From Burkholderiales bacterium (GTDB taxonomy: Bacteria > Pseudomonadota > Gammaproteobacteria > Burkholderiales > Burkholderiaceae_C), in NCBI GenBank assembly GCA_017307855.1, contig JAFKGD010000003.1, positions 248,001 to 312,000 of the forward strand: a stretch of 64,000 bases of DNA, in the 5' to 3' direction. Positions 1 to 64,000 of this stretch are shown in pieces (position 1 is the stretch's first letter; each line of letters opens with the position of its first letter). The notes beneath the pieces were generated by a model. It was not told where the DNA came from. It made no database searches and worked only from the letters and a program-made list of their open reading frames with translations. A program made the translations under genes and the position numbers.

Positions 1-468
1 CAGCACGTCGGGGTGCGCACCCAGTTCGAACCGGTACACCGACGAGTTGCCGGTGATGCGCCACGGCCGCTTGTAGTCGTGGATGATGAGGAAGTCGCCC
101 GGCTGTTCGAAGAAGCCGTCGAGCGGGCCCACGATCACCACGTCCACGTCGAGGAAGAGGGCGGTGCCGCGCAGACCGTGCAGGTCGGCCGCGAAGGTGG
201 CCAGCTTGGTCCAGCCGCGCTCGGGAATGCCCGGGGGCAAGTCGAGCGCCGGTATCGGCAGGCAGCGCACTTCGCTGCGGATACCGGTGCTGTCATCGGT
301 GAGGCAGACGAAGCTGAAGTCACCTGTGAGGTGCCGCCGCACCATCGCGTACAGCCGGTTGACGTATTCGGGGCCGTATTTCGTGCCCCACTTCATGCAG
401 ATGATGTGCCGCTGGCCACTGGGTCGGGACAGCAAGGCAGCGCCGTCGGGCGCCTGTGCGGCGCTCAT
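1..468 (-). CDS. Glycosyltransferase-like protein, 3' end cut by window edge
   Basis: The first 156 codons are visible; the gene runs off the left edge. The start ATG overlaps the stop of the upstream yhbY in an ATGA, so the two are probably translationally coupled. The reading frame carries HIICMKWGTKYGPEYVNRLY near the N-terminus and, about 100 residues in, FLDVDVVIVGPLDGFF, a DxD-type motif with the hydrophobic context expected of a GT-A fold nucleotide-sugar-binding site. There is no signal peptide, so the protein is probably cytoplasmic. It resembles the conserved 'glycosyltransferase' hypothetical proteins of Burkholderiales. Sugar donor and acceptor cannot be told from the sequence. 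Confidence 0.6.
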   Translation of the reverse strand, partial: MSAAQAPDGAALLSRPSGQRHIICMKWGTKYGPEYVNRLYAMVRRHLTGDFSFVCLTDDSTGIRSEVRCLPIPALDLPPGIPERGWTKLATFAADLHGLRGTALFLDVDVVIVGPLDGFFEQPGDFLIIHDYKRPWRITGNSSVYRFELGAHPDVL

Positions 469-938
469 CCCTGCAGGCGTTTCTTGACCGACTTCTGCTT
501 GGGCTTGGCGCGCTTGATCTGGCCGCCTGGCGTGAGGCGCTGGTTGCCCAGCACGCGCAGGGTACGCACTTCGGGGCGCTGGCCGCCGCGCTTGCTGTAC
601 TTGAGCACCTTGACGTCCCGGGGGCCGGGCATGCGGTCCTCGTCGACAGTCTTTTCCTTCTCGGGGATCGGACGCCACAGCACCAGCAGCTTGCCGATGT
701 GCTGGATGGGTGCGGCGCCCAGTTCGTCGGCGAGGGACTGGAACATGGCTTCGCGGGCCACGCGGTCGTCGCCGAGCACGCGGATCTTGATCAGCCCGTG
801 GGCATTGAGGGCGGCATCGGCTTCGCGCTTGACGGCCGGCGTGACGCCGTCGTTGCCGATCATCACCACGGGGTCGAGGTGATGGGCCTCGGCGCGGTGT
901 TCCTTGCGCTGGGCCGGGGTGAGCTGGATTTGGGGCAT
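465..938 (-). CDS. yhbY: YhbY family RNA-binding protein (CRS1/YhbY domain)
   Basis: A 157-residue protein whose first ~95 residues match the CRS1/YhbY (CRM) fold that binds pre-50S ribosomal particles: [20 protein letters not shown], then the conserved [10 protein letters not shown] segment and [12 protein letters not shown]. The C-terminal ~60 residues are a basic extension, ending [16 protein letters not shown], absent from the ~97-residue E. coli protein; basic tails of this kind are usual in the betaproteobacterial form. The gene is divergent from rlmE, another ribosome assembly factor, as in many proteobacteria. About 80 bp separate the two starts and must hold both promoters. The family call is firm; the role of the tail is unknown. 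Confidence 0.9.
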
Positions 939-1020
939 GACCCGTATTATCCGTGGCCGGCAGGGCTATTGCCGCACGCTGGCCCCACCCGGGGTGCGTT
1001 CTGCGGGGACAATACGCTCC

Positions 1021-1689
1021 ATGAAAGTCCAGACCAAGAGCAAGAAGGTCAACAAGGCGTGGCTCAACGACCACGTGAATGACCCTTACGTGAAGTTGGC
1101 CCAGAAAGAGGGCTACCGGGCCCGCGCGGCCTACAAGCTCAAGGAAATCGACGAGACCCTGGGCCTGATCCGTCCCGGTCACGTGGTGGTCGATCTTGGT
1201 TCCACGCCCGGTGCCTGGAGCCAGTACGTGCGCCGCCGCCTTTCACCGGAAGGCGCTGGCGTGGGGCAGCTCGACGGAACCATCATTGCGCTGGACATCC
1301 TGCCGATGGAGCCGATCGAGGGTGTCACTTTCCTGAACGGCGACTTCCGGGAGCCCGAAGTACTGGCCCGGCTCGAGGACGTGATGGCCGGCCGCCGGGC
1401 CGACGTGGTGGTGTCCGACATGGCCCCCAATCTGTCGGGTATCGAATCGTCCGACGCCGCGCGGATCGCGCACTTGGTCGAGCTGGCGGTGGAGTTTTCA
1501 ATCAATAACCTCAAGCCTGAGGGCGCGTTGGTGGTCAAGCTGTTCCATGGCAGCGGTTACAGCCAGCTGGTCAAGCTTTTCAAGGAGCATTTCCGCGTGG
1601 CCAAGCCGATCAAACCCAAGGCCTCGCGCGACAAGTCATCGGAGACCTTTCTCGTGGGCATCGGTCCTAAAGGCACCGGCGGGTATTGA
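1021..1689 (+). CDS. rlmE: 23S rRNA (uridine-2'-O-)methyltransferase RlmE (FtsJ/RrmJ)
   Basis: A 222-residue SAM-dependent methyltransferase that 2'-O-methylates U2552 in the A loop of 23S rRNA. The start at 1021 gives [20 protein letters not shown], followed by [13 protein letters not shown], the SAM-binding motif [13 protein letters not shown] (residues ~60-72), the acidic [12 protein letters not shown] segment and, near the C-terminus, [10 protein letters not shown] and [14 protein letters not shown]. The K-D-K-E catalytic set of the FtsJ family is therefore present. An earlier in-frame ATG at 904 would add 39 residues with no family similarity and would run into yhbY. The gene is followed by ftsH, the classic ftsJ-hflB order. 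Confidence 0.95.
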
Positions 1690-1842
1690 TTCGATACAAA
1701 AACACACGCAATCCCACCCCAACCCTATGGCCGCCATTGGCAAAGGCCGGCCTCAGCCGGGTTGAAACACCTAAAATGGGCCGCAACTGTCTGCTGTCCC
1801 CCCTTCCGGCCCCCCGTGGCTGAAAACGATCCGGAGCCTCGC

Positions 1843-3762
<1,920 letters not shown>

Positions 3763-3794
3763 TGCACATGGCTTGCCTGCCACGCAGGCGAACG

Positions 3795-3825
3795 GCGGGG
3801 CCTTCGGGCCCCGCTTTCCTTTTCC
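3795..3825 (+). terminator. Rho-independent terminator after ftsH
   Basis: An 8-bp perfect stem (GCGGGGCC / GGCCCCGC, 3795-3802 and 3807-3814) closes on a UUCG tetraloop and is followed directly by TTTCCTTTT. It lies 32 bp past the ftsH stop and just before the folP start, so it should limit read-through from ftsH into folP. Confidence 0.85.
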
Positions 3826-3838
3826 GGGCCGGCCAGCC

Positions 3839-4687
3839 ATGAGCCACTGGCAGACCAGCCGCTTCTGCATCGATCTGTCGGTGCCGCGCGTGATGGGCAT
3901 CGTCAACGCCACGCCCGACTCGTTCTCGGACGGGGGCCGCCACGACGGCGCGACCGCTGCGCTGGCCCATTGCGAGCGGCTGCTGCGCGAAGGCGCCGAC
4001 ATGCTCGACATCGGTGGCGAATCGACACGGCCGGGCAGTCCGGCCGTGCCGCTCCCGGAAGAGCTTGCGCGTGTGCTGCCGGTGGTGCGTGGTGCCGTCA
4101 CGCTGGGCGTGCCGGTGTCTGTGGATACCTACAAGCCTGAAGTGATGCAGGCCGTGCTCGATCTGGGTGCCGACATCGTCAACGACATCTGGGCGCTTCG
4201 TCGCGCCGGCGCGCGCGAGGTGGTGGCGCGCCATCCGTCGTGCGGCATCTGCCTCATGCACATGCATCGCGATCCGCAGACGATGCAGGTCGCGCCCATG
4301 GCGGGCGATGTGCCGGCGCAGGTGAGCGCATTCCTGCGGGCGCAGGCCCAGGCGCTCCAATCGCTGGGCGTGGTGCGAGAGCGCATCGTGCTCGATCCGG
4401 GCGTCGGCTTCGGCAAGACGGTGGAGCAGAATTTCTCCCTGCTGGCGCGCCAGTGCGAGTTGCTGGCGCTGGGCTGGCCTGTGCTGGCCGGATGGTCCCG
4501 CAAGTCGTCACTGGGCGCGGTCACGGGCCTCGACGTGCCTGACCGGCTGGTGCCCAGCGTGGTGGCCGCCGTGCTGGCGGCCGACCGTGGGGCGCGCGTG
4601 CTGCGCGTGCACGACGTGGCGGCCACCGTGGCCGGCCTCGCGGTATGGCGGGCCACCGCCGCGCAGCAGCCGTCGGCCATGGCCTGA
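3839..4687 (+). CDS. folP: Dihydropteroate synthase
   Basis: A 282-residue enzyme that condenses 6-hydroxymethyl-7,8-dihydropterin diphosphate with p-aminobenzoate in folate synthesis; it is the sulfonamide target. Signatures are [16 protein letters not shown] (residues ~15-30) and [15 protein letters not shown], the two pterin-binding patterns. [18 protein letters not shown] and [10 protein letters not shown] follow in the family order, and the C-terminal [13 protein letters not shown] carries the lysine and serine of the pterin/pABA site. I chose ATG 3839; the in-frame ATG at 3773 would place the upstream terminator hairpin inside the gene. folP-glmM is a conserved pair, 58 bp apart here. 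Confidence 0.95.
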
Positions 4688-4745
4688 GATTCACACCTTC
4701 CGATCGGTCGATCCTTCTCTTTCGCCTCCAACCAGAACGACAACC

Positions 4746-6086
4746 ATGACGACCTCCCGCAAGTACTTCGGCACCGACGGCATCCGTGGCACCGTGGGGC
4801 AGCCGCCCATCACGCCGGACTTCGTGCTCAAGCTCGCGCATGCCGTTGGACGTGTGCTCAGGCGCACCGAGGAACGGCCGACGGTGCTGATCGGCAAGGA
4901 CACCCGGCTTTCAGGCTACATGCTCGAGAGCGCGCTCGAATCGGGCTTCAACTCGGCCGGCGTCGATGTCGTGCTGCTCGGTCCCTTGCCCACACCCGGC
5001 GTGGCCTACCTCACGCGCGCCCAGCGGGCCAGCCTGGGCGTGGTCATCAGCGCGAGCCACAACGCCTTCCCCGACAACGGCATCAAGTTCTTCAGCGCCA
5101 AGGGCAGCAAGCTCGACGATGCGTGGGAGCGGGACGTCGAGGCCGCGCTCGACGAGCCTCCGGTCTGGGCGGATTCGGCCGCCATCGGCAAGGCCCGCCG
5201 GCTCGACGATGCGGCCGGCCGCTATATCGAGTTCTGCAAGAGCACCTTTCCGCACGATCTCACGCTGCGTGGCCTGAAGATCGTGGTCGACGCCGCCCAT
5301 GGTGCGGCCTATCACATCGCGCCCAAGGTGTTCCACGAACTGGGCGCCGATGTCATCGCCATCGGCTGCGCGCCCGACGGCCTGAACATCAACCATGAGG
5401 TAGGAGCCACGCATCCTGAAGCGCTGGTGCGCGCGGTGCGCGCCAACCACGCCGACTACGGCATCGCACTCGATGGCGATGCCGACCGCCTGCAGGTGGT
5501 CGATGCCACAGGCCGCCTCTACAACGGCGACGAACTTCTCTACCTGATGGCAGCCGACCGACTGGCACGCGATGAAGTCGTGCCCGGCGTGGTGGGCACG
5601 CTCATGACCAACATGGCGGTGGAGCTGGCCCTGCACCAGCGTGGCGTGAAGTTCGAGCGTGCCCGGGTGGGCGACCGCTATGTCCTGGAGGCGCTGGAGC
5701 AGCACCGCTGGCTGCTCGGCGGCGAGGGTTCGGGCCACCTTCTGGTGCTCGACCGCCACACCACCGGCGACGGCCTGGTGAGCGCGCTGCAAGTGCTGCA
5801 GGCCTGCGTGCGCAGTGGCCAGTCGCTGGCGCAACTGCTGGCTGGCGTGCAGCTCTATCCGCAGACCCTCATCAACGTGCGACTGCGGCCCGACCAGGAC
5901 TGGAAGGGCAACGCTGCCGTCGCCTCGGAAATCGCGGCTGTGGAGCGCGAACTCGGCGACGAAGGCCGAGTGCTGATCCGGGCCAGCGGCACCGAGCCGC
6001 TGGTGCGCGTGATGGTGGAAGCCCGCCAGGCCGCCAGCGCCGAAGCCGCCGCGCGCCGCCTGGCCGATGCCGTGCGCGCCTGCTGA
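4746..6086 (+). CDS. glmM: Phosphoglucosamine mutase
   Basis: A 446-residue enzyme that interconverts glucosamine-6-phosphate and glucosamine-1-phosphate on the route to UDP-GlcNAc, and so to peptidoglycan and LPS. The N-terminus [13 protein letters not shown] is diagnostic. The active-site phosphoserine loop [15 protein letters not shown] places the catalytic serine near residue 104. The metal-binding loop DGDADR and the sugar-binding GGEGSGHL follow in order, and [14 protein letters not shown] is the C-terminal phosphate-binding loop. Length matches the family (~445). The longer frame open from 4587 overlaps folP and is not part of the protein. Confidence 0.96.
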
Positions 6087-6131
6087 CTGTACGCACCCCC
6101 TTCCCCACGACAGACAAGGAGTCACCTGCCC

Positions 6132-6455
6132 ATGTCGCCCTGGATCAATATTGCGGTCTCATACCTGCCCGATCTCATCTCGCTGACCAAGCCGCTGTTC
6201 ACTCGCAGCAAGAACGCGGCACCCGGCCCCGAGGTGGTCGAGCAGCAGATCGCTGAATTGCAGGCGGCTGCCACGCAGAACGCCGAATCGATCAAGCAGC
6301 TCGCGGTGGACGTGCAAAAGACCATCGACGCCGTGCAGCAGGCGTCGGTGCTGCTGGAGAGGCGGCTGGCGCGCACGCAATTGCTGCTGGCCGTGTCGCT
6401 CACCGCATCGGCGCTGTCGTTCGTCCTCGCGGCCTGGCTGCTGGTGCAGCGATGA
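6132..6455 (+). CDS. Small coiled-coil protein with a C-terminal membrane anchor
   Basis: A 107-residue protein I do not recognise by name. It starts MSPWINIAVSYLPDLI. Residues ~35-80 are rich in Ala, Gln, Glu and Val with heptad-like spacing (EQQIAELQAAATQNAESIKQ and beyond), suggesting a helical coiled coil. Residues ~84-106 are one hydrophobic segment ending in Arg, consistent with a tail anchor. AAGGA-like bases precede the start. The stop overlaps the next gene (ATGA at 6452), so the two are probably co-translated. Similar small proteins are seen as conserved hypotheticals in Comamonadaceae. Function unknown. Confidence 0.7.
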   Translation: MSPWINIAVSYLPDLISLTKPLFTRSKNAAPGPEVVEQQIAELQAAATQNAESIKQLAVDVQKTIDAVQQASVLLERRLARTQLLLAVSLTASALSFVLAAWLLVQR

Positions 6456-6964
6456 CAGATGTGCCGATGGAAAGCGGCGGCGTCGCCATCGTGCGCGTCG
6501 ACTACGCCGACCCGGCGCACGGCGATATGCTGCTCGCCATGCTGGATGCCTATGCGTGTGATCCGGCGGGCGGTGGCGAGCCGTTGTCGCCACCAGCGCG
6601 TGACGCGCTGTTGCCCGGACTGGCCGCGCGGCCACACGCATTCAGCTTGCTGGCGCTGCGAGGTGGCGAGCCTGTCGGCCTGGTCAACTGCTTCGAGGGC
6701 TTCTCCACCTTCGCGGCGAGGCCACTGGTGAACGTGCACGACCTCGTCGTGGCATCGGGCCATCGCGGCCAGCGCATCGGAGAGCGCTTGCTCGCTGCGG
6801 TGGAGGAAGAAGCCCGCGCGCGCGGCGCCTGCAAGGTCACGCTCGAAGTGCTGACGGGCAACATGCCGGCCCAGCGGCTCTACGCCCGCACGGGCTTCGC
6901 TGGCTACGAGCTGGATCCGGCAATGGGCCAGGCCCGGCTGCTGCAGAAGTGGCTGGACGCCTGA
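6452..6964 (+). CDS. GNAT family N-acetyltransferase
   Basis: A 170-residue acetyltransferase of the GNAT superfamily. The acetyl-CoA-binding motif A is clear: VHDLVVASGHRGQRIGERLL, with the R/Q-x-x-G-x-G/A pyrophosphate loop, followed by ARGACKVTLEVLTGNMPAQR and LYARTGFAGYEL, the motif B tail with the Tyr near the catalytic site. The start overlaps the stop of the upstream coiled-coil gene by 4 bp. The substrate (a protein N-terminus, an antibiotic or a small amine) cannot be assigned from sequence, and the context gives no hint. Confidence 0.85.
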   Translation: MTDVPMESGGVAIVRVDYADPAHGDMLLAMLDAYACDPAGGGEPLSPPARDALLPGLAARPHAFSLLALRGGEPVGLVNCFEGFSTFAARPLVNVHDLVVASGHRGQRIGERLLAAVEEEARARGACKVTLEVLTGNMPAQRLYARTGFAGYELDPAMGQARLLQKWLDA

Positions 6965-6989
6965 GCGGGCGCCCTGGCGCTGGCCGCCG

Positions 6990-8438
6990 TCAACGACGCC
7001 GGCGCAGCCCGGGCAACTGAAGTCGGTCAGGCGACCAACCGCTTTCCACCCATTCGGGATGCTGCGCCATCAGCGCCTCGTCACGGCTTGCCGTGGCCGT
7101 GAGTGACTGGCGCTGCCGCTGCAATTCTTCCTCGCCCTGCATGCGCAGGGGCGACAGGCTGGCGAGCACCAGCGGCGACGTTTCGGCCACCTGCATCGGC
7201 ACGAACAGCGTGCCCGAGCGGATGGTGGAGAGCGAAGCCGGAATGGCATTGATGCTGCGCAGTCGCGCCACGTCGATGTTGTGCCGCGCCGCGAAGGCGC
7301 CCAGCGGCTCGGAGGGGCGGGCCTCGACGGCCTTCAGGCGCAGCAGCGACGCGGGCGCGTTGTCCGGAGCGGCGGCCAGCGCGGCCCGCAGGCGGCGTGC
7401 CTGCAACTCGGTGAGCCACAGATGGCGACCGTCGCCCGCCACCACCTGGCGCAGCACGCCGGCGTTGAGCATGGCGATGTCGTCCTCTGCCGCGCCCGCC
7501 AGACGCGCCACCGTGGCCAGATCGGCGTCCCGGTCGAGCTGCTGCAGCACGATGCGTTGAGAGCGGCTGGGGGCCGGCAATGCAACGCCGTGCGCCACCG
7601 GGTTGCGGAAGATCGTTCGCACGGCCACGAAGCGCGGCACGTAGCCCTGCGTCTCGGTCGGCAGCCAGGGCAGGATACCGACGAAATCCGGCGTGCGGCC
7701 GTTGGCGCGGGCGCGGTCGATGGCGCGCGCGACGCAGCCTTCGCCGCAGTTGTAGGCGGCCAGTGCCAGGTGCCAGTCACCGAAGCGGCGGTACAGATCG
7801 CTGAGGTAGGACAGCGCGGCGCCGGTGGCCGCCAGCGGATCGCGGCGTTCGTCGCGCAGCCAGTCCTGGCGCAGGCCGTAGCGGCGGCCCGTCTCGGGGA
7901 TGAATTGCCAGATGCCGCTGGCCGCGGCCGGCGACAGCGCGCGCGGATCGAATCCGCTTTCGATCACCGGCAGCAACGCCAGCTCCGCCGGCAGTCCCTG
8001 GCGCTCCAGCGCGTCGACGATGTGGTGCAGGTAGGGCGCGCTGCGCTGCATGGCGCGTGCGAGGAAGTCGGGGCGGCTCGCGTAATCACGGATCAACGCG
8101 CCGGCCAGTTCGTCGGGCAGCGGGGCGATGAGGTTGGAGGCCTGCAGCCGCGACCACATGTCGCCGCCCTCCGGCAACGCCGCGGGGGCAGGGCGGGTGG
8201 CAGCCTGCGCGATCACGGTGGCGGGCGCGGGGGCCACGGTGCCGTCCTGAACAGGCTCGCCGTCTTCGGCCGGCACCACGGCGGGCCGCGTGGTCAGGGC
8301 CGCGTCGGCATCGGTGAACGACAGCCCGGCCAGATCGGGCAGGCGGCCGCCCAGCAGATAAGGGTCGGAAGGCTGCGTGGTCACGCAGCCGGCCAGCAGC
8401 AGCGCGGCGCCTGCCCACGCAACCAGGCGCGGCGCCAT
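6990..8438 (-). CDS. MltD-like membrane-bound lytic murein transglycosylase with LysM-like tail
   Basis: A 482-residue lipoprotein. The N-terminus MAPRLVAWAGAALLLAGCVT has a lipobox (LLAGC). The SLT domain (residues ~130-260) contains LLPVIESGFDPRALS, whose Glu is the expected catalytic acid, then ASGIWQFIPETGRRYGL and LAAYNCGEG. Near residues ~400-440, GAFAARHNIDVARLRSINAI resembles a LysM peptidoglycan-binding unit. The enzyme would cleave glycan strands to 1,6-anhydromuropeptides at the cell envelope. An in-frame GTG at 8447 overlaps the stop of the upstream cyclic-nucleotide-binding gene (GTGA); either start is possible. This arrangement suggests one operon with the two CNBD genes. Confidence 0.88.
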   Translation of the reverse strand: MAPRLVAWAGAALLLAGCVTTQPSDPYLLGGRLPDLAGLSFTDADAALTTRPAVVPAEDGEPVQDGTVAPAPATVIAQAATRPAPAALPEGGDMWSRLQASNLIAPLPDELAGALIRDYASRPDFLARAMQRSAPYLHHIVDALERQGLPAELALLPVIESGFDPRALSPAAASGIWQFIPETGRRYGLRQDWLRDERRDPLAATGAALSYLSDLYRRFGDWHLALAAYNCGEGCVARAIDRARANGRTPDFVGILPWLPTETQGYVPRFVAVRTIFRNPVAHGVALPAPSRSQRIVLQQLDRDADLATVARLAGAAEDDIAMLNAGVLRQVVAGDGRHLWLTELQARRLRAALAAAPDNAPASLLRLKAVEARPSEPLGAFAARHNIDVARLRSINAIPASLSTIRSGTLFVPMQVAETSPLVLASLSPLRMQGEEELQRQRQSLTATASRDEALMAQHPEWVESGWSPDRLQLPGLRRRR

Positions 8439-8443
8439 GGCGG

Positions 8444-8893
8444 TCACAGCCGCGAGCGCAGCGCGGTGTTGCGTGCCTGCAGCGCGTTGGCCAGCTGGAT
8501 GGCGATCATGTACTGGATCTGGTGCGCCACGCGGGGCACGGCGCGCTTGATATCGGGCAGAGAATCGCGCGGGAATTCGAGGGCGATCGAGGGCTCCAGC
8601 GCCACGGCCGTGGTGGACACGGAGAGCGGACCCACCAGCGACAGCACGTTGAACATTTCGCCCGAGCACACCTCGTTGACCGACAGCGTCGCGCCGACCA
8701 TGGCGTCGTGGTGGAACACGCGCACCCGGCCGGTGACAAGCAGGTAGGTGGACGAGCCGGGCTCGTTCTCACCGGAGAAACGGTGGCCTTCGGGAAATTC
8801 GTACAGGCGGGAACTGGCGACGAAGGCGTCGAGTTCCTTCTCGTCGAAGCGCTCGAAGGCGGGCAGGTCGCGCAGGAACGGCAGCAGGGTCAT
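8444..8893 (-). CDS. Single-domain cyclic-nucleotide-binding protein (second of a tandem pair)
   Basis: A 149-residue protein starting MTLLPFLRDLPAFERFDEKE. It is almost entirely one cNMP-binding (CRP/PKA-R) beta-barrel: FPEGHRFSGENEPGSSTYLL, VTGRVRVFHH and SGEMFNVLSLVGPLS follow the barrel order. The phosphate-binding cassette is degenerate, lacking the usual GELAL-x-R-AA pattern, so real cNMP binding is doubtful. No helix-turn-helix follows, so this is not a Crp-type DNA-binding protein. It lies 26 bp after the paralogue at 8920-9363 and runs into the transglycosylase gene. Confidence 0.75.
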   Translation of the reverse strand: MTLLPFLRDLPAFERFDEKELDAFVASSRLYEFPEGHRFSGENEPGSSTYLLVTGRVRVFHHDAMVGATLSVNEVCSGEMFNVLSLVGPLSVSTTAVALEPSIALEFPRDSLPDIKRAVPRVAHQIQYMIAIQLANALQARNTALRSRL

Positions 8894-8919
8894 GGCGTCT
8901 TTCTTCGCTGTCGCGGCCG

Positions 8920-9363
8920 TCAGGCGGCTGCCAGGGGTTGGAGGCGCGAGGCCAGGGTCTCGGAGAACAGCTCCAGCAGCGGAGGGCCGGCTTCCTCGTC
9001 GGTCAACAGCAGCTCCAGCGACTGATGCTGCAGCCGCAACGAGCGCACGCGCGTGGTGGCCTGCACGGTCGAGCTGGCCACCAGCTGCCGGGAGAGCACC
9101 GAGATCTCGCCGAGCAGCGCGCCGGCCTTGACCTTGCCCAGGGGAACCGTGCGGTCGTCCTGCTCCACGAAGATGTCCGCCTCGCCCTCGAGGATGAAAT
9201 GCACCGAGTCGGTGGGCATCCGGTCGCGGAAGATGTTGTAGCCGGGGCGGACATCGGCCTTCACGCAGGCATCCAGCAGGCGCTGCAGGCCGCGCGGCGT
9301 CATGCGGGAGACGAATTGCGGAAAGACCTGCTGGAACTGCTTGCGGTCCGTGTCGTCGAGCAT
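8920..9363 (-). CDS. Single-domain cyclic-nucleotide-binding protein (first of a tandem pair)
   Basis: A 147-residue protein starting MLDDTDRKQFQQVFPQFVSR. After a ~35-residue helical lead, the cNMP-binding barrel reads VRPGYNIFRDRMPTDSVHFI, LEGEADIFVE, VPLGKVKAGALLGEISVLSR and VQATTRVRSLRL. GALLGEISVLSR matches the phosphate-binding cassette (G-E-x-S/A-x-L), so this copy looks more intact than its downstream neighbour. No DNA-binding or enzymatic domain is attached; it may act by protein interaction. It heads an apparent operon with the second CNBD protein and the lytic transglycosylase. Confidence 0.8.
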   Translation of the reverse strand: MLDDTDRKQFQQVFPQFVSRMTPRGLQRLLDACVKADVRPGYNIFRDRMPTDSVHFILEGEADIFVEQDDRTVPLGKVKAGALLGEISVLSRQLVASSTVQATTRVRSLRLQHQSLELLLTDEEAGPPLLELFSETLASRLQPLAAA

Positions 9364-9592
9364 CGCTGAACCCCCTCATTGGTGGAAAAGTTGGCACCCC
9401 GCTGGCCAGGCCGTTGCATCTTGTCGATGCATCGTGTTACGCGAAGTTTCCGTGTGTTATTCTAAAAATTCTAGTGGATGCCACTGGGGAAGCGCACGCG
9501 ATCTTGTTTTCTGACGTGCTTTTTCCACGTGAAAGCGTAACCAGGCGTTGGTTGCACGCATCCGGCCAATAAATTGACGAGGGGAAAGCAGC
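9364..9592. promoter_or_regulatory. Divergent intergenic region, CNBD operon / Sel1-TPS operon
   Basis: These 229 bp hold the promoters of two divergent transcripts. An AT-rich island (9455-9475, with a direct repeat TTCTA-AAAA-TTCTA) stands out from the GC-rich surroundings and is a likely promoter core. A short inverted repeat TGCATC-TTGTC-GATGCA lies near 9415-9431. GAGGGGAAAG precedes the ATG at 9593 as a good ribosome-binding site. No known operator was recognised. Confidence 0.4.
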
Positions 9593-10402
9593 ATGCGGCG
9601 CGTACCGTTGATCCAATCGCTCGTGGGTGTGGTTCTGGCCATGTCCTTCCTGAGCGCCAACGCCAATCCCGTGCAGGATGGCCTCAAGGCTGCCCGCTCG
9701 GGCCAGTACGAGGAAGCCCGCCGCCTGTGGCTGTCGGCTGGCAACAATGCCGACGCCTTCAACAACCTGGGCGTGCTCTACGAAAAAGGCCTGGGCGTGC
9801 CGGCCGACCGCGTGCAGGCGCGCGACTGGTACCTCAAGGGCGCGCAGGCCGGCAACCGCGGCGCGCAGAACAACCTGGGCGTGCTGCTCGACAAGGGCGT
9901 GGTGCCCGGCCAGTCCGATCCCGTGCAGGCCGCGCGCTGGTACGACGAAGCGGCCAAGCGCGGCGATCGCAACGCCATGAACAACCTGGCCGTTCTCAAG
10001 GAAGCCGGCCGTGGCGTGCCTGCCGATCCGGCCGGCGCGCTGGCGCTCTATCGCCGTGCTGCCGAACTCGGCCTGGCCCAGGCGCAGAACAACCTGGGCG
10101 TGGTGTACGAGAAGGGTTCGCTGGCGCCGCAGAATTACGAAGCGGCCGTGGCCCAGTACCGCGCCGCTGCCCAGCAGGGCCACGGTGCGGCTGCCAACAA
10201 CCTCGGTGTGCTCTATGGCAATGGCCGCGGCGTGCCGCGCAACTACGTCGAGGCCGCCTACTGGTTCTCCATTGCCGCCAATGCGGGCAACCGCAACGGC
10301 GCCAACAATCGCGACGCCGCCTTCCGCCGGCTGCAGCCGGCAGAGGCCGAACAGGTGCGCGCGCGCCTGGCGGCCCAGCCCCGCACGAATTCCGCCAGCT
10401 GA
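9593..10402 (+). CDS. Exported Sel1/TPR-like repeat protein
   Basis: A 269-residue protein with a signal peptide (VGVVLAMSFLSANA, cleavage near residue 24). It is built from about six Sel1-like repeats of 36-38 residues, each with AxNNLGVLYxxGxGVP followed by DxxxAxxWYxxAAxxG; examples are FNNLGVLYEKGLGVPADRVQ and AANNLGVLYGNGRGVPRNYV. Sel1 repeats form alpha-solenoid scaffolds for protein interaction, here in the periplasm. It starts 26 bp upstream of the TpsB gene on the same strand, so it may be part of the exoprotein operon as a periplasmic helper; that is inference from position only. Confidence 0.85.
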   Translation: MRRVPLIQSLVGVVLAMSFLSANANPVQDGLKAARSGQYEEARRLWLSAGNNADAFNNLGVLYEKGLGVPADRVQARDWYLKGAQAGNRGAQNNLGVLLDKGVVPGQSDPVQAARWYDEAAKRGDRNAMNNLAVLKEAGRGVPADPAGALALYRRAAELGLAQAQNNLGVVYEKGSLAPQNYEAAVAQYRAAAQQGHGAAANNLGVLYGNGRGVPRNYVEAAYWFSIAANAGNRNGANNRDAAFRRLQPAEAEQVRARLAAQPRTNSAS

Positions 10403-10427
10403 GCGCGCCGCGCCCCGCTGATCCACG

Positions 10428-12119
10428 ATGACGATCCAGCCTTCGCGCGCAAGGTTCGCCGGGCCGTGCGCGGCCCCCGCGCGCAGGATGCGTGTCGCGA
10501 TGCCGCGCGTCTTGGCCTTGCCCCTGCTGCTGGCCTGCGGTTGGGCGCAGGCCCAGTTGCCGCCGATTCCGACGCCCGGTGCCGTCCAGGACTCGGTGAT
10601 GCAGCCGCGCCTGCCGCAGTTGAGCTCGCCGCCCGAGGTGATGTTCTCGCGCGAGCCGGCGGTGCAGCAGCGGGCTCAGACGCAACGGTTTCTGGTCAGC
10701 GGCTTCACCTTCAAGGGCAACACGCAGTTCAGCGAGGCGCTGCTGCGCCAGTTGGTCGAGCCCTACCTCGACCTGCAACTCACGCTGGGTGAGCTCGACC
10801 GCATCGCCGATCGCATCACCGCCTTCTACCGCTCGCGTGGCTTCACCGTCGCGCGGGCCTACCTGCCGGCGCAACGTGTCGAGGACGGCCTGGTCACCAT
10901 CCAGATCATCGAGGGCAGCGTGGAGTCGGTGGTGTTCCGCAGCGAGGGCCGCTACGGCCGCGCGTTCCTCGACCCTTACGTCACGCCGCTGCTCATGGGC
11001 GACGGCAGCAATCTCGTGACCGATGCGCGGCTCGAACGCCAGTTGCTGCTGATGAATGACCTGCCCGGCCTGCGCGCGCGCGCCACGCTGGCGCCGGGCC
11101 AGAAGTTCGGCACCTCGATGGTCGAGATCGAAACGCAGGACAAGCCGGTGGGCGTGTCATTGGGCGCCAACAACTACGGCAGCGAAACCACCGGCGAGCA
11201 CCGCTGGGACGCAGGCATCGAGCTCAACAACCCCCTGCGCCTGGGCGACCAGCTTTCGCTGCGTGTCATCCGCTCGACCGAGCAACTGTTCGCATGGAAC
11301 CGCCTTGGCTACACCATTCCGCTGGGGCATGACGGCCTGCGGCTGGGTCTTTCGCGCACGGCCACCGACTACGACCTGGGCGGCGTGTTCGCGCCGCTGG
11401 AAATCTCCGGCAAGGTGCGTAGTGCCGATGCCACGCTTTCCTATCCCTTCGTGCGTTCGCGGGCCAAAAATGTCATAGGCGCGCTGCAATGGCGCCAGAC
11501 GACCAGCCAGCAGCGAGTGCTGGGCATACCATTTTCCGAATCGAAGCTGCCTTTGCTGGTGGGATCGGTCTATACCAACTGGGTGGCGAGCGATTCCTCG
11601 GCCAACTCGGTGTCGGTCGCGGCCTCCACCAACGCACTCAAGAGCGGCAATGACAGCGTGACGGGCGATTTCGGCAGGTTCCTCAAGCTCGATGCCGAGT
11701 GGACCTACCTCACCGGCGCCGGGCGCAACCTGGATTTCTTCTTCCGTGGAAAGTACGTGATGGCCACGCGGGAAGTGCCGGACGCCGAGAAGATGCCGCT
11801 GGGCGGCGAGAGCAGTGTGCGCGGCTATGCGCCGTCCATCCTGCGGGGGGATTCGGGCTATCAGATGACGTTCGAGTTGCGCCGCCAGTTCCTGCTGGCC
11901 AGCAAGCCCGGCTATGCGGCGGCGTTCGCCGATCTCGGCGGCGTGAAGAACAAGGGGCCGTTCCTGGGCTACGACCGTGCGTCGTCCCTGGGGGTCGGCT
12001 ACACGCAGTACCTGGGCAACTACGGCCAGTTCAAGGTCGAGTTGGCCAAGCCGATGATCCGCGTGTTCGACCGCAAGCAGTCCGAGCGCATCTGGCTCAG
12101 CGTCAATCTGGCGTTCTGA
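10428..12119 (+). CDS. Two-partner secretion outer-membrane transporter (TpsB; ShlB/FhaC/HecB family)
   Basis: A 563-residue outer-membrane protein expected to export the adjacent exoprotein. A signal peptide ends LLACGWAQA-Q. The mature N-terminus has a Pro/Gln-rich linker and then POTRA domains: RFLVSGFTFKGNTQFSEALL, LVEPYLDLQLTLGELDRIAD and ITAFYRSRGFTVARAYLPAQ. The C-terminal ~320 residues form the beta-barrel, with VRGY (GGESSVRGYAP, the conserved loop-6 type motif) and a terminal aromatic, NLAF. The start is uncertain: 10428 gives a ~42-residue signal region, ATG 10488 a shorter typical one. TpsA follows within 51 bp. Confidence 0.92.
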   Translation: MTIQPSRARFAGPCAAPARRMRVAMPRVLALPLLLACGWAQAQLPPIPTPGAVQDSVMQPRLPQLSSPPEVMFSREPAVQQRAQTQRFLVSGFTFKGNTQFSEALLRQLVEPYLDLQLTLGELDRIADRITAFYRSRGFTVARAYLPAQRVEDGLVTIQIIEGSVESVVFRSEGRYGRAFLDPYVTPLLMGDGSNLVTDARLERQLLLMNDLPGLRARATLAPGQKFGTSMVEIETQDKPVGVSLGANNYGSETTGEHRWDAGIELNNPLRLGDQLSLRVIRSTEQLFAWNRLGYTIPLGHDGLRLGLSRTATDYDLGGVFAPLEISGKVRSADATLSYPFVRSRAKNVIGALQWRQTTSQQRVLGIPFSESKLPLLVGSVYTNWVASDSSANSVSVAASTNALKSGNDSVTGDFGRFLKLDAEWTYLTGAGRNLDFFFRGKYVMATREVPDAEKMPLGGESSVRGYAPSILRGDSGYQMTFELRRQFLLASKPGYAAAFADLGGVKNKGPFLGYDRASSLGVGYTQYLGNYGQFKVELAKPMIRVFDRKQSERIWLSVNLAF

Positions 12120-12169
12120 GACCGGCAGGAAAGACAAGAGCAAGAACACATGAAGAGGAAGGGGCCGCA

Positions 12170-15100
12170 GTGACAAGCCAAGGCGCAAGAACGAGGACGA
12201 GCCCCCGCCGGCGGCCGGCCGCGGCGGCGCCCGTGCCCGTCCTCAAGCCCGCGGCCTGCCTGGTCGCGTTGGCGCTGGCCGTCATGGCCAGCTCCAGCGT
12301 GCGGGCGCAGGTCCTGCCCACCGCGCCCCAGGTCGTCGGTGGCGTCGCGTCGGTCAGCCAGAGCGGCAACCAGCAGACGGTTAACCAGTACACCGACCGG
12401 GCCATCATCAACTGGGGCTCGTTCTCCATCGGCGCCGGCGCGGGCGTGACCTTCGTGCAGCCCGGCAGCAACAGCGTGGTGCTCAACCGCGTCACGGGCG
12501 CCGATCCGTCGAGCATCCTGGGCTCGATGTCGGCCAACGGCCAGGTGTTCCTGGTCAACCCCAACGGTGTGTTCTTCGGCGGCGATTCGCGCGTGGACAC
12601 GGGCGCGCTGGTGGCTACCACGCTGTCCATCGCCGATGACGACTTCATGGCGGGGCGCTACAGCTTCACGCGCGGCGCGGGCAGCGCCGGGGGCGCGGTC
12701 GAGAACGCCGGCATCATCACCATCCGCGAAGGCGGCTTCGCGCTGCTGGCGGCAGACCGCGTGGTCAACACCGCCACCGGCCAGATCAACGCACCGGGCG
12801 GCAGCGTGCAGCTGGCGTCGGCCGACCGCGTGACCATCGACACGCGGCCGGACGGCCTGGTGTCGTTCTCCGTCTCGGGCGACTCGGTGCGGGAAGTTGC
12901 CAGCGTCCACAACGCAGGCGTCATCAGCGCCGACGGTGGCCAGATCGCGCTGAGCGCGCGCGGTGCGCGCGAACTCACCGGCATGGTGGTCAACAACACC
13001 GGCTTGCTGCGCGCGACGTCGATCGAGGAGCGTGACGGCGCGGTGATCCTGTCGGCCTCGGCGGGCGAGACGCTTTCCTCGGGACAGATCGATGTCTCGG
13101 GCGTGCGCGGCGGCGCCATCGAGGTGAGCAACCAGAGCGGCACGGCCGCCGTGTCGGGCCAGCTCGCGGCGCGCGGCGACACGGGCGCGGGTGGCCGCAT
13201 CGTGGTGGCGGGGCAGCAGACCGGGCTGATGGCGGGCGCACAGGTGGATGCCAGCGGCGGCACGGGTGGCACGGTGCGCGTGGGTGGTGAATACCGGGGT
13301 GATGGCGTGCAAACCGCCTCGGGCGCCAGCATCACCTCCGACTACACCTACGTCGCCAGTTCGGCCGCCATCCGCGCCGATGGCACGGCGGGGCAGGGCG
13401 GCTCGGTGGTGGTGTGGGCCGATCAGTCGACACGCTATGACGGCACCATCTCGGCGCGTGGCGCGGGTACGGCACGCGGCGGAGACACGGAAGTCTCGGG
13501 CAAGGAATACCTGGCGCTCAACGGCACGGTCGACCTGCGGTCCGAGCGCGGCGCGTCGGGCACGCTGCTGATCGATCCGCGCACGCTCAACATCACCGAC
13601 AACGACAGCCCCGACCCGCTGCCGGGGAATTCGCTCGACGGCTCCCTCGATGCCAATCCGCCCACCATCCTGGCCGCGACGGGCGGCGCTGGCAACTCCA
13701 GTGTGATCTCGCGTGGAAAGCTCGAAAGCCTGGCTGGAAACGCCAACATCCATCTCGAGGCAGGCGACCGCATCACGCTCGAGAACCTGGCGGATAACGA
13801 ACTCAACCTCAAGACCGATGGCGACCACACCGTCACGCTGCGCACGACGAATGCAGGCAGCCTGATCGAGTTTCAGGACAAGAACGATTCCATCGTCACG
13901 AGCGGCGGCAACATCGTCGTCAGGGCCGAAGGCCTGAACAGCCGGATCGACATCGGTGGCCTGCGCAGCGGTGGCGGCGACATCACGCTGAATGCGGGCG
14001 GCAACATCACGACGTCCGGTGCCAACATCCGTGCCGGTGGCGGCGACGTCACGTTCACGTCGTCGGCCGGCGGCATCACGACCAGCAACGACATCCGCTC
14101 GGAGGATGGCAATGTCGCCCTGACCGCCAATGGCGGGGGCGCGCTCAATGTCGGCAACGTGCTGTACTCGAACGGTGGCGCGCTGGGGCTGACCACTAAC
14201 GGAGGCGGTGCGCTCAACGTCACGACGGGCGGTAACGTGCGCAGCGATGGAGGCACCCTCCAGATCACCGCCAACAACGGCGGCGCCGTCACGCTCAACG
14301 GCCAGGTGTTCAGCGAAGGCGGTGCGCTGTCGGTGACCACCAACGGCGGCGGCGCGATCAACGTTGGCGTGGGTGGCGACGTGCGCACCGACAACGGCAA
14401 CCTGACGCTGAACGCCGGAGGTGCGAGCATTGATACGCGGGGAGGCTGGCTGCGCTCGGGTGACGGTTCGGTGCAGCTGACCGGGCAGAACATCGCGGTT
14501 GGCAATGTCGACACCAGCGACAGCGGCCGCGTGCGCTTCAATGCCTCCGGCGACGTCACGCAGAACGGCCCCTCGCGCATCATCACGGGCGGCGTCGAGA
14601 TCCAGTCGGCCTCGTCGGTCGACCTGACCTCGACCGACAACGAAATCCGCCGCCTGTCGGCCGCCAATTTCAGCGGCACCAGTCTGGCCCTGCGTTCCAA
14701 GTCGGACCTGGACATCCAGGGCATCACCGCCACGCGTGCAGCCGGGACCGACGTCGACGTCGCCAGCGACCGCAAGCTCACGGTGGCCAACGCCGTCACG
14801 GCCACGAGCACGGCTGGCGGCGCCCGCATCGCCCTGCGCGGCGGCAACGGCATCGAGGTCAACAGCGACGTCATCGCCCAGGGCACGGCGGCGGCCGGGC
14901 AGGCAGCGGCCGATGTCTACCTCAAGGCCAACGATTCCGACGTCAACCAGAACGCCGGCATCATCCGCGCCATCGACAACACTGCTACTGCCGCGGGCGC
15001 CACGCAGGAGGCGCACTACGCCCAGGTGAAGATCGACGCCGACGACGACTGGATCCGCGTCAACAACGTGCAGGCCAACGCGGCGCAGGGGCGCGGGCAG

Positions 15101-18100
15101 GTGACGCTCAACGCGCGCGGAAACATCATCGTCACCGGCGAGGTGTCGGTCACGGCCGCCTCGCAGCCCGGCGTGTGGCTCAACGCGAACCACAACAGCG
15201 GCAACGGCTCGGTCACCACCACGAGCGGCACGATCAACATCACCCAGACGCAGGAGCGCGTCGAGACCTCGCCGGGCCCCACGCCCGGCTCGCCCGACAT
15301 CGTCACCTACAAGGACGTCAACAAGTCGGTGAGCAATGCGGGCGGCATCAACATCGCCGGCTACAACCTCTACCTGGGCGCGATCAACGCGAATGCCTCG
15401 GCCGGCCTCAAGGCCACCCGGGCGGCGGCGGCCAACTTCTACGGCATCACCACCTCGTCGGTGAAGAACACCGACTTCAACCAGCTGGTGGCCACCGACT
15501 CGTCGGCCGGCATCACCATCTCGACCAGCAGCGACGGCACCATCCGCACGCAGGGCAGCGGGTTGCTGCGCGCGCCGGGCCTGTCGCTGGCGGGCGATGC
15601 AGAGGTGTCGGGCCGCGGCGTTTTCTCGCTTCGTACGGACACCAAGGGCCTGCAGGTGCTGGGCGGCCGCGGCGTGGATATCGACAACGCGCCGGGCGGC
15701 GTCTATTCGAACCAGACGCTCGAAATCACCGCGCTGGGCCGCGTGAACGAAGCCTCTTCGTTCACCGACCCGAACTCGGGCGACACCATCACCACCGATG
15801 CGACCAACATGCCCACGGGCGGCGTGCGCATCAAGTCGCAGTCGATCCGCGTCCTCTCGCTGGACAACCGGACCGAGAACACCTACCGCTTCGACGGAAC
15901 CCGCACGGGCACGGGCATCGCGCCCAATGCCGACAAGCGTCAGGATCTGGTCTTCTATGCCGATTCGCTGGAATTTCTCACCGGCGCCATCAAGACGCGC
16001 GCCAACACCTACGTCCACCTGCGCCCGCTGAGCAACAGCCGGCCCATCAGCGTCGTCTACAACAACGCCAGCGCCACGGTGCCGGGCTCCACGGTCTATA
16101 CCGGCATGCCTTTCACGGGCCTGCTGAGCCAGTTGCACCCCGAGAGCGTGCTGTTCATCGGCAACAGCGACGTCGACAACAGCTACACCGGCAACATCTC
16201 CGTCGGCTCGGCCGGCGATACCGGCGCGCAGCAGATCGACCTCGGGTCGATGAACGTGTACTTCCAGACGGCCGGCAGCGGCCGTGTCTTCGTGCTGCCG
16301 CCCTCGGGCGATCCTGCTCTCTTCGCGGGCAACAGCGACGGCAGCGCAGCCAAGGTCATCGTCAACTGCTTCCCGGGCGTGTGGTGCCTGGCCGCCATCA
16401 CCAAGGACGGACGCGTCTACATCCGCGACTCCTACCAGGCGGTGCAGAACGGTACCCGCCGCTACGTCTACATGGAGGGCAAGGGGCTGGGCCTGGGCGG
16501 CACGCGGCCAGAGAACGACGGCGGCATCCAGAGTGGCAGCGGCGGCAGCGGCGGTGACGGCGGCGGCGACCAGGGTGGCCCGGGTGGGCAGAACCCGCCC
16601 TCGGGCAACCCCGGTGGCGGCAACGAGGAAAACGATCCGGGCACGGGCGAGACCGACGTCAACACCAATCCGCCGCCTTCGCCCGGCAATCCGGGCCAGG
16701 AGCAGGAAGACCCGACCAACCCCGATCCCGGCACGGACCTGGGCGACATCAGCGATCCCGGCAGTGGCGGCGGCGATCCTGGCGACGATCCCATCACCCC
16801 GGGCGGCGAGTGGAGCGATCCCGACGATCCGGGCTACAGCGACCCGGGCGATACACCACCGACCGATCCACCGTTCACTGGCGACCCCGATCCGGAAACC
16901 GATCCGCCCGGCCCCAACGACCCGCCGTTCACCGGCGGGCCGGAGGACGACCCGACGCCGGGTCCGAACGATCCGCCCTTCACTGGCGACGACGACGGTC
17001 CGGGTCCGCAGGGTCCGGATCCGCAGAACCCCAACGATCCGCCGTTCACCGGTGGGCCCGAGACCGACCCGACGCCGGGCGCGGACGATCCGCCGTTCAC
17101 GGGCGACGATGGTCCCGGCCCGCAAGGTCCGGATCCGCAGAACCCCAACGACCCGCCGTTCACCGGCGGGCCCGAGACCGACCCGACGCCCGGCGCGGAC
17201 GATCCGCCGTTCACGGGCGACGACGGCCCCGGCCCGCAGGGCCCGGATCCGCAGAACCCGAACGATCCGCCGTTCACTGGCGGACCGGATCCCGACACCG
17301 ATCCCGGTCCGGGCGATCCGCCGTTGACCGGCGATCCGGCGAATCCGGACGACCCGTCGAATCCCTCGAATCCGTCCGACCCGGCCAACCCGCCGGGCCA
17401 GGGCGATCCGTTCCCGCCGGGCGGCGAACCCAGCCCCGATCCGGAAGGTGGCGGCGAGTGGACGGGTGGCGACGACACGCCGCCGGGCTCGGGCCCCAAT
17501 CCCGGGACGCCGGGCACGCCGGGCACGCCGGGCACGGAAGACGGCGGCAACACGGACAACGGCAACAACCCCGGCACTGGCCCCGGCGGCACGACCACGG
17601 GTGACGGCGAGACGGGCAACGACCCCGCCGGCCCCGGCACGGACACGGGTGGCGGCACGCCGCCGGGCTCGAACAACAACAACGACGGCGGCAGCCCGTT
17701 CACGGGCGGCGGCAACAACGACGACCCGGTGAACAGCCCCGGCAACAACGGTGGCGGCGAAGGCGGCGGCAGCTTCAGCGACGGCAGCACGCCGGGCGAC
17801 GACAGCGGCCCGGGAACGGGCACGGGCGTCAATCCGGGCACGGGTCCCGGAGCCGGCACGGGCAGCGGCGATGGCAGCGGTTCGGGTACGTCGGGCGATG
17901 GCACGGGCAACAGCGGCACCGGCTCGCCCGGCAGCGACGATGGCAGCGGCACGGGCACGGGCACGGGCAGTGGCTCGAATGCCGACGGCAGCTCGTCGTC
18001 GGGCGGTGCGGCCGATGCAGGCAGCGGCAGCGGCTCGGGCAGCGGTGGCTTTGGCGGCGGTGCCGACACGGGCACGGGCAGCGGCACGGGCACGGGTGGC

Positions 18101-18727
18101 GGCGGCAGCTTCGGCGGTGGCAGCTTCAGTGACGGCTCGCAGCCGGGCGACGCGGGCGGCAGCAGCGCAGGCGGCGGCGCGAGCGGCAGTCAGGCTGGGG
18201 GTTCGGGCAGCCAGGGCAGCCAGGGCAGCTCGGGCGGCTCGGGCGGCAGCGGTGCGGACAGCACGGGCTCCGGCGATTCCGGCGGCTTCAGCGGCGGGAG
18301 CACCAGTGGGTCGGGGACGCAGGGCTCCGGCGGTACGTCGTCGGGCTCCGCAGGCGAAGGCGACAGCGCGTCGGGCGGCGGATCGTCGCAGGGCTCGGGA
18401 TCGCGTCCTTCGGCTGACACACGGGCCAATTCGGGCGGCGGTGGCGCCGAAGACGAGTTCACGGGCGGCGCTGGCGGTGGATCGACATCCGAAGCGACTG
18501 ACAGTCAGCAACCGCAACAGGGTGCAACACAGCGCAGCGCGCCAGCCGCGCAGCCCACCCTGCCGCCATGCGACGACGAGAACGACAAGGTGCGATCGGT
18601 CTCGCGTCCCGGACAGCCGAATTTCGGGTTGCTGCAATCGAAGGGCGGCGGTGTCCGCACACGCCCCGAAACCGGTACTTTGCAACAGCAACGCGCCGAT
18701 TGTGCGCGTGAGGTGTCGCAGCGATGA
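12170..18727 (+). CDS. TpsA filamentous-haemagglutinin-like exoprotein with Pro- and Gly-rich C-terminal region
   Basis: A 2185-residue secreted beta-helix protein. The GTG start at 12170 has GAGGAAGGGG just upstream. A long signal peptide ends SSSVRA-Q near residue 46. The TPS domain follows (VASVSQSGNQQTVNQYTDRA, INWGSFSIG), with the NPNGVFFG motif near residue 130. Short Gly/Asn/Val-rich strands then run to about residue 1440, as in a right-handed beta-helix. Residues ~1450-1740 are Pro/Asp/Gly-rich with 38-residue repeats around DPPFTG; ~1740-2110 are Gly/Ser/Thr low complexity. Cysteines lie near 1400 and 1406, and near 2134 and 2178 in the charged tail; a C-terminal cysteine pair recalls HMW1-type tethering (inference). 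A role in adhesion is likely. Confidence 0.9.
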   Translation: MTSQGARTRTSPRRRPAAAAPVPVLKPAACLVALALAVMASSSVRAQVLPTAPQVVGGVASVSQSGNQQTVNQYTDRAIINWGSFSIGAGAGVTFVQPGSNSVVLNRVTGADPSSILGSMSANGQVFLVNPNGVFFGGDSRVDTGALVATTLSIADDDFMAGRYSFTRGAGSAGGAVENAGIITIREGGFALLAADRVVNTATGQINAPGGSVQLASADRVTIDTRPDGLVSFSVSGDSVREVASVHNAGVISADGGQIALSARGARELTGMVVNNTGLLRATSIEERDGAVILSASAGETLSSGQIDVSGVRGGAIEVSNQSGTAAVSGQLAARGDTGAGGRIVVAGQQTGLMAGAQVDASGGTGGTVRVGGEYRGDGVQTASGASITSDYTYVASSAAIRADGTAGQGGSVVVWADQSTRYDGTISARGAGTARGGDTEVSGKEYLALNGTVDLRSERGASGTLLIDPRTLNITDNDSPDPLPGNSLDGSLDANPPTILAATGGAGNSSVISRGKLESLAGNANIHLEAGDRITLENLADNELNLKTDGDHTVTLRTTNAGSLIEFQDKNDSIVTSGGNIVVRAEGLNSRIDIGGLRSGGGDITLNAGGNITTSGANIRAGGGDVTFTSSAGGITTSNDIRSEDGNVALTANGGGALNVGNVLYSNGGALGLTTNGGGALNVTTGGNVRSDGGTLQITANNGGAVTLNGQVFSEGGALSVTTNGGGAINVGVGGDVRTDNGNLTLNAGGASIDTRGGWLRSGDGSVQLTGQNIAVGNVDTSDSGRVRFNASGDVTQNGPSRIITGGVEIQSASSVDLTSTDNEIRRLSAANFSGTSLALRSKSDLDIQGITATRAAGTDVDVASDRKLTVANAVTATSTAGGARIALRGGNGIEVNSDVIAQGTAAAGQAAADVYLKANDSDVNQNAGIIRAIDNTATAAGATQEAHYAQVKIDADDDWIRVNNVQANAAQGRGQVTLNARGNIIVTGEVSVTAASQPGVWLNANHNSGNGSVTTTSGTINITQTQERVETSPGPTPGSPDIVTYKDVNKSVSNAGGINIAGYNLYLGAINANASAGLKATRAAAANFYGITTSSVKNTDFNQLVATDSSAGITISTSSDGTIRTQGSGLLRAPGLSLAGDAEVSGRGVFSLRTDTKGLQVLGGRGVDIDNAPGGVYSNQTLEITALGRVNEASSFTDPNSGDTITTDATNMPTGGVRIKSQSIRVLSLDNRTENTYRFDGTRTGTGIAPNADKRQDLVFYADSLEFLTGAIKTRANTYVHLRPLSNSRPISVVYNNASATVPGSTVYTGMPFTGLLSQLHPESVLFIGNSDVDNSYTGNISVGSAGDTGAQQIDLGSMNVYFQTAGSGRVFVLPPSGDPALFAGNSDGSAAKVIVNCFPGVWCLAAITKDGRVYIRDSYQAVQNGTRRYVYMEGKGLGLGGTRPENDGGIQSGSGGSGGDGGGDQGGPGGQNPPSGNPGGGNEENDPGTGETDVNTNPPPSPGNPGQEQEDPTNPDPGTDLGDISDPGSGGGDPGDDPITPGGEWSDPDDPGYSDPGDTPPTDPPFTGDPDPETDPPGPNDPPFTGGPEDDPTPGPNDPPFTGDDDGPGPQGPDPQNPNDPPFTGGPETDPTPGADDPPFTGDDGPGPQGPDPQNPNDPPFTGGPETDPTPGADDPPFTGDDGPGPQGPDPQNPNDPPFTGGPDPDTDPGPGDPPLTGDPANPDDPSNPSNPSDPANPPGQGDPFPPGGEPSPDPEGGGEWTGGDDTPPGSGPNPGTPGTPGTPGTEDGGNTDNGNNPGTGPGGTTTGDGETGNDPAGPGTDTGGGTPPGSNNNNDGGSPFTGGGNNDDPVNSPGNNGGGEGGGSFSDGSTPGDDSGPGTGTGVNPGTGPGAGTGSGDGSGSGTSGDGTGNSGTGSPGSDDGSGTGTGTGSGSNADGSSSSGGAADAGSGSGSGSGGFGGGADTGTGSGTGTGGGGSFGGGSFSDGSQPGDAGGSSAGGGASGSQAGGSGSQGSQGSSGGSGGSGADSTGSGDSGGFSGGSTSGSGTQGSGGTSSGSAGEGDSASGGGSSQGSGSRPSADTRANSGGGGAEDEFTGGAGGGSTSEATDSQQPQQGATQRSAPAAQPTLPPCDDENDKVRSVSRPGQPNFGLLQSKGGGVRTRPETGTLQQQRADCAREVSQR
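14110..14400 (+). repeat. Gly-Gly-Ala-Leu repeat units in the TpsA beta-helix
   Basis: The translated region repeats units such as NGGGALNVGN, SNGGALGLTTNGGGALNVTT, NNGGAVTLNGQ and EGGALSVTTNGGGAINV, spaced by about 10-30 residues. This fits successive turns of a parallel beta-helix and suggests internal duplication within the exoprotein gene. Confidence 0.7.
16860..17335 (+). repeat. Tandem DPPFTG-containing repeats (about 114 bp) in the TpsA Pro-rich region
   Basis: Three nearly identical units of 38-39 codons lie in tandem from about 16912, flanked by degenerate partial units. The unit reads NPNDPPFTGGPETDPTPG, then ADDPPFTGDDGPGPQGPDPQ. Adjacent copies are close to identical in DNA, which points to recent duplication and possible copy-number variation between strains. 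Length stays a multiple of three, so the frame is kept. Confidence 0.85.
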
Positions 18728-18936
18728 GTCACCCTCGTAACACAAACACACATCCTCATGGATCGATGCTACGATCCGCCGCGTGTTTTCACTGGGCAAC
18801 GCAGGGCGTTTTCAGGGTGAAAAGCATGCGGTGCCGGATCGTGGCGCTGTCCACTTTTTCATCGCCGGGCCGCCCCAAGATGAAAAAGCACCCCCTCGAG
18901 GGGCATGGGGGCATTTTCAATTCAACAGGAGAAGCT
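18728..18936 (+). promoter_or_regulatory. Leader region of the Tad pilus locus with nested inverted repeats
   Basis: This 209-bp gap before the Flp pilin contains several inverted repeats: GGATCG-6-CGATCC (18760-18777), TTTTCAC...GTGAAAA (around 18785-18825), a perfect 10-bp pair CTTTTTCATC / GATGAAAAAG with a 15-base spacer (18854-18888), and the palindrome CCCCTCGAGGGG (18892-18903). The last two could form a terminator or attenuator-like fold. AGGAGAAG at 18927-18934 is a strong ribosome-binding site for flp. No promoter consensus was convincing. Confidence 0.45.
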
Positions 18937-19206
18937 ATGAGCAAGCTGCGTCAATTCCGTCAACAGGCCGGTCAGGGCATGACCGAGTACATCATCATCG
19001 TGGCGCTGATCGCCGTGGCCGCCATCGGCGTCTACAGCTTCTTCGGCAACACGATCCGCAACCAGACCGCCGGCATGGCCGCTGAAATGGCGGGCAAGGA
19101 AGCCAAGACCGCCCAGACCGAAGCCGGCAAGACCGCCGACAAGGCAGCCGAATCGGGCAAGAAGGCCGTGGGCCTGGGTAACTACGGCAACGAGCAGCCG
19201 AAGTAA
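18937..19206 (+). CDS. flp: Flp-type pilin (type IVb prepilin)
   Basis: An 89-residue prepilin, the likely major subunit of the Tad pilus. The 12-residue leader ends in Gly and is followed by QGMTEY, giving the class-III cleavage pattern G-QxxxE with Glu at +5 and an aromatic at +6. A single hydrophobic helix follows (IIIVALIAVAAIGVYSFFG). The C-terminal half is Ala/Lys/Glu/Thr-rich and probably helical (KEAKTAQTEAGKTADKAAES), longer than in minimal Flp pilins. The start at 18937 has AGGAGAAG in front. It is the first gene of the Tad cluster, the usual place for flp. Confidence 0.85.
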   Translation: MSKLRQFRQQAGQGMTEYIIIVALIAVAAIGVYSFFGNTIRNQTAGMAAEMAGKEAKTAQTEAGKTADKAAESGKKAVGLGNYGNEQPK

Positions 19207-19449
19207 TCCACCGCGCGTTCATTCGCGCGGTTCGATTTCAACGACAACAAGAAGAACACCGCGCCCGGCCAGCCCGGAGCGCGGGCAACAGATTCCGGCT
19301 CGCGCCAGCGCGGCGCGAGACCGCAAGGACAAGAGGGGGCGGGCGGCCCATCCAAGCGGATGGCTGTCCTGCCAGTGGCCCGAGCAGTCGGCCCGCGCCT
19401 GAACATCTCCAGGCCCGGGTGCCGTGGGTCCAATGCGAACACAAGGGGC
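19207..19449 (+). promoter_or_regulatory. Structured gap between flp and tadG
   Basis: The 243 bp contain no gene but carry two perfect hairpins: an 8-bp stem CTCGCGCC / GGCGCGAG with a 5-base loop (19299-19319) and CCATCC-AAGC-GGATGG (19348-19363). Neither has a T tail. A stable structure after a major pilin gene may protect the short flp transcript and reduce expression of downstream genes, which is inference. Confidence 0.4.
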
Positions 19450-21117
19450 ATGAGCGTGCGCTGGCACAAGCACATGAGGACGGGACGGGCAATGGCTGCC
19501 GGCGCGCGCGCGCGCCAGCGCGGGCAGGCCCTCGTCTTCATTGCGGCCACGGCCGTCATCGTGCTGCTGGTGACGCTGGCCACGTTCAACGTGGGCCAGC
19601 TCTCCTACCATCGCATGAAGCTGCAGAACACGGCCGACGCCACCGTCTACACGGCGGCCGTCTCGCAGGCGCGGGCGTTGAATTTCTCGGCCTACATGAA
19701 CCGCGGCGTGATCGCCAACCAGGTTCAGGTGGCGCAGATCGTGAGCCTCACCGGCTGGATCCGCGCGCTGGATGACGTGCACAACGGCCCGCTGGCCGAG
19801 ATCGGCACCGTGTTCGCCAACATGTCGCCGCTGTCGGCGATGTGGACGGTGCCCAGCGAGGTCATCGGCCCCATCGTGGGCGGCATCAAGGATGGCGTCG
19901 ACTCGGGCGCGCCCGTTGCGGTGATGGCGCTCAACCTGCTCATCGACGCGCTCAACGGCGCCTCGCTGATCTACCACGGCGGCTACATCGTCAACCTGGT
20001 CGATTCGATCCCCGAGGTGATCGAGGCCAACGAGCCCAAGCAGAACGGCCAGACCACGGCGGAGATTTCGGCCTTCGGCACCGCGGCCATGGTGATCTCG
20101 GCGGCCCGGGCGGCCAACTTCGTCACGCTTCCCAGTCCGGTCGACCCGCGGGTCAACCCGAAGAAGGACGGCGACAACCGCATGGTCAACGTGGTGCAGG
20201 CTTCGACCGACCTGTTCTACAAGAACCGCGTGCTGGTGCCGATCTGGCCCATCCCGTTCCTCATCGATCCCACGCGCTTCGTCAACCCGGGCTTCGGGCC
20301 GGTGTTCATGATGCGCTTCCATTCGGGCGGCGGCTCGCTGCGCGCCTCGGGCTCGGGCAACACCCACGCCAAGGGCTGGACCAGCCTGGACGCCTCGGGC
20401 TACCTGATCATCGTCTCGCTCACGCTCAACATCCTGGGCGTGCCCATTCCGATCGTGTTCCCGCTGCCGCCGCTTCCCGCCGGCGCAGGCGCTGCGGCCG
20501 CTGGCGATTCCTCGCACGTTTCGCAGTCGGGCCTGTCGCCCTTCGGCGCGGTGCAGCACCGCAACGACACCAACTCGGGCCCCGAGACCTCGGCCATGGT
20601 CCAGTTCGGCGGTGCGCACGTCAATCCGATGACACTCATGTCGGCCTGGATCCAGACCGGCATCGGCCCGGGCGACAACATGGATTCGAACGCCGGCCTC
20701 AAGCCCTACATGGAGGTCAAGGCCAACATCGGCGGCCCCACCAGCAACCAGGCCGTGGTCAACGGCCAGCAGCACCTCAACGACATCGCGCCGCCCTGGA
20801 TCCTCGAAGTGCGCCGGCGCAACAACACGCTGATCACCTCCACCACCGGCGGCTACCGCATCGGTGGCAGCGCGGACGGCCAGCTGGCCCTGCCGGCGTC
20901 GCTGGCCGACAACGAGATGCGCGCCATGTCCAGCGCCGAGGCCTACTTCGCGCGACCCAACGACGTGGACTTCCTCAAGCGCCCCGATGGAAAGATCGAG
21001 TGGGGCAGCCTCTACAGCCCCTACTGGCAGGCGCGGCTGCGCGCCAACAGCCTGCTGGAGCAGGGCGCGTCGATGATGGGCACCTACGGCGAAGGCGAAG
21101 GGTGGTTCCCGTGGTGA
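19450..21117 (+). CDS. tadG: TadG-like pilus assembly protein
   Basis: A protein of about 555 residues. The N-terminus has RQRGQALVFIAATAVIVLLV, a basic patch followed by the hydrophobic helix of TadG/TadE minor pseudopilins, but with Phe instead of Glu at +5 after the Gly, as in TadG. The sequence TFNVGQLSYHRMKLQNTADA is the typical TadG N-terminal continuation. The remainder is a large soluble region rich in Asn, Gly and Pro, expected in the periplasm. Start choice is uncertain: ATG 19450 or ATG 19492, the latter directly before the RARQRGQ patch. The stop overlaps the next start. Confidence 0.8.
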   Translation: MSVRWHKHMRTGRAMAAGARARQRGQALVFIAATAVIVLLVTLATFNVGQLSYHRMKLQNTADATVYTAAVSQARALNFSAYMNRGVIANQVQVAQIVSLTGWIRALDDVHNGPLAEIGTVFANMSPLSAMWTVPSEVIGPIVGGIKDGVDSGAPVAVMALNLLIDALNGASLIYHGGYIVNLVDSIPEVIEANEPKQNGQTTAEISAFGTAAMVISAARAANFVTLPSPVDPRVNPKKDGDNRMVNVVQASTDLFYKNRVLVPIWPIPFLIDPTRFVNPGFGPVFMMRFHSGGGSLRASGSGNTHAKGWTSLDASGYLIIVSLTLNILGVPIPIVFPLPPLPAGAGAAAAGDSSHVSQSGLSPFGAVQHRNDTNSGPETSAMVQFGGAHVNPMTLMSAWIQTGIGPGDNMDSNAGLKPYMEVKANIGGPTSNQAVVNGQQHLNDIAPPWILEVRRRNNTLITSTTGGYRIGGSADGQLALPASLADNEMRAMSSAEAYFARPNDVDFLKRPDGKIEWGSLYSPYWQARLRANSLLEQGASMMGTYGEGEGWFPW

Positions 21118-21998
21118 CGACGATCCGCCGCCCCTCGCGCAGCCGCCAGCGCGGCCAGGCCATGACCGAGTTCGTGGTCGGCGCGGTGTTCTTCCTGCTG
21201 CCGCTGTTCCTCATCATCCCCACGCTGGGCAAGTACGCCGACGTGAAGAACGCCTCGGGCCAGGTGGCGCGCTACGTGGCCTGGGAGCGCACCGTGTGGT
21301 ACGGCGGCGCCTCCGCGTCGTCGAGCTCCGACTGGCCGGGCAACCACAAGGCCGAGAGCACGATACAGAACGAAGCCCGCCAGCGCATCGTGCTGATGGA
21401 CACCAGCTCGGCGACGGCGCCGTTCAAGTCCGCCGACGGCTCGGCCAGCTCGTTCAGCGTGGCGGGCGCGCGGCAGATCTGGCACAACCGCGACTCGTCG
21501 AACATGCTGCAGTCGTACAACGACGCGCAGACGGGTGCGATCTCCAACGACAACGCGCCGGGCGTGCTGGGCAGCATCCTCGGCGGCGCGCTGTCGGTCA
21601 CCAACAACATCTCGTTCTTCAAGCTCGAGGGCAACGGCTTCTACACCGGGCGCGCGGCGCTGGCCGTGAAAACGCTGCCCATCGGCGGCACGCTGCGCAA
21701 CGTGGGCACCGATGGCGTGTTCGATCCGGGCGTGCGTTTCGGGGAGAGCGGCAAGCTGGTGTTCCGCGACCAGAACGCGCTGCTGGCCAACGGCTGGAGC
21801 GCGCGCGGCACCGCCCACGTGCGCTCGCAGGTGATGGGCCTCACGCCGCTGGGCTTCATGTCCGACCCGACGGTGCGCACCATCACGCAAACCGTGGGTT
21901 GCATCGCGCTGGCGCTGTTCGTGCCCGAAATCTGCGGGCTGGAGCCCGGCAAGATCGCGCCCGACATCGTGCCGCCCGACCGGCTCACCGGAGGCTGA
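21114..21998 (+). CDS. TadE-like minor pseudopilin
   Basis: A protein of about 294 residues that starts at GTG 21114, overlapping the tadG stop (GTGA); GTG 21111 is an alternative. The N-terminus has RQRGQAMTEFVVGAVFFLLP: Gly followed by QAMTEF, the Glu+5/aromatic+6 prepilin signature, then a hydrophobic helix. The sequence KYADVKNASGQVARYVAWER after the helix is the usual TadE continuation. The rest is a soluble Ser/Asn/Gly-rich domain. It is much longer than classical TadE (~180), so it is best called TadE/TadG-like. It probably sits at the base or tip of the pilus. Confidence 0.75.
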   Translation: MTTIRRPSRSRQRGQAMTEFVVGAVFFLLPLFLIIPTLGKYADVKNASGQVARYVAWERTVWYGGASASSSSDWPGNHKAESTIQNEARQRIVLMDTSSATAPFKSADGSASSFSVAGARQIWHNRDSSNMLQSYNDAQTGAISNDNAPGVLGSILGGALSVTNNISFFKLEGNGFYTGRAALAVKTLPIGGTLRNVGTDGVFDPGVRFGESGKLVFRDQNALLANGWSARGTAHVRSQVMGLTPLGFMSDPTVRTITQTVGCIALALFVPEICGLEPGKIAPDIVPPDRLTGG

Positions 21999-22003
21999 CG
22001 CGC

Positions 22004-22729
22004 ATGACCCGCCTGTCTGTCTTCACCCCTGTTCGCGCACTGTTCGCCCTGATGTGTGGCGCGGTGGCGTTGCCCGCGCTGGCGGTCTCGAGCTGCCCCT
22101 TTCCCATCGCGCCGCCGGGCGCGAAGGTGGAAATGATCGCGCCGCAGGTCTCGGCCAACGCCATGGACACGTCCATCAGCGCGCTCACCCTGGCCATGCC
22201 GGTGGCGGGCGTGCAGGCCTACTACCGCGCGCTGTGGACACCGCTGGCCACGCCCACGCGCCCGGGCTTCATCGAGAAGGAAGCGCAGGGCTGGCAGATC
22301 ATCTCCAGCCTGGAGGGCCGGTGCCTCACCACGGTACAGATCAAGGCCCAGGGCCTGGGCAGCTACGCGCTGGTGTCCGTGGGCCGGATCCAGGATTCGT
22401 CGCAGCGCGCCGTGGCCGCGCGCACGCTGGAAGCGCCGCTGCCCCCGGGCGCGCGCGTGCTCAGCGACACCTTGCAGAACGACGCGATCCGCCAGGCCCG
22501 CACCGTGGTGGCCACCAGTGGCGCGCACGTGATCACCAACGCCGAGTTCTATGCCAGCGGCCTGCGCAACCAGGGCTGGATCACCACCCTGCGCCGCACC
22601 GTTCCCACCCAGCGCGGGCCCAGCGAGATGCTGGTGCTCAAGCGCGATACCTCCGAAATCAGCGTCGTGATCGCGCCGGCCCAGAACGGGCAGGTGAGCA
22701 TCGTCGCCAACATCGTGGACAGACCATGA
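22004..22729 (+). CDS. Exported protein of unknown function in the Tad locus
   Basis: A 241-residue protein starting MTRLSVFTPVRALFALMCGA, with a signal peptide ending ALPALA near residue 28. I recognise no domain. Visible features are one Cys soon after the signal peptide (VSSCPFPI), a second at SLEGRCLTTVQI, and a mixed alpha/beta-looking C-terminal half that ends EISVVIAPAQNGQVSIVANI. The two cysteines could form a disulfide in the periplasm. It lies 5 bp after the TadE-like gene and overlaps the next small pseudopilin gene by ATGA, so it is almost certainly part of the Tad operon. Confidence 0.7.
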   Translation: MTRLSVFTPVRALFALMCGAVALPALAVSSCPFPIAPPGAKVEMIAPQVSANAMDTSISALTLAMPVAGVQAYYRALWTPLATPTRPGFIEKEAQGWQIISSLEGRCLTTVQIKAQGLGSYALVSVGRIQDSSQRAVAARTLEAPLPPGARVLSDTLQNDAIRQARTVVATSGAHVITNAEFYASGLRNQGWITTLRRTVPTQRGPSEMLVLKRDTSEISVVIAPAQNGQVSIVANIVDRP

Positions 22730-22932
22730 AACGCAACCGCAGCATGCCGGGCCGGCGCCGTCAGGCTGGCCAATCGATGGTCGAGTACTTCGTGGTGGCC
22801 TCCTTCGCGATCCTGGTGCTCATCCAGGGCGGCAACTCGTCGCCCGTGCAGCAGGTGGTGCAGGCCATCAAGCAGGCCTATGCCGGCTTCACCTACGCGC
22901 TGAGCTTCGCGACCAATCTCAACCTTCTCTGA
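22726..22932 (+). CDS. Short prepilin-like protein of the Tad locus
   Basis: A 68-residue protein with a basic leader (MKRNRSMPGRRRQAG) followed by QSMVEYFVVASFAILVLIQG. The Gly before QSMVEY and the Glu at +5 match the class-III prepilin cleavage site. The remaining ~35 residues (VQQVVQAIKQAYAGFTYALS) look helical. The size is that of a Flp pilin, so it may be a second minor Flp pilin rather than a TadE. It overlaps the upstream gene by 4 bp, and cpaB follows after 29 bp with AGGAAAAAAGGA as its ribosome-binding site. Confidence 0.75.
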   Translation: MKRNRSMPGRRRQAGQSMVEYFVVASFAILVLIQGGNSSPVQQVVQAIKQAYAGFTYALSFATNLNLL

Positions 22933-22961
22933 ACGCATTCGCAGGAAAAAAGGACCTCTCA

Positions 22962-24029
22962 ATGGCGATCCGACTCGGAAAAATGAAGATCAACCGGCTG
23001 TGGATGCTGGTGGCCATGGCGCTGGTGCTGGGGCTGCTGGCCACGTGGTTGTCCGTGACCTACCTGCGCAACCGCGAAGCGGCGATCACCAGCGAACTCG
23101 CCGAGCGTGCGCGCGGCGGCCAGACGCTCACGGTGATCGTGCCCACGTCGGATCTGCCGGCAGGTACGGTGCTCAGCGAATCGGTGCTGGCGGGCCGCCC
23201 CATCGCGGTGGACATGGTCTATGCCGATACCCTGCTGGCCGACCAGGCCGAGCTGGTGATCGGCAAGCCGCTGCTCACCGCGGTGCAGCGCGGCCGGCCG
23301 CTCACGCGCTCGCAGGTGTTCGACGACCGCCCGAAGGAGTTCTCCAACATGCTGGTCAAGGGCATGCGCGCGATCACCATCGACATCGACGAGCTGAACT
23401 CGATCTCGCAGATGCTCAAGCCGGGCGACTTCGTCGACCTGCACCTCATCACGGCCGACACCACCGGCTCGTCGGCCGGCACGCAGGCGGGCCAGCAGAT
23501 CTTTCCGTTCCTGCAGCGCGTGAAAGTGCTGGCCACCGGCCTGCGCACGCGTGACGGCCTGGCCGGCACGCCGCGCGGCGGCATCGACACCGGCGCCTAC
23601 TCCACCGTGACGGTGGAAGCCACGCCGCAGGAAGCCGCGGCCATCGCGCTGGCGCAGAACACGGGCCGCATCCGCACCACGCTGCGATCGCCTCAGGACA
23701 CGGCGCTGTCCACCTTTGGCCAGGTCACCACGACTCAACTGGTGGGCGGGCAGCTGAAGGCACCCGCAGGCCGGGGCGCCAACGGTGGCCGCCCGGCCAC
23801 GCCGGTGCGCGTGGAGTACATCGTGGGTGGCCGCGGTGGCGAAGGCGCCTCGGCACCGATCACCGTCAACGTGCCGGGCCTGCAGGCGCTGGCCGCCGCG
23901 CAGGGCGGCGCACCGGGAGCGCCGGCCGCAGGTGCCAACGTGGGCAGTGCCAACACCGGCCCCATGTCGTCGCAGGTGGCGCCGACGATCAACAACGCAG
24001 TCGCCCAGGCTCTCGGCGCCGCGCGCTAA
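22962..24029 (+). CDS. cpaB: Flp pilus assembly protein CpaB/RcpC
   Basis: A 355-residue protein with one N-terminal membrane segment (WMLVAMALVLGLLATWLSVT, residues ~13-32) and a SAF-like domain: VIVPTSDLPAGTVLSESVLA, KPLLTAVQRGRPLTRSQVFD, then VKGMRAITIDIDELNSISQM and LKPGDFVDLHLI, the signature of CpaB/RcpC. The C-terminal ~100 residues are Ala/Gly/Pro-rich and probably disordered. CpaB works in the periplasm with the secretin CpaC, whose gene follows 24 bp downstream. Confidence 0.92.
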   Translation: MAIRLGKMKINRLWMLVAMALVLGLLATWLSVTYLRNREAAITSELAERARGGQTLTVIVPTSDLPAGTVLSESVLAGRPIAVDMVYADTLLADQAELVIGKPLLTAVQRGRPLTRSQVFDDRPKEFSNMLVKGMRAITIDIDELNSISQMLKPGDFVDLHLITADTTGSSAGTQAGQQIFPFLQRVKVLATGLRTRDGLAGTPRGGIDTGAYSTVTVEATPQEAAAIALAQNTGRIRTTLRSPQDTALSTFGQVTTTQLVGGQLKAPAGRGANGGRPATPVRVEYIVGGRGGEGASAPITVNVPGLQALAAAQGGAPGAPAAGANVGSANTGPMSSQVAPTINNAVAQALGAAR

Positions 24030-24053
24030 GTCATTCCAGCAAGGCTCTCTCCC

Positions 24054-25640
24054 ATGACGCTCAGCATGAACCAACCCCCCGTGTCCCTGCGCGCCGTGAG
24101 CGCCAGCGTTGCCGCCGCGCTGGCCCTCGGTGTCGCGCCCGCCCTCGCGCAGAACACCAACATCAACGCCGCGGCGATGGCAGCCGCCAGCGCCAAGCAG
24201 AACGCGCCGCGCCAGATGGTGACGGCCACCAACTTCCCGACCACCTCGGTGTCGGGCAACACCGCGCAGATGCTGGCCCAGGCCGGCGTGCCGCTGGGTG
24301 CCATGCAGGCACCCGCCGCGCAGCCGCCGGTGACGTCGCCCGCCGCAGCCGCCGCCGGCAACCCGCCCGGCTTCGCATCCACCGACCGCATCAGCGAGCA
24401 GATCGAATCGATCAACCTGTTCGTGGGCGAAGCCAAGACGCTGCCGATCGCCGGCGTGACCCGCGTGGCGGTGGGCAACGGCAAGCTCATCACCGCCAAC
24501 GTGCTGGATGGCCGCGAAGTGCTGCTGCTGGGCGAGCAGACGGGCGACACCAGCCTCTTCATCTGGACGGGCCCGGGCCAGATCCGCAAGTACCGGGTGC
24601 TGGTCAATGCCTCCGACACCGGTGTCTTGACGAGCAACCTGCGCCAGCTGCTGCGCGACATCCCCGGCGTGAAGATCGACACGGTGGGCGACCAGGTAGT
24701 GCTCTCGGGCGTGACCAGCAAGGTCAACCTCACGCGGCTCGAGACCATCATGGCCAACTACAAGCAGATCATCAACCTCGTGCGCGAGGAAGAGGTCACG
24801 CTCAAGAAGATGGTCTACATCAAGGTGCAGTTCATGGAGTTCAAGCGCAACACGCTTGAGAACCTGGGCATCCAGTGGTCCACCGCCATGAACGGCCCGG
24901 CAGCCGCGATCACGGGCGACGTGATCAGCAACTCGCAGTTCCGCTATCAGGGCGGCTCGGTCGATCCTTCGTTCCAGGTGGGGCAGGGCGCCAACTCGCC
25001 GCTGCGCATCGGTGGCCAGCCGTGGCGCCTGTACCTGGGCCTGGCCAGTACGCTGACCTCGGTCATCAACCTGGCGGTCTCCAATGGCGATGCCGGCGTG
25101 CTCGCGTCTCCCGAACTGGCGACCCGATCGGGCGGCGAGGCCAAGTTCCTGGCCGGCGGCCAGGTGCCGATTCCCATGGCCGGCCCGCTGGGCTCCACCA
25201 GCGTGACGTTCAAGGACTACGGCATCCGCCTGAACATCACCCCGATCGTCGACGACAACAACATGATCCAGGCCAAGCTGGAGACCGAGGTGTCCTCGAT
25301 CGACCCGGCCGTGACGGTGCAGGGCATCCCGGGCTTCTCGACCCGCTCGACCTCCTCGGACATCAACCTGCGCAGCGGCCAGACCGTGGTGCTCTCGGGC
25401 CTGGTCAACGAGAACATGTCGAACGCCGTGGACAAGTTCCCGGTGCTGGGCGACGTGCCGGTGCTCGGCGCGCTGTTCCGTTCGACCAACTTCATCGCCG
25501 GCCGCACCGACCTGGTGGTGTTCGTCACGCCGATCGTGATCGACCCCGCCTCCACCGCCAACCAGCAGCGTCTGGACAAGGCCAAGGCCATGCGCGAGCG
25601 CTTCGAGGGCGCCCTGGGCAAGAAGGGCCTGGTCGACTGA
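24054..25640 (+). CDS. cpaC: Tad pilus secretin CpaC/RcpA
   Basis: A 528-residue outer-membrane secretin through which the pilus passes. A signal peptide ends LALGVAPALA-Q. After an Ala/Pro-rich stretch comes the N-domain typical of CpaC (ESINLFVGEAKTLPIAGVTR, then VLLLGEQTGDTSLFIW), a BON-like segment (VNLTRLETIMANYKQIINLV), and the secretin core: DAGVLASPELATRSGGEAKF, FKDYGIRLNITPIVDDNNMI, then FPVLGDVPVLGALFRSTNF and VVFVTPIVI. A second ATG at 24066 is possible. It lies between cpaB and cpaF as in other Tad loci. Confidence 0.93.
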   Translation: MTLSMNQPPVSLRAVSASVAAALALGVAPALAQNTNINAAAMAAASAKQNAPRQMVTATNFPTTSVSGNTAQMLAQAGVPLGAMQAPAAQPPVTSPAAAAAGNPPGFASTDRISEQIESINLFVGEAKTLPIAGVTRVAVGNGKLITANVLDGREVLLLGEQTGDTSLFIWTGPGQIRKYRVLVNASDTGVLTSNLRQLLRDIPGVKIDTVGDQVVLSGVTSKVNLTRLETIMANYKQIINLVREEEVTLKKMVYIKVQFMEFKRNTLENLGIQWSTAMNGPAAAITGDVISNSQFRYQGGSVDPSFQVGQGANSPLRIGGQPWRLYLGLASTLTSVINLAVSNGDAGVLASPELATRSGGEAKFLAGGQVPIPMAGPLGSTSVTFKDYGIRLNITPIVDDNNMIQAKLETEVSSIDPAVTVQGIPGFSTRSTSSDINLRSGQTVVLSGLVNENMSNAVDKFPVLGDVPVLGALFRSTNFIAGRTDLVVFVTPIVIDPASTANQQRLDKAKAMRERFEGALGKKGLVD

Positions 25641-25683
25641 CAGCCGCGCCGCCGCACCCAGACAAGAGCAGGACACACACCGC

Positions 25684-27606
<1,923 letters not shown>

Positions 27607-28455
27607 GTGGTACTGGAACTCGTCATCGGCGTCGTGGCCCTCGCGGCCATCACCATCATCTGGGCCATCCTGCAGATCGCCGAGAGCGGCCTGCGCCGCC
27701 AGAAGCGCAGCCTGCAGGCGCAGGCCTCGGGCACGCTGTCGGAGATGTTCATCTTCGTGGACGCGACGAAGCTGTTCTACATGAACGTGCTGGCGTTCGT
27801 GTTCGTGCCCGCCGCGATCTACGTGATGACGGAGAACCCGGTGTTCGCCATCGGTGCGGCCATCGCCATCATCATCGGACCGCGCTTCATGGTGGCCTGG
27901 CTCAAGAAGAAGCGCGAGCGCAAGTTCGAGGAGCAGTTGCCCGATGCGCTGCTGATGGTGGCCGGCACCCTGCGCGCCGGCGCCAGCCTGAACGTGGCGC
28001 TCGAATCGATGGTGTCGGAATCGCAACCGCCGGTGAGCCAGGAGTTCGAGCTCATGCTGCGCGAGCAGCGTCTGGGTGTGGACCTGGACACGGCGCTGCA
28101 GAACATGGAGCGGCGCATGCCGCTGCAGGACTTCATCATGGTGGTGGCCGGCATGCGCATCTCGCGCGAGGTGGGCGGCAACCTGGCCGACACGCTGCAG
28201 GGCATTGCCGACACGCTGCGCCGCAAGCTGACGATGGAAGGCAAGATCCAGGCGCTGACGGCCCAGGGTCGCATGCAGGGCATCGTGATGACCTGCCTGC
28301 CGCTGTTCCTCATGTTCATCCTGAAGTACATGGAGCCGGAGGCGATGGAGCCGCTGTTCACCACCTGGTATGGCTGGATCACGCTGGCCTTCATCATCGT
28401 GGCCGAATTCGTCGGGTACTTCTTCATCCGCAAGATCGTCAACATCGATGTCTGA
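27607..28455 (+). CDS. tadB: Tad pilus inner-membrane platform protein TadB
   Basis: A 282-residue polytopic membrane protein that starts with GTG directly after the TAA of cpaF. A membrane segment is at ~2-25, two more at ~60-95, and a final pair around 225-280. The soluble middle part is the T2SSF domain: FEEQLPDALLMVAGTLRAGA, LNVALESMVSE, PLQDFIMVVAGMRISREVGG and NLADTLQGIADTLR. Together with TadC it forms the platform on which the CpaF ATPase works. tadC follows after 12 bp. Confidence 0.92.
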   Translation: MVLELVIGVVALAAITIIWAILQIAESGLRRQKRSLQAQASGTLSEMFIFVDATKLFYMNVLAFVFVPAAIYVMTENPVFAIGAAIAIIIGPRFMVAWLKKKRERKFEEQLPDALLMVAGTLRAGASLNVALESMVSESQPPVSQEFELMLREQRLGVDLDTALQNMERRMPLQDFIMVVAGMRISREVGGNLADTLQGIADTLRRKLTMEGKIQALTAQGRMQGIVMTCLPLFLMFILKYMEPEAMEPLFTTWYGWITLAFIIVAEFVGYFFIRKIVNIDV

Positions 28456-28467
28456 GGACCCGAGCGC

Positions 28468-29352
28468 ATGACCGACTCCCTCTTCATCTTCCTCATCGCC
28501 ATGCTGTTCGGCCTGGCGGTGCTGTGCTTCGTGTTCGCGCTGGGCCGGCTCAAGCAGCAGGTGCCCGACGAGAACCGGGCCTACCTCGATGCGCTGCCGC
28601 CCATCCTGCGCATGGCCTGGCCGCTGGTGCGCTTCTTCGAGCACCACGTGGGCCGCTTCCTGCCGCAGGCCGCGCTGCAGAAGACCTCCAAGCAGCTGCA
28701 GCTGACGGGTGTCTCCTTCCTCATGGGGGCCGAGCAGTTCTTCGCGCTGCGCTTCCTGTGCATGGTGATCGCCTTCGGCTTCACCTGGTTCTGCCTGGGC
28801 GCTCTGGAAAAAAGCTCCCCCATGAGCCTGTTCGTGGCGCTGCTGGTGGGCTTCTACTATCCGACCATCTGGCTGTCGGACGTGCGCAAGAAGCGCGTGG
28901 TGCAGGTGCAGAAGACGCTGCCGACCTATCTGGACTACATCACCATGGCGGTGGAAGCGGGCCTGAACATGACGGGCGCCATCAACCAGGCCATGGAAAA
29001 GGGCCCGCCGGGCCCGCTCAAGCACGAGTTCTACCTGGTCGTGCGCGACCTGCGCGCCGGCGTGCCGCGCGCCGACGCGTTGCGCCGCATGGAAGCGCGC
29101 ATGCAGATGAGCGAGATCACCAGCTTCGTGGGCACCACCATCCAGGCCGAGAAGATGGGCGCGCGGCTGGGTACGGCCCTGCGCGCGCAGGCCGAGCAGC
29201 GCCGTTCCGAGCGCTTCCAGCGCGCCGAGAAGCAGGCCATGGAAGCGCCGGTGAAGCTGATCTTCCCGCTGCTGGTGTTCATCTTCCCGCTCACCTTCCT
29301 GATCCTGGGCTTCCCGATCGCCATGAAGTTCCTGGCCTCGGGCATCATGTAG
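28468..29352 (+). CDS. tadC: Tad pilus inner-membrane platform protein TadC
   Basis: A 294-residue membrane protein paired with TadB. An N-terminal membrane segment (LFIFLIAMLFGLAVLCFVFA) is followed by two central ones (~95-140) and a C-terminal one (LIFPLLVFIFPLTFLILGFP). The T2SSF domain has LPTYLDYITMAVEAGLNMTG, INQAMEKGPPGPLKHEFYLV, VRDLRAGVPRADALRRMEAR and FVGTTIQAEKMGARLGTALR, as in TadC proteins. The stop TAG is directly followed by the ATG of the DUF192 gene, so that gene is in the same transcript. Confidence 0.92.
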   Translation: MTDSLFIFLIAMLFGLAVLCFVFALGRLKQQVPDENRAYLDALPPILRMAWPLVRFFEHHVGRFLPQAALQKTSKQLQLTGVSFLMGAEQFFALRFLCMVIAFGFTWFCLGALEKSSPMSLFVALLVGFYYPTIWLSDVRKKRVVQVQKTLPTYLDYITMAVEAGLNMTGAINQAMEKGPPGPLKHEFYLVVRDLRAGVPRADALRRMEARMQMSEITSFVGTTIQAEKMGARLGTALRAQAEQRRSERFQRAEKQAMEAPVKLIFPLLVFIFPLTFLILGFPIAMKFLASGIM

Positions 29353-29715
29353 ATGGAAGGTCTGCCGATGGGGGTGCTGCTTCGTCCGCCCGCAGGCGCG
29401 CCGCTGGTGCCCAGGGCCTGGCGCGCCGACACCGCCCTCGCGCGCATGCGCGGCCTGCTGGGCCGGCGGCCGCTGGTGGCGGGAGAGGCGCTGCTGATCA
29501 CCTCGTGCTCGTCCATCCATACCGTGGGCATGCGCTACGCGCTGGACGTGGCTTTCGTCGACGCGGGCGAGCGCGTCGTCAAACTGTGCCGGAACCTCCC
29601 GCCGCTGCGGGCCGCCTGGTCATGGCGCTCGCGCCATGCGGTGGAAATGGTGGCCGGCGAGATCGATCGCCTCGGCCTGGCCGTCGGCGACCGGCTCGAA
29701 TGGAGAAACCGATGA
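29353..29715 (+). CDS. DUF192 family protein inside the Tad operon
   Basis: A 120-residue single-domain protein. DUF192 features are LARMRGLLGRRPL, ALLITSCSSIHTVGMRYALD with the conserved I-H-T-x-x-M core, VAFVDAGERVVKLCRNL, and AVEMVAGEIDRLGLAVGDRL. The biochemical function of the family is not established; many members are exported, but this copy has no obvious signal peptide. It starts with no gap after tadC and overlaps tadD by ATGA, so it is clearly embedded in the pilus operon. Other Tad loci of betaproteobacteria are, to my memory, sometimes seen with a DUF192 gene. Confidence 0.85.
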   Translation: MEGLPMGVLLRPPAGAPLVPRAWRADTALARMRGLLGRRPLVAGEALLITSCSSIHTVGMRYALDVAFVDAGERVVKLCRNLPPLRAAWSWRSRHAVEMVAGEIDRLGLAVGDRLEWRNR

Positions 29716-30254
29716 ACTTGACGAAGCTGCCCGCGCGCTGCGCGGCGCTGGCCCTCGCGGCCACGCTGCTGGCGGGCTGCGCCGCCGGTGGCGGCACGCA
29801 GGGTGGCCCCCTGGTGCAGTCGCCCCAGGGCGGCGAGACCGACCTGCTCACGCGTGCGCAGTTCGGCCCCAACGACGGCGAGGCCGCGCGCACCGAGGCG
29901 CTCTACATCAGCGTGCTGCGGCGCGTGCCCAACGAGGCCGAGACCTGGTTCCGCCTGGGCAACCTGTACGCCAACCACAACCGGCCCGACCCGGCCGCCG
30001 CGGCCTACAACCGCGCGCTGCTGGCCGACAACGGCAATGCCCGCGCGTACCACAACCTGGCCGTGATCCGCCTGCGCCAGGCCTATGCGGCACTGCTGCA
30101 GGGCCAGATGGCGGTGGATCCGACGGAGGAGGGCATGGTGCGGCGCATCGACGAACTGGTCGAGCAGGTGGGCCGCGTCTCGGCCCTGCGCGCGCAGGCC
30201 GAAGAGGCCCGCGATGCCGCGCCCGCGCGCAACGGCGAGAAGGCCGCGCCGTGA
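29712..30254 (+). CDS. tadD: TPR lipoprotein TadD
   Basis: A 180-residue lipoprotein. The N-terminus CAALALAATLLAGCAAGGG has a lipobox (LLAG-C). TPR-like repeats follow: AARTEALYISVLRRVPNEAE, TWFRLGNLYANHNRPDPAAA, AYNRALLADNGNARAYHNLA. The C-terminal ~60 residues are helical and charged. TadD is thought to act as a pilotin-like partner of the secretin. The gene overlaps DUF192 by ATGA and the following tadE by GTGA. Confidence 0.85.
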   Translation: MNLTKLPARCAALALAATLLAGCAAGGGTQGGPLVQSPQGGETDLLTRAQFGPNDGEAARTEALYISVLRRVPNEAETWFRLGNLYANHNRPDPAAAAYNRALLADNGNARAYHNLAVIRLRQAYAALLQGQMAVDPTEEGMVRRIDELVEQVGRVSALRAQAEEARDAAPARNGEKAAP

Positions 30255-31117
30255 CGATGCCTGCCCGCTCCCGCCACGGCCCGCGCTCGCGGGGCGCCCG
30301 CGCGGCGGCGGGCCAGTCGATCGTCGAGTACCTGATCATCCTGCCGACCCTGCTGCTGCTGCTGCTGTCGGCCGTGCAGTTCGGCCTGCTCTACCAGGTC
30401 AAGAGCCAGCTCAACTACGCCACCTTCAACGCGGTGCGCACGGGCGCGCTCAAGAACGGCAGCATGACGTCGATGAAGGACTCGCTGGCCGCGGGCCTGT
30501 CGCCGCTGTTCACGCACAAGCCGGGCCTGGAGGGCATGCTGCGCGGGCGCCTGGTGGGCACGATCGAGGTCTTCAATCCGATGGTCACGAAGGTGACGGT
30601 GCTCAATCCCACGTCGACGATGTTCGACGCGCACAAGGCGGCCGATCCGCGCGGCTCGGGCAAGCAGCAGATTCCCAACGACAACCTGCAGTACCGCCCC
30701 ACCACCGTGAAGGGCGGCGTCAACATCCAGGACGCCAACATCCTGAAGATCCGCGTGACGTACTGCGCCAAGCTCGTCGTGCCGATCGCCAACGTGGTGT
30801 TCTACACCCTGGTCTCCGGCGCCGACGACATCTCCAACGTGATGGGCGGCAAGATCTACCAGAACCCCAACCCGGCGCTGCCGGTGAACACCACCTGCAA
30901 GGGACTGCACAACCTCTACGGCGGCAAGATCATCGGCGCGCTGGGCACGGTGGATACCTATCTGGGAACCGACATGAAGAACGAGGCCCAGAAGGCGCTC
31001 GACCAGGTCAACGAGATCCTCAAGACCAACATCCCCTTCATCAACTGGAATCTGGGCGGCTACCGCATCCCGATCACTTCCGAGGCCGTCGTGCGCATGC
31101 AGACGCCCTACCGGTAG
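30251..31117 (+). CDS. tadE: TadE family pseudopilin
   Basis: A 288-residue protein starting at GTG 30251 (overlapping the tadD stop) or ATG 30257. The basic leader RGARAAAG is followed by QSIVEYLIILPTLLLLLLSA: Gly, then Glu at +5 and Tyr at +6, then the hydrophobic helix, and VQFGLLYQVKSQLNYATFNA, a clear TadE signature. The soluble remainder contains two cysteines (RVTYCAKLVV and NTTCKGLHNL). It would be processed by a prepilin peptidase and act as a minor pilus component. It is the last recognisable Tad gene of the cluster. Confidence 0.85.
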   Translation: MTMPARSRHGPRSRGARAAAGQSIVEYLIILPTLLLLLLSAVQFGLLYQVKSQLNYATFNAVRTGALKNGSMTSMKDSLAAGLSPLFTHKPGLEGMLRGRLVGTIEVFNPMVTKVTVLNPTSTMFDAHKAADPRGSGKQQIPNDNLQYRPTTVKGGVNIQDANILKIRVTYCAKLVVPIANVVFYTLVSGADDISNVMGGKIYQNPNPALPVNTTCKGLHNLYGGKIIGALGTVDTYLGTDMKNEAQKALDQVNEILKTNIPFINWNLGGYRIPITSEAVVRMQTPYR

Positions 31118-31129
31118 CAGGGCGGACGC

Positions 31130-31699
31130 ATGCGATTGCCTGCAGGCCTGTCGCGGCACGGCGCCGCGAGCCTCGTCATCCTGGCGCTGTGGAGCGGTGC
31201 CTGTGCCGCGCAGGGGCCGCGGCCATCCGCGTCTGTGCCGGCGCCGTCCGCCGCGCCGCTGCCTGACTTCAAATTGCGCTCGGGCCTGTGGCGTATCGGC
31301 GTGGCGATCGAGATCACGCCGCGCATCGAAGGCCCCACCACCGGGCCGATCGAGGTCGACCGCTGCCTCAACGCGAAGGACACCTCCAACCTGCTGATGA
31401 CGCCGCCCGGCGCCAGCTGCAGCATCGAGCGGGGCCGCACCACGGCGGAACTGCTGGAATGGAAGGCCGTCTGCCGCCTCAACGGCCAGACCTCCACTGC
31501 CCAGGGGCAGTTGCAGTTCAAGGACACCCGCATCGAAGGCCGCATCGTCACCGAAGCCGCGGGCATGGACATGCGCATCGACACGCGCCTGGCGGGCCGC
31601 TATGTGGGCGCGTGCACGCCGATCCGCGTGCCGCAGCCCGCGACGCCCGCGCCGGCGCCTGGTGCGGCGGCAGGCGGCCTCAAGCGCTACACGCCCTGA
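31130..31699 (+). CDS. Exported DUF3617 family protein
   Basis: A 189-residue protein with a signal peptide (LVILALWSGACAA). The body matches the DUF3617 pattern common in Burkholderiales: LRSGLWRIGVAIEI, a central acidic/Cys stretch (EVDRCLNAKDTS, GASCSIER), WKAVCRLNGQTSTAQGQLQF and RIDTRLAGRYVGAC. Four conserved cysteines suggest periplasmic disulfides. Function is unknown for the family. It begins 12 bp after tadE and may be co-transcribed, but no role in pilus assembly is implied by its sequence. Confidence 0.8.
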   Translation: MRLPAGLSRHGAASLVILALWSGACAAQGPRPSASVPAPSAAPLPDFKLRSGLWRIGVAIEITPRIEGPTTGPIEVDRCLNAKDTSNLLMTPPGASCSIERGRTTAELLEWKAVCRLNGQTSTAQGQLQFKDTRIEGRIVTEAAGMDMRIDTRLAGRYVGACTPIRVPQPATPAPAPGAAAGGLKRYTP

Positions 31700-31715
31700 A
31701 CGCTGGCGGCAGCCG

Positions 31716-31733
31716 CCGTCACATCACTGACAT
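31716..31733 (+). promoter_or_regulatory. Candidate Pho box upstream of phoX
   Basis: CCGTCAC-ATCA-CTGACAT is a 7-4-7 direct repeat one base off the CTGTCA(T/C) consensus in each half. It lies about 70 bp upstream of the phoX ATG and in the same orientation. It would bind PhoB, encoded 16 kb downstream in this window. Confidence 0.6.
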
Positions 31734-31804
31734 CCTGCGGACACACCGGCGTCATCGCCGGACGGGATGCTCTCGTGCATCGAGCAACCACGAGAACATC
31801 CCCG

Positions 31805-33730
31805 ATGAGCAAGGATTTCAGCACCATGGAGGACTCCAATCCGTCCTCCAACCCGAGCATCCATGAAGTGTCCGACCCCTCGCGCCGCCTGTTCGTGCGC
31901 GGTGGCGTGGCCACGGCCGCCGGCGGCCTGTTCGCGGGCCTGGCCGGTTGCGCCAGCCCGGCGTCGAACACAACGGACCTGAGCCGCGCGCCCAAGGGCA
32001 TCGGCTTCAAGGGCGTGGCGATTTCCACCGCCGACAGCATCGTCGTGCCCGAGGGCTACACCGCGCAGGTGATCGCGCCCTGGGGCGATCCGGTCGGCCT
32101 CTCGGGCGAGATGCCGAAGTTCAAGCCCGACGGCACCAACACCGCCGCCGAGCAGGAAGCCCAGATGGGCATGCACCACGACGGCATCCACTACTTCGAG
32201 CTCGACGGCTCCAAGCGCGGCCTGCTGGTGATGAACCACGAATACACCGACGACGGCCTGCTGCACGCGGGCGGCATGGTGCCGTGGACGGCCGAGAAGG
32301 TGCGCAAGGCGCAGGCCGCGCACGGCGTGGCCGTGATCGAAGTGGAAGACCGGGGCGGTGCGTGGCAGGTGGTGCAACCCTCGCCCTGGGCGCGCCGCAT
32401 CACGGCCCGCACGCCGATGACGGTGAGCGGCCCGGCCGCCGGCCACGCCCTGCTGAAGACGGCGGCCGATGCCAGCGGACGCAACGTGCTGGGCACGTTC
32501 AACAACTGCGGCAGCGGCATCACGCCCTGGGGCACCTACCTCACCTGCGAGGAGAACTTCATCAACTACTTCAAGGGTCCGGACACTCCCAGCGCGCACG
32601 AGACGCGCTGGGGCCTGAAGAAGGGCGACCCGAGCGGCTACCGCTGGCACGAGTTCGACGAGCGCTTCGACGCGAGCCGCCATCCCAACGAGCCCAACCG
32701 CCACGGCTGGGTGGTCGAGATCGACCCGATGAACCCCAGCTCCACGCCGATGAAGCGCACGGCGCTCGGCCGTGCCGCGCACGAAGGCGCCACCGTCGCC
32801 GTCACCAAGGACCAGCGCGCCGTGATCTACATGGGCGAGGACGCGCGTTTCGAATACATCTACAAGTTCGTCAGCCGCGATGCGATCAAGCCGGGCGGTG
32901 CCCGCGCCAACGCCACGCTGCTCGACCACGGCACGCTGTACGTGGCCCGCTTCGACGCCAATGGCCAGGGCCAGTGGCTGCCGCTGGTGCACGGCCAGGG
33001 ACCGCTGACGGCGGCCAACGGCTTCGCCGACCAGGGCGAGGTGCTGATCAAGAGCCGCCAGGCCAGCGACCTGCTGGGCGCCACCAAGATGGACCGCCCC
33101 GAGTGGACGGCCGTGGACCAGGCCCGCGGCGAGGTGTATTGCACGCTCACCAACAACAGCAACCGCACGGCCAGCGGCAAGACCGGTGTCGATGCCGCCA
33201 ACCCGCGCGCCAACAACACCATGGGCAACATCATCCGCTGGCGCGAGCAGGGTGACTTCCACGGCGAGCGCTTCGTGTGGAACCACTTCGTGATGGCCGG
33301 CGACCCGACGCTCGCCCGTGCTGATGCCCGGGGCAACGTCAAGGGCGACGCCTTCAGTTGCCCGGACGGCCTGTGGGTGGACGGCCGGGGCATGCTCTGG
33401 ATCCAAACCGACATGTCGACCTCGGCCATGGGCAAGGGTGATCTGGCCAACCTCGGCAACAACGTGATGCTGGCCGCCGACACGCAGACCGGCGAGATCC
33501 GCCGCTTCCTCACCGGCCCGAGCGGCTGCGAGATCACCGGCGTGACCAGCACGCCCGACCTGCGCACGATGTTCGTGAACATCCAGCACCCCGGCGAGAG
33601 CCCGAGCGAGCGCAGCGACCCGGGCAAGCCGCAGGCCATCAGCCAGTGGCCCGGCGGGCCGCAGGGCGGCCGGCCGCGCTCGGCCACCGTCGTCGTCCGG
33701 CGCAAGGACGGCGGCATCGTCGGCACCTGA
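31805..33730 (+). CDS. phoX: PhoX family alkaline phosphatase (DUF839), Tat-exported
   Basis: A 641-residue protein. The N-terminal region has SRRLFVRGGVATAAGGLFAG, a twin-arginine signal followed by a Gly/Ala-rich hydrophobic stretch and LAGCAS. The PhoX core is recognised from LVMNHEYTDDGLLH, NNCGSGITPWGTYLTCEENF, RHGWVVEIDPMNPSSTPMKR, ALGRAAHEGATVAVTK, YIYKFVS and CPDGLWVDGRGMLWIQTDMS. PhoX enzymes release phosphate from organic esters in the periplasm with Ca2+ and Fe3+ cofactors. The start at 31805 is preferred over GTG 31775. A Pho box upstream and the lipid-remodelling genes and ppk downstream fit control by phosphate starvation. Confidence 0.9.
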   Translation: MSKDFSTMEDSNPSSNPSIHEVSDPSRRLFVRGGVATAAGGLFAGLAGCASPASNTTDLSRAPKGIGFKGVAISTADSIVVPEGYTAQVIAPWGDPVGLSGEMPKFKPDGTNTAAEQEAQMGMHHDGIHYFELDGSKRGLLVMNHEYTDDGLLHAGGMVPWTAEKVRKAQAAHGVAVIEVEDRGGAWQVVQPSPWARRITARTPMTVSGPAAGHALLKTAADASGRNVLGTFNNCGSGITPWGTYLTCEENFINYFKGPDTPSAHETRWGLKKGDPSGYRWHEFDERFDASRHPNEPNRHGWVVEIDPMNPSSTPMKRTALGRAAHEGATVAVTKDQRAVIYMGEDARFEYIYKFVSRDAIKPGGARANATLLDHGTLYVARFDANGQGQWLPLVHGQGPLTAANGFADQGEVLIKSRQASDLLGATKMDRPEWTAVDQARGEVYCTLTNNSNRTASGKTGVDAANPRANNTMGNIIRWREQGDFHGERFVWNHFVMAGDPTLARADARGNVKGDAFSCPDGLWVDGRGMLWIQTDMSTSAMGKGDLANLGNNVMLAADTQTGEIRRFLTGPSGCEITGVTSTPDLRTMFVNIQHPGESPSERSDPGKPQAISQWPGGPQGGRPRSATVVVRRKDGGIVGT

Positions 33731-33744
33731 TGCCACCCACCACA

Positions 33745-33768
33745 AGCCCCGCCTGCCGGGGCTTTTTC
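33745..33768 (+). terminator. Rho-independent terminator after phoX
   Basis: A 7-bp stem AGCCCCG / CGGGGCT (33745-33751 and 33757-33763) with a 5-base loop is followed by TTTTT. It lies 15 bp after the phoX stop and only about 50 bp before the OlsB start, so the following operon needs its own promoter or terminator read-through. Confidence 0.85.
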
Positions 33769-33818
33769 GTATCCGGACATTCGAAGACAGACAGATGACA
33801 ACCGACGGAGCACAGACC

Positions 33819-34655
33819 ATGAACGAACTGCCGACGCCGACCTTCCCGCTCTCGCCCTCCATGCTGCCCAGGGGGTCGCTTCATCGCAGCGATGCGCAAC
33901 CTGGCCCGTCGCATGCGGCTGCAGCGGGGGGCATCAGCGTCGCATGGGCCCGCCACCAGGACGAAGTCCGCGAGGCGCAGCGCCTGAGGTTCGATGTCTT
34001 CGCGGGCGAGATGGGCGCACGCCTGACCACGCCGATCGAAGGCCACGACATCGACCTGTTCGACGACTTCTGCGAGCACCTGCTGGTGCGCGATGCGGCC
34101 AGTGGCCAGGTGGTGGGTACCTACCGCGTGCTCACGCCTGCACAGGCGCGCCGTGTGGGCAGCACCTACAGCGATACCGAATTCGACCTCACGCGCCTGC
34201 GTTCGCTGCGCGAGCGCATGGTGGAGCTGGGCCGCAGCTGCGTGCATGCCGAGCACCGCCAGGGCGGCGTGATCCTGGCGCTGTGGGGCGCGCTGGCCGA
34301 GTTCATGGTGCGCAACAAGCTCGACACCATGATCGGTTGCGCCAGCATTCCGATGCTCAGTGGCGGCGTGGTCAGCGGCGACGTGGCGGCCAGCATCTGG
34401 CGCCAGCTGTCGGCCACGCATCTCGCGCCGATCGAGTACCAGGTGCGCCCGCGCCTGCCGCTGCCGGTGGAGCAGCTCGACAGCCACCTGCAGGTGGAGC
34501 CTCCCGCGCTGATCAAGGGTTACCTGCGGCTGGGCGCCAGGGTGCTGGGTGCGCCGGCGTGGGATCCGGACTTCAACACCGCCGACCTGCCCATGCTCAT
34601 GCGCATCGCCGACCTGCCGCCGCGCTACCGCCGCCATTTCCTGGGGGCCGCGTGA
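33819..34655 (+). CDS. olsB: OlsB-like L-ornithine N-alpha-acyltransferase (GNAT superfamily)
   Basis: A protein of 278 residues with the start at ATG 33819, which has CGGAG nine bases upstream; ATG 33795 is an alternative. The core matches OlsB / 'GNAT family N-acyltransferase': VAWARHQDEVREAQRLRFDV, FAGEMGARL, IDLFDDFCEHLLVRDAASGQ, VVGTYRVLTP, VELGRSCVHAEHRQGGVILA, MIGCASIPM and LPPLIKGYLR-like PPALIKGYLRLGARVLGAP. OlsB uses 3-hydroxyacyl-ACP to make lyso-ornithine lipid, a phosphorus-free membrane lipid precursor made under phosphate limitation. OlsA, the second acyltransferase, is not in the window. The stop overlaps the next start by GTGA. Confidence 0.85.
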   Translation: MNELPTPTFPLSPSMLPRGSLHRSDAQPGPSHAAAAGGISVAWARHQDEVREAQRLRFDVFAGEMGARLTTPIEGHDIDLFDDFCEHLLVRDAASGQVVGTYRVLTPAQARRVGSTYSDTEFDLTRLRSLRERMVELGRSCVHAEHRQGGVILALWGALAEFMVRNKLDTMIGCASIPMLSGGVVSGDVAASIWRQLSATHLAPIEYQVRPRLPLPVEQLDSHLQVEPPALIKGYLRLGARVLGAPAWDPDFNTADLPMLMRIADLPPRYRRHFLGAA

Positions 34656-35536
34656 AGGGCCTCGAAAGCGTGCTGGCGGCGGCGCGCGCGGCGGCCGTGC
34701 CGGCGGGCGACGACCTGTCGTCCACCCGCGCGCGCTGGCGCACCGTGTTCATCTCCGACCTGCACCTGGGCACGCCCGGCTGCCAGGCCGAGGCGCTGCT
34801 CGACTTCCTCAAGGCCAATCCGAGCGAGCAACTGTTCCTGGTCGGCGACATCGTCGACGGCTGGCAACTGCGCCGCCGCTGGTACTGGCCGCAGGCCCAC
34901 AACGACGTGGTGCAAAAGCTCCTGCGCGCCGCGCGCAAGGGCTGCCGCGTGGTGTTCGTGCCGGGCAACCACGACGAGTTCGCGCGCGCCTTCACCGGCA
35001 ACGCCTTCGGCGGCATCGAGGTGCTCGAAGAAGCGGTGCACATGACGGCCGACGGCCGGCGCCTGTGGGTCATTCACGGCGATCATTTCGATGGCGTGAT
35101 CCAGTGCGCCAAGTGGCTGGCCTACCTGGGCGACAACCTCTACGAATTCACGCTGCGCCTGAACCGCCACCTCAACACGCTGCGCGCGCGGCTGGGCCTG
35201 CCGTACTGGTCGCTGTCGGCCTACCTCAAGGGCCGGGTCAAGACGGCGCTCAACTACGTCACCGACTTCGAGGTGGCCGTGGCCGCCGAGGCCCGGCGGC
35301 GCGGCCACCAGGGCGTGGTCTGCGGCCACATCCACCGCGCCGAGATGCGCGAGATCGATGGCACGCTCTACTGCAACGACGGCGACTGGGTCGAGAGCAT
35401 GACCGCCCTGGTGGAGGACTTCCAGGGCCGCCTGTCCATCGTGCAGTGGCAGCCGCCGCCGCGCGCGGGTGGGCATCGGCAGCCCGACAGGGCCCAGGGC
35501 GTGCGTGCCGGGCGCCTGGAGGAGATGGCTGCATGA
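34652..35536 (+). CDS. plcP: PlcP-like metallophosphoesterase (phospholipase C type)
   Basis: A 294-residue calcineurin-like phosphoesterase often labelled UDP-2,3-diacylglucosamine diphosphatase. Metal-binding motifs are in order: FISDLHLGTPG (~residues 33-43), VGDIVDGWQLRRRWYWPQAH (~64-83), VPGNHDEFARAF (~104-115), VIHGDHFDGV (~141-150) and CGHIHRAEMRE (~225-235). The YWPQAHNDVVQKLLR and 'GGIEVLEEAVHMTADG' segments match PlcP, the Pho-regulated enzyme that in rhizobia and marine bacteria removes phospholipid head groups to leave diacylglycerol. It is wedged between OlsB-like and glycosyltransferase genes with 4-bp overlaps at both ends, which favours PlcP over LpxH. The start is GTG 34652. 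Confidence 0.82.
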   Translation: MKGLESVLAAARAAAVPAGDDLSSTRARWRTVFISDLHLGTPGCQAEALLDFLKANPSEQLFLVGDIVDGWQLRRRWYWPQAHNDVVQKLLRAARKGCRVVFVPGNHDEFARAFTGNAFGGIEVLEEAVHMTADGRRLWVIHGDHFDGVIQCAKWLAYLGDNLYEFTLRLNRHLNTLRARLGLPYWSLSAYLKGRVKTALNYVTDFEVAVAAEARRRGHQGVVCGHIHRAEMREIDGTLYCNDGDWVESMTALVEDFQGRLSIVQWQPPPRAGGHRQPDRAQGVRAGRLEEMAA

Positions 35537-36627
35537 AGCTCGCGCTGGTGACGGACGCCTGGACGCCGCAGGTCAACGGCGTGGTGACCACGCTGGTGGA
35601 GCTGGTGCGCGAGCTGCGGGAGCTCGGGCACGAGGTGCTGGTGGTCGAGCCCGGCCAGTTCCGCACGCGCCCCTGCCCGGGCTACGCCGGCATCGACCTG
35701 GCCGTGCGCCCGGGCCGCGAGGTCACGCGCCGGCTCGACGACTTCGAGCCCGATGCGATCCACGTCGCCACCGAGGGACCGCTGGGCTGGGCCGCGCGCC
35801 GCCACTGTCTGCGCCGCCAGTTGCGCTTCACCACCGCGTTCCACACCAAGTTTCCCGACATCCTCAACGCCGCGCTGCGCGTGCCGCTGTCGTGGGGCTA
35901 CGCGCTGTTCCGCCGTTTCCACCGGCCGTCGTCGGGCGTGATGGTGCCCACCGAAGGCGTGCTGCGCATGCTGCAGCAGCGCGGATTCCGCAACCTGCGC
36001 GCCTGGACGCACGGCGTGGACACGCGCCTCTTCGCCTTCGAGCCCGAGGTCCGATTGCACCCGCTGCTGGGCACGCTCGCGCGCCCTGTGCTGCTGTTCG
36101 TGGGCCGGGTCTCGTACGAGAAGAACATCGAGGCCTTCCTCTCGATGCCCTTTCCCGGCACCAAGGTGGTGTGCGGCGTGGGTCCGCTGCTCGACCGGCT
36201 GCGCGAGAGCCATCCCGACGTGCGCTGGCTCGGCGTGATGCCGCGCGACGAACTGGCGCGCGTGTACGCGGCGGCCGACGTGTTCGCGTTTCCGAGCCGC
36301 TCCGAGACGTTCGGCCTGGTGATGCTGGAAGCCATGGCGGCCGGCACGCCGGTAGCGGCTTATCCGGTGGACGGCCCGCTGCAGGTGCTGGGTGCACGGG
36401 ACGACGGACAGGGCGCGCAGGGCGGCGTGCTGCACCATGACTTGCACACCGCGTGCTGGGGTGCGCTGGCGGTGCCGCGCCACGAAGCGCGCGGGCGCGC
36501 CATGGCGTTCGCCTGGTCGGAGGCTACGCGTTTGTTCCTGTCATACCTCGTGCCGGTGCGTGATAGGGTGTCATTCGCGGGTCATGAAGGTTCCGTGACT
36601 GTCACATCCCTGTCATCCGGCGCGTGA
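35533..36627 (+). CDS. agt: Agt-like family 4 glycosyltransferase, probably making glycolipids
   Basis: A 364-residue GT-B glycosyltransferase. The N-terminal motif VTDAWTPQVNGVVTTL and HVATEGPLGWAAR are typical of GT4 enzymes that glycosylate membrane lipids (SQD2/MgtA/Agt type). The donor-binding domain has LLFVGRVSYEKNIEAFL (~190), GVGPLLDRLRESHPDV and FPSRSETFGLVMLEAMAAGT with the EX7E motif. Position after a PlcP-like gene, with an ATGA overlap, suggests that it adds a sugar to the diacylglycerol that PlcP releases. Whether it makes glucosyl, galactosyl or glucuronosyl lipid is open, and a mannosyltransferase role cannot be excluded. The last codons contain a Pho box. Confidence 0.8.
   Translation: MKLALVTDAWTPQVNGVVTTLVELVRELRELGHEVLVVEPGQFRTRPCPGYAGIDLAVRPGREVTRRLDDFEPDAIHVATEGPLGWAARRHCLRRQLRFTTAFHTKFPDILNAALRVPLSWGYALFRRFHRPSSGVMVPTEGVLRMLQQRGFRNLRAWTHGVDTRLFAFEPEVRLHPLLGTLARPVLLFVGRVSYEKNIEAFLSMPFPGTKVVCGVGPLLDRLRESHPDVRWLGVMPRDELARVYAAADVFAFPSRSETFGLVMLEAMAAGTPVAAYPVDGPLQVLGARDDGQGAQGGVLHHDLHTACWGALAVPRHEARGRAMAFAWSEATRLFLSYLVPVRDRVSFAGHEGSVTVTSLSSGA
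36538..36585 (+). promoter_or_regulatory. Additional PhoB half-site-like repeats inside agt, upstream of ppk
   Basis: CTGTCAT at 36538-36544 is a perfect half-site with no partner 11 bp on. GTGTCAT-TCGC-GGGTCAT at 36568-36585 has the 7-4-7 spacing with degenerate halves. It begins 31 bp (about three helical turns) before the perfect box at 36599, so several PhoB dimers could stack on one face. Confidence 0.45.
36599..36616 (+). promoter_or_regulatory. Perfect Pho box in front of ppk, within the agt 3' end
   Basis: CTGTCAC-ATCC-CTGTCAT is an exact 7-4-7 match to the Pho box consensus. It overlaps the last codons of agt and lies about 62 bp upstream of the ATG I prefer for ppk (36678). It argues for a separate PhoB-activated ppk promoter in addition to read-through from the olsB-plcP-agt operon. 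Confidence 0.8.
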
Positions 36628-36677
36628 ACACTGGCGGCCAGGCAGGCAGCGGGTGCCCGCCGGTGTCTCGCGAAACC

Positions 36678-38828
36678 ATGCAGCCCCTGATAGAACGACC
36701 ACCCTCCGCCGAGACGGCAGTGCCCGCGCGGGCCGCAACGGACGGCCCGCCGCTGGTCCTGCTCGACCGCGACCACAGCATCCTGGCCTTCAACGAGCGC
36801 GTGTTCGACGTGGCCTGCCGGCCGGACGTTCCGCTGCTCGAACGCCTGCGCTACCTGTGCATCGTCTCGTCCAACCTGGACGAGTTCTTCGAGGTGCGTG
36901 TCGCACCGCACCTGAAGGCGGCGCAGGTCGATGACCACAAGGGCCTCTACACGGCCGGGAGCTGGGCCGCGCTGTCCGAGGCCGCCCACAAGCTCGTCGC
37001 GCGGCAGTACGCGCTCTACAACGACGAACTCATGCCGGCCTTCCACGCGCAGGGCATCCGCATCGTGTCGCACGGCGAGCGCAACGAGGCGCAGCGGCGC
37101 TGGGTACGACAGCACTTCGAGCGCGACGTGCGTCCGCTGCTGGTGCCGGTGGGGCTGGATCCGGCCCACCCGTTCCCGCAGGTGGCCAACAAGTCGCTCA
37201 ACTTCATCGTGCGCCTGTCGGGCCAGGACGCGTTCGGCCGCGAGAACGAGATCGCCATCGTGAAAGTGCCGCGCGTGCTGCCCCGGTTCGTGCGCATGCC
37301 GGACAAGCTGGCGCGCGGCGGCGTCGCGTTCGTCTCGCTCTCCAGCGTGATCCGTGCCCACCTGTCCGATCTGTTCCCCGGGCGCGAGGTGGGCGAGTTC
37401 TCGCAGTTCCGCGTCACGCGAAACTCCGACCTCGAAGTCGACGAGGACGACGTCAAGAACCTGCGCATGGCGCTGCGCCAGGGCCTGCAGCAGCGCCACT
37501 ACGGGCAGGCGGTGCGGCTGGAAGTCTCGGCCGGTTGTTCCGATCACCTCGCGCATTTCCTGCTGCGCCAGTTCGACCTGCCGGAATCCGCGCTCTACCG
37601 CGTGCACGGTCCGGTGAACCTGGTGCGGCTCACGCAACTCATCGATCTGATCGATGCGCCTCAACTGCTGTTTCCGCCCTGGAAGCCCGCGCCGTGCGCG
37701 GCCTTCGCCAGCGGCGGCTCGGTGTTCGACCGGCTACGCCAGGGCGACGTGCTGATCCATCAGCCGTACGAGAGTTTCGACGCCGTGCTCACCTTCCTGC
37801 GCGAGGCGGTGAACGATCCGAACGTGCTGGCCATCCGCCAGACCATCTACCGCACGGGTGCCGACTCGGAGCTGATGGATCTGCTGCGCGAAGCCGTGCG
37901 CCGCGGCAAGGAAGTGATGGTGGTGGTGGAGTTGAAGGCGCGGTTCGACGAAGAGGCCAACATCAACTGGGCCGAGAAGCTCGAATCCATCGGCGCGCAG
38001 GTGGTGTACGGCGTGGTGGGTCTCAAGACGCACGCCAAGATGCTGCTGGTGACGCGGCGCGAAGGCACGCGGCTGCGCCGCTACGCACATCTCTCCACCG
38101 GCAACTACAACCTGCGCACGGCGCGCCTGTACACCGACATCGGCCACTTCACGGCCGATGCCGCGCTGACGGCCGACGTCGAGCAGGTGTTCGTGCACCT
38201 GGCCAGCCAGAGCCGCCTGCCGCGCATGAACCGGCTGTGGGTGGCGCCGTTCCAGCTGCACAAGCGGCTCATCGCGCGCATCGACGCGCTGGCCATGGCC
38301 GCCGCGGCCGGCCGCGACGCCCGCGTGATCGCCAAGATGAACGCGCTGACCGACGAGGCGCTGATTCATGCATTGGTGCGCGCGGGCCAGGCGGGGGTGC
38401 GCATCAACCTGATCGTGCGCGGCGCGTGCATGCTGCCAGCGGGCGTGCCCGGCGTCACCGACAACATCCGCGTGCGGTCGCTGATCGGGCGCTTTCTGGA
38501 GCACACGCGCGCGTTCTACTTCCGCGACGGCGAGGAAGAAGAGCTGCTGCTCTCCAGCGCCGACTGGATGAACCGCAACATGCTGCGCCGTGTCGAGCTG
38601 GCCTGGCCCGTGACCGACCCGGCGCTGCGCCGCCGCGTCATCGACGAATGCCTCGTCTCGGGCCTCTACGACGGCCAGGACGCCTGGGACCTGGGGCCCG
38701 ACGGACAGTACCGCCGCGTGAGCGGCAGCGCCTATCCCGGCGCGCAGGCGGCCCTCATGCAGCGCCACGCGCAGCCGCTGGTCGCCAGGCCCAACGCCAC
38801 TTCACCGGGAGCATCGACATGGACCTGA
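36678..38828 (+). CDS. ppk: Polyphosphate kinase 1
   Basis: A 716-residue PPK1 that polymerises the ATP gamma-phosphate into inorganic polyphosphate. The N domain opens LLDRDHSILAFNERVFDVAC and RLRYLCIVSSNLDEFFEVRV, followed by HPFPQVANKSLNFIV. The catalytic PLD-like region has NDPNVLAIRQTIYRTGADSE, VVVELKARFDEEANINWAEK, GVVGLKTHAKMLLVTRR (His ~452, in the motif of the autophosphorylated His) and RRYAHLSTGNYNLRTARLYT (His ~471). A GTG at 36624 overlapping the agt stop would also be in frame. Because the Pho box ends at 36616, a transcript from that promoter would begin near or after that GTG, so ATG 36678 is preferred. sixA overlaps the end. Confidence 0.95.
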   Translation: MQPLIERPPSAETAVPARAATDGPPLVLLDRDHSILAFNERVFDVACRPDVPLLERLRYLCIVSSNLDEFFEVRVAPHLKAAQVDDHKGLYTAGSWAALSEAAHKLVARQYALYNDELMPAFHAQGIRIVSHGERNEAQRRWVRQHFERDVRPLLVPVGLDPAHPFPQVANKSLNFIVRLSGQDAFGRENEIAIVKVPRVLPRFVRMPDKLARGGVAFVSLSSVIRAHLSDLFPGREVGEFSQFRVTRNSDLEVDEDDVKNLRMALRQGLQQRHYGQAVRLEVSAGCSDHLAHFLLRQFDLPESALYRVHGPVNLVRLTQLIDLIDAPQLLFPPWKPAPCAAFASGGSVFDRLRQGDVLIHQPYESFDAVLTFLREAVNDPNVLAIRQTIYRTGADSELMDLLREAVRRGKEVMVVVELKARFDEEANINWAEKLESIGAQVVYGVVGLKTHAKMLLVTRREGTRLRRYAHLSTGNYNLRTARLYTDIGHFTADAALTADVEQVFVHLASQSRLPRMNRLWVAPFQLHKRLIARIDALAMAAAAGRDARVIAKMNALTDEALIHALVRAGQAGVRINLIVRGACMLPAGVPGVTDNIRVRSLIGRFLEHTRAFYFRDGEEEELLLSSADWMNRNMLRRVELAWPVTDPALRRRVIDECLVSGLYDGQDAWDLGPDGQYRRVSGSAYPGAQAALMQRHAQPLVARPNATSPGASTWT

Positions 38829-39280
38829 TCTTCTGGCGTCACGCCGAAGCCGAGGAATGGGTGGAAGGCTGCAACGACATGGAACGTTCGCTCACCCCGC
38901 GCGGCGAGAAGCAGGCGGCGCGCATGTCGCAGTGGCTCGACCGCCAGTTGCCCGATGGCGTGCGCATCGTCTGCAGCCCGGCGCGCCGGACCGAGCAGAC
39001 CGTGCTGGCGCTGGGCCGCAAGTACAAGCTGCGCAGCGAACTGTCACCCGACGGCACGCCCGACCAGTTGCTCGAACTCGTGCAATGGCCGACCAGCCGT
39101 CAGACCTTCCTGGTCGTGGGCCACCAGCCGCTCCTGGGCCAAACCATCGCGCGCCTGGCCGGGCTGCAGGACGAGGAGTGCGCCGTGCGCAAGGGCGGCG
39201 TCTGGTGGCTGCGCCATCGCGAGCGCCATGGCGTCGGGCAAACCGTCGTCGTGACGGTGCAGTCGCCCGAGATGCTGTGA
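38819..39280 (+). CDS. sixA: Phosphohistidine phosphatase SixA
   Basis: A 153-residue member of the histidine phosphatase superfamily. The N-terminal MDLIFWRHAEAE holds the catalytic RHA triad member, followed by LTPRGEKQAARMSQWL, VRIVCSPARRTEQTVLAL and, near residue ~100, FLVVGHQPLLGQTIARL with the second catalytic His. SixA removes phosphate from phosphohistidine on signalling proteins such as PtsO/ArcB HPt domains. The start overlaps ppk by 10 bp, so it is co-transcribed with Ppk, whose intermediate is also a phosphohistidine; a functional link is only suggestive. Confidence 0.9.
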   Translation: MDLIFWRHAEAEEWVEGCNDMERSLTPRGEKQAARMSQWLDRQLPDGVRIVCSPARRTEQTVLALGRKYKLRSELSPDGTPDQLLELVQWPTSRQTFLVVGHQPLLGQTIARLAGLQDEECAVRKGGVWWLRHRERHGVGQTVVVTVQSPEML

Positions 39281-39302
39281 CGCGTGCCCGGCGGCGCTGC
39301 CG

Positions 39303-39863
39303 TCAGGCCTTGCCGGGGCGGCCGGTCTTCAGCGCCGGCACCTGGCCCAGCGCGGCGAGCAGCGCCGCATCGGTGAGGCCCGACAGCAGCTTGATGCCGG
39401 CGCGCAGCACTTCGCTCTTCTTGGCCGGTTGACCCAGCCTGGCCGAACGGGCCTTGAGATCGTCGATCACCGCGTATTCGGTCTTGGGAATGGTGAAGCT
39501 GTCGCGCACCAGCTTGGGCTTGCGCGCCTTGGCTTCGCGCGTGGCCTTCTCGGCCCCAGCCTTGGCCGGCGTGGCGGCTTGCGTGGCAGCCTTGCTGACG
39601 GCGGACTTGGCGGGGCTGGTCTTCACGGGTGCGGTCTTCACGGGCGCCGCCTTCGCCGGAGCGGAGGATTTCGCCGCCTTGGCCGCAGACTTCTTTGCCG
39701 CAGCCTTCTTCACGGCCTTCGCAGGGGCCGCCTTGACTGCCGGTTGCGCGGGCGCGGTGGCCGTGGGCGCCACCGGCGCAAAGGCCTCGGCCAGCGAGCG
39801 GCCGGCGGGTGCCGGCGCATTGGCGATCGAGGGGCGGGGAGTGGTCTTGCGTGCAGTTGCCAT
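39303..39863 (-). CDS. Histone H1-like Ala/Lys/Pro-rich protein with a conserved C-terminal domain
   Basis: A 186-residue protein. Residues ~1-115 are a low-complexity basic tail rich in Ala, Lys, Pro and Thr, with units such as KAAPAKAVKKAAAKKSAAKA and APVKTAPVKTSPAKSA, like eukaryotic H1 or bacterial H1-like DNA-compacting proteins. Residues ~118-186 form a distinct domain: KLVRDSFTIPKTEYAVIDDL, KARSARLGQPAKKSEVLRAG, IKLLSGLTDAALLAALGQVP. Its TIPKTEYAVIDDLK...KKSEVLRAGI pattern recalls a ribbon-helix-helix type DNA-binding fold, which is my inference. A near-perfect operator-like palindrome lies in front of it. It is downstream of ppx on the same strand. Confidence 0.75.
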   Translation of the reverse strand: MATARKTTPRPSIANAPAPAGRSLAEAFAPVAPTATAPAQPAVKAAPAKAVKKAAAKKSAAKAAKSSAPAKAAPVKTAPVKTSPAKSAVSKAATQAATPAKAGAEKATREAKARKPKLVRDSFTIPKTEYAVIDDLKARSARLGQPAKKSEVLRAGIKLLSGLTDAALLAALGQVPALKTGRPGKA

Positions 39864-39884
39864 GATGAACTTCGAGTGAAATGA

Positions 39885-39922
39885 AAAACGGTGTAAACAG
39901 TTTATACCGTTTACACCGTTTT
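39885..39922 (-). promoter_or_regulatory. Inverted-repeat operator candidate upstream of the H1-like gene
   Basis: A perfect 14-bp inverted repeat, AAAACGGTGTAAAC (39885-39898) and GTTTACACCGTTTT (39909-39922), flanks a 10-base spacer. The spacer plus flanks contain a further half-site GTTTATACCG (39900-39909), which pairs with the left arm as a tighter palindrome with one mismatch. On the minus strand GGTATAAAC within it resembles a -10 box. It lies 22 bp before the ATG, so a bound regulator, perhaps the H1-like protein itself, would block transcription. Confidence 0.6.
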
Positions 39923-39960
39923 CATCTATCGCGGCATGGCGGGCCGCAGGAGCGTGGTCT

Positions 39961-41460
39961 TCAGCCCATGTCGAGCTGCAGGCCGAAGGGTATCTTCTGC
40001 CAGGCCGCCACTTCCTCGCGCAGCAGCCACGCCGACTGCGGCCAGGCCTCGGCCCAGCCGGGGCGCACGGAGATGCGCGCGCCGTCGCGGCGCCGCTCGA
40101 CGCGGAAACCGTCCAGATCCGGATCGCGGCGCGCATGGCACAACACCACGGCCAGGCGAAGCGCCAGCAACTGGTGGGTGAACGTCGCATCGGCCCAATC
40201 GCTCTCCAGTTTGCGCAGCTTGCCGCGGTGGCCCAGCACCAGCAGGCTCAGGCGGTGGAGCTCGGGCATGGCGAAGCCGGGCGCATCGGCGTTGTCGAGG
40301 ATGTAGGCGCCGTGCTTGTGCGCATCACTGTGCGAGATGAGCGCGCCGATCTCGTGCAGGCGGGCCGCCCAGTGCAACTCGCGCGCGAGGCCGGCGGTCT
40401 GCGCCGCGTCGGCCTGCGACGCGCCGGCGCGCAACTGAAGGAACAGCTCGCGCGAGACCTGATCCACCCGGCGCGCCTGCGCGGCGTCGGCCTCGAAGCG
40501 CAGAGCCAGGCGCTCCACCGTGGCATTGCGCACGTCGCTGTGCTCGTCCTCGCGCGCGATCAGGTCATACAGCGCGCCATGGCGCAGCGCGCCTTGCGCG
40601 GCATGCAGCTCGTCGATCTCCAGCAATTCGAAGACGGCCCGCAGCACGCTCACGCCGCCGCCCAGCACGGCACGGCGGTCGTCCTTGAGGGCATCCAGGC
40701 GCAGGCGGTCGGTGTGCTGGGCGCGCAGCATGCGATCGACGAGCCAGTCCAGCCCCTCGCGCGTGACGCGCGCCTCGCCGAAACCGGCGGCCTGCAGGAT
40801 GTCGGCCACCGCACCCACGGTGCCCGAGGCGCCGTAGGCCACGTCCCAGTGCCGCCGGCCGTAGGCCTCGGCCGCCTCGTCGAGCACGGCCTTGGCGGCG
40901 ATGCCGGCGGTCTCGAACGATTCGCGTGTGAGCTGGCCCCCGGGAAAGTACTTCATCGACCACGCGACGCTGCCGACGCGGTAGGACTCCATGGCGCGCG
41001 CCTCGAAGGCCTGGCCCAGGATCAGCTCGGTCGAGCGGCCGCCGATGTCGATGACCAGGCGCCGCTCCTGGCTCTGCGGCAGCAGGCGCGAGACGCCCTG
41101 GTAGATGAGGCGGGCTTCCTCGCGGCCGGGAATGACGTCGATGGGAAAGCCCAGCACCACGCAGGCGCGGGCCAGGAATTCGTCGCGGTTGCGTGCTTCG
41201 CGCAGAGTCTGGGTGGCGACGGCACGCACCTGCGCGGGCTTGAAGCCCGCCAGGCGTTCGCCGAAGCGGGCCAGGCAGTCCCAGCCGCGCTGCATGGCGT
41301 CGGCGGTGAGGTTGCGTTCCGCATCCAGGCCATTGCCCTGGCGCACGGTTTCCTTGAGGTACTCGATGCGCTGGACCTGGCCGTGGTCGAGCCGGCCGAT
41401 TTCGAGCCGGAAGCTGTTGGAGCCGAGGTCGACCGCGGCGAGTAGGGTTCCGTTCTGCAT
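39961..41460 (-). CDS. ppx: Exopolyphosphatase / guanosine pentaphosphate phosphohydrolase (Ppx/GppA)
   Basis: A 499-residue enzyme that hydrolyses terminal phosphate from polyphosphate. The first domain has LLAAVDLGSNSFRLEIGR (phosphate 1 motif), RAVATQTLREARNRDEFL and IPGREEARLIYQGVSRLLP; the second has LVIDIGGRSTELILG and YGASGTVGAVADIL. The C-terminal HD-like region includes LHWAARLHEIGALISHSDAH and LLVLGHRGKLRKLE, as in the long Ppx form. I chose ATG 41460 (MQNGTLLAAVDLG); the extension to 41529 is basic and unlike Ppx. It opposes ppk-sixA, so polyphosphate synthesis and breakdown genes sit within 1 kb. No Pho box was seen in front of it. Confidence 0.93.
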   Translation of the reverse strand: MQNGTLLAAVDLGSNSFRLEIGRLDHGQVQRIEYLKETVRQGNGLDAERNLTADAMQRGWDCLARFGERLAGFKPAQVRAVATQTLREARNRDEFLARACVVLGFPIDVIPGREEARLIYQGVSRLLPQSQERRLVIDIGGRSTELILGQAFEARAMESYRVGSVAWSMKYFPGGQLTRESFETAGIAAKAVLDEAAEAYGRRHWDVAYGASGTVGAVADILQAAGFGEARVTREGLDWLVDRMLRAQHTDRLRLDALKDDRRAVLGGGVSVLRAVFELLEIDELHAAQGALRHGALYDLIAREDEHSDVRNATVERLALRFEADAAQARRVDQVSRELFLQLRAGASQADAAQTAGLARELHWAARLHEIGALISHSDAHKHGAYILDNADAPGFAMPELHRLSLLVLGHRGKLRKLESDWADATFTHQLLALRLAVVLCHARRDPDLDGFRVERRRDGARISVRPGWAEAWPQSAWLLREEVAAWQKIPFGLQLDMG

Positions 41461-41572
41461 GGATCGTTGTGTGTGGCGGCGCGTCGATGGTAGCCGCTGC
41501 CGCGATCCGGCCCTGCGAAGAAGATGCATGAAGACGTGCGTGTTCCGGTGTCCGAGGCCTGGCTGCGAGCGC

Positions 41573-42751
41573 TCAACCCACCAGGCGTCCGTCGCGGGTG
41601 AGCATGCTCTGCGTCACGTAGGTGCTGCCCAGGCCGCTGGCGCCCGCATTGATGCGAAAGCCTCCCAGTTCCACCGCCGGCCGCCGCGCGAACGCCGCGA
41701 GCACGCTCTGCCGCGAGGGCGTGCCGTCCATGCCACGCATGACCTGTTGCGTGTAGCGCGCAGCCAGGTATCCGGCCAGGCTGTGCGGCGTGGGCGCTTC
41801 GTCGAACAGCCGCGCCAGCGCGTCGCGGAACTGGCGCACGACGGGCATCGACGCCGTCACCACCGGCACGGGCTGCGTGCCGATCACGGGAACGTTGGCC
41901 GGCGCGCCCGAGAGCGCCAGTGTCTGCAGGTTGGCATCGGCCAGCGCCACCACGAACTGCTGTCGCACCGAGCCGGCGCGTGCCAGCAGCTGGCACAGGC
42001 GCACCAGTTCGGGCGTGCCGCCCACGAACAGCACGATGGCCGGCGCACCGGAAGGATTCCCGGGGGGCACCACGCGCAGCGTCAGCTTCATGTCGTCGGC
42101 GGCGCGCTGCACGCTGCCATGCGACTGGCGGCGATCTTCGGGCGTGGCGTAGATCACGCCGATTTCGGGCACGCCCACGATGGAAAGCGTGCGCAGCGCG
42201 TGGCCGATCTGCTCCTCGCGCGGGGCGAAGATGGGGAAGGTGAGGGCGTCGTCACCGGCCGGCGTGTCGTGCAGCCAGGGCGCGACATGCGCGACGGGCG
42301 GCGAGCCTTCGCGTACGCCGGCCTGCACCAGGCGGCCCAGCGCCGAGGCGGTGGCATGGCCGGTGGTGCCGGTCAGCGCGATGTGCTGCGGCTCGCGCCG
42401 CACGTCGTTCCAGACTCGGGCCAATGCATCGGCGCTGCCGTCCACCTCGATCACCTGGTGCTGCACGATACGGCCCTGCAGGCCGCCATTCGCGTTGAAC
42501 TGCTGCCAGGCCGCGCGGGCGCCCGCCACGAAGTCGCGCGAGATGTCCTGCTGTGCGGGCGACATGTCGGTGATCTGCACGACCGACAGGTCGCGCGCCG
42601 CGGTGCGTGTCTGCGCGTGGACGGCGGGGCCGGCGAGGCCCGCCGCGGCCAGGCCCGCGCCGGCCTTCAGCCAGCGGCGGCGTGCCGGCGACGTGGGTGC
42701 GGCGCACGCGGCAGAGGCGAGGGAGGACTGTGGATGAGGAGGCTGCGACAT
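41573..42751 (-). CDS. Orphan ABC-type substrate-binding protein (Peripla_BP_6, Leu/Ile/Val-like), Tat-like signal
   Basis: A 392-residue periplasmic protein. Its N-terminus has ARRRWLKAGAGLAAAGLAGP, a twin-arginine-like pattern, with cleavage near VHA-Q. The mature protein follows the branched-chain amino acid binding fold: VVQITDMSPAQQDISRDFVA, GARAAWQQFNANGGLQGRIV, IALTGTTGHATASALGRL, EIGVIYATPEDRRQSHGSVQ and VVALADANLQTLALSG. The ligand is unknown, and no permease or ATPase is nearby on this strand. It lies divergent to pstS with a 338-bp gap. It may be a sensory or orphan binding protein. Confidence 0.8.
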   Translation of the reverse strand: MSQPPHPQSSLASAACAAPTSPARRRWLKAGAGLAAAGLAGPAVHAQTRTAARDLSVVQITDMSPAQQDISRDFVAGARAAWQQFNANGGLQGRIVQHQVIEVDGSADALARVWNDVRREPQHIALTGTTGHATASALGRLVQAGVREGSPPVAHVAPWLHDTPAGDDALTFPIFAPREEQIGHALRTLSIVGVPEIGVIYATPEDRRQSHGSVQRAADDMKLTLRVVPPGNPSGAPAIVLFVGGTPELVRLCQLLARAGSVRQQFVVALADANLQTLALSGAPANVPVIGTQPVPVVTASMPVVRQFRDALARLFDEAPTPHSLAGYLAARYTQQVMRGMDGTPSRQSVLAAFARRPAVELGGFRINAGASGLGSTYVTQSMLTRDGRLVG

Positions 42752-43089
42752 CGGGAAAGGCGACCTGCGGTTGGAGGAAAGTGCGCTGGCGAACGTCCGG
42801 CGGCACCGGACGGCGATGGCGCCAATCTAGGAAAACTCCATGACATCCCTGCGGCAAGCCGGTCATGTGCCGTTTCCTGTGGCGCGGGTGCGACGAGGGG
42901 TGTCACGAGGATTTCATTGCCCGCCGTCATCCTGCCCTCGCACCGTGCGACACGAGGCTGCGGCTTTGCGAAAGCCTCGCGCGGTGAGCGTCAGGTGTCA
43001 GCTGCGTGACGACTGCGTGGCTGTCACGAGGTCGTCACAAACACTGCCTACATTGCCCTGATCGAGCTCTTCCAACCCAGAGGTAACAG
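42752..43089. promoter_or_regulatory. 338-bp gap between the orphan binding protein and pstS
   Basis: The gap holds no ORF worth calling. It carries the pst promoter with its Pho box (43021-43038) and a weaker 7-4-7 element GTGTCAC-GAGG-ATTTCAT at 42900-42917. The left third (42752-42840) must contain the promoter of the divergent gene, for which no consensus was found. Confidence 0.6.
43021..43054 (+). promoter_or_regulatory. pstS promoter: Pho box plus -10
   Basis: CTGTCAC-GAGG-TCGTCAC (43021-43038) is a near-consensus Pho box. Exactly 10 bp downstream is TACATT (43049-43054), a plausible -10 with the spacing known for PhoB-activated promoters, in which the box replaces the -35. The start of transcription would be near 43061, leaving a ~30-base leader with AGAGGTA before the pstS ATG. 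Confidence 0.8.
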
Positions 43090-44127
43090 ATGAAATTCCA
43101 CTCCAAGCTTGCCGCCATCGGCGTGGCGACCACCGTCCTGATGGCCCAGGCCGCCCTGGCGCAAGACGTGACGGGCGCTGGCGCGTCCTTCCCCGCGCCC
43201 GTGTACGCCAAGTGGGCCGATGCCTACAACAAGGCCACCGGCGCCAAGGTGAACTACCAGTCCGTCGGCTCGGGCGCCGGCATCAAGCAGATCCAGGCCA
43301 AGACCGTGGACTTCGGCGCTTCGGACGCGCCCCTGTCGGACGAACAACTGGCCAAGGACGGCCTGATCCAGTTCCCCACCGTGATCGGTGGCGTGGTGCC
43401 GGTGGTCAACGTCAAGGGCATCGCCCCCGGCCAATTGAAGCTGACCGGCGCCGTGCTGGCCGACATCTACCTGGGCAAGATCGCCAAGTGGAACGAGCCG
43501 GCCATCGCTTCGCTCAACCCCGGCGTCACGCTGCCGGACGCACCCATCGCCGTGGTGCGCCGCGCCGACGGTTCGGGCACCACCTTCGCCTTCACCGAAT
43601 ACCTGACCAAGGTCAGCCCCGCCTGGAAGGCCGAAGTCGGCACGGGCACCGCCGTCAAGTGGCCCACCGGCGCGGGTGGCAAGGGCAACGAAGGCGTGTC
43701 GGCCTTCGTGATGCGCCTGCCGGATTCGATCGGCTACGTCGAGTACGCCTACGCCAAGCAGAACAAGATGTCCCACGTCGCGCTGCAGAACGCCGACGGC
43801 GCCTACGTGCAGCCCGACGACGAGACGTTCAAGGCGGCCGCGGCCGGCATCGACTGGTCCAAGTCGTTCGCCCAGAGCCTGACCAACGCCAGCGGCAAGA
43901 CCGCATGGCCCATCTCGACGGCCACCTTCATCCTGGTCTACACCAAGCCGGACAACCCCGCCAAGACCGCTGCCGCCCTGAAGTTCTTCGACTGGGCCTA
44001 CACCAACGGCGACAAGGCCGCCGCCGATCTGGACTACGTGCCGTTCCCGGCCAACGTGAAGAGCGCCATCCGCACGTCCTGGGGCAAGGTGATGGGTGCC
44101 GACGGTCGCCCCGTCGCCTACAAGTAA
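43090..44127 (+). CDS. pstS: Phosphate ABC transporter, periplasmic binding protein PstS
   Basis: A 345-residue periplasmic protein with a signal peptide ending AQAALA-Q near residue 24. The phosphate-binding loops are visible: GAGASFPAPVYAKWADAYNK (~29-48), YQSVGSGAGIKQIQAKTVDF, GASDAPLSDEQL and VRRADGSGTTFAFTEYL. PVAYK ends the protein. It captures phosphate for the PstCAB permease and is expected to be the most abundant product of the operon under starvation. A Pho box with a -10 is directly upstream. Confidence 0.96.
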   Translation: MKFHSKLAAIGVATTVLMAQAALAQDVTGAGASFPAPVYAKWADAYNKATGAKVNYQSVGSGAGIKQIQAKTVDFGASDAPLSDEQLAKDGLIQFPTVIGGVVPVVNVKGIAPGQLKLTGAVLADIYLGKIAKWNEPAIASLNPGVTLPDAPIAVVRRADGSGTTFAFTEYLTKVSPAWKAEVGTGTAVKWPTGAGGKGNEGVSAFVMRLPDSIGYVEYAYAKQNKMSHVALQNADGAYVQPDDETFKAAAAGIDWSKSFAQSLTNASGKTAWPISTATFILVYTKPDNPAKTAAALKFFDWAYTNGDKAAADLDYVPFPANVKSAIRTSWGKVMGADGRPVAYK

Positions 44128-44178
44128 GCCCCTTCCACCGACGCAGGACCGCCCGTGTCTTCCGCCTTTCCCGCAGAA

Positions 44179-44212
44179 CCGATGCCGGCGGGCCTGTCCC
44201 GCCCGGCATCGG
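44179..44212 (+). promoter_or_regulatory. Strong hairpin between pstS and pstC
   Basis: CCGATGCCGGCGGG (44179-44192) pairs with CCCGCCCGGCATCGG (44198-44212) around a 5-base loop, with one bulged C, giving a 14-bp stem. There is no T tail. Such structures after a binding-protein gene usually protect its mRNA 3' end and lower permease expression. It implies that pstC starts at ATG 44227 rather than GTG 44155. Confidence 0.7.
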
Positions 44213-44226
44213 ACGACAGAACCAGA

Positions 44227-45192
44227 ATGAAAACTCCTCCTCCTGCGCGGACGCCTCGTACCGGCCCGCTCGCAGACCGGCTGTTCGGCTGGGCGGCCAA
44301 GGGCGCGGCGCTGCTGACGCTGGCGCTGCTGATCGGCATCCTGCTGTCGCTGATCGCCGGGGCCTGGCCGGCCATTGCCAAGTACGGGCTGGGCTTCCTC
44401 ACCAACGCCGAATGGGATCCCGTGCAGGAGGAATTCGGCGGCCTGGTGATGATCTACGGCACCTTGGCCACATCGGCCATCGCGCTGCTCATCGCGGTGC
44501 CGATCAGCTTCGGCATCGCCCTGTTCCTGACCGAACTCTCCCCCAGCTGGCTCAAGCGCCCGCTGGGCACGGCCATCGAACTGCTGGCCGCGGTGCCCTC
44601 CATCGTCTACGGCATGTGGGGCCTGCTGGTGTTCGGCCCCATCCTCGCCACCTACGTTCAACGGCCGCTGCAGCAACTGCTGGATGGCGTGCCCTTCCTC
44701 GGGGCCTTCGTGTCCGGCCCGCCGGTGGGCATCGGCATCCTGTCGGCCGGGATCATCCTGGCCATCATGATCATTCCGTTCATCGCCTCGGTGATGCGTG
44801 ACGTGTTCGAAGTCACGCCGCCGCTGCTCAAGGAGTCGGCCTACGGCCTGGGCTCGACCACCTGGGAGGTGGTCTCCAAGGTCGTGCTGCCCTACACCAA
44901 GGCCGGCGTCGTCGGCGGCATCATGCTCGGCCTGGGCCGGGCGCTGGGCGAGACGATGGCCGTCACCTTCGTGATCGGCAACATGAACCAGTTGTCGTCG
45001 CTCTCGCTGTTCGAGGCTGCCAACAGCATCACGTCCGCGCTGGCCAACGAATTCGCCGAAGCCGGCACCGGCATGCACCAGGCGGCGCTGATGTACCTGG
45101 GCCTGGTGCTGTTCTTCATCACCTTCGTCGTGCTGTCGCTGTCCAAGATCCTGCTGGCGCAGATGCGCAAGAGCGAAGGGACCAAATCATGA
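44227..45192 (+). CDS. pstC: Phosphate ABC transporter permease PstC
   Basis: A 321-residue inner-membrane permease. Six membrane segments are visible, starting [20 protein letters not shown], then [20 protein letters not shown]. The cytoplasmic EAA-type loop is [20 protein letters not shown] with [20 protein letters not shown] and GETMAV. The PstC-specific [16 protein letters not shown] is clear. I chose ATG 44227; an upstream GTG (44155) would put a hairpin in the coding region and add unlike residues. The stop overlaps pstA by ATGA. Confidence 0.95.
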
Positions 45193-46079
45193 ACGCCGGC
45201 ACCGGACAACAACTCATCGCTTCGGCCGATCTGGCGCGCCTGCGCCAGGCCAAGTACGCCCGCCGCAAGACGGTGAACCAGATCGCGCTGGCGCTGTCGC
45301 TGGCGGCCATGGCCTTCGGCGTGTTCTGGCTGGTGTGGATCCTCTGGGAAACGCTGCGCCTGGGCCTGGCCGGCCTGTCATGGGCGGCCTTCAGCCAGAT
45401 GACGCCGCCGCCCAACGAAGTGGGCGGCATCGCCAACGCCATCTACGGCTCGTTCCTGATGGTGATGCTGGCCACCTTCGTGGGCACGCCCATCGGCATC
45501 ATGGCCGGCATCTACCTGGCCGAGTACAACCCCCGGGGCTGGCTTGCCTCGGTGACGCGCTTCGTCAACGACATCCTGCTGTCGGCACCCTCGATCGTGA
45601 TCGGCCTGTTCGTCTACGCCGTGATCGTGGCGCGCTTCAAGAGCTTCTCGGGCTGGGCCGGCGCGATGGCGCTGGCGCTGATCGTGATCCCGGTGGTCAT
45701 CCGTACCACCGAGAACATGCTGCAACTGGTGCCGCCGGGCCTGCGCGAGGCGGCCTATGCGCTGGGCACGCCCAAGTGGAAGGTGATCATGTCCATCACC
45801 CTGCGGGCGGCGCGTGCCGGCGTGGTGACGGGCATCCTGCTGGCCGTGGCACGCATCTCGGGCGAGACCGCTCCGCTGTTGTTCACCGCGCTGTCCAACC
45901 AGTTCTGGACGTCGAACCTGTCCGAGCCGATGGCCAGCCTGCCGGTGACCATCTTCAAGTTCGCGATGAGCCCGTACGAGAACTGGCAGCAACTGGCTTG
46001 GGCCGGCGTGTTCCTGATCACGCTCGCCGTCCTCGCGCTGAACATTCTGGCCCGGGTGCTGACCCGCGCCAGACACTGA
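45189..46079 (+). CDS. pstA: Phosphate ABC transporter permease PstA
   Basis: A 296-residue inner-membrane permease, the partner of PstC. The N-terminus carries [20 protein letters not shown], then membrane segments. [58 protein letters not shown], then the EAA loop [20 protein letters not shown] and [27 protein letters not shown] match PstA. The start overlaps the stop of pstC. pstB follows after 31 bp. Confidence 0.95.
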
Positions 46080-46110
46080 ACGACAACGAACAACGCAAGG
46101 GCCACACGCC

Positions 46111-46899
46111 ATGCAAACCGCTACCGCCACTACTGTCGTGAACTCGCCGTCCAAGATTTCGGTCAAGGACCTGAACTTCTACTACGGCAAATTCCACGCT
46201 CTCAAGGGCATCAATCTCGAGATTCCCGAGAAGAAGGTCACCGCCTTCATCGGCCCCTCGGGCTGCGGCAAGTCCACGCTGCTGCGCACCTTCAACCGCA
46301 TGTTCGAGCTCTACCCCGAGCAACGCGCCGAAGGCGCGATCGTGCTCGACGGCGAGAACCTGCTGACCAGCAAACAGGACGTCGCGCTGGTGCGCGCCAA
46401 GGTCGGCATGGTGTTCCAGAAGCCCACGCCGTTCCCGATGTCGATCTACGACAACATCGCTTTCGGCGTGAAGCTGTTCGAGAACCTCTCGCGTTCCGAC
46501 ATGGACGACCGCGTGGAGTGGGCGCTGAAGAAGGCCGCGCTGTGGAACGAGGTCAAGGACAAGCTCCAGCAGAGCGGCTCGGGCCTCTCGGGCGGCCAGC
46601 AGCAGCGCCTGTGCATCGCCCGCGGCATCGCGATCAAGCCCGAAGTGCTGCTGCTCGACGAGCCGTGCTCGGCGCTCGATCCGATCTCGACCGCGAAGAT
46701 CGAGGAGCTGATCGCCGAACTCAAGAGCGACTACACCGTGGTGATCGTGACCCACAACATGCAGCAGGCCGCGCGTTGCAGCGACTACACGGCCTATATG
46801 TACCTGGGCGATCTGGTGGAGTTCGGGGCGACGGAACAGATGTTCTTCAAGCCCCAGCGCAAAGAGACGGAAGACTACATCACTGGAAGATTCGGCTGA
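46111..46899 (+). CDS. pstB: Phosphate ABC transporter ATP-binding protein PstB
   Basis: A 262-residue ABC ATPase that drives phosphate import. Motifs: [20 protein letters not shown], Walker [10 protein letters not shown] (~residues 48-56), [20 protein letters not shown] (Q loop), signature [20 protein letters not shown], Walker [14 protein letters not shown] and H-loop [33 protein letters not shown] and [10 protein letters not shown] at the C-terminus are PstB-specific. It also takes part, with PhoU, in signalling phosphate status to PhoR. Confidence 0.97.
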
Positions 46900-46907
46900 T
46901 CCCCGAA

Positions 46908-46974
46908 GCGACCTGCGGTCGCCTCCCCCACGGGGGCAACACCAGCGGCCCGGCAGAGCCGTTTCCGCGGTGTT
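46908..46974 (+). repeat. Palindromic intergenic element between pstB and phoU
   Basis: Three hairpins stand in a row: GCGACC-TGC-GGTCGC (46908-46922), CCCCC-AC-GGGGG (46925-46936), and a branched one in which AACACC pairs with GGTGTT and GCGG with CCGC around a small CGGC-AGA-GCCG stem (46938-46974). The overall form resembles repeated palindromic elements I recall from Comamonadaceae intergenic regions. It sits where operon mRNA may be processed. A strong Shine-Dalgarno, TTAGGAGGTTTCC, follows for phoU. Confidence 0.65.
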
Positions 46975-47005
46975 CTCGGTCAAGTCAATCAATTAGGAGG
47001 TTTCC

Positions 47006-47707
47006 ATGCCTGATAAACATCTTTCCACCCAGTTCGACAGCGAACTCAATGGCGTGTCCTCGCGCGTCATGGAGCTCGGCGGTCTGGTCGAGTCCCAGAT
47101 CGGCCTGGCGGTCTACGCCCTGCAGAACCTGGCCAGCGACGCGGCCGATCAGGTCACCGAGATCGAGCATCGCGTGAACGCGATGGAGATCGAGATCGAC
47201 CGCGAGCTTTCATCCATCATCGCCCGCCGCCAGCCGACGGCACGCGACCTGCGACTGTTGATCGCCATCAGCAAGACCACGGCCAACCTCGAGCGCGTGG
47301 GCGACGAGGCCAACAAGATCGCGCGCATGGTCAAGTCCATCATCGAATCGGGCGCACCGCGCGCGCTGCCGTCTTCGGACCTGCGCGTGGCGGCCGACCT
47401 GGCCTCCGGCCTGATCCGTCGTGCGCTCGATGCGTTCGCGCGCCTGGACACCGCAGCCGCCGTCTCGATCCTCAAGGAGGACGACGCCATCGACCGCGAG
47501 TTCGACGGCTTCGTGCGCAAGCTCATCACCTACATGATGGAAGACCCGCGCACCATCGGCGCCAGCCTGGACCTGCTGTTCCTGGCCAAGGCCATCGAGC
47601 GCATCGGCGACCACGCCAAAAACATTGCAGAATTCATCATCTACATCGTCAAGGGCGCCGACGTGCGCCACACCTCGATGCAGGAGATCGAGTCCGCGGT
47701 CCAGTAA
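47006..47707 (+). CDS. phoU: Phosphate signalling protein PhoU
   Basis: A 233-residue helical protein made of two three-helix bundles. The start MPDKHLSTQFDSELNGVSSR is typical. Each bundle has the ExxxD metal-binding pattern: IEHRVNAMEIEIDRELSSII with ISKTTANLERVGDEANKIAR in the first, and EDDAIDREFDGFVRKLITYM with LLFLAKAIERIGDHAKNIAE in the second. PhoU links the Pst transporter to PhoR and represses the Pho regulon when phosphate is plentiful. phoB follows after 3 bp. Confidence 0.96.
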   Translation: MPDKHLSTQFDSELNGVSSRVMELGGLVESQIGLAVYALQNLASDAADQVTEIEHRVNAMEIEIDRELSSIIARRQPTARDLRLLIAISKTTANLERVGDEANKIARMVKSIIESGAPRALPSSDLRVAADLASGLIRRALDAFARLDTAAAVSILKEDDAIDREFDGFVRKLITYMMEDPRTIGASLDLLFLAKAIERIGDHAKNIAEFIIYIVKGADVRHTSMQEIESAVQ

Positions 47708-47710
47708 AGA

Positions 47711-48406
47711 ATGAAACGTCATCCCCGAGTCCTCATCGTCGAAGACGAGTCCGCGATCGCCGAGCTGATCGCCGTCAATCTGCGCCACAACGGCTTCGAG
47801 CCGATCTGGTCGGAGGATGGCGAGTCGGCGCAACGCGAACTCGATGCCGTGCTGCCCGACGTCATCCTGCTGGACTGGATGCTGCCGGGCCAGAGCGGTG
47901 TGCAGCTGGCGCGCAAGTGGCGCGGCGACGCGCGTACCCGGGGTATCCCGATCCTGATGCTCACCGCACGTGGCGACGAGCCCGACAAGATCGCGGGCCT
48001 GGACGCCGGGGCAGATGACTACATCACCAAGCCGTTCTCCACGCAGGAAATGCTCGCGCGCATCCGCGCCGTGCTGCGCCGCCGCGCGCCCGAGCAGGTG
48101 ATCGACAGCGTGAGCATCGGCCCGCTGGTGCTCGACGGCGCCACGCACCGAGTGACCTGGAACGGCCAGCAGCTCAAGGTGGGCCCCACCGAGTTCAAGT
48201 TGCTCAACTACCTCATGAAGCATGCCGAGCGCGTGCACAGCCGCAGCCAGCTGCTCGACAAGGTGTGGGGCGACCATGTCTTCATCGAGGAGCGCACGGT
48301 GGACGTGCACGTCAAGCGCCTGCGCGAGGCGCTGGGCGAAGGCGCGCCGATGGTCGAAACCGTGCGCGGCGCGGGTTACCGCCTCACGGCGCAGCCGCAG
48401 TCCTGA
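47711..48406 (+). CDS. phoB: Phosphate regulon response regulator PhoB
   Basis: A 231-residue OmpR-family regulator. The receiver domain has ILIVEDESAIAEL, the phospho-acceptor Asp55 in VILLDWMLPGQSG, the switch Thr in PILMLTARGDE and the Lys in YITKPFSTQEMLARI. The C-terminal winged helix has VGPTEFKLLNYLMKHAERVH, SRSQLLDKVWGDHVFIEERT and VDVHVKRLREALGEG. It binds Pho boxes; those seen before phoX, ppk and pstS are its likely targets in this window. It is followed by phoR. Confidence 0.96.
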   Translation: MKRHPRVLIVEDESAIAELIAVNLRHNGFEPIWSEDGESAQRELDAVLPDVILLDWMLPGQSGVQLARKWRGDARTRGIPILMLTARGDEPDKIAGLDAGADDYITKPFSTQEMLARIRAVLRRRAPEQVIDSVSIGPLVLDGATHRVTWNGQQLKVGPTEFKLLNYLMKHAERVHSRSQLLDKVWGDHVFIEERTVDVHVKRLREALGEGAPMVETVRGAGYRLTAQPQS

Positions 48407-48455
48407 ACGGTTCTTCGCAGGGGCGGCGTGACGTCGCCGCACCGATAATCTGCCG

Positions 48456-49811
<1,356 letters not shown>

Positions 49812-49824
49812 GCGGGCGGCGTCC

Positions 49825-51183
49825 TCAGTTCGCGGCGGTCGCGCCGTTGCGCTCGGGCGCCGAGCGGTGGCGCACCAGCAGCACGAAGATGATGGCCGTC
49901 AGCGCAAGGGCGGCCCCGCCCGTGATCCAGAACGCCTGCGGCGCCTGCAACGCAGGCCGGCCGGCAAGGCCTTCGTAGGCCAGCAGGTAGCCGCCACCCA
50001 GGCCCACGCCCCAGAGCAGCACGCAGTACACGACGAGCGGTGCGATGGCCACGCGATAGCAACGCAGTACGAACACGCTGAGCGCCTGTGTGGCATCGGC
50101 CACGTGATAGACCGCCACCCAGGCCAGCAACCCACCTGCCAGCGCGGCCACCTGGGTGTTGGCGGCATAGAGGTTGGCGAGGCCGTGGCGCGACAGCAGC
50201 AGCAGTGATGCCAGCACCACGGCCGCGCCGAGCGTGAGTTTGAAACCCGTGACCAGCACGCGCCGCGCGCGATGCGGATCGCCGGCGCCCAGCCAGTAGC
50301 CCACGCGGGCACTGGTGGCAATCCCCAGCGACAGCGGCACCATGTAGAGCACGGCGGCCACGTTGGCGGCCACCTGGTGCGCGGCAGACGCTACCGTGCC
50401 CAGGCGCGCGATGAACAGCGCCATCAGCGTGAACGAGGTGACTTCGACCAGGATCGCCAGCCCGCCCGGCACGCCTAGCCGCGCATACCGCGCCAGCGTG
50501 GGGCCGTGCGGCCGCTCCATCGGCCGCCACAGCCCATACGGACGATAGAACGGCTCGGAGCGCAACAGCCAGAAGGCGGTGAACAGCATCAGGTAGTTCA
50601 CCACCAGCGACGCCCAGGCACACCCCACGGCGCCGCCGGCCGGCAGCCCCAGGCCGCCGAAGGCGAACCAGATCGACAGCGGCACCTTCACGGCCAGCGA
50701 ACCGATTTGCAGCCACGTGACGAGCAGCGGCTTGCCCAGGCTCTGGTTGAGCGTGGCGTACATGCGGAACAACAGCGCGGCCGGCACCGACCACGCCAGC
50801 ACGCGCAGATAGCCGCGCACTTCTTCCTGCATGGCCTCGGGCACCCCGGTCAGCCGCAGCAGCGGATCGGGATGCAGCAGTGCAGCCATGCCGATCACGA
50901 TCGTGATGCCACACAGGTAGAGCGCCTGGCGCAGCGACCGGCCCACCTCGGCCGGGCGGCCGGCGCCGTGCAGTTCGGCCCACACAGGCAACAGCGCCTG
51001 CAGCACGCCCATCAGCGCCACGAACACGCTGATGAAAACGGCCGAGCCCACCGAGAGGGCGGCCAGTGCCTCATTGGAATGGCGGCCGGCGATGACGGTG
51101 TCGACCACACCATAGGCCGTCACGGCCAGCTGGCCGACGAGCACGGCGCCGCCATGGCGCAGGATGTCGCGCAGCTCGGTCAC
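49825..51183 (-). CDS. MATE family multidrug/toxin efflux transporter
   Basis: A 452-residue membrane protein with about 12 segments. The N-terminal half has LRHGGAVLVGQLAVTAYGVV, DTVIAGRHSNEALAALSVGS, AVFISVFVALMGVLQALLPV and AELHGAGRPAEVGRSLRQAL; the second half repeats the pattern with LARYARLGVPGGLAILVEVT, FIARLGTVASAAHQVAANVA and LSLGIATSARVGYWLGAGDP. These are MATE (NorM/DinF-like) signatures of Na+ or H+ coupled export. The start is GTG 51183, overlapping the stop of the upstream gene. Substrate unknown. Confidence 0.9.
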   Translation of the reverse strand: MTELRDILRHGGAVLVGQLAVTAYGVVDTVIAGRHSNEALAALSVGSAVFISVFVALMGVLQALLPVWAELHGAGRPAEVGRSLRQALYLCGITIVIGMAALLHPDPLLRLTGVPEAMQEEVRGYLRVLAWSVPAALLFRMYATLNQSLGKPLLVTWLQIGSLAVKVPLSIWFAFGGLGLPAGGAVGCAWASLVVNYLMLFTAFWLLRSEPFYRPYGLWRPMERPHGPTLARYARLGVPGGLAILVEVTSFTLMALFIARLGTVASAAHQVAANVAAVLYMVPLSLGIATSARVGYWLGAGDPHRARRVLVTGFKLTLGAAVVLASLLLLSRHGLANLYAANTQVAALAGGLLAWVAVYHVADATQALSVFVLRCYRVAIAPLVVYCVLLWGVGLGGGYLLAYEGLAGRPALQAPQAFWITGGAALALTAIIFVLLVRHRSAPERNGATAAN

Positions 51184-52889
51184 GGGTTGGCGACGGGGAG
51201 CGTGCGCCGGTAGACCAGCATGTTCTTGTCGCGGTCGGTGGGATGGCGCACGCGCGACTGCAGGGTCCATTCCCCGCCGGAGGTGACCGTGGGCAGGGTG
51301 GACAGTGCGCTGTCGTTCACCAGCAACCAGTCGCAATGCGTAGCGTCCCCGGTGGGCTGCAACGTGAGCGGGCTGTAGAAGCGGAAGGCCGCCAGCTGCG
51401 CCCGAGTCAGTCCGTGCGTTTCGGCGCACGTGGCGCGGCCGAGCGTGGGCGTGATGGCCTGCACCAGCGGGCCGTAGCTGAGCGAGAAATTGAGCAGCGG
51501 CAACCACAGCGTGGTCAACAGCAGCCACGAGAGCACGGCACCGCTGGCGGGCAACACCAGGCTCTTCCACAGCGCGCGCTGATGGCGGCCCACGCGCCAC
51601 TTCACCAGCCAGCACCAGGCCAGTGTGGCGGCCAGCGCCACGATGAGCGCACCGAGCGAGAAGGAGGGCGTGAAGCCCGGTGCGAGCTTGGCGACGTTGG
51701 CCGCAGGCTGGCGCGGGAAGCCGGTCTGCATGGCGATCCAGATCACCCAGATGACGACGGCGCATCCGGTGAAGAAGAGCAGCGTGAACCAGTCGATCAG
51801 CGCGGCCACGCTGCGCCGCAGCGTCGGCAACGCGAAAGCGGCCAGGGCGGCCAGGGGCGGCAGGGCCAGCAGCAGGGCGCGGTCGGCAGCAGGTGCAGTC
51901 AGCGCCGAGAGGGCCACCACGACGACGATGCCCAGCGGCCAGGCCAGATGGCGGCTGGCGAGCTGGCGGCGCCAGCGCCACACCGTCCACAGCGCCAGCG
52001 CCAGCGCCGGCCACGTGAACCAGACCAGCAGCCGGCCCAGGCTGCGCCAGGCGCTACCGTTCTGTGGCAATGCGGGCTGCCAGCGCCACTCGCCCAGCAG
52101 CGCCGCGAAGCCAGCGGCCAGCAGCGTCGCGCCGACGAGCCAGGCCGCCATTCGCAGGCGAGGGACAGTCAGCGGTCCGTCGTGCCCATGCACCGGGCTC
52201 GAGTCGAAGGTGATCAATGCCGCAGCGCCGAGCCCCAGGAGCAGGGCGAGGGCGGGCGCGCCCGAAAGTGCCAGGCCGAGCAGACCCAGAAGTGCCGTCA
52301 GCGGCGGCAGCAGCGGCCGGTAGGGCAGGGCGGCCACGCCATGGAACAGCAGCGCAAGGCTGGCCAGTTGAGCCAGCGCTGGCGTGGTCTCGTGCGACAT
52401 CTGCGCCAGGCCCAGGCTGGCGATCAGTGCCAGCAGGCCCCCGTCGGCGATGGCACGCGCATAGTCGGCCGGCAGCGCCTCTCCGCCAAAGGCGAACGCG
52501 ACCGGCTGTGCCTGCGGGCTGCGCGCCAGGTAATACACCGCCCACCAGCTGGCTGCGAGCGTGATCGCCAGCATCAATATGAAGGGCAACCGGGCGGCCA
52601 GATCAGGGGCGAGCCACGATGGCGCGACGCGGATCGCGGCCGCGCCGAGCCAGTACGCCAGAAGGCCGTCTGTGTCAGGCGCCAGGCCCATGAGACGGGG
52701 TTGCAGCCAGCCGCTGGCGCCCCGGGCGATCTCGGCCATGTAGCCGAACGCCGTCATGTCCGCGTTCTTCCAGGGCTCGCGTCCCAGGTAGCCGGGCAAG
52801 ACGTAAGTCGCGCACAGCAGCCACAGCGCCAGCCGGGGCAGGCGCCTGACGGCAGCCTGTGCGACGATGGCAGGGGTGGGCTGGTTCAC
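51180..52889 (-). CDS. ArnT-like membrane glycosyltransferase (GT-C fold)
   Basis: A polytopic membrane protein of about 569 residues. The N-terminal loop LPGYLGREPWKNADMTAFGY holds the conserved acidic/Asp pair seen in ArnT/PMT family enzymes, followed by LMGLAPDTDGLLAYWLGAAA. About twelve Ala/Leu-rich membrane segments follow, and a C-terminal periplasmic part (THCDWLLVNDSALSTLP, SRVRHPTDRDKNMLVYRR). It probably transfers a sugar from a lipid carrier to an envelope acceptor. The start is uncertain: GTG 52889 is preferred because an ATG at 52967 lies upstream of the rpmE terminator. It overlaps the MATE gene by GTGA. Confidence 0.75.
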   Translation of the reverse strand: MNQPTPAIVAQAAVRRLPRLALWLLCATYVLPGYLGREPWKNADMTAFGYMAEIARGASGWLQPRLMGLAPDTDGLLAYWLGAAAIRVAPSWLAPDLAARLPFILMLAITLAASWWAVYYLARSPQAQPVAFAFGGEALPADYARAIADGGLLALIASLGLAQMSHETTPALAQLASLALLFHGVAALPYRPLLPPLTALLGLLGLALSGAPALALLLGLGAAALITFDSSPVHGHDGPLTVPRLRMAAWLVGATLLAAGFAALLGEWRWQPALPQNGSAWRSLGRLLVWFTWPALALALWTVWRWRRQLASRHLAWPLGIVVVVALSALTAPAADRALLLALPPLAALAAFALPTLRRSVAALIDWFTLLFFTGCAVVIWVIWIAMQTGFPRQPAANVAKLAPGFTPSFSLGALIVALAATLAWCWLVKWRVGRHQRALWKSLVLPASGAVLSWLLLTTLWLPLLNFSLSYGPLVQAITPTLGRATCAETHGLTRAQLAAFRFYSPLTLQPTGDATHCDWLLVNDSALSTLPTVTSGGEWTLQSRVRHPTDRDKNMLVYRRTLPVANP

Positions 52890-52927
52890 GGGAGGGAGGA
52901 TAGGTGCAATCGGGGCGGGATCCGGAA

Positions 52928-52960
52928 ACAAAAAAGGCAGCACGGTGACCGGCTGCCTTT
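52928..52960 (-). terminator. Rho-independent terminator after rpmE
   Basis: On the minus strand GGCAGC pairs with GCTGCC around a GC-rich loop and is followed by TTTTTTG. The flanking A tract on the other side makes the element potentially bidirectional. It lies 50 bp past the rpmE stop. Confidence 0.8.
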
Positions 52961-53009
52961 TCTGCATGGGGCACGCGCGGCAGGGGCCGCCAGTGCCAGG
53001 AACGGGGGC

Positions 53010-53267
53010 TTACTTGGCGGCGGTCTTGCCGAAGCGGTTGCGGAACTTCTCGACGCGGCCACCCATGTTGTCCACCGACTTCTGCGTGCCGGTGTAGAAG
53101 GGGTGCGATTCGCTCGAGGTATCCAGCTTGTACAGGGGCAGTTCGCGGCCGTCGTCGCTGGTGCCCATTTCCTTGGTGGAAACGCACGAGCGCGTCACGA
53201 ACTTGAAGCCGTTGGACAGGTCCACGAAGAGCACTTCGCGGTAGTTGGGGTGAATGCCTTCTTTCAT
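53010..53267 (-). CDS. rpmE: Type B 50S ribosomal protein L31
   Basis: An 85-residue protein starting [20 protein letters not shown], then [14 protein letters not shown] and [23 protein letters not shown], the L31 signature. It lacks the CxxC zinc ligands of type A L31, so it is the zinc-independent form (rpmE2/YkgM type), here apparently the housekeeping copy of a beta-proteobacterium. It lies downstream of rho in the same direction, as is usual in Burkholderiales, but has its own promoter. Confidence 0.95.
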
Positions 53268-53335
53268 GATCTTCCTTCAGTCACTTGCGGGAGCCGCGCC
53301 AGCCAGCCTGGCGTACTTTCCGCGAAAAGCCTTTG

Positions 53336-53364
53336 ATTATAGCCAGATCGCTCTGTGGGCAGTT
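53336..53364 (-). promoter_or_regulatory. rpmE promoter
   Basis: The minus strand has a perfect TATAAT (-10) at 53341-53336, 69 bp before the rpmE ATG. The -35 hexamer 17 bp further up (AACTGC) is a poor match. It lies just past the rho stop and would allow L31 expression independent of rho. Confidence 0.6.
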
Positions 53365-53365
53365 T

Positions 53366-54631
53366 TCAGCCACCGCGGCGCATCATGTCGAAGAACTCGA
53401 CGTTGCTCTTGGTGGCGCGCATGCTCTTGAGCACCATCTCCATCGACTCGATCTCGTCCATGTTGTACATGAACTGGCGCAGGATGCGGGTCTTCTGCAG
53501 CACTTCGGGCTGGAGCAGCAGTTCTTCCTTGCGGGTGCCGCTGCGATTGAGCTGGATGGAAGGGAACACGCGCTTTTCGTAGAGGCGGCGGTCCAGGTGG
53601 ATTTCGCAGTTGCCGGTGCCCTTGAATTCTTCGAAGATCACTTCGTCCATGCGCGAGCCGGTGTCGATCAGCGCCGTGGCGATGATGGTCAGCGAGCCGC
53701 CTTCCTCGACGTTGCGCGCCGCGCCCAGGAAGCGCTTGGGGCGCTGCAGGGCGTTGGCGTCGACGCCGCCGGTCAGCACCTTGCCCGAAGAAGGCACGAC
53801 GTTGTTGTAGGCGCGGGCCAGGCGGGTGATGGAGTCCAGCAGGATCACCACGTCTTTCTTGAGCTCGACCAGGCGCTTGGCGCGCTCGATGACCATCTCG
53901 GCCACGTGCACGTGGCGGGCGGCCGGCTCGTCGAAGGTGGAGGCGATCACCTCGGCCTTCACCGAGCGCTGCATTTCGGTCACTTCCTCGGGGCGCTCAT
54001 CCACCAGCAGCACCATCATGTAGCTGTCAGGGTAGTTGGCGCTGATGGCGTGGGCGATGTGCTGCATCATCACCGTCTTGCCGCTCTTGGGCGGTGCCAC
54101 CAGAAGGGCGCGCTGGCCCTTGCCGATGGGGGCGATGATGTCGATCACGCGACCGGTGATGTTTTCCTCGCCCTTCAGGTTGTCGCGTTCAAGGCGCATC
54201 TGTTCCTTGGGGAACAGCGGCGTCAGGTTCTCGAACATCACCTTGTGCTTGTTCTGCTCCGGCGGACCATCGTTGACCTTGTCGAGCTTGGTCAGCGCGA
54301 AATAGCGCTCTCCGTCCTTGGGCGTGCGCACTTCGCCTTCGATCATGTCGCCGGTGTGCAGGTTGAAGCGGCGCACCTGGCTGGGCGAGATGTAGATGTC
54401 GTCGGTGCTCGCCGTATAGCTGGTGTCGGGGCTGCGCAGGAAGCCGAAGCCGTCGGGCAGGATTTCCAGCACGCCGTCGGCGAACACCTGCTCGCCGGCC
54501 TTCGCGCGCTTCTTGATGATGGCGAACATCAGCTCCTGCTTGCGCATGCGGCCGGTGTTCTCGATCTCGAGCGCTTCGGCCTGCTTCAGGACCTCGGATA
54601 CGTGCAGAGCCTTGAGTTCGTTCAGGTGCAT
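53366..54631 (-). CDS. rho: Transcription termination factor Rho
   Basis: A 421-residue hexameric RNA-dependent ATPase. [20 protein letters not shown] begins the N-terminal helical domain; the cold-shock-like RNA-binding domain has [15 protein letters not shown] and [20 protein letters not shown] (~residues 58-95). The ATPase core has [15 protein letters not shown] (P loop, ~178-192), [26 protein letters not shown] and [20 protein letters not shown] (the Q and R loops). Length matches the family (419 in E. coli). trxA is just upstream on the same strand, the usual trxA-rho order. Confidence 0.97.
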
Positions 54632-54778
54632 GTGAGTACCCCTGGCGGGGAGTTCGGCGAAAACGGGGGAGTGGAAGGCAGGTCGGCTGAAGGTGCCGCC
54701 CGCGAATGCTAGTGTTCTTCGGGTCGCTGCGCCTGGTGAAGGCGTCCTGCAGCGGCCGGTGCGCGGGATTATGACAGG
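54632..54778 (-). promoter_or_regulatory. rho leader region
   Basis: After the trxA terminator about 150 bp remain before the rho ATG. Rho is normally autoregulated through its leader, and a C-rich, G-poor stretch would be expected; parts of this region on the minus strand do contain C runs, but no clear promoter consensus was identified. Confidence 0.35.
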
Positions 54779-54824
54779 AAAAAACGCGGCTTCCGTCAGA
54801 CGGCGCCTGCACAGGCGCGGAAGC
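54779..54824 (-). terminator. Rho-independent terminator after trxA
   Basis: On the minus strand an outer stem GCTTCCG / CGGAAGC (54824-54818 and 54795-54789) encloses an inner perfect hairpin GCGCCTG / CAGGCGC and is followed by CGCG and TTTTTT. A further GGCGCGCC pair lies just upstream. It separates trxA from rho transcripts. Confidence 0.8.
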
Positions 54825-54866
54825 TCGCGGGGCGGCGCGCCCGTCGAGGGCGCGCCACGTCCGGCA

Positions 54867-55202
54867 TCAGGCGGCCAGTTGCTGGTCGATGAAGGCGGTG
54901 AGCTGCGCCTTGCTCATCGCGCCCACCTTGGTGGCGGCCAACTGGCCACCCTTGAACAGCATCAGCGTGGGAATGCCGCGGATGCCGAACTTGGCGGGGA
55001 TGTCGCGGTTCTCGTCCACGTTCATCTTGGCGATCTGCAGCTTGCCTTCGTACGTGCCCGACACTTCGTCGAGGATGGGCGCGATCATCTTGCACGGACC
55101 GCACCATTCGGCCCAGTAGTCGACCAGCACGGGCTTGTCGGCGTTGAGCACGTCGGATTCGAAGGACGAGTCGGTGATGTGTTTGATGAGTTCGCTGGCC
55201 AT
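54867..55202 (-). CDS. trxA: Thioredoxin
   Basis: A 111-residue thioredoxin with the active site WCGPC at residues 33-37 ([16 protein letters not shown]), the cis-Pro in [16 protein letters not shown], and the conserved Asp in PVLVDYW. It reduces disulfides in cytoplasmic proteins such as ribonucleotide reductase. The ATG at 55202 is followed by [20 protein letters not shown], the usual betaproteobacterial N-terminus. An open frame extends far upstream but is not coding. trxA is divergent from the flavoprotein gene. Confidence 0.96.
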
Positions 55203-55346
55203 GTCGTGGACTCCTGTGGCTGTGGTGGCGCTACGGCTAAAGTCGGGGAATTGTGACAGAAACCAAGTGCCTCCATCGGGTATGGGCATGCTATCGCGGC
55301 CATAGCCGGGGACCATCATCCTGAGCGCTTGAGCACCCCGTTTTCC

Positions 55347-56603
55347 ATGACTCCAGATTCCCGCATCGCCGCCGTGATCGGCGCCGGCCCGGCCGGCCTC
55401 ATGGCTGCCGACGAGCTCGCGCGCGCCGGCCTTCAGGTCCACTGTTTCGACGCCATGCCGTCGGCGGGCCGCAAATTCCTGCTGGCCGGACGTGGCGGGC
55501 TCAATCTCACGCATTCCGAGCCGCTGCAAACCTTTGCCACGCGTTTCGGCTCGCGTCAGGCCGCAGTGGCGCCCTGGCTCGATACCTTCGGCCCGCAGGC
55601 CGTACGCGACTGGGCGCATGGCCTGGGCGTGGAGACATTCGTCGGCACTTCGGGCCGCGTGTTCCCGCGCGAGATGAAGGCCGCGCCGCTGTTGCGCTCG
55701 TGGCTGCGCGGCCTGCGCAATGACGAGGGCGGACGTACACCGGTGCAGTTCCACATGCGCCATCGCTGGACCGGGTGGGACGACGCTGGCGCCCTGCGTT
55801 TCGACGGCCCTGCCGGCGTCATGACGGCCAGGCCCGCAGTGACGGTGTTGGCGCTGGGTGGCGCGAGCTGGCCGCGGCTGGGATCCGACGGGGCCTGGGC
55901 GCCGCTGTTGCAGGCGCGCGGTGTCGATGTCGCGCCGCTGCTGCCGGCCAATTGCGGTTTCGATGTGCGGGGCGGCTGGACGCCATTCTTTTCCGGCAAG
56001 TTCGCGGGCCAGCCGTTCAAGACGGTGGCGTTGTCGCTGCAGTTGCCGGACGGCTCGACCTGGACCCGGCGCGGAGAGTTCGTGGCCACGGCCGGCGGCA
56101 TCGAGGGCAGTCTGGTCTATGCCGCGTCGGCGATGCTGCGCGACCAGATCGTCTCGGCCGGTCAGGCGCACCTCTCGATCGACCTGCTGCCCGACCTGAC
56201 GGCCGAGCGCGTGCGCGCGGAGGTGATGCATCCGCGCGGCTCTCGCTCCCTGGCCAGTCACCTCAAGGGACGGCTCGGACTGGATGGCATCAAGGCGGCC
56301 TTGCTGCACGAAGTGCTGTGCCGCGATGGCATGGCCGACGGCGCAAGACTGGCCGCCACCATCAAGGCGGTTCCGCTGGAGCTGTCGGCCGCGCGTCCCG
56401 TGGAAGAGGCCATCAGCACGGCCGGCGGTGTGACGTTCGGCGCCCTTGATGCCGGCCTGATGCTGCGGCGGCTGCCCGGCGTGTTCTGCGTCGGAGAGAT
56501 GCTGGACTGGGAGGCGCCGACCGGTGGCTACCTGCTGACGGCGTGCCTTGCGTCGGGCGTGATCGCAGGCCGCGCGGCTGCCGCGTTCGCGACTGGCCGC
56601 TGA
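55347..56603 (+). CDS. HI0933/YhiN-type flavoprotein (NAD(P)/FAD-dependent oxidoreductase)
   Basis: A 418-residue FAD-binding protein. The N-terminus [20 protein letters not shown] is the dinucleotide-binding GxGxxG motif, followed by the family-specific [40 protein letters not shown] near the C-terminus completes the FAD site, with [16 protein letters not shown] just before. It belongs to the HI0933-like family (short subgroup, with conserved [18 protein letters not shown]). The substrate is unknown. ATG 55347 is preferred over the TTG at 55329. Divergent from trxA. Confidence 0.88.
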
Positions 56604-56607
56604 GGCA

Positions 56608-57210
56608 TCAGGCCACGCGCAGCCAGGGCCACCGGCTGATGTAGCTATCGGCCTTGGCAGCGAACAGCTCGGGGTGATCGCACTTGGGATTGGGCCGGAG
56701 CAGGCCGGCCTGCAGGTCGGCCAGGCCATGGGGCGCGTAGAGTTCGGGCGCCGCGCCCTGTGTCGGCGCGCGCAGGCCAACGCAGGTGCAGGCGACCAGG
56801 AAACGGTCGATACCGTCGCGCGAGGAGCGCAGCGCGCCGTAGTGATGGCCGAACCAGTCTTCGTACCAGAGGTGCACGCGTGCCTGGTTCTTGGCCTCGA
56901 TCACCACGGGCAGGTCGGCACACAACGCTGCCAGCCGCCCCTGGACCTCGCGTTCAGTCGCCTCGGAAATGTCCGAGGGGTCGAAGTAGAACAGGTCGTA
57001 GTCGCGGATCTGCGCGGCAGCCGGTTGGCCCGTTCGCAGGTTCCAGGCGGTCTGGAAGAGACAACCTGCCACCAGCCACGCGTCGGGCAGCTCGAAGCCC
57101 GGCATGCGCTCGAGGATGGCGGCGTTGAAGCGGTTGCTCAGCACCTGCTGGACGAACCGCTCCTCGCCGGCTTCCGGCGCGGCCTGTGCGGGCAGCCAGG
57201 ACGAGGTCAC
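56608..57210 (-). CDS. Nucleotidyltransferase-like protein (PF06042 family)
   Basis: A 200-residue protein starting at GTG 57210, which overlaps the stop of the aminotransferase (GTGA). Conserved features are [55 protein letters not shown] with the D-Y-D acidic pair, [20 protein letters not shown], and [17 protein letters not shown]. These match the 'nucleotidyltransferase family' DUF925 proteins of unknown function, probably with a minimal NTase fold. Translational coupling to tyrB is positional only. Confidence 0.82.
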
Positions 57211-58403
57211 ACCACCTTCGCGATGGCGGCGCAGACGTAGTCCACGTTCTTGCTGTTGAGCGCGGCCACGCACATGCGACCGGTGTCGGTGCCGTAGACG
57301 CCGAACTCGTTGCGCAGGCGCACCATCTGGTCCCTGGAGAGGCCCGAATAGCTGAACATGCCGATCTGCGAGGTGATGAAGCCCATGTCCTGCTTCACGC
57401 CGGCGCCTTTGAGCCCATCGACCAGCTTCTGGCGCATGGCCTTGATGCGCTCGCGCATCTCGGCCAGCTCCTTCTCCCACAGCGCGCGCAACTCGGGCGT
57501 GCCCAGCACCGCGGCCACGACGGCGCCGCCGTGGGTTGGCGGGTTGCTGTAGTTGGTGCGGATGACGATCTTGAGCTGGCTGAGCACGCGCGCCGCCTCG
57601 TCCTTGTCGGCGCACAGCACCGACAGCGCGCCCACGCGTTCGCCGTAGAGGCTGAAGCTCTTGGAGAACGATGTGGAGACGAAGAAGGTCAGGCCGGCGG
57701 CGACGAACTTGCCGATGACCGCGCCGTCCTCGGCGATGCCATGGCCGAAGCCCTGGTAGGCCATGTCGAGGAAAGGCGTGAGGCGCGCTTCCTTGACTAC
57801 GGCGACCACCTGGTCCCACTGGGCGGGCGTGAGGTCGTAGCCGGTGGGGTTGTGGCAGCAGGCATGCAGCACCACCACGGTGCCGGCGGGTGCGGCCTTC
57901 AGGCTGGCGAGCATGCCTTCGAAGTTCACGCCACGCTTGGCGGCGTCGTAGTACGCGTAGGTCTCGACGGTGAAGCCGGCCTGCGCGAACAGGGCGCGGT
58001 GGTTTTCCCAGCTCGGGTCGCTGATCAACACCTTGGCCGACGGGTTCAGCTTCCTGATGAAGTCGGCGCCCACCTTGAGGCCGCCCGTGCCGCCGATGGC
58101 CTGGATGGTGGCGACGCGGCCGCTCTTGACGGGCTCGCTGTCGGCGCCGAACACGAGGTCCTTCACGGCCGCGTCATAGGCGGCGATGCCGTCGATGGGC
58201 AGGTAGTTGCGCGCCTTGGGTTCGGCCATCAGCTGCTTTTCGGCCGCCTGCACGCACTGCAGCAAGGGCAGTTTGCCGTTGTCGTCGAAATACACGCCCA
58301 CGCCCAGGTTGACCTTGTTGGGATTGGTGTCGGCGGCGAATTGCTCGTTGAGGCCCAGGATCGGATCGCGCGGTGCCATCTCGACGGCAGTGAACAGAGA
58401 CAT
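57207..58403 (-). CDS. tyrB: Aromatic amino acid aminotransferase
   Basis: A 398-residue PLP-dependent class I aminotransferase. [19 protein letters not shown] and [20 protein letters not shown] are the N-terminal signature of the AspC/TyrB group. Cofactor contacts include [35 protein letters not shown], the Schiff-base Lys in [20 protein letters not shown] and, near the C-terminus, [10 protein letters not shown]. It transfers amino groups between aromatic amino acids (or aspartate) and 2-oxoglutarate. TyrB and AspC are hard to separate by sequence. Divergent from uvrB. Confidence 0.92.
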
Positions 58404-58553
58404 GTGACGGAAGTCCTATGGAATGGTGTGTGGCGCCCATCGCGTGGCTCGGTTAACCTGCGCGATTGGCCGCGAATTTTAGCGCTGCGGCGCCTGCCGT
58501 TTCGCCGCCGAAATCGGCGGCCGGCCCGCCGCCCCGTTTGCCACAAGGAAGCC

Positions 58554-60674
<2,121 letters not shown>

Positions 60675-60753
60675 CGTCGGCAGGCGAGGCCGAGGCGCTC
60701 CCCCGTTTCGGGGATAGGCAAAATCAGCCTGGCCTCCAACAATCGGCTCCGCG

Positions 60754-61422
60754 ATGCAGACCTCGATCTACCTCATCGAAGACGACACGACCGTGCACGA
60801 CTTCGTGCGGCGGGCGCTCCAGGCGCGGCCGGAGTGGCGGCTGGTCGGTCATTCGGCCTCGGTGTCTCACGCAGCCGTGCATGCGGCAGCGGCGGCGGCC
60901 AGCGTGTATCTGGTCGACCTGGGCCTGCCCGACGGGCGCGGCGAAGACCTGCTGCGCAGGCTGGCGCGCAGCAACCCGGGCTCCGAGCTGCTGGTGTTCA
61001 CCGTGTTCGGCGACGAGTCGCGGCTGATCGGCGCCATCGAGGCCGGTGCCACCGGCTACGTGCTCAAGGGATGCAGCAGCGCCGAACTGGTGGCCGCCAT
61101 CGAGCAGATCCAGGAGGGTGGGGCGCCCATCTCTTCGCTGTTGGCGCGCCTGCTGCTCAAGCGACTGCGTTCCGTGCAGGACGGTGTCGAAGCGCCACGC
61201 TCTTCCCCCGTGCACGGTGACTTCACCGACGTGCTGCTTTCGGAGCGTGAGACCGACGTGCTCAAGCTCGTGGCGCAGGGCTATGTGAACAAGGAGATCG
61301 CGCGCAAGCTCGACATCTCGGGCCACACCGTCGGCTCGCACATCAAGAATCTCTACCGCAAGTTGTCGGTACATACCCGCGTGCAGGTGGTGCGCGCCGC
61401 GCAGGAACGCGGGCTCGTGTGA
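60754..61422 (+). CDS. NarL/FixJ-family response regulator
   Basis: A 222-residue regulator. The receiver domain has IYLIEDDTTVHDFV, the phospho-acceptor Asp55 in VYLVDLGLPDGRG, LLVFTVFGDE, and the Lys in GYVLKGCSSAELV. The C-terminal LuxR-type helix-turn-helix is LSERETDVLKLVAQGYVNKE, IARKLDISGHTVGSHIKNLY. A GTGA overlap with the next gene places it in one operon with a membrane histidine kinase, so they form a two-component pair. Target genes are unknown. A small CCCCG-TTT-CGGGG hairpin lies just upstream at 60701-60713. Confidence 0.92.
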   Translation: MQTSIYLIEDDTTVHDFVRRALQARPEWRLVGHSASVSHAAVHAAAAAASVYLVDLGLPDGRGEDLLRRLARSNPGSELLVFTVFGDESRLIGAIEAGATGYVLKGCSSAELVAAIEQIQEGGAPISSLLARLLLKRLRSVQDGVEAPRSSPVHGDFTDVLLSERETDVLKLVAQGYVNKEIARKLDISGHTVGSHIKNLYRKLSVHTRVQVVRAAQERGLV

Positions 61423-63326
61423 CCGCCGCTGCGCTGTCGGCGCGGCTGGCGCGCACACCGGCGTGGTTGTGGGTCGGCCTGCTGCTCACGGCCTTGCTGG
61501 TGGGCCTGGTGTTCGTGTCGCTGCCGCCCGTGCTGCCTGGCGCCGTCACCATCACGCATGCCACGGCCACGCTCGCGACGCCTGACGGCCCGCTGCGCCG
61601 CGACGTCCAACTGCCTCATGTCTGGGATGACGAGCGTCCGCCCTGGAACGGCATCGCGCGCTACGACATCCCCTGGCCCGCAAGCCTGGAGACGACGGGC
61701 GACGAGGCGATGGCCCTCTACCTGCCGCGCGTGGGCGCGCGGTTCCGGGTCTGGTTCAACGGACGGCTGGTGAAGTCCGAGCGATGGTCCGAGGCTGGCT
61801 ATGTCGATACCAGCGTCACACCTTTCATGGTCGACCTGCCAGCACCGTTGCCGGGCACGGCGGTGGGCCTCAACCAGATCTCGATAGAGGTGCAGGGGCA
61901 GCTGCTGCGCAAGAGCGGGCTGTCGGCCGTCACCATCGGTCCGCGGGCGGTGATCCTTGAACGCTACGCCAAGATCCACTGGTGGCAGGTGCAGGCCACG
62001 TGGATGGTCGCCGCTTGTTCCGTCTTTCTGGCGCTACTGGCCGGCCTGATGTGGCTGCAGACGCGTGAACGCGTGTTCGCCTTGCTCGCGGCGGCCTCGG
62101 CCGCATGGGCCGTGCGATTGGGGCTCACGCCGTTGGTGAGCCCCGGAATGCCGTTCGGCCTGTGGTTCTATCTACACAAACTGTCCTTCACGATGTACTG
62201 CGGCTTCCTGTACCTGTTCCTGTGGGAGTTGTTCGACTTCCGGCAGGGCTTGGCGCGCAGGCTGGTGACAGCCTTGCTGCTGGTCGGGCCGGTCTGGCTG
62301 GCCGTGACCACCTGGTCAGAGAGCTACAACCTCTACCGTGTCTGGACCGGCGTGCTGGTGCTGGTGGCTGTTTGTACCGTGGGGCTGATGCTGCACCGCG
62401 CACGCTGGGGCCTCGACGGCGAGCAAAGGCTGATGTTCGTGGTCTGTATGGTGACGGTCGTCACAGGGCTGCGGGATTTCCTGGTTGTGCAACTGGGCTG
62501 GCCCGGCGACGGCGATCTGCGCTGGATGACCACGGGCAGCCTCGTGTTCATGCTCACGCTGGCCTGGGTGATGGTGCAGCGCACCTCGGTCTATCTGCAG
62601 CAGATCGGTCGGCTCAACCGCGACCTCGAACGGCGAGTGCAGGACCGCGAGCGTGAACTGCGCAGCGCCTTCGACCAGTTGCGGGAGGCCGAGCGTCGCC
62701 AGGTCCTCGAGCAGGAGCGTCAACGCCTTACACGCGACATGCATGACGGCTTGGGCAGCCAGCTCGTGCAGGCACTGAACCTTGTGCGCGGAAATGAACC
62801 CGCGCAGCCATCGACGGTGGAGGCCATGCTCAGCCACGCGCTGGAGGAACTGCGCATGACTCTGGATTCGCTGGAGCCTCTGGAGGGCGACCTGCCGGCG
62901 ATCCTGGGGACGCTGCGGCGGCGCATCGCGCCAGCACTTGAAGCGGCGGGCATCGAGCTTGTCTGGGAAGTGCAGGAGGTGCCGGCGATTGCCGTGCACG
63001 GACAGTCCATGGATTCTCGCGGCGTGATGCACCTGTTCCGTTGCCTGCAGGAGATATTCGCCAATATCGTCAAGCATGCCCGTGCCAGCCAAGTGACGGT
63101 GCGCACTTGGCTGGAAGAAGGGCGAATTGTCCTGAGCGTGGCTGACAACGGTCGCGGCCTCGGCGCGGACAGTGCTCAAGCGGGCGGCGGCCGCGGGCTG
63201 GCCAATATCCGGCTGCGCGCCACGGAACTTGGCGCCCGTGTGAGCTTTGACGATGCCTCGCCGGGTACGGTCGTGAGGCTTTCGTTCGCACCGCTGCCGA
63301 GACTGGACGCGGAATGGCCACATTGA
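61419..63326 (+). CDS. Membrane sensor histidine kinase, HisKA_3 type with multi-pass sensor region
   Basis: A 635-residue sensor. One membrane segment (WLWVGLLLTALLVGLVFVSL) precedes a ~160-residue extracytoplasmic domain of jelly-roll type (ALYLPRVGARFRVWFNGRLV), followed by about seven membrane segments (~190-390), the 7TM-DISM layout. A coiled coil (RLNRDLERRVQDRERELRSA) leads to the HisKA_3 domain with ERQRLTRDMHDGLGSQLVQA (His442), and an ATPase domain with N box FRCLQEIFANIVKHARASQV and G box VADNGRGLG. It starts at GTG 61419, overlapping the regulator stop. The extracytoplasmic ligand is unknown; this architecture often binds carbohydrates. Confidence 0.88.
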   Translation: MTAAALSARLARTPAWLWVGLLLTALLVGLVFVSLPPVLPGAVTITHATATLATPDGPLRRDVQLPHVWDDERPPWNGIARYDIPWPASLETTGDEAMALYLPRVGARFRVWFNGRLVKSERWSEAGYVDTSVTPFMVDLPAPLPGTAVGLNQISIEVQGQLLRKSGLSAVTIGPRAVILERYAKIHWWQVQATWMVAACSVFLALLAGLMWLQTRERVFALLAAASAAWAVRLGLTPLVSPGMPFGLWFYLHKLSFTMYCGFLYLFLWELFDFRQGLARRLVTALLLVGPVWLAVTTWSESYNLYRVWTGVLVLVAVCTVGLMLHRARWGLDGEQRLMFVVCMVTVVTGLRDFLVVQLGWPGDGDLRWMTTGSLVFMLTLAWVMVQRTSVYLQQIGRLNRDLERRVQDRERELRSAFDQLREAERRQVLEQERQRLTRDMHDGLGSQLVQALNLVRGNEPAQPSTVEAMLSHALEELRMTLDSLEPLEGDLPAILGTLRRRIAPALEAAGIELVWEVQEVPAIAVHGQSMDSRGVMHLFRCLQEIFANIVKHARASQVTVRTWLEEGRIVLSVADNGRGLGADSAQAGGGRGLANIRLRATELGARVSFDDASPGTVVRLSFAPLPRLDAEWPH

Positions 63327-63404
63327 AGGAACCCTTTGTCCTTGTCGGGATCAATAGAAGCTACTGATCAGTTCAGTTACCCGATAAAAACAATAGGGTT
63401 TATG

Positions 63405-63413
63405 TGGTATAGT
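63405..63413 (+). promoter_or_regulatory. Extended -10 promoter of the isc operon
   Basis: TGGTATAGT is an extended -10 (TGn + TATAGT). A weak AT-rich -35 region lies upstream (63383-63390). It sits about 140 bp before the iscR start and overlaps the IscR-like operator, so bound IscR would block RNA polymerase. Confidence 0.6.
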
Positions 63414-63433
63414 TGAGTCCATTACTCGACAAC
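63409..63433 (+). promoter_or_regulatory. Candidate IscR type 1 operator
   Basis: ATAGTTGAGT-CCATT-ACTCGACAAC matches about 18 of 25 positions of the type 1 IscR consensus, with the GAGT/ACTC inverted core. The location at the -10 and start region of the isc promoter is what is expected for Fe-S-loaded IscR autorepression. Confidence 0.6.
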
Positions 63434-63490
63434 AACAACCAACCCTTAACGATGAAGGGCCAGCGGCATCGCTGGAAGGGCGGAGACCGG

Positions 63491-63517
63491 GGTGCCATCC
63501 ACGAGAGGGGTGGTGCC
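63491..63517 (+). other. Hairpin in the iscR 5' leader
   Basis: GGTGCCATCC (63491-63500) can pair over ten positions with GGGTGGTGCC (63508-63517), allowing G-U pairs, around a 7-base loop. It lies in the ~130-base leader, 34 bp before the iscR ATG. It might regulate translation or be a processing site, or be chance. Confidence 0.35.
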
Positions 63518-63551
63518 GATTCAAGCGAAGCCAACGTTTTAGGAGCTTGCG

Positions 63552-64000
63552 ATGCGTCTCACTACCAAAGGCCGTTTTGCGGTCACTGCCATGATCGATC
63601 TGGCGCTGCGCCAGAACAACGGGCCAGTAACCCTGGCCGCGATCAGCCAGCGGCAGCAGATTTCGCTGTCCTATCTGGAACAGCTGTTCGGCAAGTTGCG
63701 TCGCCATGAGCTCGTCGAATCCACCCGTGGCCCCGGCGGCGGTTACACGCTGGGCCGCAAGGCGGCGGACATCACCGTGGCCGACATCATCGTCTCGGTG
63801 GACGAGCCGATCGACGCCACCCACTGTGGTGGCAAGGAAAACTGCCTGGGCGAAGCCGGCCGCTGCATGACGCACGAGCTGTGGTCGCAACTCAACCAGC
63901 GCATGGTCGAGTTCCTCGATTCGGTCACGCTGCAGAAGCTGGTCGATGAGCAGATCGCCAAGGGCGTGCAGATCGAGGACAAGCCCAGCCCCAAGCGCGC
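63552..64000 (+). CDS. iscR: Fe-S cluster assembly regulator IscR, 3' end cut by window edge
   Basis: 149 codons are visible; the gene runs off the right edge. MRLTTKGRFAVTAMIDLALR and VTLAAISQRQQISLSYLEQL (winged-helix, residues ~1-65), then GGGYTLGRKAADITVADII are typical of Rrf2/IscR. The [2Fe-2S] ligands are in THCGGKENCLGEAGRCMTHE: Cys92, Cys98, Cys105 and His108, one residue longer than in E. coli between the second and third Cys. It represses its own operon when it holds a cluster. AGGAG is ahead of the ATG. iscSUA genes are expected just past the window. Confidence 0.93.
   Translation, partial: MRLTTKGRFAVTAMIDLALRQNNGPVTLAAISQRQQISLSYLEQLFGKLRRHELVESTRGPGGGYTLGRKAADITVADIIVSVDEPIDATHCGGKENCLGEAGRCMTHELWSQLNQRMVEFLDSVTLQKLVDEQIAKGVQIEDKPSPKR

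Follow-up and report, generated by a model that had tools for sequence, protein, structure and literature searches.

An olsB-plcP-agt gene cluster with a predicted role in phosphorus-free membrane-lipid replacement in Comamonadaceae

An acyltransferase gene, a phosphoesterase gene and a glycosyltransferase gene lie among phosphate genes in a 64-kb window (the whole 64,000-nucleotide stretch analysed) of a Burkholderiales genome, raising the questions of whether they form a single module for lipid replacement during phosphate starvation and whether that module is peculiar to this genome. An earlier note, made from the sequence alone, had proposed such a module from the genes olsB, plcP and agt. 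It is likely, in our assessment, that this trio is a PhoB-controlled membrane-lipid replacement operon serving two phosphorus-free lipid routes, and the best reading of the trio across the family Comamonadaceae is a PhoB-controlled lipid-replacement module that combines known parts in a new way.

Gene arrangement and its conservation

The earlier observation that the three genes overlap by 4 bp each agrees with the ORF coordinates (Table 1), GTGA being shared by olsB and plcP and ATGA by plcP and agt, and the phosphate genes that the note had placed nearby (phoX, ppk and pst-phoBR) were located in the window by Pfam and ORF analysis, together with a histidine-phosphatase (sixA-like) gene and ppx on the other strand. 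For ppk1, ATG 36678 is a likelier start than GTG 36624 because of the Pho box at 36599.

Table 1. Genes and regulatory features of the locus and its surroundings (window coordinates)
Feature	Position	Strand	Details
Pho box upstream of phoX	31716..31744	+	18-mer 31716-31733 matches 12 of 14, followed by a weaker repeat
phoX, alkaline phosphatase, directly upstream of olsB	31805..33730	+	PF05787, 582 bits
Hairpin resembling a terminator (T run), phoX-olsB interval	33744..33764	+	
Pho-box-like site upstream of olsB	33784..33801	-	12 of 14
olsB	33819..34655	+	ATG start, TGA stop; alternative ATG 33795; Pfam Acetyltransf_5, 119.5 bits
plcP, predicted intracellular phospholipase C, metallophosphoesterase fold	34652..35536	+	GTG start; Pfam Metallophos_2/Metallophos, 51/46 bits
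agt, GT4 glycosyltransferase, probably acting on diacylglycerol	35533..36627	+	ATG start; Glyco_transf_4/Glycos_transf_1, 78/70 bits
Perfect Pho box within agt (3' end), probably serving ppk1	36599..36616	+	14 of 14
ppk1, polyphosphate kinase	36678..38828	+	ORF opens at GTG 36624, overlapping agt; Pfam
Pho box upstream of pstS	43021..43038	+	12 of 14
pstSCAB-phoU-phoB-phoR	43090..49811	+	

The survey of gene order in Burkholderiales that the earlier note had suggested revealed a conserved arrangement. Among 150 genomes of the family, OlsB and PlcP were both encoded in 106 and lay within 1 kb of each other in 44 of these, with 43 of the 44 close pairs in the order OlsB>PlcP and the full trio OlsB>PlcP>Agt present in 32 genomes, that of the window included; the two genes were not within 1 kb in 62 of the 106, a figure in which draft contigs may hide some close pairs. 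Cluster-bearing genera include Acidovorax, Polaromonas, Hydrogenophaga, Ramlibacter, Rhodoferax, Curvibacter, Ottowia and Limnohabitans, and 8 of the 80 named loci have the form olsB-plcP-ppk without agt. The cluster recurs in other families and in another order, and genomes outside the family carry it either as OlsB>PlcP>Agt (G006) or as PlcP>Agt>OlsB (G030 and G074, of one genus, and G105); elsewhere in the order, olsB stands beside olsA in 48 of 83 genomes. In 64 of 72 relatives, the reading frame of PlcP stays open through the stop codon of olsB. Since homologous pairs and trios occur in dozens of genomes, olsB, plcP and agt are genes and not chance ORFs. As a module they are common among Comamonadaceae, not confined to the genome studied. 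Order-level counts exclude five weak OlsB rows (the second hit of G110, and those of G111, G022, G047 and G014), PlcP hits poorer than 1e-70, Agt hits that fall below approximately 47% identity or are second or partial copies, OlsA rows of genomes without OlsB, and second OlsA copies in G073, G108 and G115; rows of the family set were kept as listed.

Proposed lipid routes and known systems

During phosphate starvation, PlcP would remove the phosphoalcohol head group from phospholipids, releasing diacylglycerol and allowing phosphate to be recovered, and Agt would add one sugar (glucose or a related one) to the diacylglycerol. OlsB would N-acylate ornithine with a 3-hydroxyacyl group, and an unlinked OlsA, encoded on contig 16, would attach the second acyl chain to give ornithine lipid. 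The catalysis and substrates of all four proteins are predictions from sequence; the enzyme assignments behind the lipid-remodelling reading of the earlier note survived comparison by trees, family models and identities, and the family keeps the gene order.

All three enzyme types have been described before. Adjacent plcP and GT4 agt genes are likewise found in the plcP-agt operon of P. aeruginosa (PA3219-PA3218) and of Methylosinus trichosporium OB3b; the available portions of the literature report that the P. aeruginosa PlcP-Agt pair makes MGDG/GADG and that a Pho box precedes its operon (PMC8528852), and that GADG in M. trichosporium requires plcP-agt (PMC9239053). The cluster resembles PA3219-PA3218 in identity (55% and 45%) and in the same 4-bp overlap, but differs in having olsB in front, ppk1 after agt, a Pho box inside agt, and Glu for the catalytic Asp of Agt. 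It resembles the OlsBA pathway of S. meliloti, S. coelicolor and Burkholderia in that its OlsB belongs to that family by sequence and an OlsA-clade protein is encoded in the genome, whereas here olsB and olsA are unlinked and olsB adjoins plcP-agt; olsB-olsA of S. coelicolor is described as a putative operon in the available text of PMC4686642. Agrobacterium has the same enzyme set, under PhoB control, but the accessible part of PMC3972451 gives olsA as atu0355, olsB as atu0344, plcP as atu1649 and agt as atu2297, none of them adjacent by locus number, unlike the single overlapping cluster described here. In P. putida, PlcP and OlsAB are PHO-dependent and the genes of the two routes are again non-adjacent by locus number, according to extracts of PMC5082522.

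No description of an olsB-plcP-agt cluster, or of both routes in one conserved cluster, was found in the literature searched, which was available in part and mostly excluded subscription journals; the portions seen of PMC10667739 and PMC6182550, which deal with the lipids of related genera or communities, do not treat olsB, plcP or agt. The joining of both routes in one conserved cluster is undescribed in the literature found. One regulated cluster would link two routes that are non-adjacent in Agrobacterium or P. putida (PMC3972451, PMC5082522, as available) and would offer a natural test of the balance between aminolipid and glycolipid synthesis, and many Comamonadaceae of fresh water and soil are predicted to be able to save phosphorus through membrane-lipid swapping.

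Pho boxes and transcription

Roughly half of the loci examined have a Pho box ahead of olsB, with none on the plus strand here. Boxes matching at least 11 of 14 were present in the 150 bases before olsB on the plus strand in 35 of 71 loci (the window among the 71) and on the minus strand in 5 of 71, with coding controls at 0/73 and 0/81 for the plus strand and 0/73 and 1/81 for the minus; the counts before plcP and agt were 1/80 and 1/66, and shuffles gave 17/1420. In the window itself, no plus-strand box occurs in these 150 bases. In all seven loci with phoX directly upstream, that of the window included, the box (11-13 of 14) instead falls within the 250 bases preceding phoX, a score of 11 being reached in 16 of 400 random 250-base locus stretches. 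At the end of agt and in the stretch after it, a box matching at least 12 of 14 was present in 46 of 54 relatives, starting inside agt in 39 and at the identical place in 26, which is a clearer count than the 24 of 63 obtained for the 150 bases that precede the inferred start of ppk1; the corresponding box in the window probably drives ppk1. A scan of the whole window allowing up to three mismatches returned 14 sites versus 14.1 expected, so that loose matches are meaningless and the strict sites and the comparison with relatives carry the weight; strict boxes (at least 12 of 14) number five, the simulated mean being 0.67 per strand.

A hairpin scan of 8 kb found two terminator-like sites versus 2.9 in shuffles, so that the scan by itself lends no significance to the hairpin after phoX; folds read by eye showed hairpins like it in 5 of the 6 relatives that have phoX-olsB. 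A scan of 31500-39500 for sigma-70-type promoters returned 0 sites. Given the hairpin after phoX and the lack of a plus-strand Pho box before olsB, a single transcript in this genome is something that we infer: olsB, plcP and agt would be co-transcribed, either by read-through of the hairpin from the Pho promoter of phoX or from an unrecognised promoter immediately ahead of olsB. The same two features, along with the family genomes in which OlsB and PlcP are more than 1 kb apart or unlinked, would also suit a scenario in which the trio are neighbours only by descent within a large Pho island and olsB is expressed separately and constitutively. This appears unlikely in view of the 4-bp overlaps, the PlcP frame of relatives, which stays open past the end of olsB, the recurrence of the cluster in other families and another order, and the Pho boxes before olsB in relatives.

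Enzyme assignments

Comparison with characterised PlcP, Agt and OlsB proteins, as the earlier note had advised, returned identities of 51-55%, 45% and 33% (S. meliloti), respectively. The OlsB product is the sole PF13444 match in the genome, and its proposed identity as an OlsB-like ornithine acyltransferase is supported by Pfam and by clade membership, though it scores under the curated cut-offs of the OlsB equivalog models NF052554 (156.8 of 350 bits) and NF052555 (146.9 of 320 bits), models that, to judge from their names (RHOCB, BRUA), were built for other lineages. In the tree it is nested within a clade (96/99) that holds 12 olsA-adjacent OlsBs from the order (52-58% identity) as well as an unannotated Streptomyces homologue (49%), and the plcP-adjacent OlsB group to which it belongs has a support of 100/99. 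The low model scores, the modest S. meliloti identity and the absence of an adjoining olsA could instead point to an N-acyltransferase that makes another aminolipid, such as a GlsB-like glutamine lipid, or an N-acyl amino acid in place of lyso-ornithine lipid. The nesting described above speaks against this, as do the 6 of 80 named loci with an OlsA-like gene within approximately 1 kb of the operon's OlsB, and we consider it improbable; GlsB identity in particular is disfavoured by the position of a bamE-linked GlsB-type protein far outside the OlsB clade, though on a very long branch.

The need for a distant OlsA, drawn in the earlier note from its absence in the window, was answered by a candidate on contig 16 (P0002), unlinked to olsB-plcP-agt, which falls in one clade with olsB-adjacent OlsAs and apart from PlsC (96/93) and scores 142 and 122 bits with the OlsA equivalog models NF052553 and NF052552, under their cut-offs of 300. 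PlsC as the only second acyltransferase is set aside, an OlsA-clade protein being encoded in the genome. Each of the 83 genomes of the order with a strong OlsB hit also encodes an OlsA-like protein, and the OlsA-less genomes (8 of 120) also lack OlsB; of 24 family genomes that lack OlsB, however, 20 encode an OlsA-like protein, so that its presence is not specific and is weakened as proof of ornithine lipid. The gene adjoining P0002 appears dihydroorotase-like by eye, with weak Pfam amidohydrolase matches (34 and 30 bits).

For Agt, the proposed GT4 type is borne out by Pfam, the donor motifs GRVSYEKN and FPSRSETFG, the catalytic His, and identity to P. aeruginosa Agt1 (45% over 346 columns) and PlcP-linked Agts (45-47%), its product being uncertain; no NCBIfam model reaches its cut-off. 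The catalytic dyad positions are His104 and Glu258, the latter standing where GTcp, a characterised diacylglycerol glycosyltransferase, has Asp256. Across an alignment of 64 sequences the His is invariant (64/64) and the Asp256 position is E in 52, D in 11 and A in 1. The accessible text of PMC8231724 reports that changing GTcp Asp256 to Glu loses more than 90% of activity, and that the GT4 enzyme MshA has Glu at this position. Agt probably acts on diacylglycerol. The prevalent Glu, the sub-threshold NCBIfam scores and 12 family genomes with OlsB-PlcP and no close Agt adjoining (one, G215, at a contig end) could mark another role, for example on another lipid or a surface polysaccharide. This is doubtful given the Glu of MshA, the identity to PlcP-linked Agts, including Agt1 with its same 4-bp plcP overlap, and the position of agt directly after plcP in 29 of the 30 linked genomes of the order. 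Less likely still, the Comamonadaceae Agt with its Asp-to-Glu change might, together with OlsB, glycosylate an aminolipid or use another sugar, making an undescribed lipid class rather than two known lipids.

The PlcP assignment was likewise sustained. PlcP metal motifs are DxH, GD, GNHD, H and GHxH, and the translated product carries, by eye, SDLHL, GDIVDGW, GNHD, HGDHFD and GHIH, all five sites claimed in the earlier note. It shares 50.9% identity with the PlcP of S. meliloti (Sinorhizobium) and 55.1% with that of P. aeruginosa, these being taken as the characterised proteins by gene neighbours and not by locus tag, and groups with Sinorhizobium and Pseudomonas PlcP in a tree that splits them from LpxH at 100/100. 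A grouping with LpxH, which the earlier note had named as a refutation of its reading, was thus not observed. That it is a divergent LpxH of lipid A synthesis, in a cluster unrelated to phosphate starvation, would accord with its best NCBIfam model (UDP-2,3-diacylglucosamine diphosphatase), its closest solved structures (LpxH) and the LpxH names given automatically to plcP-type proteins in public records, but is highly improbable given its 50.6 bits against an LpxH equivalog cut-off of 134, the separate LpxH (254 bits) on another contig of the same genome, the tree, the motif (GNHD in 86/86 PlcP-type sequences, GNRD in 3/3 LpxH and absent here), and the neighbouring phoX, agt and ppk1. The LpxH annotation is misleading and hides PlcP in public genomes.

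Architecture of the olsB-plcP-agt module

The olsB-plcP-agt module is real and conserved and very probably belongs to the phosphate response; the earlier note's proposal of a lipid remodelling operon for phosphate starvation was correct in essence. All three proteins carry clear Pfam domains, and the trio lies between phoX on its 5' side and ppk1 on its 3' side, with pstSCAB-phoU-phoBR starting 6.5 kb past agt. From sequence, formation of ornithine lipid and release of diacylglycerol are well predicted, and a glycolipid product less surely.

Features of the module and its surroundings, in window coordinates
Feature	Position	Strand	Remark
olsB	ATG 33819-34655	+	
plcP	GTG 34652-35536	+	overlap with olsB, GTGA
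agt	35533-36627	+	overlap with plcP, ATGA
Strict Pho box			before phoX
Strict Pho-box-like site	33784-33801	-	just 5' of olsB, inverted; many relatives have a direct box instead
Strict Pho box, 14 of 14	36599-36616		inside agt end
Strict Pho box			before pstS
Strict Pho box	63.1 kb	-	
Periplasmic-binding-protein gene (PF13458)	41573-42751	-	single gene between ppx and pstS

In the excerpts of the literature retrieved, the component pathways are established, namely the production of MGDG and GADG by PlcP-Agt pairs (PMC8528852, PMC9239053, PMC4796936), the OlsBA route (PMC4686642, PMC7814305, PMC3972451), the distinction between OlsB and GlsB (PMC6298996) and the PHO-dependence of PlcP and OlsAB (PMC5082522). 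The literature search found these known parts but, within those excerpts, no account of olsB joined to plcP-agt, nor of lipid-replacement genes of these types in Comamonadaceae.

Identity of the encoded enzymes

The protein type of the phosphoesterase is named UDP-2,3-diacylglucosamine diphosphatase in public records, and its closest solved structures are LpxH. An LpxH identity was rejected: the LpxH model, with a cut-off of 134 bits, gave the protein a score of 50.6, a separate LpxH (254 bits) is encoded on another contig of the same genome, and in a tree of 19 rows the four LpxH rows split from the 15 PlcP-type rows with support of 100/100. The motif GNHD was present in all 86 PlcP-type sequences, and GNRD in all three LpxH sequences. 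The window protein shares 50.9% identity with a protein of S. meliloti, presumably the characterised PlcP SMc00171; within a few kb of the S. meliloti gene lie others annotated as an acyl-homoserine-lactone synthase and a LuxR-type regulator. The window protein is 55.1% identical to a P. aeruginosa protein whose gene is followed, with a 4-bp overlap, by a glycosyltransferase gene; judged by gene order, this pair is taken to be PA3219-PA3218 of PMC8528852, as excerpted. A grouping of the phosphoesterase with LpxH, which the earlier note named as a refutation of its reading, is therefore not borne out.

OlsB is the sole PF13444 match in the genome; its scores against two curated OlsB models, 157 and 147 bits, fall short of the respective cut-offs. 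In a tree of 26 rows, the deeper part of which is limited by long branches, it was nested in a 22-row clade (96/99) that includes 12 olsA-adjacent OlsBs of the order, six plcP-adjacent relatives, a Methylomagnum OlsB whose gene adjoins one for an acyltransferase, a second Variovorax protein and an unannotated Streptomyces homologue. A Pseudorhodobacter GlsB-type protein, recognised via its bamE neighbour, fell far outside. On a Variovorax replicon (L151, 4935-5777) an OlsB-type gene (53% identity) precedes a transporter-like reading frame, and seven family genomes (G120, G160, G194, G211, G219, G235, G264) encode an extra OlsB-like N-acyltransferase, 35-40% identical.

Four PF01553 acyltransferases are encoded in the genome. 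One of these, the unlinked P0002, was matched best by the two OlsA models (142 and 122 bits, against a cut-off of 300) and shared with olsB-adjacent OlsAs a clade (96/93) that excluded both E. coli PlsC and a PlsC-like protein of this genome; its gene adjoins an amidohydrolase-family gene that by eye resembles dihydroorotase. An OlsA-like protein occurred in all 83 Burkholderiales genomes with a strong OlsB match, and all eight of the 120 without OlsA also lacked OlsB. In the family set OlsA was found in 125 of 126 OlsB genomes, yet also in 20 of 24 without OlsB, and P0002 therefore probably has an additional role.

Agt, a GT4 protein, shares 45% identity with Agt1 of P. aeruginosa and 47% with a Sphingomonas protein linked to PlcP, retains the donor motifs GRVSYEKN and FPSRSETFG, and has the catalytic His present in all 64 aligned sequences. 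Its Glu258 aligns with GTcp Asp256, a position occupied by Glu in 52 of the 64, Asp in 11 and Ala in one. According to the excerpted text of PMC8231724, changing Asp256 of GTcp to Glu costs more than 90% of activity, and MshA, also a GT4 enzyme, has Glu at this position; the window Agt need not, for that reason, be a dead enzyme. Neither its sugar nor its acceptor can be taken for granted. Most Comamonadaceae Agts have Glu here, with Asp kept in, for example, Ramlibacter (L115, L133) and Ottowia (L110, L126).

Gene order across the family and order

Of 150 genomes of the family, 126 encoded OlsB, 111 encoded PlcP and 54 encoded a close Agt (E up to 1e-60). OlsB and PlcP lay at most 1 kb apart in 44 of the 106 genomes with both, 43 of them in the gene order of the window, and not within 1 kb in the other 62, some of which may be split by contig ends; OlsB-PlcP-Agt order was seen in 32 genomes, the window counted. 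Across the 120 Burkholderiales genomes, 83 had OlsB once weak matches were removed, and in 48 of these an OlsA-like gene lay no more than 1 kb from it. The window's gene order recurred in G006, OlsB lay near PlcP with a 750-bp gap in G068, and PlcP-Agt-OlsB order was present in G105 and in two genomes of one genus, G030 and G074. In G048 (C1:2531335-2533171) OlsB is directly followed by Agt, and PlcP lies on the same contig at a distance of 1.7 Mb; in G019 PlcP is near OlsB on the opposite strand. Given these varied arrangements, olsB seems to have changed partners within the family, and its association with plcP/agt seems either to have arisen more than once or to have been rearranged.

Of 583 confirmed relatives the best 80 were kept; they came from Acidovorax, Polaromonas, Hydrogenophaga, Ramlibacter, Rhodoferax, Curvibacter, Ottowia, Limnohabitans and unnamed Comamonadaceae or Burkholderiales. 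Among these 80 loci (tblastn, 1e-20), 45 had OlsB-PlcP-Agt-PPK, five had PhoX-OlsB-PlcP-Agt-PPK and eight had OlsB-PlcP-PPK without Agt, the remaining 22 being cut by contig ends or otherwise arranged. In six of the 80, olsB had an OlsA-like gene at a distance of about 1 kb or less; this gene was immediately 5' on the same strand in L077, L100 and L127, the first two of which also have agt 3' of plcP, giving a complete two-route set at one site.

Pho boxes and expression

Loose Pho-box matches across the window were at chance level; five strict boxes (at least 12 of 14 positions) were found, with 0.67 per strand in simulation. In the 150 bases before olsB at 71 loci (70 named loci and the window), boxes of at least 11 of 14 were present on the plus strand in 35 and on the minus strand in five, against 0/73 and 0/81 (plus) and 0/73 and 1/81 (minus) in coding controls, Fisher significance being overstated because the compared loci are related. 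Boxes preceded plcP in 1/80 and agt in 1/66 (shuffles, 17/1420).

There was no plus-strand box in the 150 bases before olsB at the seven loci with phoX directly upstream, window included. In all seven, the 250 bases before phoX contained a box of 11-13 of 14 (random 250-base stretches: at least 11 in 16/400), and in six a terminator-like hairpin separated phoX from olsB. Expression of the module here would likely come from the phoX promoter by partial read-through, or else from an unrecognised promoter close to the inverted site at 33784-33801.

The perfect box occupies the last agt codons, 28 bases before the agt end. Of the 54 loci that have both Agt and PPK, 46 showed a box in this region matching at 12 or more of 14 positions, starting inside agt in 39 and at exactly the window's place in 26 (random 250-base stretches: at least 12 in 8/400). 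It most likely serves ppk1, which would then start at ATG 36678. The Agt C-terminus, where this box is encoded, is partly dictated by the probable ppk1 promoter.
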